This document shows, piece by piece, positions 1 to 44,778 of a DNA stretch of 44,778 nt. Made by a program: the position numbers and the translations under genes. Position 1 is the first letter of the stretch, and the number at the start of each line of letters is the position of its first letter. The stretch spans positions 1-44,778 of the forward strand of contig JACPSX010000217.1 in assembly GCA_016193065.1 (NCBI GenBank), given 5' to 3'. The notes under the pieces are model-generated. The model was not told the DNA's origin and ran no database searches. It saw only the letters and a program-made list of their open reading frames with translations. The stretch comes from Candidatus Tectimicrobiota bacterium (GTDB taxonomy: Bacteria > JACPSX01).

Positions 1-148
1 CACCAAGTACTAGAGTACGGGAGTAGAGATCGGCCATCTCCCGGGGATAAAAATACCCCAGCCCCACACCGAAGCCCATCGCTAGGAATATCCACAGCGT
101 AAGATAGCGGTCGAGAAAGGACAATCTCTTCACAACACCGTCGGCCAT
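1..148 (-). CDS. arsB: ACR3-type arsenite efflux permease, N-terminal part (runs off window)
   Basis: The first 49 codons of an inner-membrane arsenite exporter are present; the rest lies outside the window. The visible protein reads [19 protein letters not shown] after a short N-terminus, which is the characteristic opening of ACR3-family arsenite permeases (BASS superfamily), followed by the start of the first membrane helix. The ATG at 148 has an AGGAGG ribosome site a few bases upstream. It lies 104 bases downstream of arsR on the same strand, so the two probably form an arsenic-resistance operon repressed by ArsR. The symbol follows common usage; acr3 is an equally valid name. Confidence 0.85.
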
Positions 149-252
149 GGATTCCTCCTCTGATTCGTTGAGTCCCGCTATTCTACCCAGACGCGGGCAT
201 GAGCCACAAAAGAATGGCAAACAGCCGGGCGAAAGCCCGGGCCGTCCCCCTT

Positions 253-675
253 TTAGCCTTGGGCCTTGACTGGAGTGAGTTTCTGAAACCGCCTGGGGGC
301 CTTCATCTTGCGGGCAGGGTAAATCTGACCAAACGTGGTGCACCGTCCCGCCGCGGTGACCGTTTCGAGGGCTTGCACATCCGCCGTCAGTTGCGGGCTT
401 TGAGCCAGTATCCCCCGCAGACTCCGCAGAACCGCCCCTCCTTCCCCCGGTCCGGGTCCGGCAATGGAATAGAGAACCCACGTCCCCTCCCGACGATCCC
501 GCAGAAGCCCGCACAGCTTGAGGTAAGACAGATGGCGGGAAATCCGGGACTGAGGCATGGCGAGCACTCTTTCCAGGTCACAGACGCAGAGCTCACCGCA
601 TTCCAGCAGGAGGTTCACGATGCGCAGCCTCGTCTCATCCCCCAGAGCCTTGAAGACCTGCAGCAGACGTTCCAT
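253..675 (-). CDS. arsR: ArsR/SmtB-family arsenite-responsive repressor
   Basis: A 140-residue winged-helix repressor that should leave its operator when As(III) or Sb(III) binds. The N-terminal half has the family helices ([16 protein letters not shown]). It then has the metal site ELCVCDL with Cys30 and Cys32 at the start of the recognition region, followed by the DNA-contact stretch [11 protein letters not shown]. The C-terminal 40 residues are longer than the minimal fold and rich in basic residues. ATG at 675 has an AGGAGA ribosome site. The gene precedes the ACR3 gene, and a palindrome at 696-717 lies just upstream, which fits autoregulation of the pair. Confidence 0.93.
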
Positions 676-695
676 CCTGATCTCCTAGGTAATCA

Positions 696-717
696 TATAT
701 GCGGATATCCACATATA
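696..717. promoter_or_regulatory. Palindromic operator upstream of arsR
   Basis: A 22-base near-perfect inverted repeat, with only one mismatched pair, is centred on GGATATCC with ATATG/CATAT arms. It lies 21 bases upstream of the arsR start codon. AT-rich dyads at this position are the usual ArsR binding sites; that it is the operator is inferred from position and symmetry. Confidence 0.65.
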
Positions 718-788
718 GTGAATCAATCATAAATTCCCGGCAGGTACTTGTCAAGGTCTTTCCGCTGTGGAGTCGATAACCCGGAGAA

Positions 789-2711
789 TTAGCTGTGGCG
801 CACTTTCTGGCTCACGGCAACGACGGCGAACAGACCGATCCCCACCAGATCCCCCAGGTTGGAGGGGTAAACGAGGATCAAGCCTGCCGCGATAAGGACG
901 AGTCTCTCGAACAGGGTTGTCTTCTTGAAGAGCCAGCCATCTGCCCCTCCGGCAAGGGCCGCCACCCCGAACATGCCGGTCACGAAGGTGCCGGCCATGT
1001 TCAGGGGGGACCCCTTCAGGAGAAGCCCGATGCCGTTTGGATGCAGGGTGAACATGAAGGGGACGAGGAAGGCAGGCAGGGTGTACTTCCAGGCCAGCAG
1101 GGTCGTCTTGTAGGGGTTCCCCCCCGTGATGGCGGCGGCGGCAAAGGCGGAGAGAGCCGTGGGAGGTGAAACCTCGGAGAGCACGGCGTAGTAAAAGATG
1201 AACATGTGGGCGGCGAAATCGGGGACGCCCAGCTTGATCAATGCAGGGGCCGTCATGACCGCCGCGATGATGTAGGAAGCCGTCACCGGCACCGCCAGGC
1301 CGATGACCCAAACCACCAGCGCGGTGGCTACCAGGGTAAAGAAGAGACTTCCCCCGGCAAGCTGGATAATGATGTCCGAGAACTTGAGGCCCAACCCCGT
1401 CAGGGTCACGACCCCGACGATGATCCCGGCGCAGGCGCATGTCGCCGCCACGGACAACACCCCACGGGATCCGGACTCGAGGGCGCGGACGAGTTGTTTC
1501 GGATACAGGGCACTCTCGGAACGAAGAAAGCTCACCGCAAAGGCAATGACCGTTGACCAGAAGACGGCCCAAATCGGCGTATAGCCGATCACCATGAAGC
1601 CCACGATGGTGATCAGGGAAATGAAATGGTAGCCGTATTTCCAGGTCAACCTCCACAGGCTCTCGACCTGGTTGAACACCGTGGCCTTGGCGCCGAACTT
1701 CTTGGCGTCAAACTCCACCATGAGGAAGATGGACCAGTAGTAGAGAATGGTCGGGACAACGGCCATGGCGATGACCTGGAGGTAGGAGATCTTCAGAAAC
1801 TCGGCGATGAGAAAAGCGGCGGCGCCCAGAACCGGAGGGGAGAGTATGGCCCCGATACCGCCCGCCGCCAGCAGTCCTCCAGCGGATTCCTTGTCGTAGC
1901 CTGACCTGGCCAGCATGGGATAGGCCACGGACCCCAGAGTCACCGTCGTCGCCACTCCACTTCCTGAAGGGCCCCCAAGCAGGAACGAGGCCAGAGTCAC
2001 GGTGCGACCGGCAGCCGTGGGTTTTCCTCCCGAAGCGGCAAAGGCAAAATCGATGAAAAACTCTCCGGCCCTGGAATACTCCAGAACGGCTCCATAGATA
2101 GTGAACAGGATAATAAAGGTCGAGGCCACGTCCAGGGGCACCCCGAAAATCCCCTCCAGGGTCATGTAATTGTGGCCCACCAGGCGATCCAACCCGTAGC
2201 CCCGGTGCGTCCAGGGGGACGGAAGCCAGGGCCCCATGTAGGCATAGGCCAGAAACCCGATGGCCACGGCGGGGAGAATCCAGCCCGTGCTGCGCCGGCA
2301 AGCCTCCAGAACCAGGAGGGTCGTCAGGGCTCCGAAAATCAAGTCCCAGGTGTTGGGGATCACGGACCGGTAGATGAACGTCTCAAAGTCGAAGAGCATG
2401 TAGCCGATGGAGAGGACTCCGAGGAAAGCCAGGGCCCAGTCGCTCCAGTGCATCTTCTCCCGCATGCGCTTCAGGGGCGGATAGACAAGAAAGGTCAGGA
2501 GGAAAGTGAAGGCCAAAAAAATTCCCCGCAGCTTCTGGGTCGTAATCGTCGCCATGGCCGCATAGAGGAAGGTGAGGGACATGAGAACGGAGACCGTTGT
2601 AATGAAAATCCCGACCCAGCCCGGAGGCTTGCGGGTGATGCCTTCCGCCTTCTCAATAATCGCTTCGACTTCTGTGGGGCTGGCGACTGCTACCGCGTCT
2701 TTTTCGGGCAT
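789..2711 (-). CDS. TRAP transporter fused permease (DctQM-type, TAXI system)
   Basis: A 640-residue multi-spanning inner-membrane protein with the small (DctQ-like) and large (DctM-like) TRAP permease subunits fused in one chain. TRAP systems of the TAXI class use ion gradients to import organic acids captured by a periplasmic protein. Hydrophobic helices run from about residue 30 to the end. The conserved segment SFLLGGPSGSGVATTVTLGSVAYPML and later GIGAILSPPVLGAAAF mark the DctM domain. An ATG further upstream is open, but ATG at 2711 gives a sensible cytoplasmic N-terminus (MPEKDAVAV) and only a 22-base overlap with the preceding gene. It is last in the operon binding protein, DUF1850 protein, permease. 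The substrate cannot be told from sequence. Confidence 0.9.
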   Translation of the reverse strand: MPEKDAVAVASPTEVEAIIEKAEGITRKPPGWVGIFITTVSVLMSLTFLYAAMATITTQKLRGIFLAFTFLLTFLVYPPLKRMREKMHWSDWALAFLGVLSIGYMLFDFETFIYRSVIPNTWDLIFGALTTLLVLEACRRSTGWILPAVAIGFLAYAYMGPWLPSPWTHRGYGLDRLVGHNYMTLEGIFGVPLDVASTFIILFTIYGAVLEYSRAGEFFIDFAFAASGGKPTAAGRTVTLASFLLGGPSGSGVATTVTLGSVAYPMLARSGYDKESAGGLLAAGGIGAILSPPVLGAAAFLIAEFLKISYLQVIAMAVVPTILYYWSIFLMVEFDAKKFGAKATVFNQVESLWRLTWKYGYHFISLITIVGFMVIGYTPIWAVFWSTVIAFAVSFLRSESALYPKQLVRALESGSRGVLSVAATCACAGIIVGVVTLTGLGLKFSDIIIQLAGGSLFFTLVATALVVWVIGLAVPVTASYIIAAVMTAPALIKLGVPDFAAHMFIFYYAVLSEVSPPTALSAFAAAAITGGNPYKTTLLAWKYTLPAFLVPFMFTLHPNGIGLLLKGSPLNMAGTFVTGMFGVAALAGGADGWLFKKTTLFERLVLIAAGLILVYPSNLGDLVGIGLFAVVAVSQKVRHS

Positions 2712-3187
2712 CCTTTGTCCCCTTTTCCCAGCATCAATTGCACCGCATCCCCGTCCCCGACCATCTCGTAAAGGGGCCAATCCCGACCCCGCCAGGAGAG
2801 CCTCTGCCTGCCACGATTCCCGACCCGCACCACCAGGGATTCGATCTCCGGTCCGCGCTCGGTCGCGACAATTTTTCCTCCTTCACGGGACCATTTCTCC
2901 CGGCCGTAAAACTCCGCCTGGGCCTCAGTTTCGTAAACTGCTTGCTTGAGAAAGATGGCGTCCGTTCCCATCTGGTAAATCTCCAGCACCTCCCCTCCCA
3001 GGAGCGAATGCCAGAAGCGGAGGCCCACCGCCTCGCCGGGAACGATGGGCAGACAGAGAACCGGCCGATCGGTCGCCCCTACGGGACTGACTTCCAGATA
3101 AGTTTGTCCGGCCCACCCCGTTGTCACAAGAAAAAAAAGGGCTACCCCCAACCCGAGGTAGCCCCACGAACGCATGCCGGTCTTCAC
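2690..3187 (-). CDS. DUF1850-family exported protein of TAXI-TRAP operon
   Basis: A 165-residue protein with an N-terminal hydrophobic stretch (about residues 8-26, ending near GWA) that looks like a signal peptide or anchor. The body contains VGLRFWHSLLGGEVLEIYQ and a conserved Trp/Tyr-rich C-terminus, as in DUF1850 proteins. These are typically encoded between the TAXI binding protein and the fused permease, exactly the arrangement here. It begins 10 bases after the binding-protein stop and overlaps the permease start by 22 bases, suggesting translational coupling. The molecular role is not established; an accessory role in transport is inferred from genomic association. Confidence 0.75.
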   Translation of the reverse strand: MKTGMRSWGYLGLGVALFFLVTTGWAGQTYLEVSPVGATDRPVLCLPIVPGEAVGLRFWHSLLGGEVLEIYQMGTDAIFLKQAVYETEAQAEFYGREKWSREGGKIVATERGPEIESLVVRVGNRGRQRLSWRGRDWPLYEMVGDGDAVQLMLGKGDKGCPKKTR

Positions 3188-3196
3188 GCCTTGCGG

Positions 3197-4180
3197 CTAC
3201 TTGGACATCTCGATCTTCTTCTCCTTGAAATAGTCTTCGACCCCGGGATGGAAGGGAAGGGAAGACCCAACCCCCACCGTTTGCGGCATGATGTTCTTTG
3301 CTTCTTTGTGAACCATGACGAGGTCCGGCTGATGTTCCAGGATCGTCTTCACCACGCCGTACGCGATCTTTCGATCCATGTCCTGGTGGCTGATCAGCAG
3401 ATTCGCCACCGCCGCCACCTTCACGTCGCTGGTCATGCCGGGATAGGTAGCTTTCGGGATCACCCCCGGGAAGTAGACAGGCCCGTACTTTTGCACCATC
3501 TTGGTGACCGCATCTCCGTGATCCAGGAGCTTTATTTTCACCCCGGGAGTCGCCGCCAGGTCGAGGATCGCCGCCGTGGGGAGCCCCCCGTCCCACGTAA
3601 AAGCGTCCACCTTGCCGTCCTTGAGAGCCCCCGCCGATTCCGCCACGCTGAGGCGCTCCCGCCGGATGTCCTTATCCGGATTGATCCCGTAAGCCTCCAG
3701 GACTCTGAGGGACTTGACTTCCGTGCCGCTCCCGGGTGCACCCGTGGACACCCTCTTCCCCTTGAGATCGGCGACACTGTTGATCCCCTTCCCTTCCAGG
3801 GTGACAAAGTGCATGAAGTTCGAGTAGAGAACGCCAACGGTGCGGATCGGGGTGGGACCGTGAGCTTTGAACTGACCCGTTCCCTTGAGACCGTCGTAAG
3901 CCACGTCCGCCATAACCAGGGCCAGATCCGCCTTCTTGGTCTTCAGTAGCAAGATGTTATCCACCGAGGCGGCGGTCACCTCAGCGGTGGCATCTACCTT
4001 CGGGAGGTATTTCGAGAGCACCTTGGCCATTCCCCCGCCCAGGGGATAGTAGACCCCTCCGGTACCCCCTGTAGCCACGGACAGGCGGACTGTTTCTTGG
4101 GCGTGAATGAGCGAGGCTCCACCCAACACGAGACACGCCCCGATGACAACAACAGAAAACAGAAACCTCCTGCGCTCCAT
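3197..4180 (-). CDS. TAXI-family TRAP transporter solute-binding protein
   Basis: A 327-residue periplasmic binding protein that delivers substrate to the fused TRAP permease. Residues 1-27 form a signal peptide (RRRF start, hydrophobic core, cleavage near IHA-QE). The mature start VRLSVATGGTGGVYYPLGGGMAKVL is the TAXI family signature, and GINSVADLKGKRVSTGAPGSGTE follows as the second ligand-binding loop. The ATG at 4180 has an AGGAGG ribosome site; an ATG 18 codons further upstream is less likely. It is first in the three-gene operon and has no divergent regulator next to it. Confidence 0.92.
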   Translation of the reverse strand: MERRRFLFSVVVIGACLVLGGASLIHAQETVRLSVATGGTGGVYYPLGGGMAKVLSKYLPKVDATAEVTAASVDNILLLKTKKADLALVMADVAYDGLKGTGQFKAHGPTPIRTVGVLYSNFMHFVTLEGKGINSVADLKGKRVSTGAPGSGTEVKSLRVLEAYGINPDKDIRRERLSVAESAGALKDGKVDAFTWDGGLPTAAILDLAATPGVKIKLLDHGDAVTKMVQKYGPVYFPGVIPKATYPGMTSDVKVAAVANLLISHQDMDRKIAYGVVKTILEHQPDLVMVHKEAKNIMPQTVGVGSSLPFHPGVEDYFKEKKIEMSK

Positions 4181-4296
4181 TGTCCTTCCTCCTTTGCCCC
4201 TCTCCGGCTTCTGCGCCACCCCTTCTCTCCTCAACTTTTATACAACGAATGGAAAACGAACGTCCACCGAATTCTGAGCGGTCTTCGCCGGCGCCT

Positions 4297-4510
4297 TCAC
4301 AAGGAAAGCCCCAACGCGCCCCAGTACGGGACGGCAAGAAAGGCCACCACCAGAGCCGTCAGGACCAGCATCAGGAGCCCGACCTTGAGGACATCCCGGC
4401 CGCTGAAGTAGCCCGACCGGTAAGCCATGAAATTCGTGGCGGTTTGCAGCGGATAGAGGATGACCGCATCAACCGTAATCCCCACGACGAGCCCCAGGAC
4501 CAAAAGATCG
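4297..4510 (-). pseudogene. C-terminal fragment of an SLC13/DASS transporter
   Basis: About 70 codons encode VLGLVVGITVDAVILYPLQT, then a segment ending in VAFLAVPYWGALGLSL. This matches the last two helices of the intact SLC13 protein encoded at 7569-8975, with roughly four-fifths nucleotide similarity by eye. Upstream of about 4510 the reading frame continues into unrelated sequence (SFEAIVQEPRLVG), so the preceding 380 or so residues are missing. It is the 3' scrap of a diverged paralog, truncated where the mobile-DNA region begins, not a functional gene. Confidence 0.85.
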
Positions 4511-4522
4511 GTGCCGACAAGA

Positions 4523-4585
4523 CGGGGTTCTTGAACAATAGCTTCAAACGACCTTTCAGGTCGCCTCAATCCTTATGGGTTAGGC
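4523..4585 (-). repeat. Possible degenerate integron attC after the toxin gene
   Basis: On the minus strand a perfect R''-type box GCCTAAC (4579-4585) lies 38 bases after the ancestral toxin stop. It is followed by a short perfect stem CGACC/GGTCG, but the expected closing GTTRRRY box is not recognisable and arm complementarity is weak. It would make the toxin-antitoxin pair another integron cassette, in the same orientation as the other two. This is suggestive only. Confidence 0.3.
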
Positions 4586-4623
4586 GCGCCATGTAGTGAC
4601 CGAGTATCGATGCCGGTCAAACT

Positions 4624-4977
4624 TTACCGGGAGGGTTCTTGTTGAGCGGTGAGATACGCGCTCAGTGTATGCAATAAACGACGATGACGTTCCGAGGAAA
4701 TGCTCCCGATCGTGCCGGCGATTCACTGGCGAGGCACGACGGCCAGAAACCCCAACCGGAGAATCGAATCCGCGACCAATCCACTGGCGGCAAAATCCGC
4801 ATCCGTGGCAACAATCCGCTCATCAAAGCCATCTACGTATTGCTGGAGTTGCGTGCTGATCCCACAGACCAGTAAATCGTGATACCGCGGCATCTCCCGC
4901 AAGACCAGAGCTGGCCGGTGCTTCACCTGTCCGTGGGCTTGAGGGACCGGCGTGAGAATGATGTCAGCTTCCCGCAT
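4624..4977 (-). pseudogene. PemK/MazF-family toxin interrupted by an in-frame TGA
   Basis: The reading frame encodes a 117-codon type II toxin of the PemK/MazF endoribonuclease family (ADIILTPVPQAHGQVKHRPA, LLVCGISTQL, DADFAASGL, LRLGFLAVVPR). Translation stops at TGA 4723-4725 after 84 residues. Beyond it the same frame continues with family-like sequence IAGTIGSISSERHRRLL to a natural TAA at 4624. Homologs, from memory, tend to have a basic residue at that position, so a single CGA-to-TGA change would explain the stop. The start overlaps the antitoxin stop by 14 bases. An 84-residue product lacks the C-terminal helix and is probably inactive. Confidence 0.8.
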
Positions 4978-5206
4978 ACTCGGGATTCCGTTCTTTGAGG
5001 CAGTCTAGGGAATACTCCGGCTCATCTGGCCCATAGGCAGCGGCTAACCCGGCGGTCGCCAATGGCCACCAAGCGTCCTGTTCATCCTCAGCGGGGTGTT
5101 TCGGTAACACCGTGACGAGCAGTTTGGTATCCGGTTCCAACACATACGGTTCATCAAGCCGGATCTGCTCCCCATCAAAATGGGCGGGTAACGTAATCGC
5201 CTTCAT
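4964..5206 (-). CDS. Antitoxin partner of the PemK/MazF-type toxin
   Basis: An 80-residue acidic protein beginning MKAITLPAHFDGEQIRLDEP, a short beta-rich opening typical of small antitoxins paired with this class of PemK-like toxin. The remainder (LEPDTKLLVTVLPKH and an acidic tail) would wrap the toxin. ATG at 5206 has an AAGGAGA ribosome site; an ATG three codons upstream is also in frame. It overlaps the toxin gene by 14 bases, the usual antitoxin-first arrangement. With the toxin prematurely terminated, this gene may persist only as an orphan antitoxin. Assignment rests on order and size plus the recognised partner. Confidence 0.7.
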   Translation of the reverse strand: MKAITLPAHFDGEQIRLDEPYVLEPDTKLLVTVLPKHPAEDEQDAWWPLATAGLAAAYGPDEPEYSLDCLKERNPEYAGS

Positions 5207-5397
5207 GAGTATCATCTCCTTCTTGTCTTGGACAGGCTTACTCCCCCTCATTCGCTTCTTAATCTATCTACACTTCTGAGCATCTTCGTGCAACGATATT
5301 TCGCACTGGTGCCGTTTCAACTATTTTCTGCTACGTTCCCGGCTCACATGGTCCATACTTTCTTACCGGGCAGGCCGTTAAAATTAGCCGGATTAAG

Positions 5398-5597
5398 TTG
5401 GAACGGTACGGGTACGAGCAATCGATGAAGGCCCTGCCACTGAACGGACTCGGGGCGCGGACCCAGGAGTGCACCACCCGCGCCGTGCGCATGCTGTGCG
5501 ACTTCTACGGCAAGAGCCCGGACCTCGTTCGACATCCTGCGCGTCCAGCGGGAGAAAAGACTGCCGGCCGTGCTCAGCACGCAGCAGGTGCGGTGCC
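5398..5597 (+). pseudogene. Tyrosine recombinase remnant (core-binding domain plus start of catalytic domain)
   Basis: The first piece (5398 to about 5525) encodes YEQSMKALPLNGLGARTQEC and then RAVRMLCDFYGKSPDLV, the SAM-like core-binding domain of a tyrosine recombinase/integrase. The frame then shifts by one and the second piece (about 5526-5597) encodes FDILRVQREKRLPAVLSTQQ, the linker into the catalytic domain of the same family. About 40-50 residues between them and everything after the second piece are absent. No catalytic Arg-His-Arg-Tyr residues survive, so it is a deletion scar. Confidence 0.75.
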
Positions 5598-5690
5598 GTT
5601 CACGGAAGTCGCCCGACGGTTCAACCGGGACGTCTCAACGCTGAGTCGGGCCGTGGGAGCATTACAGCGCATCGCGAGCGCAGGCGGGCC
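5595..5690 (+). pseudogene. C-terminal HTH scrap resembling REP-associated transposase (RAYT)
   Basis: Directly after the recombinase remnant one frame encodes FTEVARRFNRDVSTLSRAVG and a few more residues. This helix-turn-helix resembles the C-terminus of TnpA_REP/RAYT-like transposases (EVAR-FNR---TLS pattern). Only about 30 codons survive before the sequence passes into a CAGGC-rich repeat. The joining to the recombinase piece is probably the result of deletions between neighbouring mobile genes. Confidence 0.5.
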
Positions 5691-5762
5691 TGTCTGCGTG
5701 TCCCCGCCTGCGTTTCCGCGCGGGCAGGCGCGCGGGCAGGCGCACAGGCAGGCCAGAGGCGA
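5690..5762. repeat. CAGGC-rich interspersed repeat, copy 1
   Basis: A run of alternating CAGGC/GCCTG and GCGCG units that can fold into several small hairpins. A longer relative with the same building blocks lies at 12478-12592. It follows the RAYT-like scrap, which may be significant since RAYT proteins act on palindromic repeats. It has no coding content. Confidence 0.6.
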
Positions 5763-5834
5763 AACCATTGTTCAAACACCAAAAAGCAATTATGCAAGCC
5801 TGACCCTTTCTCCCATTTGACCCCATCTCCTAGC

Positions 5835-5866
5835 TTTTTGGGGTCCGGTTGATTGACCAGTTAGGC
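5835..5866 (-). repeat. Truncated attC half-site after the DUF2971 cassette
   Basis: On the minus strand a perfect R''-type box GCCTAAC (5860-5866) overlaps the TAA stop of the DUF2971 frame, the same geometry as in the complete attC at 6669-6759. After about 25 bases the sequence changes to a GGGGTC-containing segment with no closing GTTRRRY box. It looks like the 5' half of an attC whose other half was lost. Confidence 0.45.
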
Positions 5867-6651
5867 TTTGAACTGGCTAATGGATACTTCATCAACAATC
5901 AGGGACAATTTGGTTGGATTTGGTGATGCTCGGTATAGCTTAATGGAGTGTCCCCGTTCTTCAATCCAGCCCAAGACCTTGGCGACGGCCTGCGGTGGTA
6001 TCTGTGCACCAAGAATTATTCCCGTGAGGGCTTCGGGAGGGTACCTATAAACGCCTGGGCCATTGACGTGCTCAAGAATGCGCCACTCTTCTTCGTACTT
6101 CCAATGGCTGGCTTTAGTAAGCACCGCTTTATCCACCATCTGGTCTCGCGAGTCTCGGTAGGGATTAATCTGAGGCCTCACATCGGTTTCGGGGTAGTTG
6201 ACTTCTAGGGCGCGCGCGAAAAACTTAAAATAGCCGTCAAACTCAAGACATAGACCCCTATGAGAGTCCGCGTAATGTGACCACATCAAGATGTCGTACT
6301 TCCTGGCCGATAGGCAGAGGACACCTACATGTTCAGTAATGAGCTCAGTTAGCGAGTCCTGAATGCGTTTTTGCGTCTCGGGGGTTTCCCAGTCGTTCAG
6401 TGTGTTCCTGGCTTCACGTCTTCGCTGTTCCCGATTCAGATTTGGCAGCTGCTTCTTTGAGCGATCTTTTAAGTCGCCTTCTCTTCATTCGATGCCTCAA
6501 ATGAGAAAGAGGGGCGGCAATCGAAAGGGTCGTTGAACGAAGATGGCTTTGGAAAGTAAAGTTCGTTGTGACAAACCGTCCTTTCAACATATTCGCTGAA
6601 CTCTCCGCTTAGCTTTCTGTACCGATAAAAATGTGTCGGACACTTGTCCAC
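5861..6651 (-). pseudogene. DUF2971 protein gene with one frameshift (integron cassette)
   Basis: The N-terminal part (GTG at 6651: CPTHFYRYRKLSG, then LYFPKPSSFNDPFDCR) and the C-terminal part (CLSARKYDILMWSHYADSHR, then LCLEFDG, and on to stop 5861) are the two halves of a DUF2971 protein of about 260 residues. They lie in different frames. The shift falls between about 6470 and 6490, because each frame has a stop just outside that interval, so a single small indel explains the break. DUF2971 proteins are of unknown biochemical role and are common in integron cassettes and defence-rich islands. A GAGAGGG ribosome site precedes the GTG, only 12 bases after the upstream attC box. Confidence 0.8.
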
Positions 6652-6668
6652 CGAAAAGCCCTCTCGAA

Positions 6669-6759
6669 ACCTAACGCCGCGGCTCAGATGCCGCCGACCA
6701 ACGCGAGGGCACAAAGGTGCATCGCACCTTTGCGGTCGTTCTGCAGCCGCTCGTTATGT
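6669..6759 (-). repeat. Integron attC recombination site
   Basis: A 91-base imperfect palindrome with all attC hallmarks. On the minus strand it starts with ACATAAC (R''-like) and ends with GTTAGGT, a perfect GTTRRRY recombination box. Inside are complementary L boxes (GCGGCT/AGCCGC), a second paired block (CAGA/TCTG and CGACC/GGTCG), and a perfect 9-base terminal stem CAAAGGTGC/GCACCTTTG with a 3-base loop. The stop codon of the upstream membrane-protein gene lies inside the first box, and the DUF2971 gene starts just after the last, as in a cassette array. Confidence 0.85.
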
Positions 6760-7104
6760 GGCGCTTGGCATGAGCTTGAACATGAAGTACGCGCATACAG
6801 GCCATCCTACGAATGCCGAGAGACTTAGTGCCAACGCACCTACAACGCGTTCAAGCATAAATCCGATGACGGAGCTTATGAGACCTATAACGAAGATTAC
6901 AAACGGAGCCCACCACGCAACAGACCAGCCGTAGTAGATAAGATATCCGAACCCAGTAAGCATCCCAAGCAAAGCGGAAATGCTCAAAGCAAAACCGAAC
7001 GCCTGGCTTGCACCTTGAAAGTGCTTGGTGTGTAGTTGCTGGTAAAAAACGAAGGTTGAAAACGCGCAGTAGAATGCGATCGATGTCCACGACAAGACAG
7101 GCAT
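6754..7104 (-). CDS. Small multi-spanning membrane protein (integron cassette)
   Basis: A 116-residue protein that I do not recognise. It has four predicted hydrophobic helices (about residues 5-22, 33-55, 62-80 and 86-108), with aromatic-rich loops (GYLIYYGWSVAWWAPF) and a short, nearly uncharged C-terminus. Its stop codon is embedded in the first box of the attC at 6669-6759, and it starts about 175 bases from the integrase remnant. This marks it as the first cassette of the array. Composition is less GC-rich than the flanking chromosomal genes, consistent with transfer. Function unknown. Confidence 0.7.
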   Translation of the reverse strand: MPVLSWTSIAFYCAFSTFVFYQQLHTKHFQGASQAFGFALSISALLGMLTGFGYLIYYGWSVAWWAPFVIFVIGLISSVIGFMLERVVGALALSLSAFVGWPVCAYFMFKLMPSAT

Positions 7105-7279
7105 GGCTATTTCCTATTTCCCCGCTTGCGACACAACTACTGAGCATACTGGTCAGCATAGCACGGTTGCTGACACTTCCCACAACAGCCACGATTCTCT
7201 TTCCTTTCCAAGAAGTTGTCAAGACATCATACCCTCCCCCACGGCGGGAAAGCACTGCCCCATGGATGGCATATTCCAC

Positions 7280-7522
7280 TTATGGCTGCCAGAGACTCGC
7301 CAACTCCGCCAGTCCGTCTGCCGGACTACGAACCCCTCTCCCTTCTCGATTCAAGACGTGTATGTAGATCATCGTCGTGGTCATGTCCCGGTGATTCAGC
7401 AGCTCCTGAACGGTCCTGATGTCGTACCTGTCTTCCAAGAGATTGGTAGCGAATGGGGGCCGTAGTGTATCGTCCTCATGCTGTCGTCTGACCGCCTGGA
7501 TGTGCCTCAGAAGAGCCTCCTT
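7280..7522 (-). pseudogene. Integron integrase (IntI) remnant, internally deleted
   Basis: The minus strand encodes [16 protein letters not shown], typical of the IntI region before the catalytic patch. This is joined directly to [38 protein letters not shown] and [13 protein letters not shown], then TAA. This is the end of an integron integrase with the nucleophile Tyr (MIYIHV). About 80-90 residues between the two pieces, including the catalytic Arg-His motifs, are missing, and everything upstream is lost at a stop at 7523. It lies on the same strand as the cassettes, with its 3' end facing them, unlike classical integrons. Confidence 0.85.
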
Positions 7523-7568
7523 TTACTGCAGCAGGAAGAATTGTGTAAAAGAAGCATGGCCATCACCA

Positions 7569-8975
7569 CTACAAGGCCAGGCCCAGAGCCCGCCAGTATG
7601 GGACGGCCAGGAAAGCCACCACCAGAGCCGTGAGAATCAGCATCAGGACCCCGACCTTGAAGACATCCCAGGCACTAAAGTATCCCAACTGGTATGCCAT
7701 GAGATTCGTAGTGGTCTGCAGCGGGTAGAGGATCACCGCATCTACCGAGATTCCCACGATGAGTCCCAAAACCACCGGGTTTAGCCCGAGAGTGCGGCCA
7801 AACGTCGCCGCCACAGGGATCAGTAAGGAAATACAGGCGGTCATGTTCGTAATGGTCAGGTGCACCACACTCACCAGGACCACCAGGAAAACCAGGATCC
7901 ACTCTGGTGCCAGGACCCTGGCAGAGAGGGCCAGGATCGCCTCCCGCGCAAACCACTGCGCTGCACCGCTGGCAGCCAATGCCTGGGCCAGTGTTAAAGA
8001 AACCCCTAGCACAAGGAACATGGACCACGACGCAGATTCCTCGAAATCCTTCCAGCCCAAGATGCCTAGATACGGCAACAGCAAGACGGCAGCCGCCAGC
8101 AGCGCCGGGATCACCGGATTCAAGCCGTGCCAAAAGTCGGTCAGCCAAAGAAGCGAGGTCACTCCCACGATCACGAGGACTTTGCCCTCAGTTAAGGAGA
8201 GGGGGCCTGCGCCAGCCGGGGTTTCCGGATTCCCATAAGGGGCAATCACTTTCTGCCTGTATAGGAAAGCAATAAGCCCACCGCCCAGGGCCAGCAGAGT
8301 CCAGTAGGGAAGCGCCATCAGGACAAACCAGCGCAGCCAGGAAAATCCGCCCAGGAGGGTGGCCGTCGTCATGGAGTTGATTCCACCGGTCAGCAGAGCT
8401 GAGGAGGCCAGTGGATGCAAAACACCGAGAGAGAGAAGAATGCCGCGGGGTAAAGGATCGCCGTGGGCCAGACCCAAACGCCGGAATCCTTTCTCGTAGG
8501 CGGGGATCAGGATCGCATTGCGTGTGATCGCCGAGGGCAGGACAAGGGCGAGGAAGGGCATGGACAGGAACAGCTTAAGGTATAGCCGGCCGGAGTGACC
8601 CATCCCACCTCGAATGAGCCAGCCTGCCATCCGGTCGGCAAGTCCGCTCTTCCTCACGGCCTGGCTCATGACCAAGATCGCAAGGAGAAAATACGGAAGA
8701 GGAGAAGCGAAACCGGCGAAGAGATCCGCCGTTGAGCCTACCCCCTGAACCACTGCGAGGAAGACAAGAGCCAGAATGGAACTCAAGGCAACCGGCAAGG
8801 CTTCGGTGGCCCACAGGAGAACCACCATGATTACGACCGCTATAACCCGCTGCCCGGAGGCAGAGAGTCCAGAAGGTCGTGGAAGGATCAAGAGGAGGAT
8901 GAAGAAGGCCAATGCTCCCAGAAGAAAACCCAGGGAACGGCGGTTGGAGAACTTCTCCTTCCGGCTTAGTTCCAT
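7569..8975 (-). CDS. SLC13/DASS-family anion (dicarboxylate/sulfate-type) transporter
   Basis: A 468-residue inner-membrane symporter. It has about a dozen hydrophobic helices, the repeated hairpin regions (SMPFLALVLPSAITRNAILI and TITNMTACISLLIPVAATFG) and the C-terminal VDAVILYPLQTTTNLMAY segment of divalent-anion:sodium symporters. The exact substrate cannot be assigned. The open frame extends to 9065, but that start would be a TTG inside a REP-like repeat. ATG at 8975 (MELSRKEKF) gives the normal cytoplasmic N-terminus and length, though without a clear ribosome site. A truncated diverged paralog of its 3' end lies at 4297-4510, across the integron remnant. Confidence 0.88.
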   Translation of the reverse strand: MELSRKEKFSNRRSLGFLLGALAFFILLLILPRPSGLSASGQRVIAVVIMVVLLWATEALPVALSSILALVFLAVVQGVGSTADLFAGFASPLPYFLLAILVMSQAVRKSGLADRMAGWLIRGGMGHSGRLYLKLFLSMPFLALVLPSAITRNAILIPAYEKGFRRLGLAHGDPLPRGILLSLGVLHPLASSALLTGGINSMTTATLLGGFSWLRWFVLMALPYWTLLALGGGLIAFLYRQKVIAPYGNPETPAGAGPLSLTEGKVLVIVGVTSLLWLTDFWHGLNPVIPALLAAAVLLLPYLGILGWKDFEESASWSMFLVLGVSLTLAQALAASGAAQWFAREAILALSARVLAPEWILVFLVVLVSVVHLTITNMTACISLLIPVAATFGRTLGLNPVVLGLIVGISVDAVILYPLQTTTNLMAYQLGYFSAWDVFKVGVLMLILTALVVAFLAVPYWRALGLAL

Positions 8976-9044
8976 AGAGCGCGCTCGCGCGAATCGGGCC
9001 CGGGGAAGCAGATCACGGCGTCCCTCTAGCAGGATAGTGAAAAA

Positions 9045-9160
9045 GTCTTTTTCGTGGTTCGACAAGTCTCACCACGAACGGAAAATCATCAGCAATTTCA
9101 AGAGTTCCTCCGTTCGCCCTCACCCAGAAGCCGGGTACCCGGTCGAAGGGTGAATGGAGG
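9045..9160. repeat. REP-like interspersed repeat, copy A
   Basis: Two palindromic modules, one with GGTTCGACAAG and CACCACGAACGG, the other CCGTTCGCCCT...TCGAAGGG. The second is interrupted by a KpnI-like palindrome CCGGGTACCCGG. The same modules recur at 18405-18495 and 35372-35492. The upstream extension of the SLC13 reading frame runs into this repeat. Confidence 0.7.
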
Positions 9161-9176
9161 GTTTTTCAGCATCCTG

Positions 9177-10322
9177 CTAGATCACATCCGCGGTGAGGCC
9201 CTGGAAATCTCTGCCCTCATCCAGAACCAGTTGGACCGCCACCTGGGGCTCGTTGACCGGGCGGCCGATCTCGCCCAGAAGCCACACGTACACTTCCTGG
9301 AGCCCGTCGATCCGGTCGTGGATCTTGGCCGCCAGGTAATGGGAGAAAACGTTGTAGATTTTCCCCACGTGGCTCACCGGGTTTTTCCCCGCGGCAGCTT
9401 CCCCGCTGGCGGGACGGCTGAGAGGGATCAGACCGTTGACCCGATTTCCCCTGCCGACTTGCCCTGAATCTGCATCCTCGGCCGAAGTCCCGAGCAGACT
9501 CAAATAGACTCCCTCCAGACCATGCCCCTGTCGATCCAAAGTGTTTAGAGAACAGGTCATCGCCTCGAAGGAATCCGCAATCTTGAGCCCGTGAAGCTCG
9601 GCGAGAATCTCCTCCTTTTTTCGGAAGTAGGCGGACTCCGAATCCACCAGAGGAGCCAGAAGGGGCATGGCGATGGTCAGATGGAGAGTCCCCTGTCGCC
9701 GGAATCCCATGACCTTCACATCCTCCCCCGTCTCGGGAAACATGGACTTGAACGTCGGCGAGTTTAGATGTTTCTCCATTTCCAGGACTGCTGTCTCAGT
9801 CGGTGACAGGGGGGCGTACCCCACGGCCGCAGAGGTATCGTTGGATCCGGGCAGCGTACCCTCGCGCCGATCGAATATGGCCCTCAGCTCCTCCGATCCG
9901 GGAGCGAGCACGACCCGGTAGTTTACGTGGGACTCGGGATCCACATACCGCAGGTGCTGCCGGAACCAGGTTTTGGCCGTCTCCAGGCAAATCTCCTGGA
10001 CCGGAATCTGCACGCCTCCTGCGCTAAAGGTGGCGCGATCCCCGATGATCAGCTCCATGGGCCGGATCACCCGGCCTCCCCCAAAGGTCCGCTCCACCTG
10101 TCCGGCAACCAACAGGGCCTTGTCGATGTTGTGATGCAAAATGGAACCGAAGCGCTCCAGATACTGGCGGGAGAGGGCCTGGGAAATCGCCTCCATGATC
10201 CCGTCGCAGATGGAGTCCGGATGCCCGATCCCCTTGCGCTCGACAATCTCGATCTGGTGGCGGGATACCGGGAGCTGTCGAAGCTCTTCTACCAACACCT
10301 CGTTCACCTGAGTCTCCTTCAA
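9177..10322 (-). CDS. mat: S-adenosylmethionine synthetase, archaeal type
   Basis: A 381-residue methionine adenosyltransferase of the archaeal class (PF01941), making S-adenosylmethionine from methionine and ATP in the cytosol. Signatures are VERKGIGHPDSICDGIMEA near the N-terminus, LAPGSEELRAIF, PGSNDTSAAVGYAPLSPTE in the middle and GRGNRVNGLIPLSRP near residue 300. The length is slightly below the usual 400. Bacteria normally use the unrelated-looking MetK, so this is a minority or transferred form; whether a bacterial metK also exists lies outside the window. The stop codon falls just inside the region next to REP copy A. It is downstream of two GalT-like genes and may be cotranscribed. 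No SAM-binding riboswitch is visible upstream. Confidence 0.9.
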   Translation of the reverse strand: MKETQVNEVLVEELRQLPVSRHQIEIVERKGIGHPDSICDGIMEAISQALSRQYLERFGSILHHNIDKALLVAGQVERTFGGGRVIRPMELIIGDRATFSAGGVQIPVQEICLETAKTWFRQHLRYVDPESHVNYRVVLAPGSEELRAIFDRREGTLPGSNDTSAAVGYAPLSPTETAVLEMEKHLNSPTFKSMFPETGEDVKVMGFRRQGTLHLTIAMPLLAPLVDSESAYFRKKEEILAELHGLKIADSFEAMTCSLNTLDRQGHGLEGVYLSLLGTSAEDADSGQVGRGNRVNGLIPLSRPASGEAAAGKNPVSHVGKIYNVFSHYLAAKIHDRIDGLQEVYVWLLGEIGRPVNEPQVAVQLVLDEGRDFQGLTADVI

Positions 10323-10387
10323 AAGCCCTTAGCTTTCAACCATCAGATCCAGCCCCCTCCCCACCCTCCCCCTGGATGGGTGGGGGG

Positions 10388-11395
10388 TTAAAGAGAGACC
10401 TCCCGTAAATATCGCGCCGCTTCTTCCGGAAGAACCGGGTTAATAAAAAAGCCAGTCCCCCACTCAAAACCCGCCACTCGGGTCAACGTAGGCATGATCT
10501 CAAAATGCCAGTGGTAGTAATCACAGGTCTGGGGATAGCGATCGTCAAAGGCAGCGGTGTGCATGATAAGGTTGTAAGGATGGGAGCCCAAAACCTTTTC
10601 GAGACGCCTGAGAACGGCTGAGAACGTCCTGGCCAAATCTTCCAGATCCAGGGCGGTGGCATCCTCATAACCGCACAGATGTTTTCTGGGCATGATCCAT
10701 ACCTCGAAGGGAAATCGTGAGGCATAAGGAGTAAATGCTGCGGTGGCGGGCCGGTTCTCGATGATACGGCTTTCCTGCTCAAGCTCCTGCTCCAGGATGT
10801 CGCAAAAGATGCAGCGATCGTGGTAGTCGAAGAAATTCTTACAGCCGTATAGTTCCAGGGCCACAGTTTGTGGAATGATCGGGAGGGCAATAATCTGGGA
10901 GTGAGAGTGCTCCAGGGAAGCTCCCGCCGCCTCTCCATGGTTCTTGAAGATCAAAGTATAGCGCAGGCGGGGATCTTTCTTCAGGTCTACCAGACGCTCC
11001 CGGTATGACCAGAGGACGTCACGGATCGTCGACTCCGAGGCCTGGGAAAGATTGAGATCATGGCGGGGTGTCTCAATGATCACCTCGTGGGCCCCGACCC
11101 CGTTCATCCGGTCGTAGACCCCGATCCCGCTGCGATCCAGGTTCCCCTCGATCCTCAAAGCTGGAAACTTATTCGGTATCACCCGGAGGGTCCAGCCTGG
11201 AGTGTCGGGGGGGGAACCAGGCGGCCGGTAAGCGAGAATCTCCGGCGGCGTCATGGACTCATTTCCGGGGCAAAAGGGGCAGGTTCCTCGCTGGGGTGCA
11301 GGCGCCTGGATCTTAAAATCCTTGGGCCGGGCCGCCCGCTCCGTGGAAATGATGACCCAGCGGCCTAGAATCGGATCCTTCCTGAGCTCAGGCAT
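10388..11395 (-). CDS. galT: Galactose-1-phosphate uridylyltransferase family protein 1
   Basis: A 335-residue GalT-fold nucleotidyltransferase with both halves of the family. The N-terminal zinc motif is CPFCPG (Cys39, Cys42). The nucleophile motif is HSHSQ (His165, Gln167), the HxHxQ form of transferases. The second half has CIFCDI and HWHFEIMP. GalT exchanges UMP between UDP-glucose and galactose-1-phosphate. In this glucan context a relaxed sugar-nucleotide specificity, as in ADP-glucose phosphorylase relatives, is equally possible. Start ATG at 11395 has a GAGG ribosome site. A paralog lies 30 bases upstream in the same direction. Confidence 0.88.
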   Translation of the reverse strand: MPELRKDPILGRWVIISTERAARPKDFKIQAPAPQRGTCPFCPGNESMTPPEILAYRPPGSPPDTPGWTLRVIPNKFPALRIEGNLDRSGIGVYDRMNGVGAHEVIIETPRHDLNLSQASESTIRDVLWSYRERLVDLKKDPRLRYTLIFKNHGEAAGASLEHSHSQIIALPIIPQTVALELYGCKNFFDYHDRCIFCDILEQELEQESRIIENRPATAAFTPYASRFPFEVWIMPRKHLCGYEDATALDLEDLARTFSAVLRRLEKVLGSHPYNLIMHTAAFDDRYPQTCDYYHWHFEIMPTLTRVAGFEWGTGFFINPVLPEEAARYLREVSL

Positions 11396-11425
11396 GAAGA
11401 GTCCTCGCCGGCAGCCGGCGCAAAT

Positions 11426-12400
11426 TCAATCGCCTACCTTTTCACACGCTGCTTTCAGTTGAGCCGCTGCCTCTTCCGGAGGGATGGAGTGGATGAAGAG
11501 CCCCGTGGCCCACTCAAACCCGTGCACTACCTCCACCCGCGGCCGCACTTCAAAATGCCAGTGGTACTGGGGCCGGTACTGCTCCTGCAAGGGCGAGGAG
11601 TGCAGGGCTAGGCTGTAATGGGGGTCATTGAGAGCAACGCGGATGCACGAAAACACCTGGCGCATGACCTTGGCAAGGTCGGCAATCTCGGCGTCGCTGA
11701 TCTGGCCGAAATCGCAGGAGTGCTTCTTCGGAAGAATCCAGGTCTCATACGGGTAGCGGGATGCAAAAGGGACAAAAGAGGCAAAGAGGTCCGTCTCCGC
11801 GATCATCCGCTCCTTCCGGCTGCTTTCCTGTCCGATGATGTCGCAGTAGATGCAGCGATCGTGGAACTGGGAATAGTTGAATGTCCCCTTCAGCTCCTCA
11901 TCTATGCGGCGGGGCACAATGGGGAGAGCCACAATGTGGGAGTGAGGATGGGGGAGGGCGGTGACATTCGGCCCGTGGTTCTTGACGATCACGATGTGCT
12001 TGAAGCGAGTATCCCGCCGCAGGTCCAGCATCCGCGCCCGGTAGGCATTGAGGACCCCTGCGAGTTGGGAGATCTCCATGGTGGCAAAGTGCTGGACATG
12101 TTCCGGGGTTTCGATGACGATCTCGTGGGCTCCCACCCCGTTCATCCGGTCGTAAAGCCCGTAGGCCCGCTTGGCCGGCTCCTCCTCGATGCGCAAAAAA
12201 GGGTATTTGTTGGGAACGACCCGAACCGTCCACCCCGGGGTGTCGCGTCTGGTGGAGTCCGGCCGGATGGCGAAGACTTCGGGAGGGGTCTCGGACTCGC
12301 TGCCGGGACAAAAGGGACACCTCTCCAGTGGTCGAGGTTGGTGATCCTTCATGACCACGACCCAGCGTTGGAGAACCGGTTCTTTCCTGAGCTCAGACAA
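11426..12400 (-). CDS. GalT-like protein 2 with HIT-type HxHxH motif
   Basis: A 324-residue paralog of the neighbouring GalT, with CPFCPGSESETPPE near the N-terminus (Cys28, Cys31), NGVGAHEIVIETPEH, a second CIYCDI motif and HWHFEVRP. The active-site triad reads HPHSHIVALP (His151, His153, His155), so Gln is replaced by His. Classical GalT has HxHxQ, whereas HxHxH is typical of HIT hydrolases. A sugar-nucleotide hydrolase or phosphorylase role is therefore plausible. Translation starts at TTG 12400 behind a GGAGGGGAGG ribosome site. It forms a tandem pair with GalT 1 and probably an operon with it. Confidence 0.85.
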   Translation of the reverse strand: MSELRKEPVLQRWVVVMKDHQPRPLERCPFCPGSESETPPEVFAIRPDSTRRDTPGWTVRVVPNKYPFLRIEEEPAKRAYGLYDRMNGVGAHEIVIETPEHVQHFATMEISQLAGVLNAYRARMLDLRRDTRFKHIVIVKNHGPNVTALPHPHSHIVALPIVPRRIDEELKGTFNYSQFHDRCIYCDIIGQESSRKERMIAETDLFASFVPFASRYPYETWILPKKHSCDFGQISDAEIADLAKVMRQVFSCIRVALNDPHYSLALHSSPLQEQYRPQYHWHFEVRPRVEVVHGFEWATGLFIHSIPPEEAAAQLKAACEKVGD

Positions 12401-12772
12401 TGGCGTTTCCTCCCCTCCACATTGTAAACACCTTTATTTTAACACCAATACCGGCCTTCCGGGAGAGGGAACCTGGGCACCCACCTGTCTGCGCCTGCCT
12501 GCCCCGCTGGGGCGGTAGGCAGGTGCGGACCTGTCTGCCGTGGCGGCACAGGCAGGCACGCACAGGCAGGCGCAGGGGTGCCCCCACATAACGGGTATCC
12601 CCCGGATGTCGCTATCCCTGGCGATTGCGATACAAGGGTGGGAAGGTCAATCCCTTTGGTGCTCTCCCTGACAGGGGACCACCCCGAAGGGCGGAGGAGG
12701 GAGGGTAGTAACTCCTCGGTGACAAACCGGGGATTGGTGAGGGAAACGGAGCTTGTGACGCGGGTCTTGCCA
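12401..12772. other. Intergenic gap with CAGGC-rich repeat
   Basis: The 372-base gap between the GH57 branching enzyme and GalT-like 2. It holds the repeat at 12478-12592. The remaining 180 bases (12593-12772) contain GC-rich partial palindromes but no gene, RNA or transposon end that I can identify. Confidence 0.6.
12478..12592. repeat. CAGGC-rich interspersed repeat, copy 2
   Basis: Multiple interleaved CAGGCAGG/CCTGCCTG blocks (for example TGTCTGCGCCTGCCTGC and GGCACAGGCAGGC), forming nested hairpins. The outer ends GGGCACCC and GGGTGCCC are complementary. Relatedness to 5690-5762 is clear from the shared units. The short, uneven and overlapping units rule out a CRISPR array. Confidence 0.7.
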
Positions 12773-14359
12773 TCAGGAGGAGCTGCCATAAATACGGTAA
12801 TCGATTTCCGGAAAGATGCAATCTTGCGATTCCAGTCGGGAGAGCCACGTGCTTTCAATCCTCCCCTCCTGGATTTGCTCAGCCAGACGCAGAAAGCGCG
12901 TCAGATGGCTGCGGGTCCGCTGAGTGGCATAGTCCACGGTGGTCCCCGTTTTCATGATAAAGGCCCAATCGCTGGCCTGGACCAGAAGCAATTCCCGGGC
13001 CGCCTGGTTGAGGGCCCGGCGCTGAAGCCCCCTGGCCCGGGGAAACCTCTTGGCCAGCCCCACCATGCGGTTGGCGGCATGATGGAGATGGGGATAGATC
13101 CAGTCGTTGTTTCCGTTCAGCCAAACCTCGTTGTACCCCTTATACCCCCAACTAGAGGCCGCAGGGGAGCACACCTGGTTCACAGGATACAGATCCAGGT
13201 AGTCGGAGGGGGTAGCGAGGCGGAAAGTCCGTTGGTCGTAGGCCACTTTGCGGACAAGGAAGTCGATCCACTCGGGACCCTCAAACCACCAGTGCCCGAA
13301 CAGCTCGGCATCGTAAGGAGCAACCACGAGGGGGCTGCAGTCCATGATGGAGGAGAGGTGTTCGATTTGCTTCTCCCGGTTAAACAGGAAATTCCCCGCA
13401 TGGGTCGCGGCCCTTTCCACGGCCCAGGCGCGGACGTAGGGCTCCTTGTGATCCGTTTTTCCGGTGATCCGGTAGTATTTGATCCCTGTATGGGTCCGCA
13501 CCCCGCCAGCAGGGAGGTAGGGTTTCATCGTCTCATAGTCCAGGTCGTAGCCAATGTCCCGGTAAAACTCCCGGTAGTCAAAGTCCCCGGGATAGCCTTC
13601 GATGGAACTCCACACCGCCTTGGAGGATTCGGGATCCCTGCCGAAGGCCGCTACCCCCGCAGGGGTATAGACGGCCGCATAGACCCCGTAGCGAGGCCGT
13701 GGCTCGGCCAGGAGGAGGCCGTGCGTCTCGATGAAGAAATAGCGGATCTCAAACTCAAGCAGGAGCTCGTCGAGGCCGGGGAAATAACCGCATTCGGGAA
13801 GCCAGATTCCCACAGGATTCCTGCCGAAGTCTTTCCGGTACTCCTCGACTCCGACCCGCACCTGAGCCCGGACGGCCGCTTTGTTTACCGAGAGAAGGGG
13901 CAAGAAACCATGGGTGGCTGCAGACGTGATGCACTCCAAACCTCCGGTCTCCTGAAATGCCCGAAAAGCCTGGATCAGGTTTTTGTCGTAGCGGAGATAG
14001 AGATCCAGGGCTTTCCCGAACCGCTCCCGGTACATTTCGGCCACGCCGCGAAACTCGGGCTGTCCTCGCGTCCTCTCGATCTCCCGCTCGGAGAGCTCTA
14101 TGAGCCGGTGAATCCGCCGCAGGGCGCGCGACTGAAGCAAGGGATCCAGGAACATGGCCGCCAGAGTGGGAGAAAGGGAGAGGGTGAGTCGAAAGGGAAC
14201 CCCATCCCGGACCCATCCTTCCAGAACCTGAATCAGGGGGATGTAAGTCTCCACCACGGCTTCATAGAACCACTGCTCTTCCAGACAATCCTCGTACTCA
14301 GGATGCCGGATAAAGGGCAGGTGCGCATGAAGCACTAAAGCCAGATACCCTTTTTCCAC
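12773..14359 (-). CDS. GH57 1,4-alpha-glucan branching enzyme
   Basis: A 528-residue GH57 enzyme (DUF1957 C-terminal domain) that would introduce alpha-1,6 branches into linear glucan in the cytosol. The N-terminus GYLALVLHAHLPFIRHPEYE carries the first GH57 motif. The catalytic nucleophile is the Glu in GIWLPECGYFPG (about residue 189 from this start). The acid/base Asp is in APYDAELFGHWWFEG (about residue 350). The helical C-terminal domain with SDWAFIMKTGT matches known GH57 branching enzymes. I chose GTG 14359 because VEKGYLALVLHAHLP matches the family N-terminus. GTG 14428 is the longest alternative and would overlap the next gene by 41 bases. Confidence 0.9.
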   Translation of the reverse strand: MEKGYLALVLHAHLPFIRHPEYEDCLEEQWFYEAVVETYIPLIQVLEGWVRDGVPFRLTLSLSPTLAAMFLDPLLQSRALRRIHRLIELSEREIERTRGQPEFRGVAEMYRERFGKALDLYLRYDKNLIQAFRAFQETGGLECITSAATHGFLPLLSVNKAAVRAQVRVGVEEYRKDFGRNPVGIWLPECGYFPGLDELLLEFEIRYFFIETHGLLLAEPRPRYGVYAAVYTPAGVAAFGRDPESSKAVWSSIEGYPGDFDYREFYRDIGYDLDYETMKPYLPAGGVRTHTGIKYYRITGKTDHKEPYVRAWAVERAATHAGNFLFNREKQIEHLSSIMDCSPLVVAPYDAELFGHWWFEGPEWIDFLVRKVAYDQRTFRLATPSDYLDLYPVNQVCSPAASSWGYKGYNEVWLNGNNDWIYPHLHHAANRMVGLAKRFPRARGLQRRALNQAARELLLVQASDWAFIMKTGTTVDYATQRTRSHLTRFLRLAEQIQEGRIESTWLSRLESQDCIFPEIDYRIYGSSS

Positions 14360-14387
14360 CTCTCGGGTCTTTCTTCCCCTCCGGTCC

Positions 14388-15644
14388 TCATCCTTTTCCC
14401 CCGAATTGCGAAAGGCACTCTTCGGCACGATTCAGGGACTTTTCCGCTTGAGCATACCAGAAGTCCTGCCCCCAATAGACGTAGCAGCTCGTCTGGCAGG
14501 TGAGAACTCTCTCTTCGGCTTCCCGATAGAGCGGGTCGTTGAAGCGATGAACCGAGTGGAGGAGACGGCTTACCTCCTCAATCCGGTTCAGGATCTCCCC
14601 GCCCCGCCCGCTCCGTTGCCAGGATTCGTGACCGCCAATCCACGAGCCGCCCTCCGCCCGGATCCTCACTTCCTCCTGGGGTCCTGCGGGACAGTAGCGT
14701 TCCAGGTAGTCCGATATGCTCAGCGACTCGATCCCATCCTCGCGGGAAAGAAGGCGGAAGAAAGGGGCAAAGGTCTCGGGAAAGAAGCGGAACATCATGT
14801 TGTTGCCGTTTTCCCCATCGCTCGTGGGGATGATCAAGAGCGGCTTTCCACCCTTGCCGAGGTGATCTCTCTTCCGGCGCAGGTCGTTATAGATGCCATT
14901 GGCATCACACCCCTCCTGCTGCCGGATCCCCATCTGGGTGTCCCGTACCACCGCCGTGATCTCTTCCTTCCCCTGGTCGTCTTCACAGACCAAACGGAAG
15001 ACCCCTCCTTCCACCGGCCCCTGCGCTTGCAGGACGTGCGGGGGGAGGATCAGCCACTGATAGCCCGCCCGTTTGAGGATGCGGATCAAGGCCGCCATCG
15101 ATTTTTCCCCAGGAACCCCCATCTCAGGAAGCCAGAAGCCCTTGACCCGTTTCAATGCCTCCTCTCCGAAGAGCTCTCCATACAGCTCTCGCCAACGGAG
15201 GATCTGCGCCTCCCAGTCGCGCCGGGGGCTCACGGGAAAATAACTGTGAAAGTAAGAGGAGCCGGCCATCTCCATGGTTTCCGGAATCCTCTCCAGAACC
15301 TCTCGGTACAGGGAGATGATGTTGCCGATCTTTTCCCCCTCCACCTCCAAGGAATCGAAGAACCCCGAGGAAGAAAGTTCCCAGAGCTCTTTCAGCAGGC
15401 AACCGGAGAAATCGAGAATAATCCGAGGAGAGAGGCCTTCTGCAGCCAGTTGCAGGACATGGCGGGCCGGGTTCTTATAGGCACGGGCAAAGATCCGCCC
15501 ATTCCAGCTCTCCTCGGAGTTAGGTGGACCAGTAATCATCTTCAAGAGGTTGCCCACAAGCTTTTCTCCGCCGTCTTCCCCCCGCCACACCGGCGGCTGG
15601 TGCATGTGGAGCCAGGGGACATAGACAACTTTCGTCATAGGCAC
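14388..15644 (-). CDS. GH57-family glycoside hydrolase (amylase/glucanotransferase type) 1
   Basis: A 418-residue single-domain GH57 protein. Motif 1 is HMHQPP (residues 13-18), the nucleophile region is GFWLPEMG (Glu174), and the acid/base region is PTSDGENGN (Asp276). A C-terminal helical segment includes CQTSCYVYWGQDFWY. GH57 members with these motifs are retaining alpha-amylases, amylopullulanases or 4-alpha-glucanotransferases; sequence alone does not choose. There is no signal peptide, so it probably acts on cytosolic glucan. ATG 15644 sits behind a GGGAGGGAGAGG ribosome site, with ATG 15638 as an alternative. It is directly upstream of the branching-enzyme gene. Confidence 0.88.
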   Translation of the reverse strand: MPMTKVVYVPWLHMHQPPVWRGEDGGEKLVGNLLKMITGPPNSEESWNGRIFARAYKNPARHVLQLAAEGLSPRIILDFSGCLLKELWELSSSGFFDSLEVEGEKIGNIISLYREVLERIPETMEMAGSSYFHSYFPVSPRRDWEAQILRWRELYGELFGEEALKRVKGFWLPEMGVPGEKSMAALIRILKRAGYQWLILPPHVLQAQGPVEGGVFRLVCEDDQGKEEITAVVRDTQMGIRQQEGCDANGIYNDLRRKRDHLGKGGKPLLIIPTSDGENGNNMMFRFFPETFAPFFRLLSREDGIESLSISDYLERYCPAGPQEEVRIRAEGGSWIGGHESWQRSGRGGEILNRIEEVSRLLHSVHRFNDPLYREAEERVLTCQTSCYVYWGQDFWYAQAEKSLNRAEECLSQFGGKG

Positions 15645-15675
15645 CTCTCCCTCCCTTAGTTCTGACCGGCAGCCC

Positions 15676-15779
15676 AGTGCCGTTCCAACTTGATCTGCCT
15701 AATTTGAGCGACCTGCCTGGCGCGAAAAGTACGGATCACGTGAACCGGAAACGTAGCCCAAAATAGTTGGAATGGCACT
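15676..15779. repeat. MITE-like element with 15-base terminal inverted repeats
   Basis: AGTGCCGTTCCAACT at 15676-15690 is repeated inverted as AGTTGGAATGGCACT at 15765-15779, with one mismatch. The element is 104 bases, non-coding, and fits the size and structure of a miniature transposable element. No clear target duplication is visible. Confidence 0.6.
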
Positions 15780-15849
15780 AGCTTACTCTCCTCCGGGGCG
15801 GAAAGTCTCCTTTCCATCCGAAACCCGGGTTTTCCTATTTCCCATGTTC

Positions 15850-16764
15850 TCAGGAAACCTGATCAGGGTCAGTGGGCATGGATGGATTTCTTATCAAACC
15901 GTGGCTGGAGAGGCCGGATTCGAAACTCCTGGCAGCCATCTCGAGCGGAGACAGCTTCAGTGCGGAAGAAGTGGTCTGTTCCTTACCGGATCTGTTCCGC
16001 CGAGGGGTTCCTTCCAGAAAGCGGTGATACTCTTCAGGACTGATCAACTTTTTTTGTCCAACGCCCTCGGGCAGATCAGGTTCTAAGACCTCAGACGCGC
16101 TACCCTCGGGTTCTCCCCTCAACATCGGCAACGGCATGCCCGAGAGGGAATGGGGTTGGAGGGCTGCTTCCGGCCGCCAGTCCACCTTCATCCAGGATTC
16201 CTCCGTGTTAGGAGAAATCCAGGCCGCCGGAGTATGGGCCACGTTCGAGCGAGTCAGAGGAAAAAAGGTTCCGTCCGGTGCCACCAGCCCCAATTCCGCG
16301 CACAAGGACTTTTGGGGGCTCCACAGGTTGATGTACCAGTTCCGGGCCGACGGGCTGATTTCGACGTTAAAAGAACTATGGGCGTTGGAGCCGTCAAACT
16401 GAATCCACGTGACATCGTAAACCCGCAGGATCCAGCGGGCCTGTCCAGCCCCCCTTTCCGTACGGGCGCTCATTTTCCGTGCGTCCTGCGCCGACAGTTC
16501 CCAGTAAGCATGAACCCAGAAGGGGTCTACGGGCATGAGGACCAGACGGGTCTCCCCATAGGCTTCCGGGAGAAAGGCTTCCTCCTCTGCCCGGAGAACC
16601 GGTGGAGGCGGGGAAGCAGCCGGGGATTTCGCAGCTTCCCGGCGGGCCAAATTCTGGAGGTCTTTACGGGTCAAACGGCGCAGAGCTGCACGGGATTCAG
16701 ATTGCAGCCTGTCTTTTCCTGTTCGGAGTTTTCCGCTGGCGCGGCCGAGCTTTTTCCGGGGCAT
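15850..16764 (-). CDS. DUF4912-domain protein
   Basis: A 304-residue soluble protein. A basic N-terminus (residues 1-55, many Lys/Arg/Ala, ending in a Pro-rich SPPPP linker) precedes a DUF4912 domain beginning about residue 68 with YGETRLVLMPVDPFWVHAYWEL. The domain continues with RWILRVYDVT, SSFNVEISPSARNWYINLW and AELGLVAPDGTFFPL, a beta-sandwich pattern. The C-terminal 100 residues look disordered. DUF4912 proteins commonly neighbour GH57 and glycosyltransferase genes, as here. A glucan-binding or scaffold role is inferred from this context, not established. No strong ribosome site precedes ATG 16764. Confidence 0.85.
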   Translation of the reverse strand: MPRKKLGRASGKLRTGKDRLQSESRAALRRLTRKDLQNLARREAAKSPAASPPPPVLRAEEEAFLPEAYGETRLVLMPVDPFWVHAYWELSAQDARKMSARTERGAGQARWILRVYDVTWIQFDGSNAHSSFNVEISPSARNWYINLWSPQKSLCAELGLVAPDGTFFPLTRSNVAHTPAAWISPNTEESWMKVDWRPEAALQPHSLSGMPLPMLRGEPEGSASEVLEPDLPEGVGQKKLISPEEYHRFLEGTPRRNRSGKEQTTSSALKLSPLEMAARSFESGLSSHGLIRNPSMPTDPDQVS

Positions 16765-16842
16765 GGTCTATTTTAACCCCGATCCGGAAAAAGATCGAGC
16801 CTTTCGGGAGGGCTGGGTCGCGGCCGGAATTTCGGCTCGAGG

Positions 16843-17052
16843 TCAGTTCCCAGGTCGGAAGCATTTCCACTCCAACCTACAATCCGAACACTTGAGTGCC
16901 CCATCCACGTTGTAGTAGGTGGCATAGCCGGTGGAGGTCTCGGATTTGGCCAGGGTCATCTCATCGTGGAAGTGGGCGTGCTCATGGCACAGGCCGCGGC
17001 CGCAGGCAGCACAGGATCCCCTGGCTTCCTGCTCACAGAACCAACATTTCAT
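16843..17052 (-). CDS. Small zinc-finger protein (DUF2180-like)
   Basis: A 69-residue protein. It opens with MKCWFCEQEARGSCAACGRGLCHEHAHFH and closes with LKCSDCRLEWKC. The two CxxC pairs, Cys/His residues in GLCHEHAHFH and the last CxxC suggest two zinc sites of treble-clef or B-box type. Short proteins of this kind annotated DUF2180 occur in archaea and deep-branching bacteria. ATG 17052 has an AGGAG ribosome site. It sits between the DUF4912 gene and the third GH57 gene and is presumably cotranscribed with them. Function unknown; a protein-interaction or regulatory role is only a guess. Confidence 0.75.
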   Translation of the reverse strand: MKCWFCEQEARGSCAACGRGLCHEHAHFHDEMTLAKSETSTGYATYYNVDGALKCSDCRLEWKCFRPGN

Positions 17053-17120
17053 AGCGTCTCGCTCCTCTTACCTGGCCCCCTCCCGACGCGGGACAGAGGA
17101 TAAGGGCTCCCAGAACCTCC

Positions 17121-18296
17121 TCAGTGGACCATCCCGCGGATCTCGTCAAGCATCTGACGGGCGACTCCGGTTTGTTCATACAATTTGGGAATCCAGGAGT
17201 CTCCCCAAAAGAGATAACAGCTCGTTTCCGCTCTGAGGATGTGCTCGCGCACGCGGTTCAACTTGTGTCCAATGGGTTCCGGTTGCTTTCCAGTAACGGC
17301 CTTCCAGGTTTCGTGGTAGGTCCGACTCAACTGCCAGATTTCCTCGAGAGCCCTGCGCTGGGAGGCCGACCCGGCCCACTGAGAAAAATCATAGCCACTG
17401 GTTGTCCCCACGTTCCATGCCCCTGTCTGGACGTCGACTTTGCTCAGCGGAGGGTTGTCCGCAACGAACTCGGATAGGGTCGTGGGTCGAATCGGCATCT
17501 GGCCGGATCGTACTCGTTCCATGTAGGGAGAAAAGAAATGTCCCCAAAACCCGGCTCCTTCATCCATCTGGCGGAACCAGCCGCCGTTTTCCCCATCCGA
17601 CCAGGTGGTCACCAGACAAGGCCCGTGCGCAGCGGCTGTCTTCCTGCGGACCTCTCCGTCGAACCAGCCCGGATCGAGCCCGCTTTCCTGGGCGTTGCTC
17701 AGGTCGCGGTCGCGGGGAACGACCGTAATCCGCGCCCCTTCGTACTCGGCGATGTGGGGCCGATAGACCCTCTCCTCGTGACTCAACGCCGTCCTGGGCT
17801 TCACGTGAACGCTATCAATGACCACGGACTCGTAACCGTGGCGGGCCAGCGCGGGAATCATCTCCATCGTGAACGCCATTTCCGGCGGCCAGAAGATCCT
17901 GGGCTCCCGCCCGAAAACCTCCCGAACTTTTTCCCGACCCCGCTCGATCTGTTCGTCCCAATCCTCCTGCGGGATCAACGGGAAGATCGGATGGTAATAC
18001 CCCATGCCGACGATCTCGATATTGGGCGTGTTCCGGTAACTGTTGAGCATCGCAGGGATGTCAACAATGCCCGAATAACGGGCGATGATCTGGGGATCCA
18101 GCAGTTGTTCCAGCAGAATTCCCGAAAAGCCCACGCAGAACCGGGCCACATCCGGGTACTGCCAGGCGTACTTGAGCGGGCGATCATAGCACAGCATGAT
18201 CTGCCTCGCTTCCCATTCGTTGGTCTCCGCCAGCAGCTCAAGATTTCCCGGTGGTTGATGCATGTGGAATCCCAGGATGTGTCGAATCTCTACCAT
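17121..18296 (-). CDS. GH57-family glycoside hydrolase 2
   Basis: A 391-residue GH57 enzyme with HMHQPP at residues 11-16, the nucleophile in RIFWPPEMAF (Glu139) and the acid/base in TTWSDGENGGW (Asp234). It ends with a helical segment including AETSCYLFWGDSWI. It is clearly paralogous to the GH57 protein at 14388-15644 but differs in the loop after motif 1 and is shorter. Cytosolic, likely an alpha-glucan hydrolase or glucanotransferase. ATG 18296 is preceded by a GGGAGG ribosome site; a longer frame to 18401 has no comparable site and encodes low-complexity basic residues. Confidence 0.88.
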   Translation of the reverse strand: MVEIRHILGFHMHQPPGNLELLAETNEWEARQIMLCYDRPLKYAWQYPDVARFCVGFSGILLEQLLDPQIIARYSGIVDIPAMLNSYRNTPNIEIVGMGYYHPIFPLIPQEDWDEQIERGREKVREVFGREPRIFWPPEMAFTMEMIPALARHGYESVVIDSVHVKPRTALSHEERVYRPHIAEYEGARITVVPRDRDLSNAQESGLDPGWFDGEVRRKTAAAHGPCLVTTWSDGENGGWFRQMDEGAGFWGHFFSPYMERVRSGQMPIRPTTLSEFVADNPPLSKVDVQTGAWNVGTTSGYDFSQWAGSASQRRALEEIWQLSRTYHETWKAVTGKQPEPIGHKLNRVREHILRAETSCYLFWGDSWIPKLYEQTGVARQMLDEIRGMVH

Positions 18297-18386
18297 GTTT
18301 CCTCCCGATCGGGAAGGTCGGCGGGCGGCCAACACCCAGCGGGTACCCGGCCGCCCGCTACCACCCTTCCTGACCCTCCCCTCTTG

Positions 18387-18518
18387 GAGACTGTGTCGCA
18401 ATCCACCGTTCGCCCTTCGACAAGCTCAGGACGAACGGGTAAGTGGTTGGATTTCCGTGTGTCGTCGTCCGTTCGTGGTGAGCCTGTCGAACCATAAACG
18501 GACTTATGACACAGTCTC
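18387..18518. repeat. MITE-like element carrying REP-like modules, copy B
   Basis: Perfect 11-base terminal inverted repeats GAGACTGTGTC (18387-18397) and GACACAGTCTC (18508-18518) bracket two REP-like modules (TTCGACAAGCTCAGGACGAA and CCGTTCGTGGTGAGCCTGTC). The modules match those at 9045-9160 and 35372-35492. The 132-base unit fills most of the gap between the GT4 and GH57 genes. Confidence 0.7.
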
Positions 18519-18595
18519 TTGAGGAGGAGGAACGCCTCGCGCCGGCGGCGCAGGCAGGGGTGGGGGGTCTCTTTTCAGGCTCATGCCATTTCGAA

Positions 18596-19726
18596 TCAGG
18601 CGCAGTACACATGCAGCACACGATCCGCCACGGAATTCCAGGAGAAAGCCGCTTCTGCGGCGACCCGGCCGTTTCTCCCCATCCAGCGGGCCCATTCGAA
18701 ATTCGTGAAGAGGGTACCGAGACCCCAGGCCACGGAGTTCGAGGTGGGATAGATTTTCAGACCGGTTACCTCGTGCCAGACAAATTCGTCCGGGCCGCCG
18801 TTCTTCGAGGCCATCGTGATCCCAAAGGGTTCATTGCGGCTGGGGACACAAACCACATCACTGATCTTGTAGAGGTTTTGTAGCTCCTCCCCACCGCGGT
18901 GTCCCAAAAAGCGGCAGGCGTGGTCCACCCCCATCTGCTGGGCCCTGTGCTGACAAGAGCCCCGCATGTCTCCATCCCCTGCAAAGACAAACTTCGTGCG
19001 GGGGTGGTAGCGGAGGATCATGGGGATGGCCTCCACCAGAAGGTCCGGACCCTTCTGATAGGTCATGCGTCCGGAGAAGAGCACCATCGGGTCCAGGGGA
19101 CCGACGTCATAATTCTTGCGGAGAACACCCGGGTCGGCAACCCAGCCGTCAAAGTCGTGGACGTTCACTCCGTTATAGATCACATCGACCTTCCAGTCGG
19201 GGAGGTTGTACATCCACATCACTTCCCCTTTCAGGGCTTTGGAGACGGTGACCACCCGGTCGGCACAGAAGGTCCCGTGGCGCTCGTGATCCCGGATGCG
19301 GGTGGATTGCCCGCCCCAGAAATTGTTGCCGCAGCGCCCGTATTCCGTGGAATGAATCGTCAAGATCCCTTTTCGTCCCCGACCTTCCTTGACCCAAACC
19401 ATGGCGTTGGAAGCAAGCCAGTCGTGGGCATGAACCACATCGAAACCCGCCCCCATGTGGTCCTCGGCGGCAAACAGGTGGTGGACGAAGGAGCGGCACA
19501 TGTTCTGGATTTCGTCCACGAAGTTGGGGTTCAAATCAAAAGGGCAGCGGTGGTACCAGACTCTGTGAATCCGCTCCAGGTGGGGTTGGTCCTGACCCAT
19601 GCGGGTGAAGACGTGCACCTCGTGACCTTTGCACTCCAAAGCGGCAGCCAGGTCGGTGACGTGGACTCCCACTCCTCCGACGGGAATCGAGTGCAGTGAC
19701 TCCCAGGCCAGCAAGGCAATCTTCAT
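18596..19726 (-). CDS. GT4-family glycosyltransferase (glycogen-synthase-like) with internal deletion
   Basis: A 376-residue GT-B fold glycosyltransferase. The N-terminal domain has ESLHSIPVGGVGVHVTDLAA and DVVHAHDWL; the C-terminal donor domain has FSGRMTYQKGPDLLVEAIP, FAGDGDMRG and GGPDEFVWHEVTGLKIYP. This family resembles GT4 enzymes that extend alpha-1,4-glucan in GH57-containing clusters. At residues 299-306 the sequence reads EPFGITMASKNGG. Relatives normally have about 11 more residues here, of the type LEAWxxGKPVV, which include the second Glu of the E-x7-E donor motif. The deletion keeps the frame but removes a catalytic residue, so activity is doubtful. Confidence 0.85.
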   Translation of the reverse strand: MKIALLAWESLHSIPVGGVGVHVTDLAAALECKGHEVHVFTRMGQDQPHLERIHRVWYHRCPFDLNPNFVDEIQNMCRSFVHHLFAAEDHMGAGFDVVHAHDWLASNAMVWVKEGRGRKGILTIHSTEYGRCGNNFWGGQSTRIRDHERHGTFCADRVVTVSKALKGEVMWMYNLPDWKVDVIYNGVNVHDFDGWVADPGVLRKNYDVGPLDPMVLFSGRMTYQKGPDLLVEAIPMILRYHPRTKFVFAGDGDMRGSCQHRAQQMGVDHACRFLGHRGGEELQNLYKISDVVCVPSRNEPFGITMASKNGGPDEFVWHEVTGLKIYPTSNSVAWGLGTLFTNFEWARWMGRNGRVAAEAAFSWNSVADRVLHVYCA

Positions 19727-19774
19727 CTCTCAGCCCCTCGCCCTTCCCTGGTGAAAACCGCGTTTACCCAATCC

Positions 19775-20059
19775 TTATCGGATTAGTTCAGGATTTCCCC
19801 AACCTCTTATTTCATGGAGATATTCAAGGAGATGGAACCTGGGGATTGCTCCCACAAGGGTGAGCCGATCGGATTCGCAGAGATCCAATAGGTCGCAGAC
19901 AATAGAGAGCCATCCCTCCCCTGCCAAGAGGGACAGGTCATCTCGGGGGATATAAAGGGAGACCATAATCTCTGGATACCGGCGAGCAAATTCAAGGAAG
20001 TGGACATAGAATTCTTTGCGGCTCTCGGAAAAGAGATCAACAGAGACTGACTGACCCAT
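19775..20059 (-). CDS. Hypothetical protein, possibly 5'-truncated
   Basis: A 94-residue acidic protein that I do not recognise, beginning MGQSVSVDLFSESRKEFYVH from ATG 20059 behind a GGAGGT ribosome site. It is rich in Leu, Glu and aromatic residues (FARRYPEIMVSLYIPRDDL, LLDLCESDRLTLVGAIPRFH) and looks like a real alpha/beta protein. The same frame upstream also reads like coding sequence through TTG 20131 and, across a single TGA at 20135-20137, back to GTG 20173 (VRIQPEALREIG). The original gene may therefore have been about 130 codons and lost its N-terminus. It lies between the GT4 and aldolase genes. Confidence 0.5.
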   Translation of the reverse strand: MGQSVSVDLFSESRKEFYVHFLEFARRYPEIMVSLYIPRDDLSLLAGEGWLSIVCDLLDLCESDRLTLVGAIPRFHLLEYLHEIRGWGNPELIR

Positions 20060-20351
20060 GACACCTACCTCCAGGGGCTCCACCCCAGCAACTAGGCCCT
20101 GGCGGATGGACCTAAATCCGTTGACTCCCAAGCCTCATCCGATTTCACGGAGGGCTTCGGGTTGGATTCTCACGGATCCTTCAGAGAAGAATTTTCTTGA
20201 GGTTCAACAAGCAAGGCGGATGACTTTGACTTCCTCAATCTCCGAGCTTTGAAAAGACAAAGAACTTTCTTCTCTTCTTCCTTTTTTTATTCAATATGGC
20301 TCGCGGACCCTTCTCCGTCAATGAAGAAGAGAGGATTTTCAAAAAATGTGT

Positions 20352-21260
20352 TCAAGACCCGAATTCTTTCAGCAAGGACTTGAGTTGTTGTGTGATCTTC
20401 ATGGCCTCCGGGAACGGACGCTGCCAGAGGTTGCGGCCGAAGATAAACCCCGTAGCTCCCGATTCCATGGAGGTGCGGGCTTTTTCCAGGAGTTCCTCGT
20501 CACTCATCTTTTCTCCGCCCGAGATAATCACCAATGCCTTGCCCGCCGAACGGATGACTTGGCGCACCATCTCCTCCGGGCTCCACTGGATCGTTTTATA
20601 TGGGGCCGGGGAGTTCTTGTCCTTCTCGGGATTGGCCACGGGAAGATTTAACTTAATCACATCCGCTCCGAGCTCCGCGGCGACCCGCGCCGCGTAATCA
20701 ATGGCGTAAAGGCTGTTTCTCCCTCCTTTCTTCTCAATGTCCCGGCCTCGCGGGTAAGCCCAGACAATCAGGGGCATGCCGTAGCGCTCGGCCTGGCGGC
20801 GAACGTCCTTGAACTGGGCAATGTCCCGATCTTGAGCGGGCGAGCCCACGTACAGCGTGTAGCCCACCGCGTCGGCCCCCAACCGGACTGCATCGGTCAC
20901 CGCCCCAGTCAGGGGCGAAAAAGCTTCCTCGTCCGAAGGAACTTCGGTTTTTCCGTTGAGCTTCAGGATGATGGGCACATCGCCTTCGTATCCCCGCAGA
21001 TATTTCTGCGCTAAACCAAAATGGAGAGCGATTCCCGAGTAGCCTCCCTCTTTGGCCAGGCGAAACTGGAATTCAGGATCTGCGCTGTCCGGATTCGGAA
21101 AAAAATCCCTCGGCCCATGCTCGAGCCCCTGATCGATGGGGAGAACCAGAAGGGTGCCGTTGCCCGGCCCGTGCTCGTACAGAAGGCGGTGAAGCCGAAC
21201 CCTCTTCCCGGGACTCAAATCGAGATCACTCAGGGTGGGACGCGATACCGTTCCTTTCAT
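20352..21260 (-). CDS. fbaB: Class I fructose-bisphosphate aldolase, DhnA/archaeal type
   Basis: A 302-residue TIM-barrel aldolase of the DhnA family, cleaving fructose 1,6-bisphosphate to triose phosphates through a Schiff base. Landmarks are [35 protein letters not shown], the catalytic Lys probably in [13 protein letters not shown], and the phosphate-binding loops [15 protein letters not shown] and [16 protein letters not shown] 21260 has a GGAGG ribosome site. It follows pfkA by 23 bases on the same strand, so two consecutive glycolytic steps are probably cotranscribed. Confidence 0.92.
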
Positions 21261-21283
21261 TTTGTTTCCTCCTTCAAGCCCTT

Positions 21284-22255
21284 TTAGCGGGCCAGGACTC
21301 TGGAAAGCTCATACAAGGTCAAGTCCAGCTCCTTTTTTGTCGAGGCTACCACATCGAGGGGCGTAGAGGCCACCTCTCCTTTGCGAAGGCCCGTAAGAAC
21401 TCCAAACTCTCCGGATACAACCCTCTCGACCGCCCCCGCGCCCAGCCGGGTGGAGAGAAGCCGATCGAAGGCTCCGGGGGCTCCCCCCCTCTGCACATGG
21501 CCCAGGGTCGTGACCCGCAGATCAAACCCCAGCGTGGCCCGGTGCGTTTTAAAATGCTGGGCCAGCTTGACGGCATTAGACTCGGCCCCCTCGGCGACCA
21601 CGATCAGGGCATGGGCTTTCCCGCGCACATAGGCATCCCTCAATTCGCCGACCACTGTGTCCGGGTCCGCGTCAATCTCGGGGATAAGAACCGCCTCGGC
21701 CCCTCCGGCAATCGCTGCCATGAGAGCCAGATAGCCGCATTTCCGACCCATCACCTCCACCAGAAAGGCGCGCTGATGGGAGGAGGCCGTGGTCTTCAAG
21801 CGGTCAATGGCTTCCAGAGCAATGTTCAGAGCCGTATCGACTCCAATCGTAATGTCGGATCCGTAAAGGTCGTTGTCGATCGTAGAGGCCACGCCCACGA
21901 CAGGGTATCCTTTGCGCCACAAGGCATAAGCTCCGCTCTGGGAACCGTTGCCGCCAATGACCACCAACGCCTCCACTCCTTTCCGGTTGAGCTGCCGCAG
22001 GGCCTCTTCAAGACCCTTTTCCGTTTCAAACTCCGGGCTGCGGGCACTCCCCAGGATGGTTCCCCCGCGGTGGATGATCCCTCCCACATCTCGATCCCCC
22101 AGAGGGGACATCTCCCCCGCGATGAGCCCCGCATACCCCCGGTAAACACCGTAGACCTCAAGCCCCCGGGCGAGCCCGCAGCGCACCACGGCACGAATTG
22201 CCCCGTTCATGCCGGGAGCGTCTCCACCGCTGGTGAGAACCCCAATCCGTTTCAT
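21284..22255 (-). CDS. pfkA: 6-phosphofructokinase, Asn at position 103
   Basis: A 323-residue PfkA enzyme phosphorylating fructose 6-phosphate. It has [26 protein letters not shown] (Arg72), the catalytic loop [11 protein letters not shown] (Asp127) and [11 protein letters not shown]. Phosphate-donor residues are Gly104 and Ser124 in E. coli numbering, so ATP use is more likely than pyrophosphate. The motif GGNGSQSGA has Asn103 where Asp103, a magnesium-ATP ligand, is usual in E. coli-type enzymes. Some bacterial lineages share GGNGS, so this may be a clade feature. ATG 22255 has a GAGGAG site. It is the upstream partner of the aldolase gene. Confidence 0.92.
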
Positions 22256-22279
22256 GTCGATTACTCCTCGAACCCGAGA

Positions 22280-22768
22280 TTATGGAAAGATCATCCCCGA
22301 GACTATGGTCATCACAGTGCCCACGATGACTCCATAGACCACGTGAATCGCGATGGTCGTAAACAAAGACCTCGCGACCCCGAGCCTGGCTCCAAACCAT
22401 CCCAGGCCCAGGGCCGGATAGAACACAAACCAGATGAGCGGCAGGGTCACCTGGGCAAACAAAAGTCCCGACACCCAGCCCCAGGAAGCAGCGGGAATGA
22501 CCAGCGTATAGACGAGACCGAAGAGCGCCCCAAAGAAGTAGTGCCCGAGGATCGCCACCGGATACTCGCCCGCCTGGACCGGTTCTTCCTCGACGGGAAC
22601 ACCCCAGAGGATCCCTCTTTGCAGAGATGCCAGAACCCAGCGTCCGATGAGAAGAGGAATCCCTGAAGTCATCGCTCCCACCCTGGCGCCAAGGGCGCGC
22701 ACGAGGTCCATGCCCACCGTGGCTAAAATCCCGGCCAACAGGCTAGCAACGATGATCCAGGTATCCAC
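22280..22768 (-). CDS. Small integral membrane protein (DUF2938-like)
   Basis: A 162-residue protein with about four hydrophobic helices: an N-terminal helix with GILATVGMDLVRALG, a middle helix with YFFGALFGLVYTLVIPA, then VTLPLIWFVFYPALGLG and a C-terminal helix with IAIHVVYGVIVGTVMTIV. The order Met-Asp-Leu, GRW, GHYFFGALFGL resembles DUF2938/DUF6789 membrane proteins of unknown function. Translation begins at GTG 22768 with a GGGAGA ribosome site. It ends 24 bases before pfkA and could be cotranscribed with the glycolytic genes, but no metabolic link is evident. Confidence 0.65.
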   Translation of the reverse strand: MDTWIIVASLLAGILATVGMDLVRALGARVGAMTSGIPLLIGRWVLASLQRGILWGVPVEEEPVQAGEYPVAILGHYFFGALFGLVYTLVIPAASWGWVSGLLFAQVTLPLIWFVFYPALGLGWFGARLGVARSLFTTIAIHVVYGVIVGTVMTIVSGMIFP

Positions 22769-22804
22769 TCTTCTCTCCCCGCACCATCGGTTCCTCGCAG
22801 CCCT

Positions 22805-23188
22805 TCATGTTCCCCGGCTTTTGTTCCGGCTCACGATCAACTGCAGGCCCCGGACGGCGGTTATTACCACTTCCTCTCCCTTGCGGACCGGCTCCGCCGA
22901 CCGGGCATCCCAGATCTCGCCCCCGTAGCGCACTTTCCCCTCAGAGTCGAAGTCCTGCAAAGCCTCCGCAGTCGCCCCGATCATTCCTTCGGGACCGCTC
23001 ACCACAAGTTGCCGCATGGCTTTGATTACGAGGAAATACATTCCTAACGAGAGGACTACGACCAAGCCGTAGAAAGGGGCAGCGAATTGAAGGGGGAAAA
23101 AGTAAAACAGCGCCAACCCCAAGATTGGCATGGACAAGACTACATGGCACACCGGATATCCCCCGAAAAAAGCCCTCACCGCCTCCAA
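22805..23188 (-). CDS. NfeD-like (short) membrane protein
   Basis: A 127-residue protein with two N-terminal membrane helices (about residues 10-32 and 36-57) and a C-terminal soluble domain MIGATAEALQDFDSEGKVRYGGEIWDARS, ending in VVITAVRGLQLIVSR. This is the OB-fold NfeD C-terminal domain found in partners of stomatin-like proteins. Here no stomatin gene is adjacent, so a role in membrane quality control is inferred from the family alone. The annotated start is a TTG without a clear ribosome site; a shorter form starting at the internal GTG is possible. Confidence 0.75.
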   Translation of the reverse strand: MEAVRAFFGGYPVCHVVLSMPILGLALFYFFPLQFAAPFYGLVVVLSLGMYFLVIKAMRQLVVSGPEGMIGATAEALQDFDSEGKVRYGGEIWDARSAEPVRKGEEVVITAVRGLQLIVSRNKSRGT

Positions 23189-23206
23189 AAATCCATGGGC
23201 TTATAG

Positions 23207-23310
23207 TGTACCCCGATCCGAAAAAGAGTTAAACCCAACATTCGAAGGGATCCGCATGCCCTCGCAGTATTGAGCCATATGCTGTAATTGGAATTTCGGA
23301 TCGGGGTGTA
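23207..23310. repeat. MITE-like inverted repeat pair
   Basis: CCCCGATCCGAAA at 23211-23223 is repeated inverted as TTTCGGATCGGGG at 23294-23306, flanked by GTGTA/TGTAC. The 100-base unit is non-coding and lies between the redoxin and NfeD-like genes. Its size and ends fit a miniature element or the scar of an insertion sequence. Confidence 0.55.
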
Positions 23311-23336
23311 CCCGTTTCCGCCTCCAACCTCCATTC

Positions 23337-23963
23337 CTAGAACTTTGCTAACTCCTTCAACACTTCCTCGTTGCGGACGCCCATCTCGGGATCGTCCACC
23401 ATGGACCGGATGACTCCTTTCCCGTCGATGAGAATATAGGTGTGTCCGGGCGACACCCCGCGGTGCATGGAGGAAGGGAGGTCCAGAGCGCGATAGGCCC
23501 GGGCAACCTTTTTGTCCGTATCGAGCAGGATGGGAATGCCGCGAACTACTTCCGGATCCTGCTTGGCGGCCTTTTCCCAATCCTTTGCCCGGTCCACCGT
23601 CATTGCCAGAACGACAATGCCCTTCTGGCGGAAGCGAGCGTCGCTGGAGAAGGCCTTGATCTGGTCCCAGCAGGCCGGATAACACATGACCCCTTCCGTG
23701 AAGAACAAAACAACCTGCTTCCCTTTCAGGCCAGAGAGCCGATAGGTCTGACCTTGAAAGCTCCGCAAGGTAAAGTCCGGAGCTGAAGAGCCGACCTTGG
23801 GAGCCGCGGCATTTCCTTGGGAGTACCCGGGCCGTGATCCCGAAAACCAAAGGATTCCCGCCAAGATCAGCACTGCCGCACCGACCCCGAGGACAATCCG
23901 TTTCCGCCCCTTGACTGATTTTCTTTTTCTATTTCTCATTACCTCTCCTCTTCTATTTCCCAT
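23337..23963 (-). CDS. Membrane-anchored thioredoxin-fold redoxin (AhpC/TSA-like)
   Basis: A 208-residue protein with a very basic N-terminus, one membrane helix (about residues 22-42) and a periplasmic AhpC/TSA fold. The fold is marked by GSSAPDFTLRSFQGQTYRLSG, the active-site segment FFTEGVMCYPACWDQI (two Cys four apart), VDRAKDWEKAA and GHTYILIDGKGVIR. It is likely a thiol peroxidase or disulfide reductase kept reduced by the CcdA-like protein encoded just upstream. The first ATG overlaps the CcdA stop (TAATG), implying coupled translation. The ribosome site and first codons are tandemly duplicated, so a second start eight codons later (23939) is equally well placed. Confidence 0.85.
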   Translation of the reverse strand: MGNRRGEVMRNRKRKSVKGRKRIVLGVGAAVLILAGILWFSGSRPGYSQGNAAAPKVGSSAPDFTLRSFQGQTYRLSGLKGKQVVLFFTEGVMCYPACWDQIKAFSSDARFRQKGIVVLAMTVDRAKDWEKAAKQDPEVVRGIPILLDTDKKVARAYRALDLPSSMHRGVSPGHTYILIDGKGVIRSMVDDPEMGVRNEEVLKELAKF

Positions 23964-23967
23964 TACC
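23916..23967 (-). repeat. Tandem duplication of ribosome site and start codon
   Basis: On the minus strand the 24-base unit beginning AGGAGAGGTAATG and ending GAAATAGAAG occurs twice in a row with two or so differences. Each copy supplies its own AGGAGAGG ribosome site and ATG. The unit length is a multiple of three, so both starts are in frame. The first copy also contains the TAA stop of the upstream CcdA gene. Confidence 0.85.
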
Positions 23968-24829
23968 TCTCCTCCCGAGTGCGGTCAGGTTTTCTGAAAA
24001 GGCTCCAGAGCACAAAACCGATGAGTCCAGCAAACAGCAACACCCACACAATTTGGGGAACGTCAACAAGCCAGGCCCCGCTCCCTCTCAAGAAGCGCAC
24101 CAGGCTCAGGTTCGCGGCCAACCCCCACGAACTCGTCATGACGAGCTGGTCGGTGACCGTCAGCCAGAGAATGTAAAAACCCATGGCCAGGAAGACTAGA
24201 GCGGTAAGCAAGTAGCCGGCGGGCACGGTGACCCGGAACGATCCCATCCCCCAGGTCACGGTTTTCCTCATCATCCCCATGCGTTTGGAAACCTCAAATC
24301 GGTCCCAGAACCAGGACAGGATGAAAAGAGGAGAAACCATGCCGAGGACGTAAGCAAAGGTGAGTACCCCGCCACCCAGAGGTGTCCCGGCCAGGGCACT
24401 CAGTGTGGCGACGCCGGCAAACACAGGAGCGCAGCAGGCGCTGGCGATCCCCGAAAAAACCCCCAGGAGGAGGATCGTAATCGGGTCATGTCCTTCCAGC
24501 ACCGGGAGGTTCACGTGAACGCTCGGGCTTTTTCCGAACAGCAGCAGCGTTCCCAGGAACACCAGGACGGTTCCTCCAGCGTAAAAGACCGGTGTATGGA
24601 ACCGCCCCAGCCACTGCCCTACCACGGCAGCGCCCAGCCCCACGGGGAGAAACACTACAAGGATCCCGATGAAAAAAATCGCCGTCAGGACCAGAACTTT
24701 GCCGCGCTCCTTGAAAATGGAGCCCCAATAGGCCGGTAGCAAAAATGTGATGCAGCAGGGAGCAAAGAGGGCAACCACGCCGGCCAGGTAAGAAGTGATC
24801 AGAGAACTGCTGAGCAGGACCGAGTCCAT
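23963..24829 (-). CDS. ccdA: CcdA/DsbD-like transmembrane electron-transfer protein
   Basis: A 288-residue membrane protein with about seven helices that should carry reducing equivalents from cytosolic thioredoxin to periplasmic thiol proteins. The two conserved Cys-bearing helices read GVVALFAPCCITFLLPAYWG near residue 18 and FSGIASACCAPVFAGVATL near residue 125. Both carry adjacent cysteines with a Pro nearby, as in the CcdA/DsbD centre. The obvious client is the redoxin whose start overlaps its stop. It lies only three bases after lgt. CcdA supports either cytochrome c maturation or redoxin recycling; context favours the latter. Confidence 0.85.
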   Translation of the reverse strand: MDSVLLSSSLITSYLAGVVALFAPCCITFLLPAYWGSIFKERGKVLVLTAIFFIGILVVFLPVGLGAAVVGQWLGRFHTPVFYAGGTVLVFLGTLLLFGKSPSVHVNLPVLEGHDPITILLLGVFSGIASACCAPVFAGVATLSALAGTPLGGGVLTFAYVLGMVSPLFILSWFWDRFEVSKRMGMMRKTVTWGMGSFRVTVPAGYLLTALVFLAMGFYILWLTVTDQLVMTSSWGLAANLSLVRFLRGSGAWLVDVPQIVWVLLFAGLIGFVLWSLFRKPDRTREER

Positions 24830-24832
24830 TGC

Positions 24833-25609
24833 TCAAGCGTTCCGCACATGGCGGAACCGTAGGAGGAACCCGATGAGGAGGACTCCCACAAGGGCCAGAG
24901 CGCTAAGAGTCATGGCCGTGGACAGGCTGTATGGACCCAGGCGGTAGGTGAGCTGGTCCCCCCGGAAGGACTCAATCACAAAGCGCCCCAGAGAATAGAG
25001 GCCCGCGTACCACAGGAACAGGATCCCCTCTGCGCGCGGCTTTCGGCGCAGAAGACGCAACAGGGCAAACACAAGAAGATCCCAGGCAAACTCATAGAGC
25101 TGGGTCGGGTGTAGGGAGATCCCTTTGGGCGCCAGAGAATCCGGATCCGTAAAGGTAATCGCCCAGGGCAGGTCGGTGGGCTTGCCATAGGCATCCCCGT
25201 TGAGAAGGCAACCAATACGGCCGATCGCCTGGCCAATGATGAGAGCCGGCGCCAGTGTATCGGCCAGTTTCCAGAAGGAAAGACCGCGACGACGACAAAA
25301 CCATAACGCGCCTACAAGGCCGCCGAGGATGGCTCCTTGAATGGCCAGCCCCCCGTGCCAGACTGCAATGATCTCGAAAGGGTCGCGCAGGAAAGAGGCA
25401 AAGTCCGAGAAGAGAACATAATCAATCCGGGCCCCGGCCAGACCGAAGAGAAGCCCCCAGGAGAGAAAATCATCCATGAGAGCGGGGGATAGCTTGTTTC
25501 GTTTCGACTCGCTTCGGGCCAGCAGCCAGGCCACGAGCACCGCCGTCGCCACCAGGGCTCCATAGGACCGGATCGTGATTGGACCGACCTGAAACAGAAT
25601 CGGAAACAT
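24833..25609 (-). CDS. lgt: Prolipoprotein diacylglyceryl transferase
   Basis: A 258-residue inner-membrane enzyme that adds diacylglycerol from phosphatidylglycerol to the lipobox Cys of prelipoproteins. It has seven helices, the essential segment WHGGLAIQGAILGGLVGA, and the Lgt signature GQAIGRIGCLLNGDAYGKPT, followed by LHPTQLYEFAWDLL and FRGDQLTYRLGPYS. ATG 25609 (MFPILFQVGPITIRSYG) has an AAGGAGAG ribosome site; the longer frame to 25699 is not family-like. It is the first gene of the leftward set lgt-ccdA-redoxin, divergent from the iron-uptake operon. Confidence 0.93.
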   Translation of the reverse strand: MFPILFQVGPITIRSYGALVATAVLVAWLLARSESKRNKLSPALMDDFLSWGLLFGLAGARIDYVLFSDFASFLRDPFEIIAVWHGGLAIQGAILGGLVGALWFCRRRGLSFWKLADTLAPALIIGQAIGRIGCLLNGDAYGKPTDLPWAITFTDPDSLAPKGISLHPTQLYEFAWDLLVFALLRLLRRKPRAEGILFLWYAGLYSLGRFVIESFRGDQLTYRLGPYSLSTAMTLSALALVGVLLIGFLLRFRHVRNA

Positions 25610-25932
25610 TCGTTGCCTCTCCTTATGGAGTTTCCTTGAAAAGCACAATCCGTGCCACCCCACTCCTCTCCGGAACCACGGAAAATCTCCCAGAATCATA
25701 AGGCGTTACAGGCGAGCCTCCAGACAGGAAGGCCTCTCTTTCAGCCAAATTGACAAATTGGCAAAGGAAACCTTCTTGTACCTAAGTCAGCCGACTTTTT
25801 GGCAAGGACTTCACAGGAGCTGCCAGAAGAACAGCCGTTTTGAAATTCCTTGCCGAGACCCCGTGGTAAGCAAGATGGGCTAGACATCTAGGACAAATGT
25901 CTCATTGTGAAAACTTCAATCGATTATTACAT
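25610..25932. other. Divergent promoter region between lgt and the iron operon (lgt side)
   Basis: There is no gene in this stretch. It contains a dyad AGACAT-N9-ATGTCT (25882-25887 and 25897-25902) that could be an operator. An 18-base segment at 25752-25769 recurs with one mismatch at 35183-35200. Promoter hexamers cannot be assigned with confidence. Confidence 0.4.
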
Positions 25933-25947
25933 TGATTCTCAGTTTCA
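25933..25947 (+). promoter_or_regulatory. Possible Fur box upstream of the iron permease gene
   Basis: TGATTCT-C-AGTTTCA matches 10 of 14 positions of the 7-1-7 Fur consensus. It sits 130 bases upstream of the FTR1 start, directly before the structured leader. Given the iron-uptake function downstream, Fur control is a reasonable guess, but the match is imperfect and the site untested. Confidence 0.35.
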
Positions 25948-25949
25948 CT

Positions 25950-26025
25950 AAAAGCGGTCTTTCTTCGCCGGGCAGGCTCCGAAGTTGCCGGCGCAAGAGA
26001 CCGAGGAAAGATCCGAACCGCTTTT
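25950..26025 (+). promoter_or_regulatory. Strongly structured 5' leader of the iron operon
   Basis: A 76-base element. The outer stem AAAAGCGGT (25950-25958) pairs with ACCGCTTTT (26017-26025), and CTTTC pairs with GAAAG just inside. An internal hairpin is closed by CGCCGG (25966-25971) and CCGGCG (25988-25993). It ends 51 bases before the FTR1 ATG. The TTTT at the foot of the outer stem gives it a terminator-like appearance. It could be an attenuator or metal-responsive leader; I know of no named riboswitch that fits. Confidence 0.5.
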
Positions 26026-26076
26026 CTGTAATTTGACCGGAGGTGTCGTGGAAACCTCACGGTTTCGAGGAGTGGG

Positions 26077-27384
26077 ATGATGAATCTCCTGTTTCACATC
26101 ACGGAAGCCCTGGTGGTCACCCTTCGAGAAGGGATTGAAGCAGCCCTGGTCATCGCGGTCCTGCTGGCCTACTTGCGGAAAACCGGCAAGGTCACTCTGA
26201 ACCGCTCCGTCTACCTGGGGCTGGGGGCCGCTCTAGCGGCCAGCATCCTGGCCGCGATTGCCGTCCGGCGTTACGGGATCGACCCGGAAAACGAACTTCT
26301 CGAAGGGATATTGATGTTCGTGGCGGCTCTCCTGGTAGGCTCTCTGGCCGCCTGGATGTGGCACGCCGGGCGGAACTTGCGACAACGGATGGAAGACCAA
26401 CTCGACTCTCTCGTGGCCTCCTCAGGGACTGGCCACTCCAGAGCCGCGCTTGGCATCTTTGTCTTTTCCTTTCTCATGGTGTTTCGGGAAGGAGTAGAGA
26501 CGGTCCTCTTTCTCGCGGCTCTCTCCGGCACCGTCGGCAGCAACCCACTTTACAACGCTCTGGGGGGAAGTCTGGGGCTCCTCTTGGCGGCAGGATTTGG
26601 CTTCCTCTTTATCCGGGGCAGCCTCCGGGTGAACCTGAGGCGGTTCTTTGGGATTACCGGGGTCGTGCTCATGATCCTGGTCGCGAAGCTCATGGCCAGC
26701 GGCTTCCATGAATTCTTCGAGGTGGGCCTGATCCCCAGCTCCCCGTTCTGGCTGCGGGTGATCGGCTTTTTCACCCGCGAGAGCAGCTCCGTCATCATCC
26801 TGATCCTCCTGATTGCCCTGCCGGGCTTGGCCCTCGCCTGGGAAGGGTGGCGTATGGCCCCGGTTGAAATGGAACCAAATGCAACCGGCGCCGAGCGTCG
26901 CAAACATCTCGCCGGGTTTCAGCGCAACCGGCGCTGGACCTTGAGCGCCGGAGCCGGAGCCCTGGCCCTGAGTTTAATCCTGGGGTCGTTTGCTGCAGTC
27001 CAGGCCACCCGCGGTTATGATCCGGAGCCCACTCGGGTAACAGCGGTGAACGGCGCCATCGCGCTGGCCTTCCCTCAGGACGACAAGATCCACAAGCACA
27101 TGGTGGATGTGGACGGAGTTCCCGTCCGCTTCTTTCTGCTGAGGCGGAAAGACGGCACCCTGGCCAGCGCCTTTGACGTTTGCTACATCTGCCCGCCCAA
27201 GGGATACATGCAGGACGGAGACCAGCTCATCTGCCGGAACTGCGACGCGCCCATTAACGTGGACACGGTGGGCCTCACCGGGGGATGCAATCCGATCCCT
27301 CTCAAGGTCGAAACGACCGGATCCCAGGTGCAGATTGCCCTGGCGGATCTGGCCACAGCCAAAGACCGCTTTGCCGGAAAGTAG
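26077..27384 (+). CDS. FTR1-family iron permease fused to DUF2318 domain
   Basis: A 435-residue inner-membrane protein. Residues 1-260 form the FTR1 iron permease with seven helices and the two iron-binding motifs REGIE (17-21) and REGVE (137-141). After another helix (about 290-310), residues 320-430 form a periplasmic DUF2318 domain with cysteines 369, 372, 386, 389 and 404 (CYICPPKGYMQDGDQLICRN then CDAPINVDTVGLTGGCNPIP). In Campylobacter-type systems the two modules are separate genes (iron permease and the Cj1660-like protein). Fusion implies they act on the same iron path. It is first of four tightly packed plus-strand genes. Confidence 0.92.
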   Translation: MMNLLFHITEALVVTLREGIEAALVIAVLLAYLRKTGKVTLNRSVYLGLGAALAASILAAIAVRRYGIDPENELLEGILMFVAALLVGSLAAWMWHAGRNLRQRMEDQLDSLVASSGTGHSRAALGIFVFSFLMVFREGVETVLFLAALSGTVGSNPLYNALGGSLGLLLAAGFGFLFIRGSLRVNLRRFFGITGVVLMILVAKLMASGFHEFFEVGLIPSSPFWLRVIGFFTRESSSVIILILLIALPGLALAWEGWRMAPVEMEPNATGAERRKHLAGFQRNRRWTLSAGAGALALSLILGSFAAVQATRGYDPEPTRVTAVNGAIALAFPQDDKIHKHMVDVDGVPVRFFLLRRKDGTLASAFDVCYICPPKGYMQDGDQLICRNCDAPINVDTVGLTGGCNPIPLKVETTGSQVQIALADLATAKDRFAGK

Positions 27385-27388
27385 CCCG

Positions 27389-28720
27389 ATGCTCTTTCGT
27401 CTCCTGCGGAAATCCCTGCGCGGCCGCAAAGGCCGCATTGCGCTGACCACTCTCGCCGTGGCGGTTGCTGCCAGCGCGGTGTCGGTACTCCTCAATGTGA
27501 CCCTGGACATCGGCGAGAAGGTCGGCCGGGAACTGCGCGCCTATGGTGCCAACATCATCGTGTCTCCCAAGCAGGATGCCCTGGAGGTGGAAATCGGCGG
27601 CTTGCGCTACGCCGCGGCTGCCAAGGCGGCTTATCTAAACGAATCGGACCTACCGAAGCTGAAAACGATCTTCTGGGCCCACAATATCGTGGCCTTTGCT
27701 CCATTTCTTTCGGGGACCGTGGAAATCGGGAATCGCCCGGTCCTGCTGGTGGGGACCTGGTTTGACCGGGAGATTCCTCTGCCTGGCGGAATCCGCAAGT
27801 TCCGCTTTGGCACGGGCAACGTCCGGGAAGTGAAGTCCGAGGAGACCCGCTTTCGAACCGGCATCAAAGCCGTCGCTCCCTGGTGGCAACTACAGGGCCG
27901 GTGGATCGCCAATCCCACCGGTGAGGCCCTCGTGGGGTCAGCCCTGGCCAGGCGCCTCCAGGTAAATCCTGGAGACCTTCTTCCCATGAAAGTGGGCGGC
28001 CTGCAACAGTCAATGCGAATTGCCGGAATCGTTCGCACCGGTGGTGCAGAAGAGGATCAGGTGATCGTGGAACTGGCCGCCGCACAGACCCTCCTGGGTC
28101 TTCCCGGCAAGGTCGATCGAGTGCAGGTCAGCGCACTGGTCAAGCCGGACGATGCTCTGGCCTTACGGGGAAAGCGCAACCCCCAGGGCCTTCCCCCCGA
28201 GGAGTTCGAGCGCTGGTACTGCTCTCCTTACATCGACCCGATCCTTTTTCAGATCGAGGAAGCGCTCCCCGCCGCCCGGGCCAAAGCTCTGCGGCAGGTG
28301 GCAGAAGCCGAAGGAGCCTTTGTGCGCCGGATGAACCTCACGATGCTTCTCGTCACGGGTCTGGCCATGGTGATGACAGGATTCGGAGTCGCCGCCACCA
28401 TGACCACCACCGTCCTCGAGCGCCGCAGTGAAATTGGCCTCATGAAGGCTCTGGGCGCGGATCGCAGTCAGATTGCCCGCCAGTTCATCCTGGAAGCGAG
28501 CTTGTGCGGAATCGCTGGAGGAATCATCGGCGCTGCAGCCGGCGCATGGCTCTCCCGGCTCATCGGCACCCAGGTCTTCCAGGTACCGATCAACCCGACC
28601 CTGATCACTCTCCCCTTCACACTGGCTCTGGCGATGGCCGTGGCGCTTCTGGGAGCCGCCGCGCCCGCTGCACAGGCTGCCCGCCTCGATCCGGTTCACA
28701 CGCTACGGGAGACTCTCTGA
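27389..28720 (+). CDS. FtsX/MacB-like ABC permease 1 of iron operon
   Basis: A 443-residue membrane subunit. An N-terminal helix (about 18-40) precedes a large periplasmic domain (about 45-310), and three C-terminal helices follow with the FtsX signature VLERRSEIGLMKALGADRSQIARQF. It starts two bases after the FTR1-DUF2318 stop. The periplasmic domain contains a segment (AVAPWWQLQGRWI) also present in the next gene product, so the two permeases are paralogs forming a heterodimer. Equivalent pairs (Cj1661/Cj1662) are encoded next to FTR1/P19 systems. A mechanotransmission role powered by the ATPase, rather than channel transport, is likely for this family. Confidence 0.88.
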   Translation: MLFRLLRKSLRGRKGRIALTTLAVAVAASAVSVLLNVTLDIGEKVGRELRAYGANIIVSPKQDALEVEIGGLRYAAAAKAAYLNESDLPKLKTIFWAHNIVAFAPFLSGTVEIGNRPVLLVGTWFDREIPLPGGIRKFRFGTGNVREVKSEETRFRTGIKAVAPWWQLQGRWIANPTGEALVGSALARRLQVNPGDLLPMKVGGLQQSMRIAGIVRTGGAEEDQVIVELAAAQTLLGLPGKVDRVQVSALVKPDDALALRGKRNPQGLPPEEFERWYCSPYIDPILFQIEEALPAARAKALRQVAEAEGAFVRRMNLTMLLVTGLAMVMTGFGVAATMTTTVLERRSEIGLMKALGADRSQIARQFILEASLCGIAGGIIGAAAGAWLSRLIGTQVFQVPINPTLITLPFTLALAMAVALLGAAAPAAQAARLDPVHTLRETL

Positions 28721-29874
28721 TGGGAACGGAATTTTTCCTGCGGCTGCTGTGCAAATCCCTTCAAAACCGCGCGCAGAAGCTCCTGACCGCCGCACTGGCC
28801 GTGGCCCTGGGCGTATCTCTGGCCGCAGCAGCACTGACGATCTCCCTCGGGATGCGAACGCAAATGAGCCAATCGCTGCGGGCTTACGGCGCCAACATCC
28901 TTCTGGTTCCCCCGCTGGAGCGGGCGCAGAAAGGTGCAACCGAACTGCTCGGCACCATGCCCGGAGAGATCGTCAACCGCTTGCATGACCTGGGCTCGAA
29001 GTTGGGCCTTCTAGGGTACGCGCCGCTGCTCTACACGGTAGCCGAAGTACGGTCTCAACGGGTCGCTGTAGCCGGCATCTGGCCGGATGCCATGCGCCAG
29101 TTGAGCCCCTGGTGGCAACTGGAGGGCAAAGGGATCCCAGATCGGGCGGACACCGGGCAGAGCCTTGTCGGCATTTCGGTCGCCCGCAAGCTCGGCTTGC
29201 GCATTGGTGACACACTGACAGTAACCGCGCAGGGACGCTCGCGCACCTTTCGGGTGGCGGGAATTCTCACTAGCGGCGGATCGGAAGATGAGCAGATCTT
29301 TGTGACGCTGCGAGCGGCCCAGGAGCTGGCCAATCGGCACGGCCGGGTGAGCTTAATTCAGGTCAGTGTACTGACCGGCCAGAACCGCATTGAGAACGTC
29401 ATCCGTAACCTGGAGGCGAATCTGCCCGAGGTGATTGTGCAATCCCGACTCCAGGTGGTGCAGGCTGAAGAGCGCATCCTCTCCCGCCTCTCTTTCCTGC
29501 TCGGGCTCATTGCCGCGCTTCTAATCGGCACTTCGGCTCTGGGCGTAGCGGCCAGCATGATCACCAGCGTCCTGGAGCGGACCCGGGAGATCGGTCTCAT
29601 GAAAGCCTTGGGCGCGGGGAGTGGCCGGGTCGCCGCACTTTTCCTGGCCGAGGCAGCCTCCATTGGTCTGTTCGGCGGTGGAGCCGGCTACGCTCTGGGA
29701 GTTGGTCTGGCGCAGGTCATTGCCCGGTCTGTCTTCCAGGGAGGGGTGCCGATCACGGGAACTCCGGCTGTGGCTTCCATCCTCCTTGGCATCGGCATTG
29801 CAACAGCGGCCAGCCTGGCTCCTGTCCGCCGGGCCGTCCGCATTCAACCAGCCATCGTCTTGCGAGGTGAATAG
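28720..29874 (+). CDS. FtsX/MacB-like ABC permease 2 of iron operon
   Basis: A 384-residue paralog of the preceding protein, smaller in the periplasmic domain. It shares QSLRAYGANILLVPP after the first helix, LSPWWQLEGKGIPD, and the C-terminal VLERTREIGLMKALGAGSGRVAALFLAEAA with three helices. Start and preceding stop overlap (TGATG), indicating coupled translation. Together with permease 1 and the ATPase it would form a MacB/LolCDE-type complex associated with periplasmic iron handling. Substrate is inferred from context. Confidence 0.88.
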   Translation: MGTEFFLRLLCKSLQNRAQKLLTAALAVALGVSLAAAALTISLGMRTQMSQSLRAYGANILLVPPLERAQKGATELLGTMPGEIVNRLHDLGSKLGLLGYAPLLYTVAEVRSQRVAVAGIWPDAMRQLSPWWQLEGKGIPDRADTGQSLVGISVARKLGLRIGDTLTVTAQGRSRTFRVAGILTSGGSEDEQIFVTLRAAQELANRHGRVSLIQVSVLTGQNRIENVIRNLEANLPEVIVQSRLQVVQAEERILSRLSFLLGLIAALLIGTSALGVAASMITSVLERTREIGLMKALGAGSGRVAALFLAEAASIGLFGGGAGYALGVGLAQVIARSVFQGGVPITGTPAVASILLGIGIATAASLAPVRRAVRIQPAIVLRGE

Positions 29875-29876
29875 AA

Positions 29877-30599
29877 ATGGAATCCCCGACAGTCCGCATG
29901 GAAGACGTGAGCAAAACCTATCCGGGGCCGGTGGTGGCTCTGGACCGGTTGAACATCGAGATCGCAGAGGGCGAATGGGTGGCCATCATGGGACCCTCCG
30001 GCTCGGGAAAGAGTACCTTGCTCAACCTCCTGGGGTGCCTGGACCGGCCCACCTCGGGCCGCATCGAGATTGATGGCGTGCACGTAACCCCCCTCGGGGA
30101 AAAGCAACTCACCACACTTCGACGGGAGAAGGTCGGTCTCATTTTCCAGCAGTTCCACCTGGTCCCGTATCTTTCTGCACTGGAGAATGTCATGCTCGCC
30201 CAGTATTTTCACAGCATGGCGGACGAGACGGAAGCCTGTCGGGCCCTGGAGGAAGTCGGCCTGGAGGACCGTCTTGATCACCTCCCCTCCCAGCTCTCCG
30301 GAGGCGAGCAGCAGCGGGTGTGCATTGCCCGCGCCTTGATCAACTCTCCCAAGATTCTCCTGGCGGACGAACCCACGGGGAACCTGGACGAAGGCAACGA
30401 GCAGATTGTCCTCGATATCTTCCAGCGCCTGCACACGGAGGGCCATACGATTATTATGGTTACCCATGACTCCAATGTGGGGACACTGGCGGACCGGATC
30501 GTCTTACTTGAGCACGGCCGACTCGTGACTTCACAGGTTCCGACCCGGGATCCCTTCACCGCACCAGTTCAGCCAGGAGTACCTCTTACGCCTTCTTAA
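29877..30599 (+). CDS. MacB/LolD-like ABC ATPase of iron operon
   Basis: A 240-residue cytosolic ATPase energising the two preceding permeases. It has Walker A GPSGSGKST, the Q-loop FQQFHLVPYLSA, signature LSGGEQQR, Walker B ILLADEP with NLDEGN, and the switch His in MVTHD. ATG 29877 follows the permease stop by two bases. The last residues after GRLVTSQ form a Pro/Thr-rich tail. A 29-base stretch near its end (30476-30504) is exactly repeated at 35230-35258. The stop lies only six bases from the convergent stop of the molybdoenzyme gene. Confidence 0.92.
   Translation: MESPTVRMEDVSKTYPGPVVALDRLNIEIAEGEWVAIMGPSGSGKSTLLNLLGCLDRPTSGRIEIDGVHVTPLGEKQLTTLRREKVGLIFQQFHLVPYLSALENVMLAQYFHSMADETEACRALEEVGLEDRLDHLPSQLSGGEQQRVCIARALINSPKILLADEPTGNLDEGNEQIVLDIFQRLHTEGHTIIMVTHDSNVGTLADRIVLLEHGRLVTSQVPTRDPFTAPVQPGVPLTPS
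30476..30504 (+). repeat. 29-base direct repeat (copy 1) inside the ATPase gene
   Basis: The segment beginning TGTGGGGACACTGGCGGACC is identical over 29 bases at 30476-30504 and 35230-35258, in the same orientation. Here it encodes VGTLADRIV of the ABC ATPase. Together the copies bracket the molybdoenzyme gene pair. Confidence 0.9.
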
Positions 30600-30605
30600 T
30601 CCTCC

Positions 30606-33600
30606 TCAGACACGGACCAGTCTTACCCGAGTATCGTAGAAAACGGCGCTGGCTCCCACAGGGTCCGACAGACAGGTGTTTGGTAGCACCGGGTCTGTCC
30701 GCATGGCAGCGTTGGCGTGCAACCCCTTGGAACGCCGCTGGTCCCCTTTGATGGTTCGCCGGTTAATCACTACATCTTGACTCCCGTACGCCCAGTGGCC
30801 ATGGCCCAGGGAGAAGCTGACCACCCCCGGACGAATCCCCTCGATGACCTTCAGAATCCCGACCATGGGCTTCTTCCGACCGTGCTTGAGGTCCCAGATT
30901 CCCTCTGGATTCGTGGCCGAGACCACTTTCACCCGATCGCCGTCCTTGAACCCTAGCCGCTTGGCGTCCTGGGTGTTGATCAGGAACTCCCCCCCGGGCA
31001 GGAAGTTCAGGAGCCAATAGTTGCTGATAGTCCGGCTCTTGGTGTGGAACACCACCCGCTTGGTGAGTAGATGGAGGTCATACCCGATATCCTCGACCGG
31101 CCGGTCCAGGAAGTCCCGGGGCCCGGGGGTGTAATTGGCAATTCCCAGGTAGGGCTTGCCCGTCATGGCGCTCTTCGTCGTGGCGGTCTTCTCCTGATAG
31201 AGATTGATGAGGGCGCCGTACTTGTTTCTCAACTGCTCTCCATCGTACGCCCTGGCAAAGTCCTCGAACCGGCCGCCCCGGCTGAGGACGGTGATCACCC
31301 TCCGCCACCATTTATCCCCGACGACCCAAGCCCAGCGGTCGGCATCAAAAACCGTCTTCGGCAGGTGCCGCCTGGACTTCAAGAAGAGTTCCACCTCCCG
31401 GTCATCCGCATCCGGCACAGCGTCGGAGCCATCGGCTTTCTCCCCGGCGGCCACGTTGGCCACCATCCGGAGATAGAAATCCTCGGGGCGCAGGAAGTCC
31501 TGACCCGGCCCGAAGCCGTCCTTGCCGAACCCCGGCAGACCCAGCTTCTCCGCGATTCCCAGGAGCAGCGCCTCCAGTGTGCAAGGCATCTCCTGGCCGA
31601 AGACCCGGACCGTTTCCGTCAGGGGCGCGATGACCGGCTGGCGGATCGGCTGGACTTTCCAGGGAATCGATGGATGGGTCCCTGCGAACTCCCACCGCTC
31701 CAGGTAGGTGCAGTCGGGGAAAATATAGTCGGCGTACATGGAGGTCTCGCCGATGATGATGTCGTTGGCCACCACCAGTGGGACCTTGGCGGGGTCCGCC
31801 AGGACCTCGATGTTCGTGTGGCCAGCCGGCAGGGAGTACACCGGCGTCCCCATGTAGAGGAGGAGTGCCTTGATCGGATACGGGTACGCGTCTCCCGCGG
31901 ACGGGACGATCTCCTGGTAAATATCGCTGGCCAGGGGATACCACTGACGCTTGGCCGGGTAGCCGGAAAAGAGGGTGGTGTCTTCGTACTTGTCGCCATC
32001 CCGGATGATGCTGACGCCGAAGGCCGTTGTCTTCCCTGGATGCAGCTTCCCCAGGGGGAATGGCTGCCCTGCCTTGCCGCCCCCGGCATCGTATGCTGCC
32101 CCACCAACCATGCCCCCTTTCCAGTCAAAGCTCCCGATGAGCAGGGGGAGAGCAAACCAGGCCGTGCAGTTATATAGGCCGTTGGTGTGCTGTGAGACGC
32201 CGCGGTGAATGTCCACAGCCGCTTTCTTCCCATGGCTTGTGAACTCCCGGGCAATCTCCTCCAGGTCGGAAGCCTTGAGCCCGGCCAGCTCCGCCCACTC
32301 CTCCACCGTCCGCGCCGCGGCTTGCTCATAGAGGAGCTGGAAGGCGCTCTTCACCCGAATGCCGGCCACTTCCGCGCTCACCTGGAGGTCGCCCTCTACG
32401 GGGTTCTTGGCATCGTTCGGGTCAAAGGGGACCAGACGGCCGCCCAGCGAGATCACGAAGGGGTCGAACTCATAGGTCCCCTTGCCGTCGCTGGTGGGCC
32501 GCCTCTCCTTGGGAGCGATCCCAGCCTCTGAGGCCCGCAGGAATTTCCCTGGAGTGCCGTCCTTTTCCATCTTCACCAGCCAGGCGGCGTTGCACGACGT
32601 GGGCTCCTTGTCGGCAGCGGCAGCGGCCTTGTTCGCGTTTCGCAAATACCGCTCATCGTAGCGCCGGTTGTCGATGATCCAGCGGATGAGGGCCAAAGCT
32701 GCCGCTGCGTCGGTCCCGGGCTGGTTGGGGAGCCACTTCCAGGCCATGGTGCCGGACGTCCGGTTCAAGACCGGATCGATGACAACGTACTTCAATCGCC
32801 CCGAGGACACACCTTCGGTGATCCGCTGAGCGCGCAGTGTCGGGCCCTGGCTGGCCTCGAAGGGGTTCACGCCGACAAAGATGATAAACTCGGCGGACTG
32901 CTGGTCCGCCTGCCAGAAAAACTTCTTGCCCCCGGTCCACTTGCCATCCAGATACTGCTCGCTCATGGCTTTGCCGGTGAAGTACAGGGACCCCTGGCAG
33001 ACAGTGGTGTGGCCATGGGCATTCCGGGAGCCGAAGGCATCCACGGCGAAGCGGCGGATCAGGTCGCCCCGCCCGCCTTTGAGCCGCCCCCACACGAAAG
33101 CGAACTGGTTGTTCTTGGGGCCCAGGTCAGGATGGTTCGGATCGATGAGGAGGTGGAGCTGCTCCCGGTGCTTCGCCTTGAATTCCTCGACCGCCTGTCT
33201 TTTTTCCGCCGGGGTCTTCTTGGCCATGATGGCTTTGACCTCACCGGTCAGGGCGTTGGCCAGCTTGGGGTCGCGCAGTGCCCAGATTTCCTTCAGCCCC
33301 CCGACCTTCCGGTTCTCCTCGCCCGGAACGTGCCGGAAGAGGGTGCCGCCCTCGACAATCTCGGCAATCGCCTGCTGGAAGGGAATTGTCATCCACTTGT
33401 TCTCGCCCCGTTTCCCGGCCCGCTTGAGGACTTTGACGATCCGGTAGGGATCGTAGGCCGCCTGGATCCCGGCCTGACCCTTGGGGCAGAGGCGGGCATC
33501 TACAGCCGCTGTCTCAAAAGGGGAGGTGCGATACGGGACGTGAGGATCCAGGTTCCAGGGGCTGAAAGGGTTGCCGTCCACCTTCACCAACACCCCGCCC

Positions 33601-33851
33601 CGGATCTTGGCCTTGATCCCACACTGAGTGTTGCACTGCTGGCAGACCGAGTAGAGGATGTTCTCGGGGGTGGCACGATCGTACTCGCCGGTCGGGAGTT
33701 CCCGAGCCTCGGCGGCACGGACTAAACCTGCCAGCTCCCCCAGCTTGGCATGGCTGGCAAGAAGGGCAGCACCCCCCAAGAGTGCCCCGCCGGTGAGGAT
33801 GGAGCGCCTTGTAAGTCCATCCCCGTCGTGTTCGGGAAGCTTCTTCCCCAT
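30606..33851 (-). CDS. Molybdopterin oxidoreductase catalytic subunit, tetrathionate-reductase-like
   Basis: A 1081-residue exported DMSO-reductase-family enzyme. A Tat signal (TRRSILTGG, hydrophobic to about residue 46) is followed by a [4Fe-4S] motif with Cys70, Cys73, Cys77 and Cys122, and a likely Mo ligand Cys285 in HTTVCQGSLYFTGKA. The dinucleotide-binding domain at the C-terminus (about 960-1060) has YWLLNFLPGGEFLINTQDAK and LGHGHWAYGSQD. Overall length and the opening CQQCNTQCGIKAKIRGG resemble TtrA rather than ArrA or PsrA. True substrate is unknown. It is paired with an iron-sulfur subunit 12 bases upstream; no membrane anchor gene follows. Confidence 0.85.
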   Translation of the reverse strand: MGKKLPEHDGDGLTRRSILTGGALLGGAALLASHAKLGELAGLVRAAEARELPTGEYDRATPENILYSVCQQCNTQCGIKAKIRGGVLVKVDGNPFSPWNLDPHVPYRTSPFETAAVDARLCPKGQAGIQAAYDPYRIVKVLKRAGKRGENKWMTIPFQQAIAEIVEGGTLFRHVPGEENRKVGGLKEIWALRDPKLANALTGEVKAIMAKKTPAEKRQAVEEFKAKHREQLHLLIDPNHPDLGPKNNQFAFVWGRLKGGRGDLIRRFAVDAFGSRNAHGHTTVCQGSLYFTGKAMSEQYLDGKWTGGKKFFWQADQQSAEFIIFVGVNPFEASQGPTLRAQRITEGVSSGRLKYVVIDPVLNRTSGTMAWKWLPNQPGTDAAAALALIRWIIDNRRYDERYLRNANKAAAAADKEPTSCNAAWLVKMEKDGTPGKFLRASEAGIAPKERRPTSDGKGTYEFDPFVISLGGRLVPFDPNDAKNPVEGDLQVSAEVAGIRVKSAFQLLYEQAAARTVEEWAELAGLKASDLEEIAREFTSHGKKAAVDIHRGVSQHTNGLYNCTAWFALPLLIGSFDWKGGMVGGAAYDAGGGKAGQPFPLGKLHPGKTTAFGVSIIRDGDKYEDTTLFSGYPAKRQWYPLASDIYQEIVPSAGDAYPYPIKALLLYMGTPVYSLPAGHTNIEVLADPAKVPLVVANDIIIGETSMYADYIFPDCTYLERWEFAGTHPSIPWKVQPIRQPVIAPLTETVRVFGQEMPCTLEALLLGIAEKLGLPGFGKDGFGPGQDFLRPEDFYLRMVANVAAGEKADGSDAVPDADDREVELFLKSRRHLPKTVFDADRWAWVVGDKWWRRVITVLSRGGRFEDFARAYDGEQLRNKYGALINLYQEKTATTKSAMTGKPYLGIANYTPGPRDFLDRPVEDIGYDLHLLTKRVVFHTKSRTISNYWLLNFLPGGEFLINTQDAKRLGFKDGDRVKVVSATNPEGIWDLKHGRKKPMVGILKVIEGIRPGVVSFSLGHGHWAYGSQDVVINRRTIKGDQRRSKGLHANAAMRTDPVLPNTCLSDPVGASAVFYDTRVRLVRV

Positions 33852-33863
33852 GATTGCTCTCCT

Positions 33864-34802
33864 TTAGGAATGAAACCCAGCAATGAACTGCGGATCGTCG
33901 GTCACGTAATAGACGCGTGGCTCGGTACCCCGGTTTTCCCGGACCCGCAGGATCTTGTTCTTGTTCTTTTCCTTGAGTTCGTTCACCAGGCTCTGGGCGT
34001 CGTTCTTATCCCCGAAGTAGAGCGCCCGGCCGATGCAGGTGCTGACACACACGGGGAGGAGGCCGGCGTTGAGACGGTGCAGGCAGAAGTGGCACTTTCG
34101 CCCGCCGCCCGCAGGGGGGCCGCTGGCCTTCTTTGGCTCTCGTACCCAGTGGTGGCCGTAGTCGTGGCCGACCGTGCGCTCGTAGGCCTGGAGGGCCGGG
34201 GTGCTCTGGGTGTAAAAGCTCCCGTCGTCGTAGTAAAGGGCCTTGTACGGGCAGGCCTTCGCTGCGGCCCGGAAGGCTGCTCGCCCCCGGAACTTGGCAT
34301 AATTGATGGCCACGATTCCATCGGGCCGCTTGATGATCGAGCCAGGCGCGATTGCATTTGCCGCCGGCAGACAGGGAGGCTTATCACACTGCATGCACTG
34401 GGTGGGCATCGGGTATTTCTTCACTTCAGGGTAGCTGCCGAACTCGATCTCCGGAACGCTGCGGTACGTGACCCCTGGGGGGAGCACGTTCTCCGCCACG
34501 CACGCTACGACACAGGCCCGGCAGCCCACGCACCTGCGGCCGTCCACCACCATGATCCAGCCGCGCTGCTCCACAGGCTTCTGCAGAGCCCTGCGGATCT
34601 CCGCTTGCATTCGCAAAAGGGAATCTGCAGTTCCGTCCATTGCTGGCAGCGGTGCCGGTGGGACCGTCGAGGCCCCTGCGGCTCGATAGCCAGCAGTCTT
34701 GGCGCTAGTAAGGAGCGCCACCCCCACCGCAGTCCCCAGCTTGATTAGATTCCTGCGGTTCATGGTGGACTCTGAAACTCCATCGCCTCGTTTTTTCCCC
34801 AT
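33864..34802 (-). CDS. Iron-sulfur electron-transfer subunit (TtrB-like) lacking one cluster
   Basis: A 312-residue partner of the molybdoenzyme. A Tat-like signal NRRNLIKLGTAVGVALL precedes a ferredoxin domain. Motif 1 (CVGCRACVVAC) and motif 4 (CHFC, then CVSTC) are complete. Motif 2 keeps CMQCDKPPC but has LPAANA where a final CP is usual. Motif 3 keeps only the last Cys (KACPYKA), with the other three replaced in KFRGRAAFRAAA. Twelve Cys remain instead of sixteen, matching loss of exactly one cluster. ATG 34802 has a GGAGGGAAACC ribosome site. Confidence 0.85.
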   Translation of the reverse strand: MGKKRGDGVSESTMNRRNLIKLGTAVGVALLTSAKTAGYRAAGASTVPPAPLPAMDGTADSLLRMQAEIRRALQKPVEQRGWIMVVDGRRCVGCRACVVACVAENVLPPGVTYRSVPEIEFGSYPEVKKYPMPTQCMQCDKPPCLPAANAIAPGSIIKRPDGIVAINYAKFRGRAAFRAAAKACPYKALYYDDGSFYTQSTPALQAYERTVGHDYGHHWVREPKKASGPPAGGGRKCHFCLHRLNAGLLPVCVSTCIGRALYFGDKNDAQSLVNELKEKNKNKILRVRENRGTEPRVYYVTDDPQFIAGFHS

Positions 34803-35229
34803 GGTTTCCCTCCTCTGGCTGATTCCCAACCGTGCCCAGATTTCACACCACCGAGCCCTTTCCTTGTGTTGCATTATGCAATACCCATACCTTTCAACTT
34901 GCATTGCTCATGCCACACCCCGCGTGGATGGGTCCACTCCAAAAGGCGGGAACCCAGAGGTCGGAACGGGACCAATGGAAAGGTTCAAGTCGGGCAAGTC
35001 GTACCGGCCCTGAAAAAAAAGAGCCTCTATCTGGCTACCCACGAGCACGAGCCGGCAGAAGGAAGGAATGGAGTCATTGGAAACCATCGAGGCAAGGGAT
35101 CAAGGCTCCTTTTTTTGTGGGAAAACACCCACCCGGTCCCCTCGGATGGGTGAAAATACTCAGTAAAAAAGACCGCCCTTGCGACAATTTGGCAAAGGAA
35201 GCTTTTCCGACGCAGAACCCGTGGACTTT
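34803..35229. other. Gap upstream of the molybdoenzyme genes
   Basis: There is no gene here. It holds the palindrome at 34869-34881 and a long-spaced inverted pair AAAAAAAAGAGCCT (35013-35026) and AGGCTCCTTTTTTT (35103-35116) with one mismatch, which could be a hairpin or miniature element. A segment at 35183-35200 resembles 25752-25769 in the promoter region of the iron operon. Confidence 0.5.
34869..34881. promoter_or_regulatory. 13-base palindrome upstream of the TtrB-like gene
   Basis: TTGCATTATGCAA is a perfect palindrome around a central base, 67 bases upstream of the TtrB-like start codon. The position suits an operator for the two-gene molybdoenzyme operon, but no regulator is encoded nearby. 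Confidence 0.35.
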
Positions 35230-35314
35230 TGTGGGGACACTGGCGGACCGGATCGTCTCCCTCAAGCACGGCCGGGTCAGGGCTCCGGCTACACACCCTC
35301 AACTGGGCGGCTGA
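35230..35314 (+). pseudogene. Remnant of the 3' end of an ABC ATPase gene (direct repeat copy 2)
   Basis: The first 29 bases are identical to 30476-30504 in the iron-operon ATPase gene. The frame continues GTLADRIVSLKHGRVRAP to a stop at 35314, diverging after HGR. Nothing else of an ATPase lies upstream. It is the tail of a second copy of that gene, separated from the intact copy by the oppositely oriented molybdoenzyme pair. Confidence 0.75.
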
Positions 35315-35371
35315 GTTTTCACCTACCTATTGTCAATTGACCCAGATGGGTGCTCAAAACGTCTTCGGACG

Positions 35372-35492
35372 TGCTTCGACGGGCTCAGCACGAACGGAGT
35401 ATGCCCTGATATTCTGGATGTTTCCGTTCGCGGTGAGCCCTTCGGCCGGGTACCCGGCTTCCGGGTGCAGGACAGGCTTGTCGAACCGCGAA
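35372..35492. repeat. REP-like interspersed repeat, copy C
   Basis: Modules CTTCGACGGGCTCAGCACGA and CCGTTCGCGGTGAGCC...TTGTCGAACC resemble those at 9045-9160 and 18405-18495. As in copy A, a palindromic block CCGGGTACCCGGCTTC is inserted within the second module. It fills the gap before the SsuB-like gene. Confidence 0.7.
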
Positions 35493-35512
35493 AAGGAGTT
35501 TTTGAGCAGCAC

Positions 35513-36358
35513 CTAGATGGCAGGGATGGTTTGCGAGAACTTTGGTTCTAGTCCTAGCAGGTCCAAAACGGTGCGTTTAAGGCTCACCAGGCTTGCGCTG
35601 CCGCGATCTCGGGGACGAGGATCTTTTACCCGGATGATCTCTCGGATCCGCCCCGGAACCGCCGACATGATGGCGACCCGGTCGGCCAGGTACAATGCTT
35701 CTTCCACATCGTGGGTGACCAGGACCACGGTTTTCCCCGAATGATCCCAGAGACGCAAAAGCTCCTTTTGCAAGGTGAGACGGGTCATGGCGTCCAGCGC
35801 TCCAAAAGGCTCATCGAGGAAAAGAACGTCCGGATCTACCGCCAGGACACGGGCCAGTGCAGCGCGCTGGCGCATGCCCCCGGAGATCTGGTGGGGGTAG
35901 TAGTCGTCAAATCCTTCCAGGCCCACGAGGGCAAGGAGTTCCTTGACCCGCCGGCGAATCTCCGCCGGAGGAAATCGAAAAATCTCCAGACCCAAGGCCA
36001 CGTTTTGAGAGACCGTCCGCCAAGGATAGAGGGCATGTTCCTGGAAAACCAAATTCCGGGATGGACTGGGCCCGCGAACCTCTTCTCCATCGATCAACAC
36101 GCGGCCTCCGGATGGCTTCATGAGACCCGCCAGCATCCGCAGGAGGGTGGATTTTCCGCAACCGCTGGGACCCACCAGGGCCAGGAACTCCCCCTCTCCA
36201 ACTTCCAGATGGATCCCATCCAGAACTCTGAGCGAATCAAAGTCCTTGAAAAGTTCCTGGACAATAATCTTTCCCTTGTTTGCGCCGGCAAGCAAAAGGG
36301 AAGGAGCTTCTTCTCCCCGACCCAGCTCCGCTGTTTCGACTAAACTGCGTATTTCCAT
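35513..36358 (-). CDS. ABC ATPase of nitrate/sulfonate/taurine-type importer
   Basis: A 281-residue ATPase of the SsuB/TauB/NrtD class. It has Walker A GPSGCGKST, Q-loop VFQEHALYPWRTV, signature ISGGMRQR, Walker B VLFLDEPFGALD and switch VTHDVEEAL. A 30-residue N-terminal extension precedes the domain. It overlaps the permease stop by 19 bases and is the last gene of the operon binding protein, permease, ATPase. The imported compound cannot be named from sequence. Confidence 0.92.
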   Translation of the reverse strand: MEIRSLVETAELGRGEEAPSLLLAGANKGKIIVQELFKDFDSLRVLDGIHLEVGEGEFLALVGPSGCGKSTLLRMLAGLMKPSGGRVLIDGEEVRGPSPSRNLVFQEHALYPWRTVSQNVALGLEIFRFPPAEIRRRVKELLALVGLEGFDDYYPHQISGGMRQRAALARVLAVDPDVLFLDEPFGALDAMTRLTLQKELLRLWDHSGKTVVLVTHDVEEALYLADRVAIMSAVPGRIREIIRVKDPRPRDRGSASLVSLKRTVLDLLGLEPKFSQTIPAI

Positions 36359-37206
36359 TTCAATAGCCTTCGCTTCAGATGTTCCAGCACCCAGCTATCG
36401 AGGGCCGCGGAAAACAGGCCGATCACCACGATGCCGGCCAGGACTGCCGCCATATCGGCCACCTCACCCGCAATCGTAATGAACCACCCCAGGCCGATAT
36501 TCACCCCACCCACCATCTCTGCGGCAATGAGGGACCTCCAGGCGTTCCCGAACCCGACCTGGCCTCCCGTGACAATGGCCGGCAGAACTTCCGGTGCGTA
36601 TACCTTACTTATGAGTTGTAGACGGCTAGCCCCCATGAGCCGGGCTACATCGACGTGAACAGGCTCCACATGCTCCACTGCGTTCATCACGGAGACGGCC
36701 ATGGGGAAAAAGGCGGAAATAATGATCACCAGGATGATCGGCCGATCCCCGAACCCCAGGAGAATGATGAACAGGGGCACCCAGGCGATGGGCGGAATGG
36801 ATTGCAGGATCGAAACCAGCGCTCTGGAATAGCGGCGAAATGGACCCCAGACCCCGCTGGCCAGCCCAACTACGACCCCCAGCAATGAGGCGATCCCAAA
36901 CCCGATCCCCAGACGCACGAAGCTGCGCGCAATCGTGAAAAGGAACTTCCGGGTCCCCAGCTCGCGGGTCAAGCGCAGGAACACCTGGGTAGGAGTGGGG
37001 ATGAGATAGGCAGGGAAGAAGAGGGACGCAAGCTGCCACCCCAACAGGATGGAGAGGAAAGCGAGTCCGTAAGCAGTAAGCCTTCGCAGGCCGGGGGCGG
37101 AAGGAGGTTTCCCGGTTGGAGAAGTTGGAGATGCTCCGCCCCCCAGATCTTCGCCCCTCTCCCCTACAGGTTCTAACGCGCGCTCCGCTCGAGTTCTTTC
37201 TGCCAC
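36340..37206 (-). CDS. ABC permease of nitrate/sulfonate/taurine-type importer
   Basis: A 288-residue inner-membrane permease (SsuC/TauC class). A hydrophilic 40-residue N-terminus with a Pro/Gly-rich stretch is followed by six helices. The ATPase-coupling loop reads VDVARLMGASRLQLISKVYAPEVLPAIVTGGQVGFGNAWRSL in pieces typical of the BPD_transp_1 fold. Translation starts at GTG 37206, overlapping the binding-protein gene by 34 bases; a later start within the extension is possible. Confidence 0.9.
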   Translation of the reverse strand: MAERTRAERALEPVGERGEDLGGGASPTSPTGKPPSAPGLRRLTAYGLAFLSILLGWQLASLFFPAYLIPTPTQVFLRLTRELGTRKFLFTIARSFVRLGIGFGIASLLGVVVGLASGVWGPFRRYSRALVSILQSIPPIAWVPLFIILLGFGDRPIILVIIISAFFPMAVSVMNAVEHVEPVHVDVARLMGASRLQLISKVYAPEVLPAIVTGGQVGFGNAWRSLIAAEMVGGVNIGLGWFITIAGEVADMAAVLAGIVVIGLFSAALDSWVLEHLKRRLLKWKYAV

Positions 37207-38177
37207 CTGAGATCCACCACGCTGCTCAGCGGGACGTCCTTCTTCAAGATCCCCAGCTCCTTCATGATTCCGGAGAGCTCTTCCATGCGCTTCAAGTCCG
37301 CCGGGCTGAGACGCCAGTCAAATGTGTTCGTGGTCAGCGAGCGCCTCATCACTTCCTCCGCAGAAACCGTGCCGGAGTCCGTCGTGAGACCTCCTTCGGG
37401 CATGAAGGCAGGAGCCAGAACACGGCTTGCTTCCGCCGGATTCGTCTTCATGAACTCAATGCTCTGCTTAATGCTGGCCAGCGCTTTCTTCACCACGGCG
37501 GGTTTCTCGGAGATCAACTTCCCCGGGACAATGGCAACCATGCAGGGAAAAGGCCACGACTTTCCCACCTCGTAAATCTCGGTCACCGGCAGGGAAAGGC
37601 GAGCCATGCTGTCATAGGGCTCAAACAGAAATGCGGCATCGACCCGCCCGGCCCGCAGGGAGGCCAGTGCGGTAGCCGGGGACGTGTAAACAAACTGCAG
37701 TGACTGATCGTTTAGGCCCGCTTTCTTGAGAACCACTCCCTTGAGCACGATGTCCGCCGTGCTTCCCACCGCCTGGGTGGCCAGGCTCCGGTTCTTCAGG
37801 TCGGCCACGCTGTTGATCCCCCGATCCTTGCGGGTAATCAGGGCGTGGTAGCCGTCCTGCACCTTGCCGATGATCTTGAGATCCGCACCTTGAGCCGACC
37901 AGGTAATGGCATTCGTGAAACCGAGAATCCCGATGTCCAGTTGCCCCGTGACAAGCCCTTTCACCAGGGTGGGCCCGCTCGTGAAGGCGGTCACCGTCGC
38001 ATCGAGTCCCTGGGCCGCAAAAAATCCCTTGTCCCGCGCAATGACCACAGGAGCATCATCAAACACGTGGACATAACCGGCCCGCAGCGCTTCACCGGCG
38101 GCCGCCCTGCTCGTTCCAAGACCAAGCCACAGGACAAGTCCAAACACCAAAAGGGTTGCTGTTTGTTTTCTGTTCAT
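37173..38177 (-). CDS. Periplasmic binding protein of nitrate/sulfonate/taurine-type importer
   Basis: A 334-residue SsuA/TauA-like (NMT1-like) protein with a signal peptide (residues 1-26, cleavage near SRA-AAGE). It continues RAGYVHVFDDAPVVIARDKG, TSGPTLVKGLVTGQLDIGI, GINSVADLKNRSLATQAVGS and RVDAAFLFEPY, the standard ligand-binding elements. ATG 38177 has an AAGGAG ribosome site; the frame extends 18 codons further without a good site. It is first in its operon, divergent from the MFS gene. Ligand unknown. Confidence 0.92.
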   Translation of the reverse strand: MNRKQTATLLVFGLVLWLGLGTSRAAAGEALRAGYVHVFDDAPVVIARDKGFFAAQGLDATVTAFTSGPTLVKGLVTGQLDIGILGFTNAITWSAQGADLKIIGKVQDGYHALITRKDRGINSVADLKNRSLATQAVGSTADIVLKGVVLKKAGLNDQSLQFVYTSPATALASLRAGRVDAAFLFEPYDSMARLSLPVTEIYEVGKSWPFPCMVAIVPGKLISEKPAVVKKALASIKQSIEFMKTNPAEASRVLAPAFMPEGGLTTDSGTVSAEEVMRRSLTTNTFDWRLSPADLKRMEELSGIMKELGILKKDVPLSSVVDLRWQKELERSAR

Positions 38178-38371
38178 TATTACGCTCCTTTGCCTCCAGA
38201 GGAAATCTGGAATCTTCACTAATCCCCGCAATCTTAAGTGAGTACATCGGCTTAGTCAAGATAAAAAGGGCCTCTTCCACCTTCTCGATTTAAGTTACGA
38301 AAATTGAGCCAGTTAAGGATATACTGCCCTCCGAAGCAGCGGCACTCCTGCTCTTTCCATGAGGTGGAAAA

Positions 38372-39565
38372 ATGCGTCTTCCTCCCTCGGTGATTGCCTT
38401 GGGGGTAGTCAGCTTCTTTACGGATTTTTCCAGCGAGATGATCTACCCCTTGCTGCCCGTTTTCCTCTCCAGCGTGCTGGGCGCGGGGGCCTTGGCGCTG
38501 GGGATCATTGAAGGAATTGCCGAATCCACGGCGGCTCTTTTCAAGGTGGTCTCGGGAATCTGGACCGATCGGTCGGGCCGCCGGAAGCCTTTCATCCTGG
38601 CAGGATATAGTCTCGCGGGATTGGCTCGACCGCTCATTGGTCTGGCGACAGCCTGGCCCTTTGTACTGGCCATGCGCTTTGCGGACCGCATTGGCAAAGG
38701 GCTGCGGACATCTCCCAGGGATGCGCTCATTGCCGGCGTGACGGAGCCAGACCAGCGGGGAGTGGCCTACGGCTTTCACCGCTCCATGGATCACGCTGGG
38801 GCTGTCATCGGGCCGCTGGTGGCGGCAGGGCTCCTGGCCTCGACAGGCATGTCCCTCCGCCAGGTCTTTCTCCTGGCGGCCATCCCTGCAGCCCTGGTCA
38901 TCGTCGTATTAGTGGCATGGGTAAGAGAACCCGTTGCTGAATTCGAAAAAGACCCCCAATCCCCACCCCTGAAGAGCCACTGGAGTGATCTGGGAAGTGA
39001 GTTTAAGTTTCTCCTTCTGGCGCTGCTGGTGTTTACTCTGGGGAACTCCACCGATGCGTTCCTTCTCCTTCGCCTTTCGAACGCGGGGATCCCTGCAACC
39101 TGGACGGCGGTGCTGTGGTCCCTGCACCATGTGGTGAAGATGGCTTCAGCCTATTGGGGAGGACATCTCTCCGACCGGTTCGGTCGGCGCCGGATGATCA
39201 TTTTCGGCTGGACTGTGTACGCCGCGATCTATCTTGCTTTTGCCCTGGTGGACTCTCCCACCGTGCTCATCGCGGTGTTTCTTGCCTACGGTATCTACTT
39301 TGGTCTCACGGAACCTTCCGAAAAAGCCTGGGTCGCTGATCTCGTGCCCGCACATCTGAGGGGCACCGCTTTCGGTTATTACAATGGGGTCATCGGCCTC
39401 GGGGCGTTGCCTGCAAGCCTGATCTTCGGGTTCTTATGGCAAACCTGGGGGGTGACGAGTGCATTCCTGACCGGGGCGGGGTTCGCGGCAGTGGCGTCTG
39501 CTCTCTTGTTGGTCTTCCTCAGGCCCCCCGACCCGCGAAGACCAAAAGAATCCCTCCGAAGGTGA
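38372..39565 (+). CDS. Major facilitator superfamily transporter
   Basis: A 397-residue, 12-helix MFS protein. The loop 2-3 motif is GIWTDRSGRRKPFILAGY, and its counterpart in the second half is GGHLSDRFGRRRMIIFGW. The start SVIALGVVSFFTDFSSEMIYPLLPVFL and RIGKGLRTSPRDALIA match a large family of predicted drug or metabolite exporters. ATG 38372 has a GAGGTGG site. The 3' end overlaps the convergent EamA gene by 47 bases. No substrate is evident. Confidence 0.9.
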   Translation: MRLPPSVIALGVVSFFTDFSSEMIYPLLPVFLSSVLGAGALALGIIEGIAESTAALFKVVSGIWTDRSGRRKPFILAGYSLAGLARPLIGLATAWPFVLAMRFADRIGKGLRTSPRDALIAGVTEPDQRGVAYGFHRSMDHAGAVIGPLVAAGLLASTGMSLRQVFLLAAIPAALVIVVLVAWVREPVAEFEKDPQSPPLKSHWSDLGSEFKFLLLALLVFTLGNSTDAFLLLRLSNAGIPATWTAVLWSLHHVVKMASAYWGGHLSDRFGRRRMIIFGWTVYAAIYLAFALVDSPTVLIAVFLAYGIYFGLTEPSEKAWVADLVPAHLRGTAFGYYNGVIGLGALPASLIFGFLWQTWGVTSAFLTGAGFAAVASALLLVFLRPPDPRRPKESLRR

Positions 39566-40415
39566 GCACGGCGCCCCCCAGAACCTGCGGGGTAAAGCTC
39601 TCCACTTCCCTCAGGAGCAAGAAGGAGATCCCGATGGTCATGAGAGTGTTGGTGTACTGGAGCGGAGAAACAAGAGAGACCGGGATGAGAGCCAAGGCGA
39701 AGTACCGGAAGATCTGAGCAAAGGCCACGGTGAAACCAGCCACGAAGAATGAACCCCCTCCCGCCCCCCGCAGCTCACTCATGCGCTGGCGGACCTCCGG
39801 TTTCACCGCCAGCATCAACAGGACAACGACACAAGCCGAAAGGTAGGAGATGAGAAGGGCAGCCACAGGAGCTTTGACGGTCATTCCCAACTTGATGAAG
39901 ATCGGGCTGGTGCCGTAGGCCACGGATCCGAGAATCGCCAGGATCAAGCCACGAAGGAAATCCTGCCGCGAGAGGGTTTTCCCACCCACCGGCTTGTAAG
40001 AGGCCAGAAACGTACCCCCCAGGATGAGAAAAACCCCGATGGCCATCGGCAGGGAGAGGCGTTCATTCAAAATGAGGATCCCGAGGAAGATCGACCAGAG
40101 AGGAACCAGGGAGCTGATCACGCCGGCCCGGTTGGCACCCACGTAATGGATCGCATGGTAGGTGAGAAAACGCCCTACGAAAAAGTGAATGATCCCGGCG
40201 ACGATAAGGAATATGTAACCAGCCAAGGTGAATTTGGTCAGCATGCCAATTTGGCCCACCAGGAGAGCATAGAGGCCGATTATGAACGGTCCGATGAAGA
40301 CCGTGAGAACCGTGCCGATGTAAACGTCGCCGACCAGAGAGCCTTTGCGGACAAAAACACGGTTGGCGGCAAAGCACATCGCAGAGAGCAAGGCATAGAT
40401 CACACCAAGAATCAT
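39519..40415 (-). CDS. EamA/DMT-family transporter
   Basis: A 298-residue inner-membrane protein with ten helices in two EamA repeats. The first includes ANRVFVRKGSLVGD and ANRAGVISSLVPLWSIFLGILILNERLS in two stretches; the second includes GTSPIFIKLGMTVKAPVAA and PVSLVSPLQYTNTLMTIGISFLLLREVES. These are drug/metabolite exporters or permeases. A GGGGGG ribosome site precedes ATG 40415. The C-terminal codons overlap the end of the MFS gene on the other strand. Confidence 0.9.
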   Translation of the reverse strand: MILGVIYALLSAMCFAANRVFVRKGSLVGDVYIGTVLTVFIGPFIIGLYALLVGQIGMLTKFTLAGYIFLIVAGIIHFFVGRFLTYHAIHYVGANRAGVISSLVPLWSIFLGILILNERLSLPMAIGVFLILGGTFLASYKPVGGKTLSRQDFLRGLILAILGSVAYGTSPIFIKLGMTVKAPVAALLISYLSACVVVLLMLAVKPEVRQRMSELRGAGGGSFFVAGFTVAFAQIFRYFALALIPVSLVSPLQYTNTLMTIGISFLLLREVESFTPQVLGGAVLTFGGILLVFAGRGA

Positions 40416-40524
40416 TTCGGGATTTCCCCCCTTCTCGGAATCGTGTTTATCCTATGAAGGCGCTCAACTTTATCAAATTAGAGGAGAAAACACCAGACCA
40501 GAGCGGCTCTGACCGACGAGAAAA

Positions 40525-40902
40525 TCATTCCACGATGATTTTCCCCCGGAACATCCCCATCTGGCAGGCAAACTCGTACTCGCCGGCTTCCTTCGGGAGA
40601 AACTCCACCGCCACTGTTTCCCCTTCGGGAAGGGCTGCCGATTTGTTGAAGGCAGGGAGCAGAACCATCTCGGAGCAAGAGGCTGACTCCTGACGGACGA
40701 AGTTCAGGCGGACGGGCTTGCCCGCCTCCACGACGATCAGGTCCGGGGTATATCCCCCTTTCACCAGGACCATCTGTTCCTGGTACCCGGACGAGGTGAG
40801 CCCCGCACGCACGCCTGCCGTCTTCACCAGCCAGAAGAACCAGACGATAAACCCGATGAGCCCCAGGCCAATCAAGTCCACCAGAATCTTATCCCAAGCC
40901 AT
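40525..40902 (-). CDS. Membrane-anchored cupredoxin-domain protein
   Basis: A 125-residue protein with one N-terminal helix (about 8-26) and a cupredoxin_1 domain. Candidate copper ligands are Cys76 in ESASCSEMV and Cys113/Met115-117 in YEFACQMGMFRGKIIVE. No His lies in the usual ligand positions, so the site would be a thiolate/thioether one suited to Cu(I). Such proteins are commonly encoded beside CopA. It begins nine bases after the CopA stop, with an AAGGAGGAG ribosome site, so it should be made together with the ATPase and may pass copper at the periplasmic face. Confidence 0.85.
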   Translation of the reverse strand: MAWDKILVDLIGLGLIGFIVWFFWLVKTAGVRAGLTSSGYQEQMVLVKGGYTPDLIVVEAGKPVRLNFVRQESASCSEMVLLPAFNKSAALPEGETVAVEFLPKEAGEYEFACQMGMFRGKIIVE

Positions 40903-40911
40903 GACTCCTCC

Positions 40912-43473
40912 TTACGCGGCGCGCGGCCTCCAGCGCTTGAGCCGGTTGGCGTTCGTGATCACGGTCACCGAGCTGAACGACATGGCGATGGCGGCCAGAA
41001 GGGGGGACAGCAAGATGCTGAAGAACGGGTAGAGCACACCCAGGGCGATAGGCAGTCCCAGGGCGTTATAGATGAAGGCCCCGAACAGATTCTGGTAAAC
41101 GTTGCGCATGGTGGCCCGGCTGATCTGGATGGCGGTCACCACACCGCGGAGACTGCCTTTGATCAGCGTGATGTCCGAGGCGGCGATCGCCACGTCCGTC
41201 CCCGTTCCAATGGCGAAGCCCACGTCGGCCTGGGCCAGAGCAGGGGCGTCATTGATCCCGTCCCCTACCATGGCCACTTGTTTCCCCTCGAGCTGGAGCT
41301 TCTGAACATTGAAGGCCTTGTCCTGAGGCAACACCTCGGCAAGCACGCGCTCGATTCCCACCTGCCGGGCGATGGCCCCCGCGGTCCGCTCGTTATCCCC
41401 CGTGATCATCACCACCTCCAGGCCCATGGTCTTCAGGGCCTGAATCGCCGACTTCGAATCCTCCTTCACGGTGTCGGCCACGGCCACGATGCCGGCAATT
41501 TCCCCGTCGACGGCCACGTACATGGGGGTCTTTCCTTCATCGGCAAGTTGCACCGACCTGGCTTCAAGACTATCCAACGAGATCTTCCGGTCGCGCATGA
41601 GCTTCAGGTTCCCGAGGAGCAGCTCCCGCCCCTCCACCATCGCCTCGATGCCGTGGCCGGGGATCGCACGAAAGGCCTGCGGGTCCAGGAGCGTGAGGCC
41701 CCGAGAGGTTGCACCCTCGACGATGGCAGAGGCCAGCGGGTGCTCGGAAGACTTCTCGACGCTTCCCGCCAAGCGCAGGAGCTCCTCCTCCCGGAAGCGT
41801 CCGACCGCGACCGCATCGGTCAACACGGGCTTCCCGTAAGTGATGGTGCCGGTCTTGTCCAGGATGATCGTCTGGAGCTTCTGGGCAGTCTGGAGCGCCT
41901 CGCCGCCCCGGATCAGGATCCCGTTGAGGGCCCCGAGGCCAACCCCCGTGGTCAGCGACATAGGGGTGGCCATGCCGAGGGCGCAAGGGCAGGCAATGAT
42001 CAGCGTGGTTACAGCCACGATGAGGGCATAGACAACCCGGGGCTCGGGACCGAACGTGTACCAGATCATGAACCCGAGGATCGCCAGGATCGCGACCGAC
42101 GGAGTGAAATAGCCTGAGACGACGTCCACGATCCTCTGGACGGGAACCTTGGAGCCCTGGGCGTCTTTGACCATGCGGACGATGTTGGCCAGTGCCGTGT
42201 CCTTGCCGACCTTCGTCGCCCGGAACCTGAAAGCGCCGGTCCTGTTGATGGTGGCGCCGATCACCTCGTCACCCACCTGCTTCTCTACCGGGAGCGACTC
42301 CCCGGTCACCATGGATTCGTCCACGGCTGACGCTCCTTCAATAACCTCACCGTCCACAGGGATCTTCTCACCCGGCCGAACGACAACGACATCGCCCACC
42401 AGCACCTCCTCAACCGGAATGTCCACTTCACTTCCGTCGCGGATCACGCGCGCCCTCCTGGCCTGGAGCCCGACCAGCTTTTTGATGGCGTCCGAAGTCC
42501 GGCCCTTGGCCTTGAGCTCCATGGCCAAGCCCAGGACGACCAGGGCCGTGACCACCACCGTCACGTCGTAGTAAACCTCAGTGAACTCGGAGGCCGGAAA
42601 GATCTGCGGGAAGAGAAGCGCAATGGTCGAGTAGATCCAGGCGATTCCGGTTCCCATGGCAATTAGAGTGTGCATGTTGGCCGAGCGGTGCCGGAACGCT
42701 TGCCACGCGCCCGTGAAGAACTGGTTGCCGCTGTAAAGAAGGACCGCCAAGGAGGCCACACCCATCCCCACCCAGATATACCGGAGCTGGGGGCTCCCGC
42801 GCGGGAACCAGTCTCGGAGCAGAGGAAAGAGCCACGGGTAGCTGAAGATCATCGTGAAGATTCCGACGGCGGCCCCGAACCACCACTTGTGCATCAGGTC
42901 CCGGTACTCACGGTCGCGGGCTTGGGCTTCCTTGTCAACCTCCTCCGGGCCGCCCGGCGGCGGGGCCTCGGCGACCTCGTAGCCGGCAGCTCCGACCGCC
43001 GCCTTTACCGAGGAGAGGTCGGCCGCGCCTGGCAGATACTCGACCTCGGCCTCCTCCGTCCCGACATTGACGCTGGCCTTCAGCACACCGGGAGTCACGA
43101 GCAAGGCATTCTCGATCTTGGTGACACAGGAAGCACAGGTAATGCCTCGGATGCCGAAGCGGATCTTGGCCGCTCCCACCCGGTAGCCTGCCGCTTTGAT
43201 GGCCTCGTGGAGCCCGGCGATGGTCGCCTGCTCCGGGTCGTATTCTACGAAGGCCCGGCCTCCGGCCAGGTTGACCGTCGCACCCCTCACTCCCGGAACT
43301 GCCCGGAGCGTTTGCTCCACGGCCTGAACACACCGGGCGCAGGTCAGACCGGACACAGGTAGCTCGATGCGCCGACTCCCCTTGGCCTCGCTGCTGACAC
43401 CTGTCGTCGCCGACGGAGCACTTCTCGCTCCCCCAACCTTCCTGCCGACGGTCTCAAGAGCCTTCGATATCAC
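40912..43473 (-). CDS. copA: Copper-translocating P-type ATPase (two HMA domains)
   Basis: An 853-residue P1B-1 ATPase exporting Cu(I) across the inner membrane. Two N-terminal HMA domains carry CARC (Cys45, Cys48) and CASC (Cys113, Cys116). Eight membrane helices begin at about residue 195. The ion site is CPC (495-497), the phosphorylated Asp is Asp539 in DKTGT, and [10 protein letters not shown] and TGES complete the catalytic set. Start is GTG 43473 behind a GGAGG site. The neighbouring cupredoxin gene supports copper as substrate. Confidence 0.95.
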
Positions 43474-43550
43474 CCGTCATCCTCCTCTCGGTCAGCTACC
43501 TGAGCACCCCGATCAGCCAACCCTTCCAGATTCCATTGGCATCAGTTACC

Positions 43551-43859
43551 TCAACCGGAGCTCAGTCCCGCTTGACTGCGTTCCGGCGTCGAATTCCTCG
43601 GCCACCCGACCAAGGTGACGCCCGCTAGAACGGCCACAATTCCAAGTAGGCCAGAAGCGCTGACCGGCTCCTGGTAGATGAGCAGCGCCAGCCCGAGAGC
43701 GAAAACCGGCGTCAGCAGGGTCAACCCGTTGAGCGCAATCAACTCGGCGTCATGAACGAGTCGGTACCAGAGCCACGAGGCTCCCGCCGACCCAACCAAG
43801 CCGAGAAAGAGCAGGCCCGCAACGGGCGAACCTTGCGCTCCGCGAGGAAGCCAGGCTCT
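43551..43859 (-). pseudogene. C-terminal remnant of an EamA-family transporter
   Basis: About 100 codons encode PVAGLLFLGLVGSAGASWLWYR, IALNGLTLLTPVFALGLALLI and the final helix GLLGIVAVLAGVTLVG, the last three or four helices of an EamA repeat. The reading frame runs without a start directly into the stop codon of the DUF302 gene at 43860, so the first two-thirds are missing. It probably arose by deletion or by insertion of the DUF302 region. Confidence 0.8.
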
Positions 43860-44243
43860 TCATTTGGCCTCCTCGATCATCTTGATGGTTTCCCGCTCCA
43901 CTTCCTCGGCCACGGCCCGCAGGGCCTCGGCGCCCGAGAACATGGCGAGCAGGGCTGTAGGCTTCACCATGCCGATCTTGGTTCTCCCACCTTCCTCGTA
44001 CACCGAGATCCGGCAGGGCAGCGCCATGTTCACCGCCATGTTTTGAGTGAGAACCTGGTTCGCCCGTTGCGGATTGCAGACCTCAAGAATCCTGCAGGCG
44101 TTGGGAAAGTCCACCCCCTTCTCCTTCAGCGTCTTTTGCAGGTCGTGCACGTGCAGGACGCCGAACTTGTTCCGCTTGACTGCCTCCTCGAGGTCGCGGG
44201 CCGCGCTCTCCACATCCTTTGTGGTCTCAACGATGTACAACAT
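43860..44243 (-). CDS. DUF302-family protein
   Basis: A 127-residue soluble protein with the DUF302 fold: MLYIVETTKDVESAARDLEEAVKRNKFGVLHVHDLQKTL in the first half, then CRILEVCNPQRANQVL and LPCRISVYEEGGRTKIGMVKP. The family is of unknown function but often sits with redox, sulfur or copper genes. Two Cys in CRILEVC could bind metal, which is inference. ATG 44243 has an AAGGAGG ribosome site. Confidence 0.88.
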   Translation of the reverse strand: MLYIVETTKDVESAARDLEEAVKRNKFGVLHVHDLQKTLKEKGVDFPNACRILEVCNPQRANQVLTQNMAVNMALPCRISVYEEGGRTKIGMVKPTALLAMFSGAEALRAVAEEVERETIKMIEEAK

Positions 44244-44427
44244 GACTCGTTCCTCCTTTTGGTGCTCTCTACCTATCCCACTGCCAGGGTCAAGCCCTCA
44301 ATTTCCTTTTCCGGCTTTCAAATTCCAGCCGGTAGCTCTCACCCGACAGGCGGCGCGCTCCCGGGTTCTCCAGGGGTTGAACTTCCTCCGGAGCACAGAG
44401 AGGAATCATCGCGATCGCTGTCCTATA

Positions 44428-44778
44428 TCACCGCAGGGCCTTCAAGAACGTCACCAGGTCCTCCAGATCCTGCGGGCTCATCTGCCAGCGAGGCATGGTC
44501 CAGTCCAGGGGGTTACCGGCCGGATCAATCCCCTGTGTGATGGCTCGCTTGATGAGGAGATCGTTGTAGGGAGGATGCTCCCGGGTCTTTTCGCCTTCCT
44601 GATGTTCCTCTTTGGTGAGCGCCTCGTAGCGGATGTCCGAAGGGATTGCGCCGCCCATCATGATCGGGACGCCGCCGCGCCCCGTCACTCCATGGCAGGC
44701 CACGCAACCGCCCCCGCGCATCCCGATCCACATAGGGCCACCCCGGGCCGGGAGCGGTCCGGTCCTCTCGCTAACCCC
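44428..44778 (-). CDS. c-type cytochrome, C-terminal part (runs off window)
   Basis: The last 116 codons of a periplasmic or membrane-bound cytochrome c, with the haem motif CVACHG followed by a likely axial Met in WTMPRWQMS and the C-terminal helix LEDLVTFLKALR. The frame is open to the window edge without a signal sequence, so the start lies outside. An ATG at 44733 is internal. The gene is on the same strand as the DUF302 and copper genes. Confidence 0.85.
   Translation of the reverse strand, partial: GVSERTGPLPARGGPMWIGMRGGGCVACHGVTGRGGVPIMMGGAIPSDIRYEALTKEEHQEGEKTREHPPYNDLLIKRAITQGIDPAGNPLDWTMPRWQMSPQDLEDLVTFLKALR

Follow-up and report, generated by a model that had tools for sequence, protein, structure and literature searches.

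Gene and site content of the locus

The window analyzed here is the whole of a 44,778-nucleotide contig (C131) of Candidatus Tectimicrobiota bacterium, part of a 2.9-Mb assembly of 294 contigs that is 86% complete, with an estimated contamination of 0.95%. Approximately 3 kb of integron debris is located on the minus strand of this contig. It is flanked on the left by a complete gene for a DASS-family anion transporter (7569-9065, minus strand; TIGR00785, 4.6e-44) and on the right by a 3'-terminal piece of another DASS gene (4299-4502, minus strand), which directly adjoins the relic and shares 81% identity over 204 bp with the end of the complete copy. Read along the minus strand, the debris comprises an IntI remnant, a promoter-like site, an attI site, a membrane-protein cassette, an attC site, a DUF2971 cassette with a half attC, a toxin-antitoxin pair and an array-end motif. 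Every part listed in the original prediction was recovered on this strand and in the order proposed there; the truncated DASS copy, the attI and promoter-like sites, a stretch of transposase-like debris and a premature stop in the toxin gene are additions to it. A tandem pair of GalT-like genes with 45% identity is found beyond the DASS gene region (10388-12400), and an Rfam search of the window gave no match.

The integrase is represented by its C-terminal ~55-57 residues (about 7280-7522, minus strand). The predicted open frame over this interval is present and belongs to IntI, whereas the homology is confined to 7310-7486. In a profile search this part matches the integron integrase model TIGR02249 with 70.2 bits (1.8e-19, model positions 259-315) and the Xer models with far lower scores (44.8 bits for XerD and 44.4 bits for XerC). 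The concern that the scrap might fall outside the IntI clade was not borne out. The 5' four fifths of the gene are deleted, and the remnant is not a functional gene.

A Pc-like promoter that reads into the cassettes (TTGACA-17-GAGAAT; 7194-7222, minus strand) was identified by a consensus scan, with 10 of 12 positions matched. It is followed by the attI site (7130-7164, minus strand), which reads GTGCTATGCTGACCAGTATGCTCAGTAG and, across a crossover point between 7137 and 7136, TTGTGTC. The array extends from the 3' end of intI, as had been proposed, and attI lies 3' of intI and ahead of the first cassette. The first cassette (6754-7104, minus strand) is an intact ORF for a 116-residue membrane protein of no confident family, the stop codon of which lies within the R'' box of the complete attC (6669-6759, minus strand; R'' ACATAAC, R' GTTAGGT). 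This site, predicted after the membrane-protein cassette and now established by an oriented scan and by folding, has a single-strand DNA fold of -26.9 kcal/mol (z -3.5). Its left arm has a 5-nt spacer and an extrahelical base and its right arm a 6-nt spacer, an asymmetry that assigns it to the minus strand. Because a symmetric attC scan is blind to strand, it was replaced by an orientation-specific one, for which this site is the sole match in the 44.8 kb; two of 40 shuffled windows had one match. Both the attC and the attI scans are home-made, and attC sites were counted on contigs with IntI or array-end matches.

The second cassette (5861-6714, minus strand) encodes a DUF2971 protein interrupted by one frameshift, with a match to PF11185 (1.1e-8) on its C-terminal part and to the PADLOC family PDC-S31 (4.5e-30). 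Its stop overlaps the R'' box GCCTAAC (5860-5866, minus strand) of a lost attC, in agreement with the predicted frameshifted cassette and half site. Two cassettes of this genome match phage-defence candidate families, namely positions 5861-6289 of the window (PDC-S31) and an FRG-domain ORF at 1319-2110 of contig C188 (PDC-S15). The transposase-like debris inside the array (5398-5820, plus strand) has a weak HTH_38 match, and pieces of it are repeated on contigs C48 and C188. Further along the minus strand, a putative antitoxin ORF (4964-5251), proposed from the reading frame and from its position upstream of and overlapping the toxin gene, had no family match in a Pfam search. The MazF/PemK-type toxin gene (4723-4977, minus strand; PF02452) has lost its C-terminus to an in-frame stop, as seen by reading on past it. 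The pair is followed, as predicted, by an R''-like box (4579-4585).

Related relics in the same genome

Three further contigs, C49 (locus L044), C188 (L045) and C73 (L142), have the same-strand layout of the window with different cassettes. All elements are on the minus strand in C49 (intI pieces, membrane-protein ORF, attC) and in C73 (intI, attI, ORF, array-end motif), and on the plus strand in C188 (intI, attI, FRG ORF, attC). The attC sites of C49 (833-907) and C188 (2140-2217) are on the intI strand. The intI ends of C49 and of the window have only 75% DNA identity over 91 bp, so the two did not arise by copying of a single accident. Pieces of IntI were found on about ten contigs of the genome, all of them broken, and no intact IntI was found in the assembly. 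The intI remnant of C188 (204-954) is split by an insert with short inverted-repeat ends and an ORF on the other strand, and in C49 a repeat-like insert (1880-2215) replaces the middle of intI between its N- and C-terminal pieces. An IntI piece with one in-frame stop on contig C273 (L052, 1801-1887) spans the extra domain specific to IntI and thereby identifies the scraps of this genome as true IntI. A search of the phylum for other genomes returned only this one, hence no sister locus is available.

The attI site was found by comparing the sequence past the intI stop among related loci. A conserved core, CTCAATAG or CTTAATAG followed by TT, occurs ~120-220 bases past the intI stop in seven loci (L059, L061, L062, L065, L113, L120 and L121); the pattern was found downstream of intI in seven loci and upstream in none, with a rate of 0.14% per locus in shuffled sequences. 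In the same genome, the window site (GCTATGCTGACCAGTATGCTCAGTAG followed by TTGTGTC across the crossover) matches two further attI copies on C73, C73a at about position 987 and C73b at about 4699. The three copies are alike at 38-40 of 46 positions up to the crossover. Past it, the shared bases fall to 6/30 between the window and C73a and to 9/30 between the two C73 copies, the pattern expected of different cassettes joined at one point. The window and C73b form a less clear-cut case: they share 15/30 bases, and their likeness drops to 0-2/8 after ~32 bases past the crossover. The promoter-like site between intI and attI also has counterparts in C73 (TTGATA), L059, L062 and L065. The R box of the window attI has drifted (GTTGTGT), and the genome contains at least two attI types. 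The second Pc-attI copy of C73 (3829-4788) has no recognizable intI and is followed by a 283-residue ORF without a Pfam match. Five contigs with IntI of the reverse clade (L058, L066, L090, L101 and L106) stop 120-220 bases past the intI stop, near attI; assemblies seem to break where the array begins, and draft genomes may contain more reverse arrays than are counted.

The array-end motif (4503-4585, minus strand) consists of the R''-like box, a hairpin and the bases that follow. This ~80-bp motif is common to the window, C73 (positions 3-83, 89% identity) and C206 (L143, positions 3972-4042, 72% identity), where it follows the first cassette ORF in C73 and an ankyrin-protein gene in C206. 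We take it as the probable far end of the array. The terminal R''-like box was rejected as part of an attC, as the oriented scan does not accept it, and a terminator was considered for the hairpin, which has no T-run. Past the motif, C206 (4005-4090) has the sequence TTGGCACGATCTCTGCTA, which resembles a sigma-54 promoter and is present in a diverged version in the window and C73. As a tentative and rather doubtful extension, the lineage may once have borne several reverse integron platforms with at least two attI types, some of them with the array-end motif and all now dead; the motif itself may have been a working platform part, a fixed distal boundary of a kind not yet described for integrons.

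Integrase orientation and phylogeny among relatives

The relation between integrase and array was surveyed with the oriented attC scan in 80 IntI loci from named public genomes. The scan placed 39 attC sites downstream of intI on its own strand and 38 upstream on the opposite strand, which corresponds to 16 reverse and 12 classical loci with no mixed ones. Relatives with the reverse layout occur in several phyla, and none of them indicates a recent inversion that brought integrase and cassettes together, an outcome that the original prediction had allowed for.

Phylogenetic placement, the check suggested for the remnant, was done with fuller sequences in a tree of 63 rows that leaves out the reference IntIs of Treponema, Blastopirellula and Chlorobium; an earlier tree of short rows was poorly resolved. 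The 12 reverse and 11 classical IntIs separate by a single change, a value as low as which was obtained in none of 500 label shuffles; the 23 labelled rows behind this result were selected for their similarity to the query. Support for the split is moderate (84/87). The IntI pieces of the studied genome fall on the reverse side, within a set of 27 rows (support 97/89) that includes nine reverse rows and no classical ones. Since the window scrap is short (~55 residues) and long-branched, this placement leans mainly on the pieces from C49. The nearest IntI and attI sequences belong to other phyla, e.g. Methylomirabilota, Nitrospirota and Myxococcota. As intI orientation, array side and attC strand always agree among the 80 loci, and the tree needs only one change, the reverse layout seems to be a deep trait common to several phyla.

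Origin of the layout and comparison with known integrons

The locus combines an intI gene, preserved as a C-terminal remnant, an attI site beside it and cassettes ending in attC, one complete and one half. Its intI is on the cassette strand with attI and the array on the 3' side, and its IntI belongs to the reverse-layout clade. A CALIN, which requires two or more attC sites with no intI in the vicinity, was rejected in view of the one complete attC and the in-line intI remnant. The reverse integron design is already described and is rarer than the classical one. We conclude, with a probability of about 0.93, that the relic is what is left of a chromosomal integron of the reverse (inverted-integrase) type, now dead and reduced in size. 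The proposal that an inverted chromosomal integron left this relic in an under-sampled phylum is favored by the other relics of the genome, the relatives, the attI position and the tree.

Alternatively, a classical integron could have had its intI end flipped or moved beside the array by a local rearrangement, so that the layout is accidental. The locus is clearly rearranged, as seen from the truncated intI, the truncated DASS copy and the transposase debris, but this explanation is hardly credible: independent relics in the same genome show the same layout, attI separates intI from the first cassette, and the reverse layout is the rule in the IntI clade concerned. Rearrangement, the other origin offered in the original prediction, is disfavored, and the combined evidence of the relics on C49, C188 and C73, the attI position, the survey and the tree supports a same-strand layout that is native rather than the product of a recent inversion. 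It is also conceivable that a recently mobilised integron is represented by foreign contig fragments binned into the assembly, and that the host phylum never had reverse integrons. Single contigs of a draft bin of 294 could be foreign, and the nearest IntI and attI sequences are from the three phyla named above. However, IntI pieces are spread over about ten contigs, including the 44.8-kb contig with its ordinary metabolic genes, and the estimated contamination is only 0.95%. We therefore consider this very improbable; moreover, the question concerns ownership and not the nature of the element.

The window copy of this reverse integron looks dead, since it lacks the 5' four fifths of intI, has a drifted R box in attI, retains only half of its second attC and carries two broken genes. 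As such it provides evidence on history and not on a working system. An intact IntI elsewhere in the cell, within the unassembled 14%, might still mobilise the array in trans. One attC folds well, the first cassette ORF is intact and the assembly is incomplete; yet every IntI piece found in the genome is broken, and both the halved attC and the drifted R box (GTTGTGT) argue against such activity, which we regard as unlikely.

In integrons, IntI brings attI together with the folded attC of a cassette, which is joined at G/TT. The living ancestor of the reverse integron would have transcribed intI towards attI, and cassettes, folded as single strands at attC, would have been inserted at the G/TT of attI just 3' of intI. 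The promoter between intI and attI would have driven the cassettes, with intI, promoter and cassettes read in the same direction. In the window copy, intI has decayed by deletion of its 5' four fifths and the array by a frameshift, a nonsense mutation, the loss of half an attC and transposase debris. The recombination and promoter activity of this ancestor we infer from the integron family. The layout, the attI and attC sites and the tree position belong to the anatomy described here.

With this relic, reverse integrons gain a lineage without other available genomes, and an unusual strand arrangement at a decayed locus is shown to be inherited rather than scrambled. With the attI sequences of the reverse group, software that expects a divergent intI would be better able to recognize such integrons.

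Reverse chromosomal integrons have been described from Treponema (PMC3607928, PMC7691350), as the original prediction noted. The first-cassette stop lies in the R'' box there (PMC3607928, PMC7691350), as it does in the window. In contrast, the integrons of Treponema (Spirochaetota) are intact with long arrays, whereas the window array is short, dead and found in a nearly unsampled phylum. Inverted IntIs form a sub-clade according to PMC8352920, and PMC10500605 reports them as one of three groups of IntI, with further hosts listed in PMC6557892; the reverse layout as a shared trait of an IntI sub-clade is reproduced by our tree. Decay of intI, as in "pseudo-integrons", is common, affecting about one third of intI genes, and more than one intI per genome is present in about 20% of bearers (PMC2426708). 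Compared with these, the present genome is less usual in its number of IntI scraps, about ten with no intact copy found, in having at least two attI types and in sharing an array-end motif among contigs.

Follow-up and report, generated by a model that had tools for sequence, protein, structure and literature searches.

The fetMP-fetABCDEF cluster of Campylobacter jejuni (PMC10783030, PMC6083913) is the described system that the present locus resembles. C. jejuni needs each of fetA, fetB, fetC and fetD for normal growth when iron is scarce, and the cluster includes the thioredoxins FetE/F, which matter there (PMC10783030). These deletion data come from a split system having P19 and thioredoxins, not from the fused form described below. 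The cysteines of FetA were suggested to form disulfides, and the biochemistry of FetA was called unknown (PMC10783030). The first-pass annotation of the present locus as an incompletely described system is therefore justified for FetA, but not for the parent Fet system, which has been dissected by gene deletion.

We analysed the window, a stretch of 44,778 nucleotides from a Candidatus Tectimicrobiota contig, in which a divergent iron-import and thiol-redox locus had been proposed at 23337-30599. The proposed gene set, comprising an FTR1-DUF2318 fusion, two permeases, an ATPase and a divergent arm with a CcdA-like protein and a redoxin, was present at the coordinates given; an lgt gene between the CcdA-like gene and the permease had been overlooked (Table 1). 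The Fet-system features found were an FTR1 permease with RExxE motifs, a DUF2318 membrane protein (here fused) and FetB, FetC and FetD. FetE/FetF thioredoxins adjoining the cluster were not found, and the divergent redoxin belongs to a different, non-conserved family. The CcdA-like protein showed 33-39% identity to annotated CcdA proteins, and lgt looks co-transcribed with the CcdA-like and redoxin genes. A search near 26077 allowing up to 3 mismatches found no Fur box, and no sigma-70 promoter, terminator or Rfam element was found in or near the common intergenic region. A TtrA-like gene lies after fetD.

Table 1. Features of the locus and its divergent neighbours (window coordinates)
Feature	Position	Strand	Evidence
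Membrane redoxin, peroxiredoxin family, C94-x3-C98; neighbour, not co-conserved	23337..23963	-	AhpC-TSA 3.9e-20
CcdA-like thiol transporter; neighbour, not co-conserved	23963..24829	-	Sub-threshold DsbD_TM match 1.8e-3
lgt, prolipoprotein diacylglyceryl transferase; neighbour outside iron system	24833..25699	-	TIGR00544 above cut-off
Intergenic region common to both divergent arms	25700..26076	.	Scanned for promoter/Fur box/Rfam
FTR1-DUF2318 fusion (FetM+FetA in one protein), 435 aa	26077..27384	+	PF03239 4.9e-40; PF10080 (DUF2318/FtrD-like) 5e-28
First RExxE iron-binding motif (REGIE)	26125..26139	+	Invariant or nearly so, 83 fusions
Second RExxE motif (REGVE)	26485..26499	+	R, E, G and E each at 1.00 across 83 fusions
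DUF2318 domain, extracytoplasmic, predicted Rieske-type fold	27046..27372	+	AlphaFold2 model; structure and profile comparison
First CxxC of DUF2318 (C369, C372), at Rieske CxH position	27181..27192	+	Invariant in 83 fusions; codons checked
Second CxxC of DUF2318 (C386, C389), at Rieske CxxH position	27232..27243	+	Invariant in 83 fusions
Fifth DUF2318 cysteine, C404, GGCNPIP loop	27286..27288	+	Invariant in 83 fusions
FetB-type permease, type VII ABC	27389..28720	+	MacB_PCD and FtsX domains
Invariant FetB cysteine in W-[YS]-C-[ST]-P-Y, extracytoplasmic	28220..28222	+	68/68 FetB sequences; codon checked
FetC-type permease	28720..29874	+	MacB_PCD and FtsX domains
FetD ABC ATPase	29877..30599	+	PF00005

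Elsewhere, 80 full-length FTR1-DUF2318 fusions were found across many phyla plus archaea. Where enough sequence followed the fusion, fetB was present in 67/67, fetC in 61/61 and fetD in 53/53 loci. Because the fusion with its fetBCD tail recurs in dozens of unrelated genomes, the arrangement is not due to chance. At Methanoperedens loci, fetD is followed by a DtxR-type iron-dependent repressor with a FeoA domain. Both RExxE motifs are intact in the fusion studied here, and its AlphaFold2 model reached a pLDDT of 90 and a pTM of 0.82. Searches by sequence found no solved structure for the fusion or for E. coli FetA, and Foldseek with the whole fusion as query returned no match below E 0.001; matches to its membrane part were assorted helical transporters only. 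The lack of P19 (FetP), an iron-binding protein of the periplasm, noted earlier was borne out by a genome search, in which PF10634 was absent from both the locus and the MAG (86% complete). Similarly, P19 was absent in 32/35 fusion genomes, and the one strong match among fusion genomes lay on another contig than the fusion.

The DUF2318 model was compared with Rieske proteins by structure and by profile. The structural comparison gave Z scores of 7-8.6 (rmsd 2.4-3.9 Å, 89-106 residues), a range where the tool cautions that likeness can reflect a common arrangement; the values were Z 8.6 for 1vm9 (rmsd 3.0 Å, 98 residues aligned) and Z 7.4 for 1rie (rmsd 2.4 Å, 89 residues). Foldseek probabilities reached 0.98, but with E about 0.1. 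The hhalign score against the Rieske profile was 29.9, compared with up to 16.0 for shuffles, at a probability of only 65%, and the alignment matched up the first and the third of the ligand cysteines. The distance between these two ligands was 17-20 residues (16 in one case) in DUF2318 versus 16-19 in Rieske proteins. The CxH...CxxH ligands of Rieske proteins were not found; DUF2318 carries CxxC-x13-CxxC. From these comparisons, DUF2318 is predicted to adopt a Rieske-type fold in which four cysteines take the place of the Cys2His2 set of Rieske proteins. A search of the available literature for DUF2318 together with Rieske found no paper. Because the predicted fold is Rieske-like and the cysteines are conserved, the redox role proposed for them in the first-pass annotation is plausible, whereas the proposed supply of electrons by CcdA and the redoxin failed, as described below. 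The four cysteines could instead bind zinc or merely form disulfides.

The FetB structure had LolCDE, MacB and HrtBA as best Foldseek matches, and the hallmarks of type VII ABC transporters were found, namely a MacB-like periplasmic domain, an FtsX domain and the LolC/MacB fold. The invariant FetB cysteine was the only cysteine of the protein in 42 of 68 sequences and is also present in the WYC motif of the E. coli plasmid FetB; FetC had no conserved cysteine. In standalone DUF2318 loci, which lack an iron permease, there is one permease gene and an ATPase gene, and this one permease bears CxxCP at the place corresponding to the FetB cysteine. This combination suggests that the core of the system consists of DUF2318 and the ABC machine.

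The membrane domain of FetA was aligned with FTR1 by profile-profile comparison. Without the linker, the probability was 92% (score 52.4, against a maximum of 26.0 among 99 block shuffles), and it fell to 21% when the last FTR1 helices were cut away. The Pfam FTR1 profile gave no score on any FetA, so the link comes from profile-profile alignment alone. Judged from sequence, FetA probably has a decayed FTR1 as its membrane domain, and the fusion would therefore combine FetM and FetA. The fused form shows that the domain of FetA physically belongs on the permease.

We consider it reasonably likely that 26077-30599 encodes a fused, P19-less Fet-type iron-import class, in which DUF2318 provides a metal centre and FetBCD act mechanically. 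FTR1 would move iron across the membrane via its RExxE sites. DUF2318 would be held outside on an eighth membrane helix, beside the permease mouth, as a small Rieske-fold domain, and its two CxxC knuckles would bind a centre of 2Fe-2S, rubredoxin-like Fe or Zn that alters the redox state of iron or passes iron to the permease. FetBCD would be no classical importer; ATP hydrolysis would move the outer domains, as in LolCDE and MacB. The invariant FetB cysteine, on the same membrane side, may dock with DUF2318, perhaps at C404, and through this docking ATP use would reset or load the DUF2318 centre. The electron donor would not be encoded at this locus. More tentatively, and with some doubt, we propose that DUF2318, here part of an iron permease, serves as a redox domain with a Rieske fold and all-cysteine knuckles, and that a type VII ABC machine drives it via the conserved FetB cysteine; that FetA in Campylobacter and on E. 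coli plasmids is an FTR1 pseudo-permease, the product of decay, which brings DUF2318 to FetM; and that the DUF2318-ABC module also exists without an iron permease. Comparison of the fused and split forms yields testable residues, namely the four DUF2318 ligand cysteines, C404 and one FetB cysteine. It also brings out a compact class of iron import among little-studied groups, such as Acidobacteria, Methylomirabilota and Methanoperedens archaea.

DUF2318 might also be a metal-free thiol-disulfide domain, with disulfide exchange between its CxxC pairs on one side and thioredoxins and the FetB cysteine on the other. The role of FetE/F and the suggested FetA disulfides in C. jejuni (PMC10783030) agree with this, as do the odd fifth DUF2318 cysteine together with the FetB cysteine, and the CxxC in the standalone-type permease. 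However, thioredoxin genes are lacking near most of the fusions and the CxxC knuckles occupy Rieske metal-ligand positions, and we regard this explanation as unlikely. Knuckles of the CxxC(G) kind typify zinc sites, and P19 is absent in the presence of fused DUF2318; both would fit a zinc domain with a structural role, or an iron-binding chaperone that takes over from P19 and feeds FTR1 without electron transfer. This is rather improbable too: in split systems DUF2318 occurs together with P19 and so is no mere stand-in for it.

Electron flow from CcdA through the redoxin to DUF2318, which would then reduce iron at the permease, is very improbable: CcdA-type proteins export reductant and the divergent neighbours have one common intergenic region with the fusion, but the window redoxin is of the CxxxC peroxiredoxin type, in contrast to the CxxC thioredoxin type of FetE/F, and co-conservation was absent in 80 loci and 16 genomes. 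No ccdA was found near the fusions (0/80) or in other fusion genomes (0/16). A redoxin was near only one of the 80 fusions, as a weak match about 7 kb off, and redoxins in other fusion genomes were generic ones only (3/16). The first-pass annotation had itself named lack of co-conservation of the divergent genes as refuting the link, which thus fails, and CcdA and the redoxin were ruled out as part of the iron system, even though the C. jejuni cluster includes the thioredoxins FetE/F (PMC10783030). Elsewhere, on several plasmids, the ccdA/redoxin pair had genes for copper or heavy metals nearby; a Rubrobacter plasmid with ccdA-redoxin-glutaredoxin-lgt was the sole case of the pair travelling with lgt. 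The lgt-ccdA-redoxin operon appears to be a separate cassette unrelated to the iron locus. It resembles the ccdA-peroxiredoxin-glutaredoxin(-lgt) cassettes on Rubrobacter, Burkholderia, Streptomyces and Rhodococcus plasmids, but no glutaredoxin was seen in the window copy, which adjoins the iron locus.

Compared with Rieske ferredoxins and proteins, DUF2318 shares the predicted fold, the order and spacing of ligand positions and a proline-containing third loop, whereas its knuckles are all-cysteine. FetB shares the fold of the type VII ABC transporters LolCDE, MacB and HrtBA, but has a conserved extracytoplasmic cysteine and is linked to DUF2318 and FTR1. The E. coli plasmid FetMP-FetABCD cluster (L114, NZ_CP030112.1) contains homologues of all parts; however, its FetM and FetA are split, and it has P19, TlpA-like and disulfide oxidoreductase genes. 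A split cluster has also been reported from Rhodospirillum rubrum (PMC6083913). The likeness to the Campylobacter FTR1/P19 cluster recognised at first pass is sound, with FTR1 permease, DUF2318, FetB, FetC and FetD in identical order in C. jejuni fetMP-fetABCDEF (PMC10783030, PMC6083913), whereas here FetM and FetA form one protein, without P19, downstream thioredoxin genes or a YHS domain.

All genes named in the first-pass annotation were found in the window at the positions given there, and FTR1 and DUF2318 were confirmed to be joined in one protein. The fusion was followed, with nearly no gaps, by two permeases and an ABC ATPase, so that the layout reads as FetM and FetA fused, then FetB, FetC and FetD. 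The gene lgt, absent from that annotation, sat between CcdA and the permease. The oxidoreductase pair beyond fetD was nearest to tetrathionate reductase TtrA/TtrB, at scores far under the curated cut-offs.

Features of the window and of two Methanoperedens loci (L031, L035)
Feature	Position	Strand	Content
Redoxin	23337-23963	-	AhpC/TSA family
Tandem repeat	23927-23974		Two near-identical 24-base copies, ccdA/redoxin junction (redoxin start region)
CcdA-like	23963-24829	-	
lgt	24833-25699	-	
FTR1-DUF2318 fusion	26077-27384	+	435 aa; FTR1 with two intact RExxE motifs; C-terminal DUF2318 (PF10080)
FetB	27389-28720	+	Permease, MacB_PCD and FtsX domains
FetC	28720-29874	+	Permease, MacB_PCD and FtsX domains
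FetD	29877-30599	+	ABC ATPase
Oxidoreductase pair	30606-34904		1081-aa molybdopterin oxidoreductase and Fe-S subunit, convergent after fetD
Heavy-metal P-type ATPase	40912-43473		Two HMA domains
L031 gene set	11299-13745		Apparent phosphonate-type ABC importer, between fusion and fetB
L035 gene set	10140-12577		Apparent phosphonate-type ABC importer, between fusion and fetB

An alignment of three fusions, used to scan about 85,000 genomes, yielded at least 80 loci whose fusions were close to full length (35-69% identity to the window protein). Among the matches listed, the hosts were Methylomirabilota, Deltaproteobacteria, Chloroflexi, Actinobacteria, Acidobacteria, a Myxococcales MAG and Methanoperedens archaea, and wherever enough DNA was available fetB (67/67 loci), fetC (61/61) and fetD (53/53) lay 3' of the fusion. 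The gene content, motif conservation and gene order of the fused system are seen directly in the sequence. A genome-wide search found no P19 in the window's own MAG, as the annotation had noted for the locus, and of 35 further genomes with a fusion, 32 lacked it; the remaining three gave one strong match on a different contig and two weak ones. No other genome of the window MAG's phylum was present in the collection searched, so its lineage is sparsely sampled. A conserved protein of about 680-730 aa (HGDHGDAAPPEGG...) was present 5' of the fusion in three deltaproteobacterial loci.

DUF2318 exceeded the family cut-off in 25 of 386 genomes surveyed, and three layouts were distinguished. The split layout (L141-143 and the E. 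coli plasmid locus L114) comprised FTR1, P19, FetA, FetB, FetC and FetD, of which P19, FetA and FetB were visible in the 3.3 kb of sequence covered for each Campylobacterota locus. The fused layout (the window, L145-147, L149 and the 80 listed loci) comprised FTR1-DUF2318, FetB, FetC and FetD without P19. The standalone layout (L130-135, L137-140) comprised a short DUF2318 protein, one permease and one ATPase, with no iron permease in range; one standalone locus (L003) adjoined heavy-metal-associated domain proteins. This comparison indicates that P19 accompanies the split form and that DUF2318 plus an ABC machine is common to all three.

Membrane portions from 13 FetA proteins, with linker and DUF2318 removed, were compared with the FTR1 domain of the fusions by hhalign. 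The score was 52.4 (92% probability, about 200 columns), against at most 26.0 for 99 block-shuffled FTR1 profiles, 19.1 for the reversed profile and below 20 for 27 other profiles from the loci; the signal was mostly lost in one cut of the data. FetA lacked RExxE. FetA is likely a decayed FTR1, a grading kept short of proof because the Pfam FTR1 model did not detect FetA and because of that one cut.

In the AlphaFold2 model from 44 aligned fusions (pLDDT 90, pTM 0.82), the eighth helix leads into a beta domain. VIA-align repeatedly matched this predicted DUF2318 domain to Rieske ferredoxins and Rieske proteins (1vm9: Z 8.6, rmsd 3.0 A, 98 residues; 1rie: Z 7.4, rmsd 2.4 A, 89 residues), and Foldseek ranked Rieske oxygenases high, though at E about 0.1. 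As independent evidence, a profile of 112 DUF2318 domains scored 29.9 (65%) against 30 sequences with the Rieske motif taken from those genomes (shuffles at most 16.0), and the first and third cysteines of the two aligned; the first-to-third ligand distance was 17-20 in all but one DUF2318 and 16-19 in Rieske sequences. DUF2318 thus looks like a Rieske domain by predicted fold. By its ligands it does not qualify as a Rieske protein, since CxxC replaces both CxH and CxxH, and it may carry a metal centre related to that of Rieske proteins. Within the literature library searched, no paper linked DUF2318 with Rieske.

FetB carried an invariant cysteine (W-[YS]-C-[ST]-P/A) in 68/68 sequences, the E. 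coli plasmid FetB also bore it, and in 42 of the 68 it was the only cysteine; FetC had no conserved cysteine. The single type VII permease of the standalone loci bore CxxCP just before the equivalent helix in 10/10 loci, in a gapped stretch of the column alignment. The predicted FetB structure matched LolCDE, MacB and HrtBA, machines whose task is to move outer domains, not to import solutes. By inference, a metal would be bound, electrons would be transferred and the FetB cysteine would dock with DUF2318. Iron is the probable substrate, since the system is homologous to that of C. jejuni and since, in Methanoperedens, DtxR-type repressor genes with FeoA domains lie directly 3' of fetD.

The annotation had also proposed the CcdA/redoxin branch as electron source, and co-occurrence gave no evidence that this branch belongs to the system. 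Among the 80 fusion loci listed (upstream DNA of at least 2 kb in 71 and at least 4 kb in 59), the window CcdA had no match at thresholds as loose as E 0.01; the redoxin matched once (E 0.001), about 7 kb beyond the fusion. CcdA matched in 0/16 fusion genomes at 1e-10, redoxins in 3/16 were generic ones, and a Pfam scan met the redoxin family once among 97 neighbouring genes. In the plasmid collection, a CcdA match adjoined the redoxin match in 18 of 19 redoxin-matching records. The five plasmid neighbourhoods examined began with ccdA, followed by a peroxiredoxin-family gene and a gene for glutaredoxin or thioredoxin. Several were near cueR, CopC, DUF2933 or heavy-metal ATPases; one ran on into lgt as in the window. 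Our conclusion is that lgt, ccdA and the redoxin gene form an independent cassette, placed beside the iron locus by chance. In this one organism they may be linked to it physiologically. Heavy-metal ATPase genes lie near ccdA-redoxin cassettes elsewhere; in the window, some 16 kb separate the two.

The C. jejuni cluster fetMP-fetABCDEF encodes FTR1 (FetM), P19 (FetP), FetA with eight membrane helices, DUF2318 and YHS, permeases FetB and FetC, ATPase FetD and thioredoxins FetE and FetF, and deletion of fetA, fetB, fetC or fetD impaired growth in low iron (PMC10783030, PMC6083913). The Fet literature terms FetA function unknown, with Fer2/Fer4-like or disulfide roles suggested (PMC10783030, PMC6083913). 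FetM and FetA, separate in C. jejuni, form one protein in the window.
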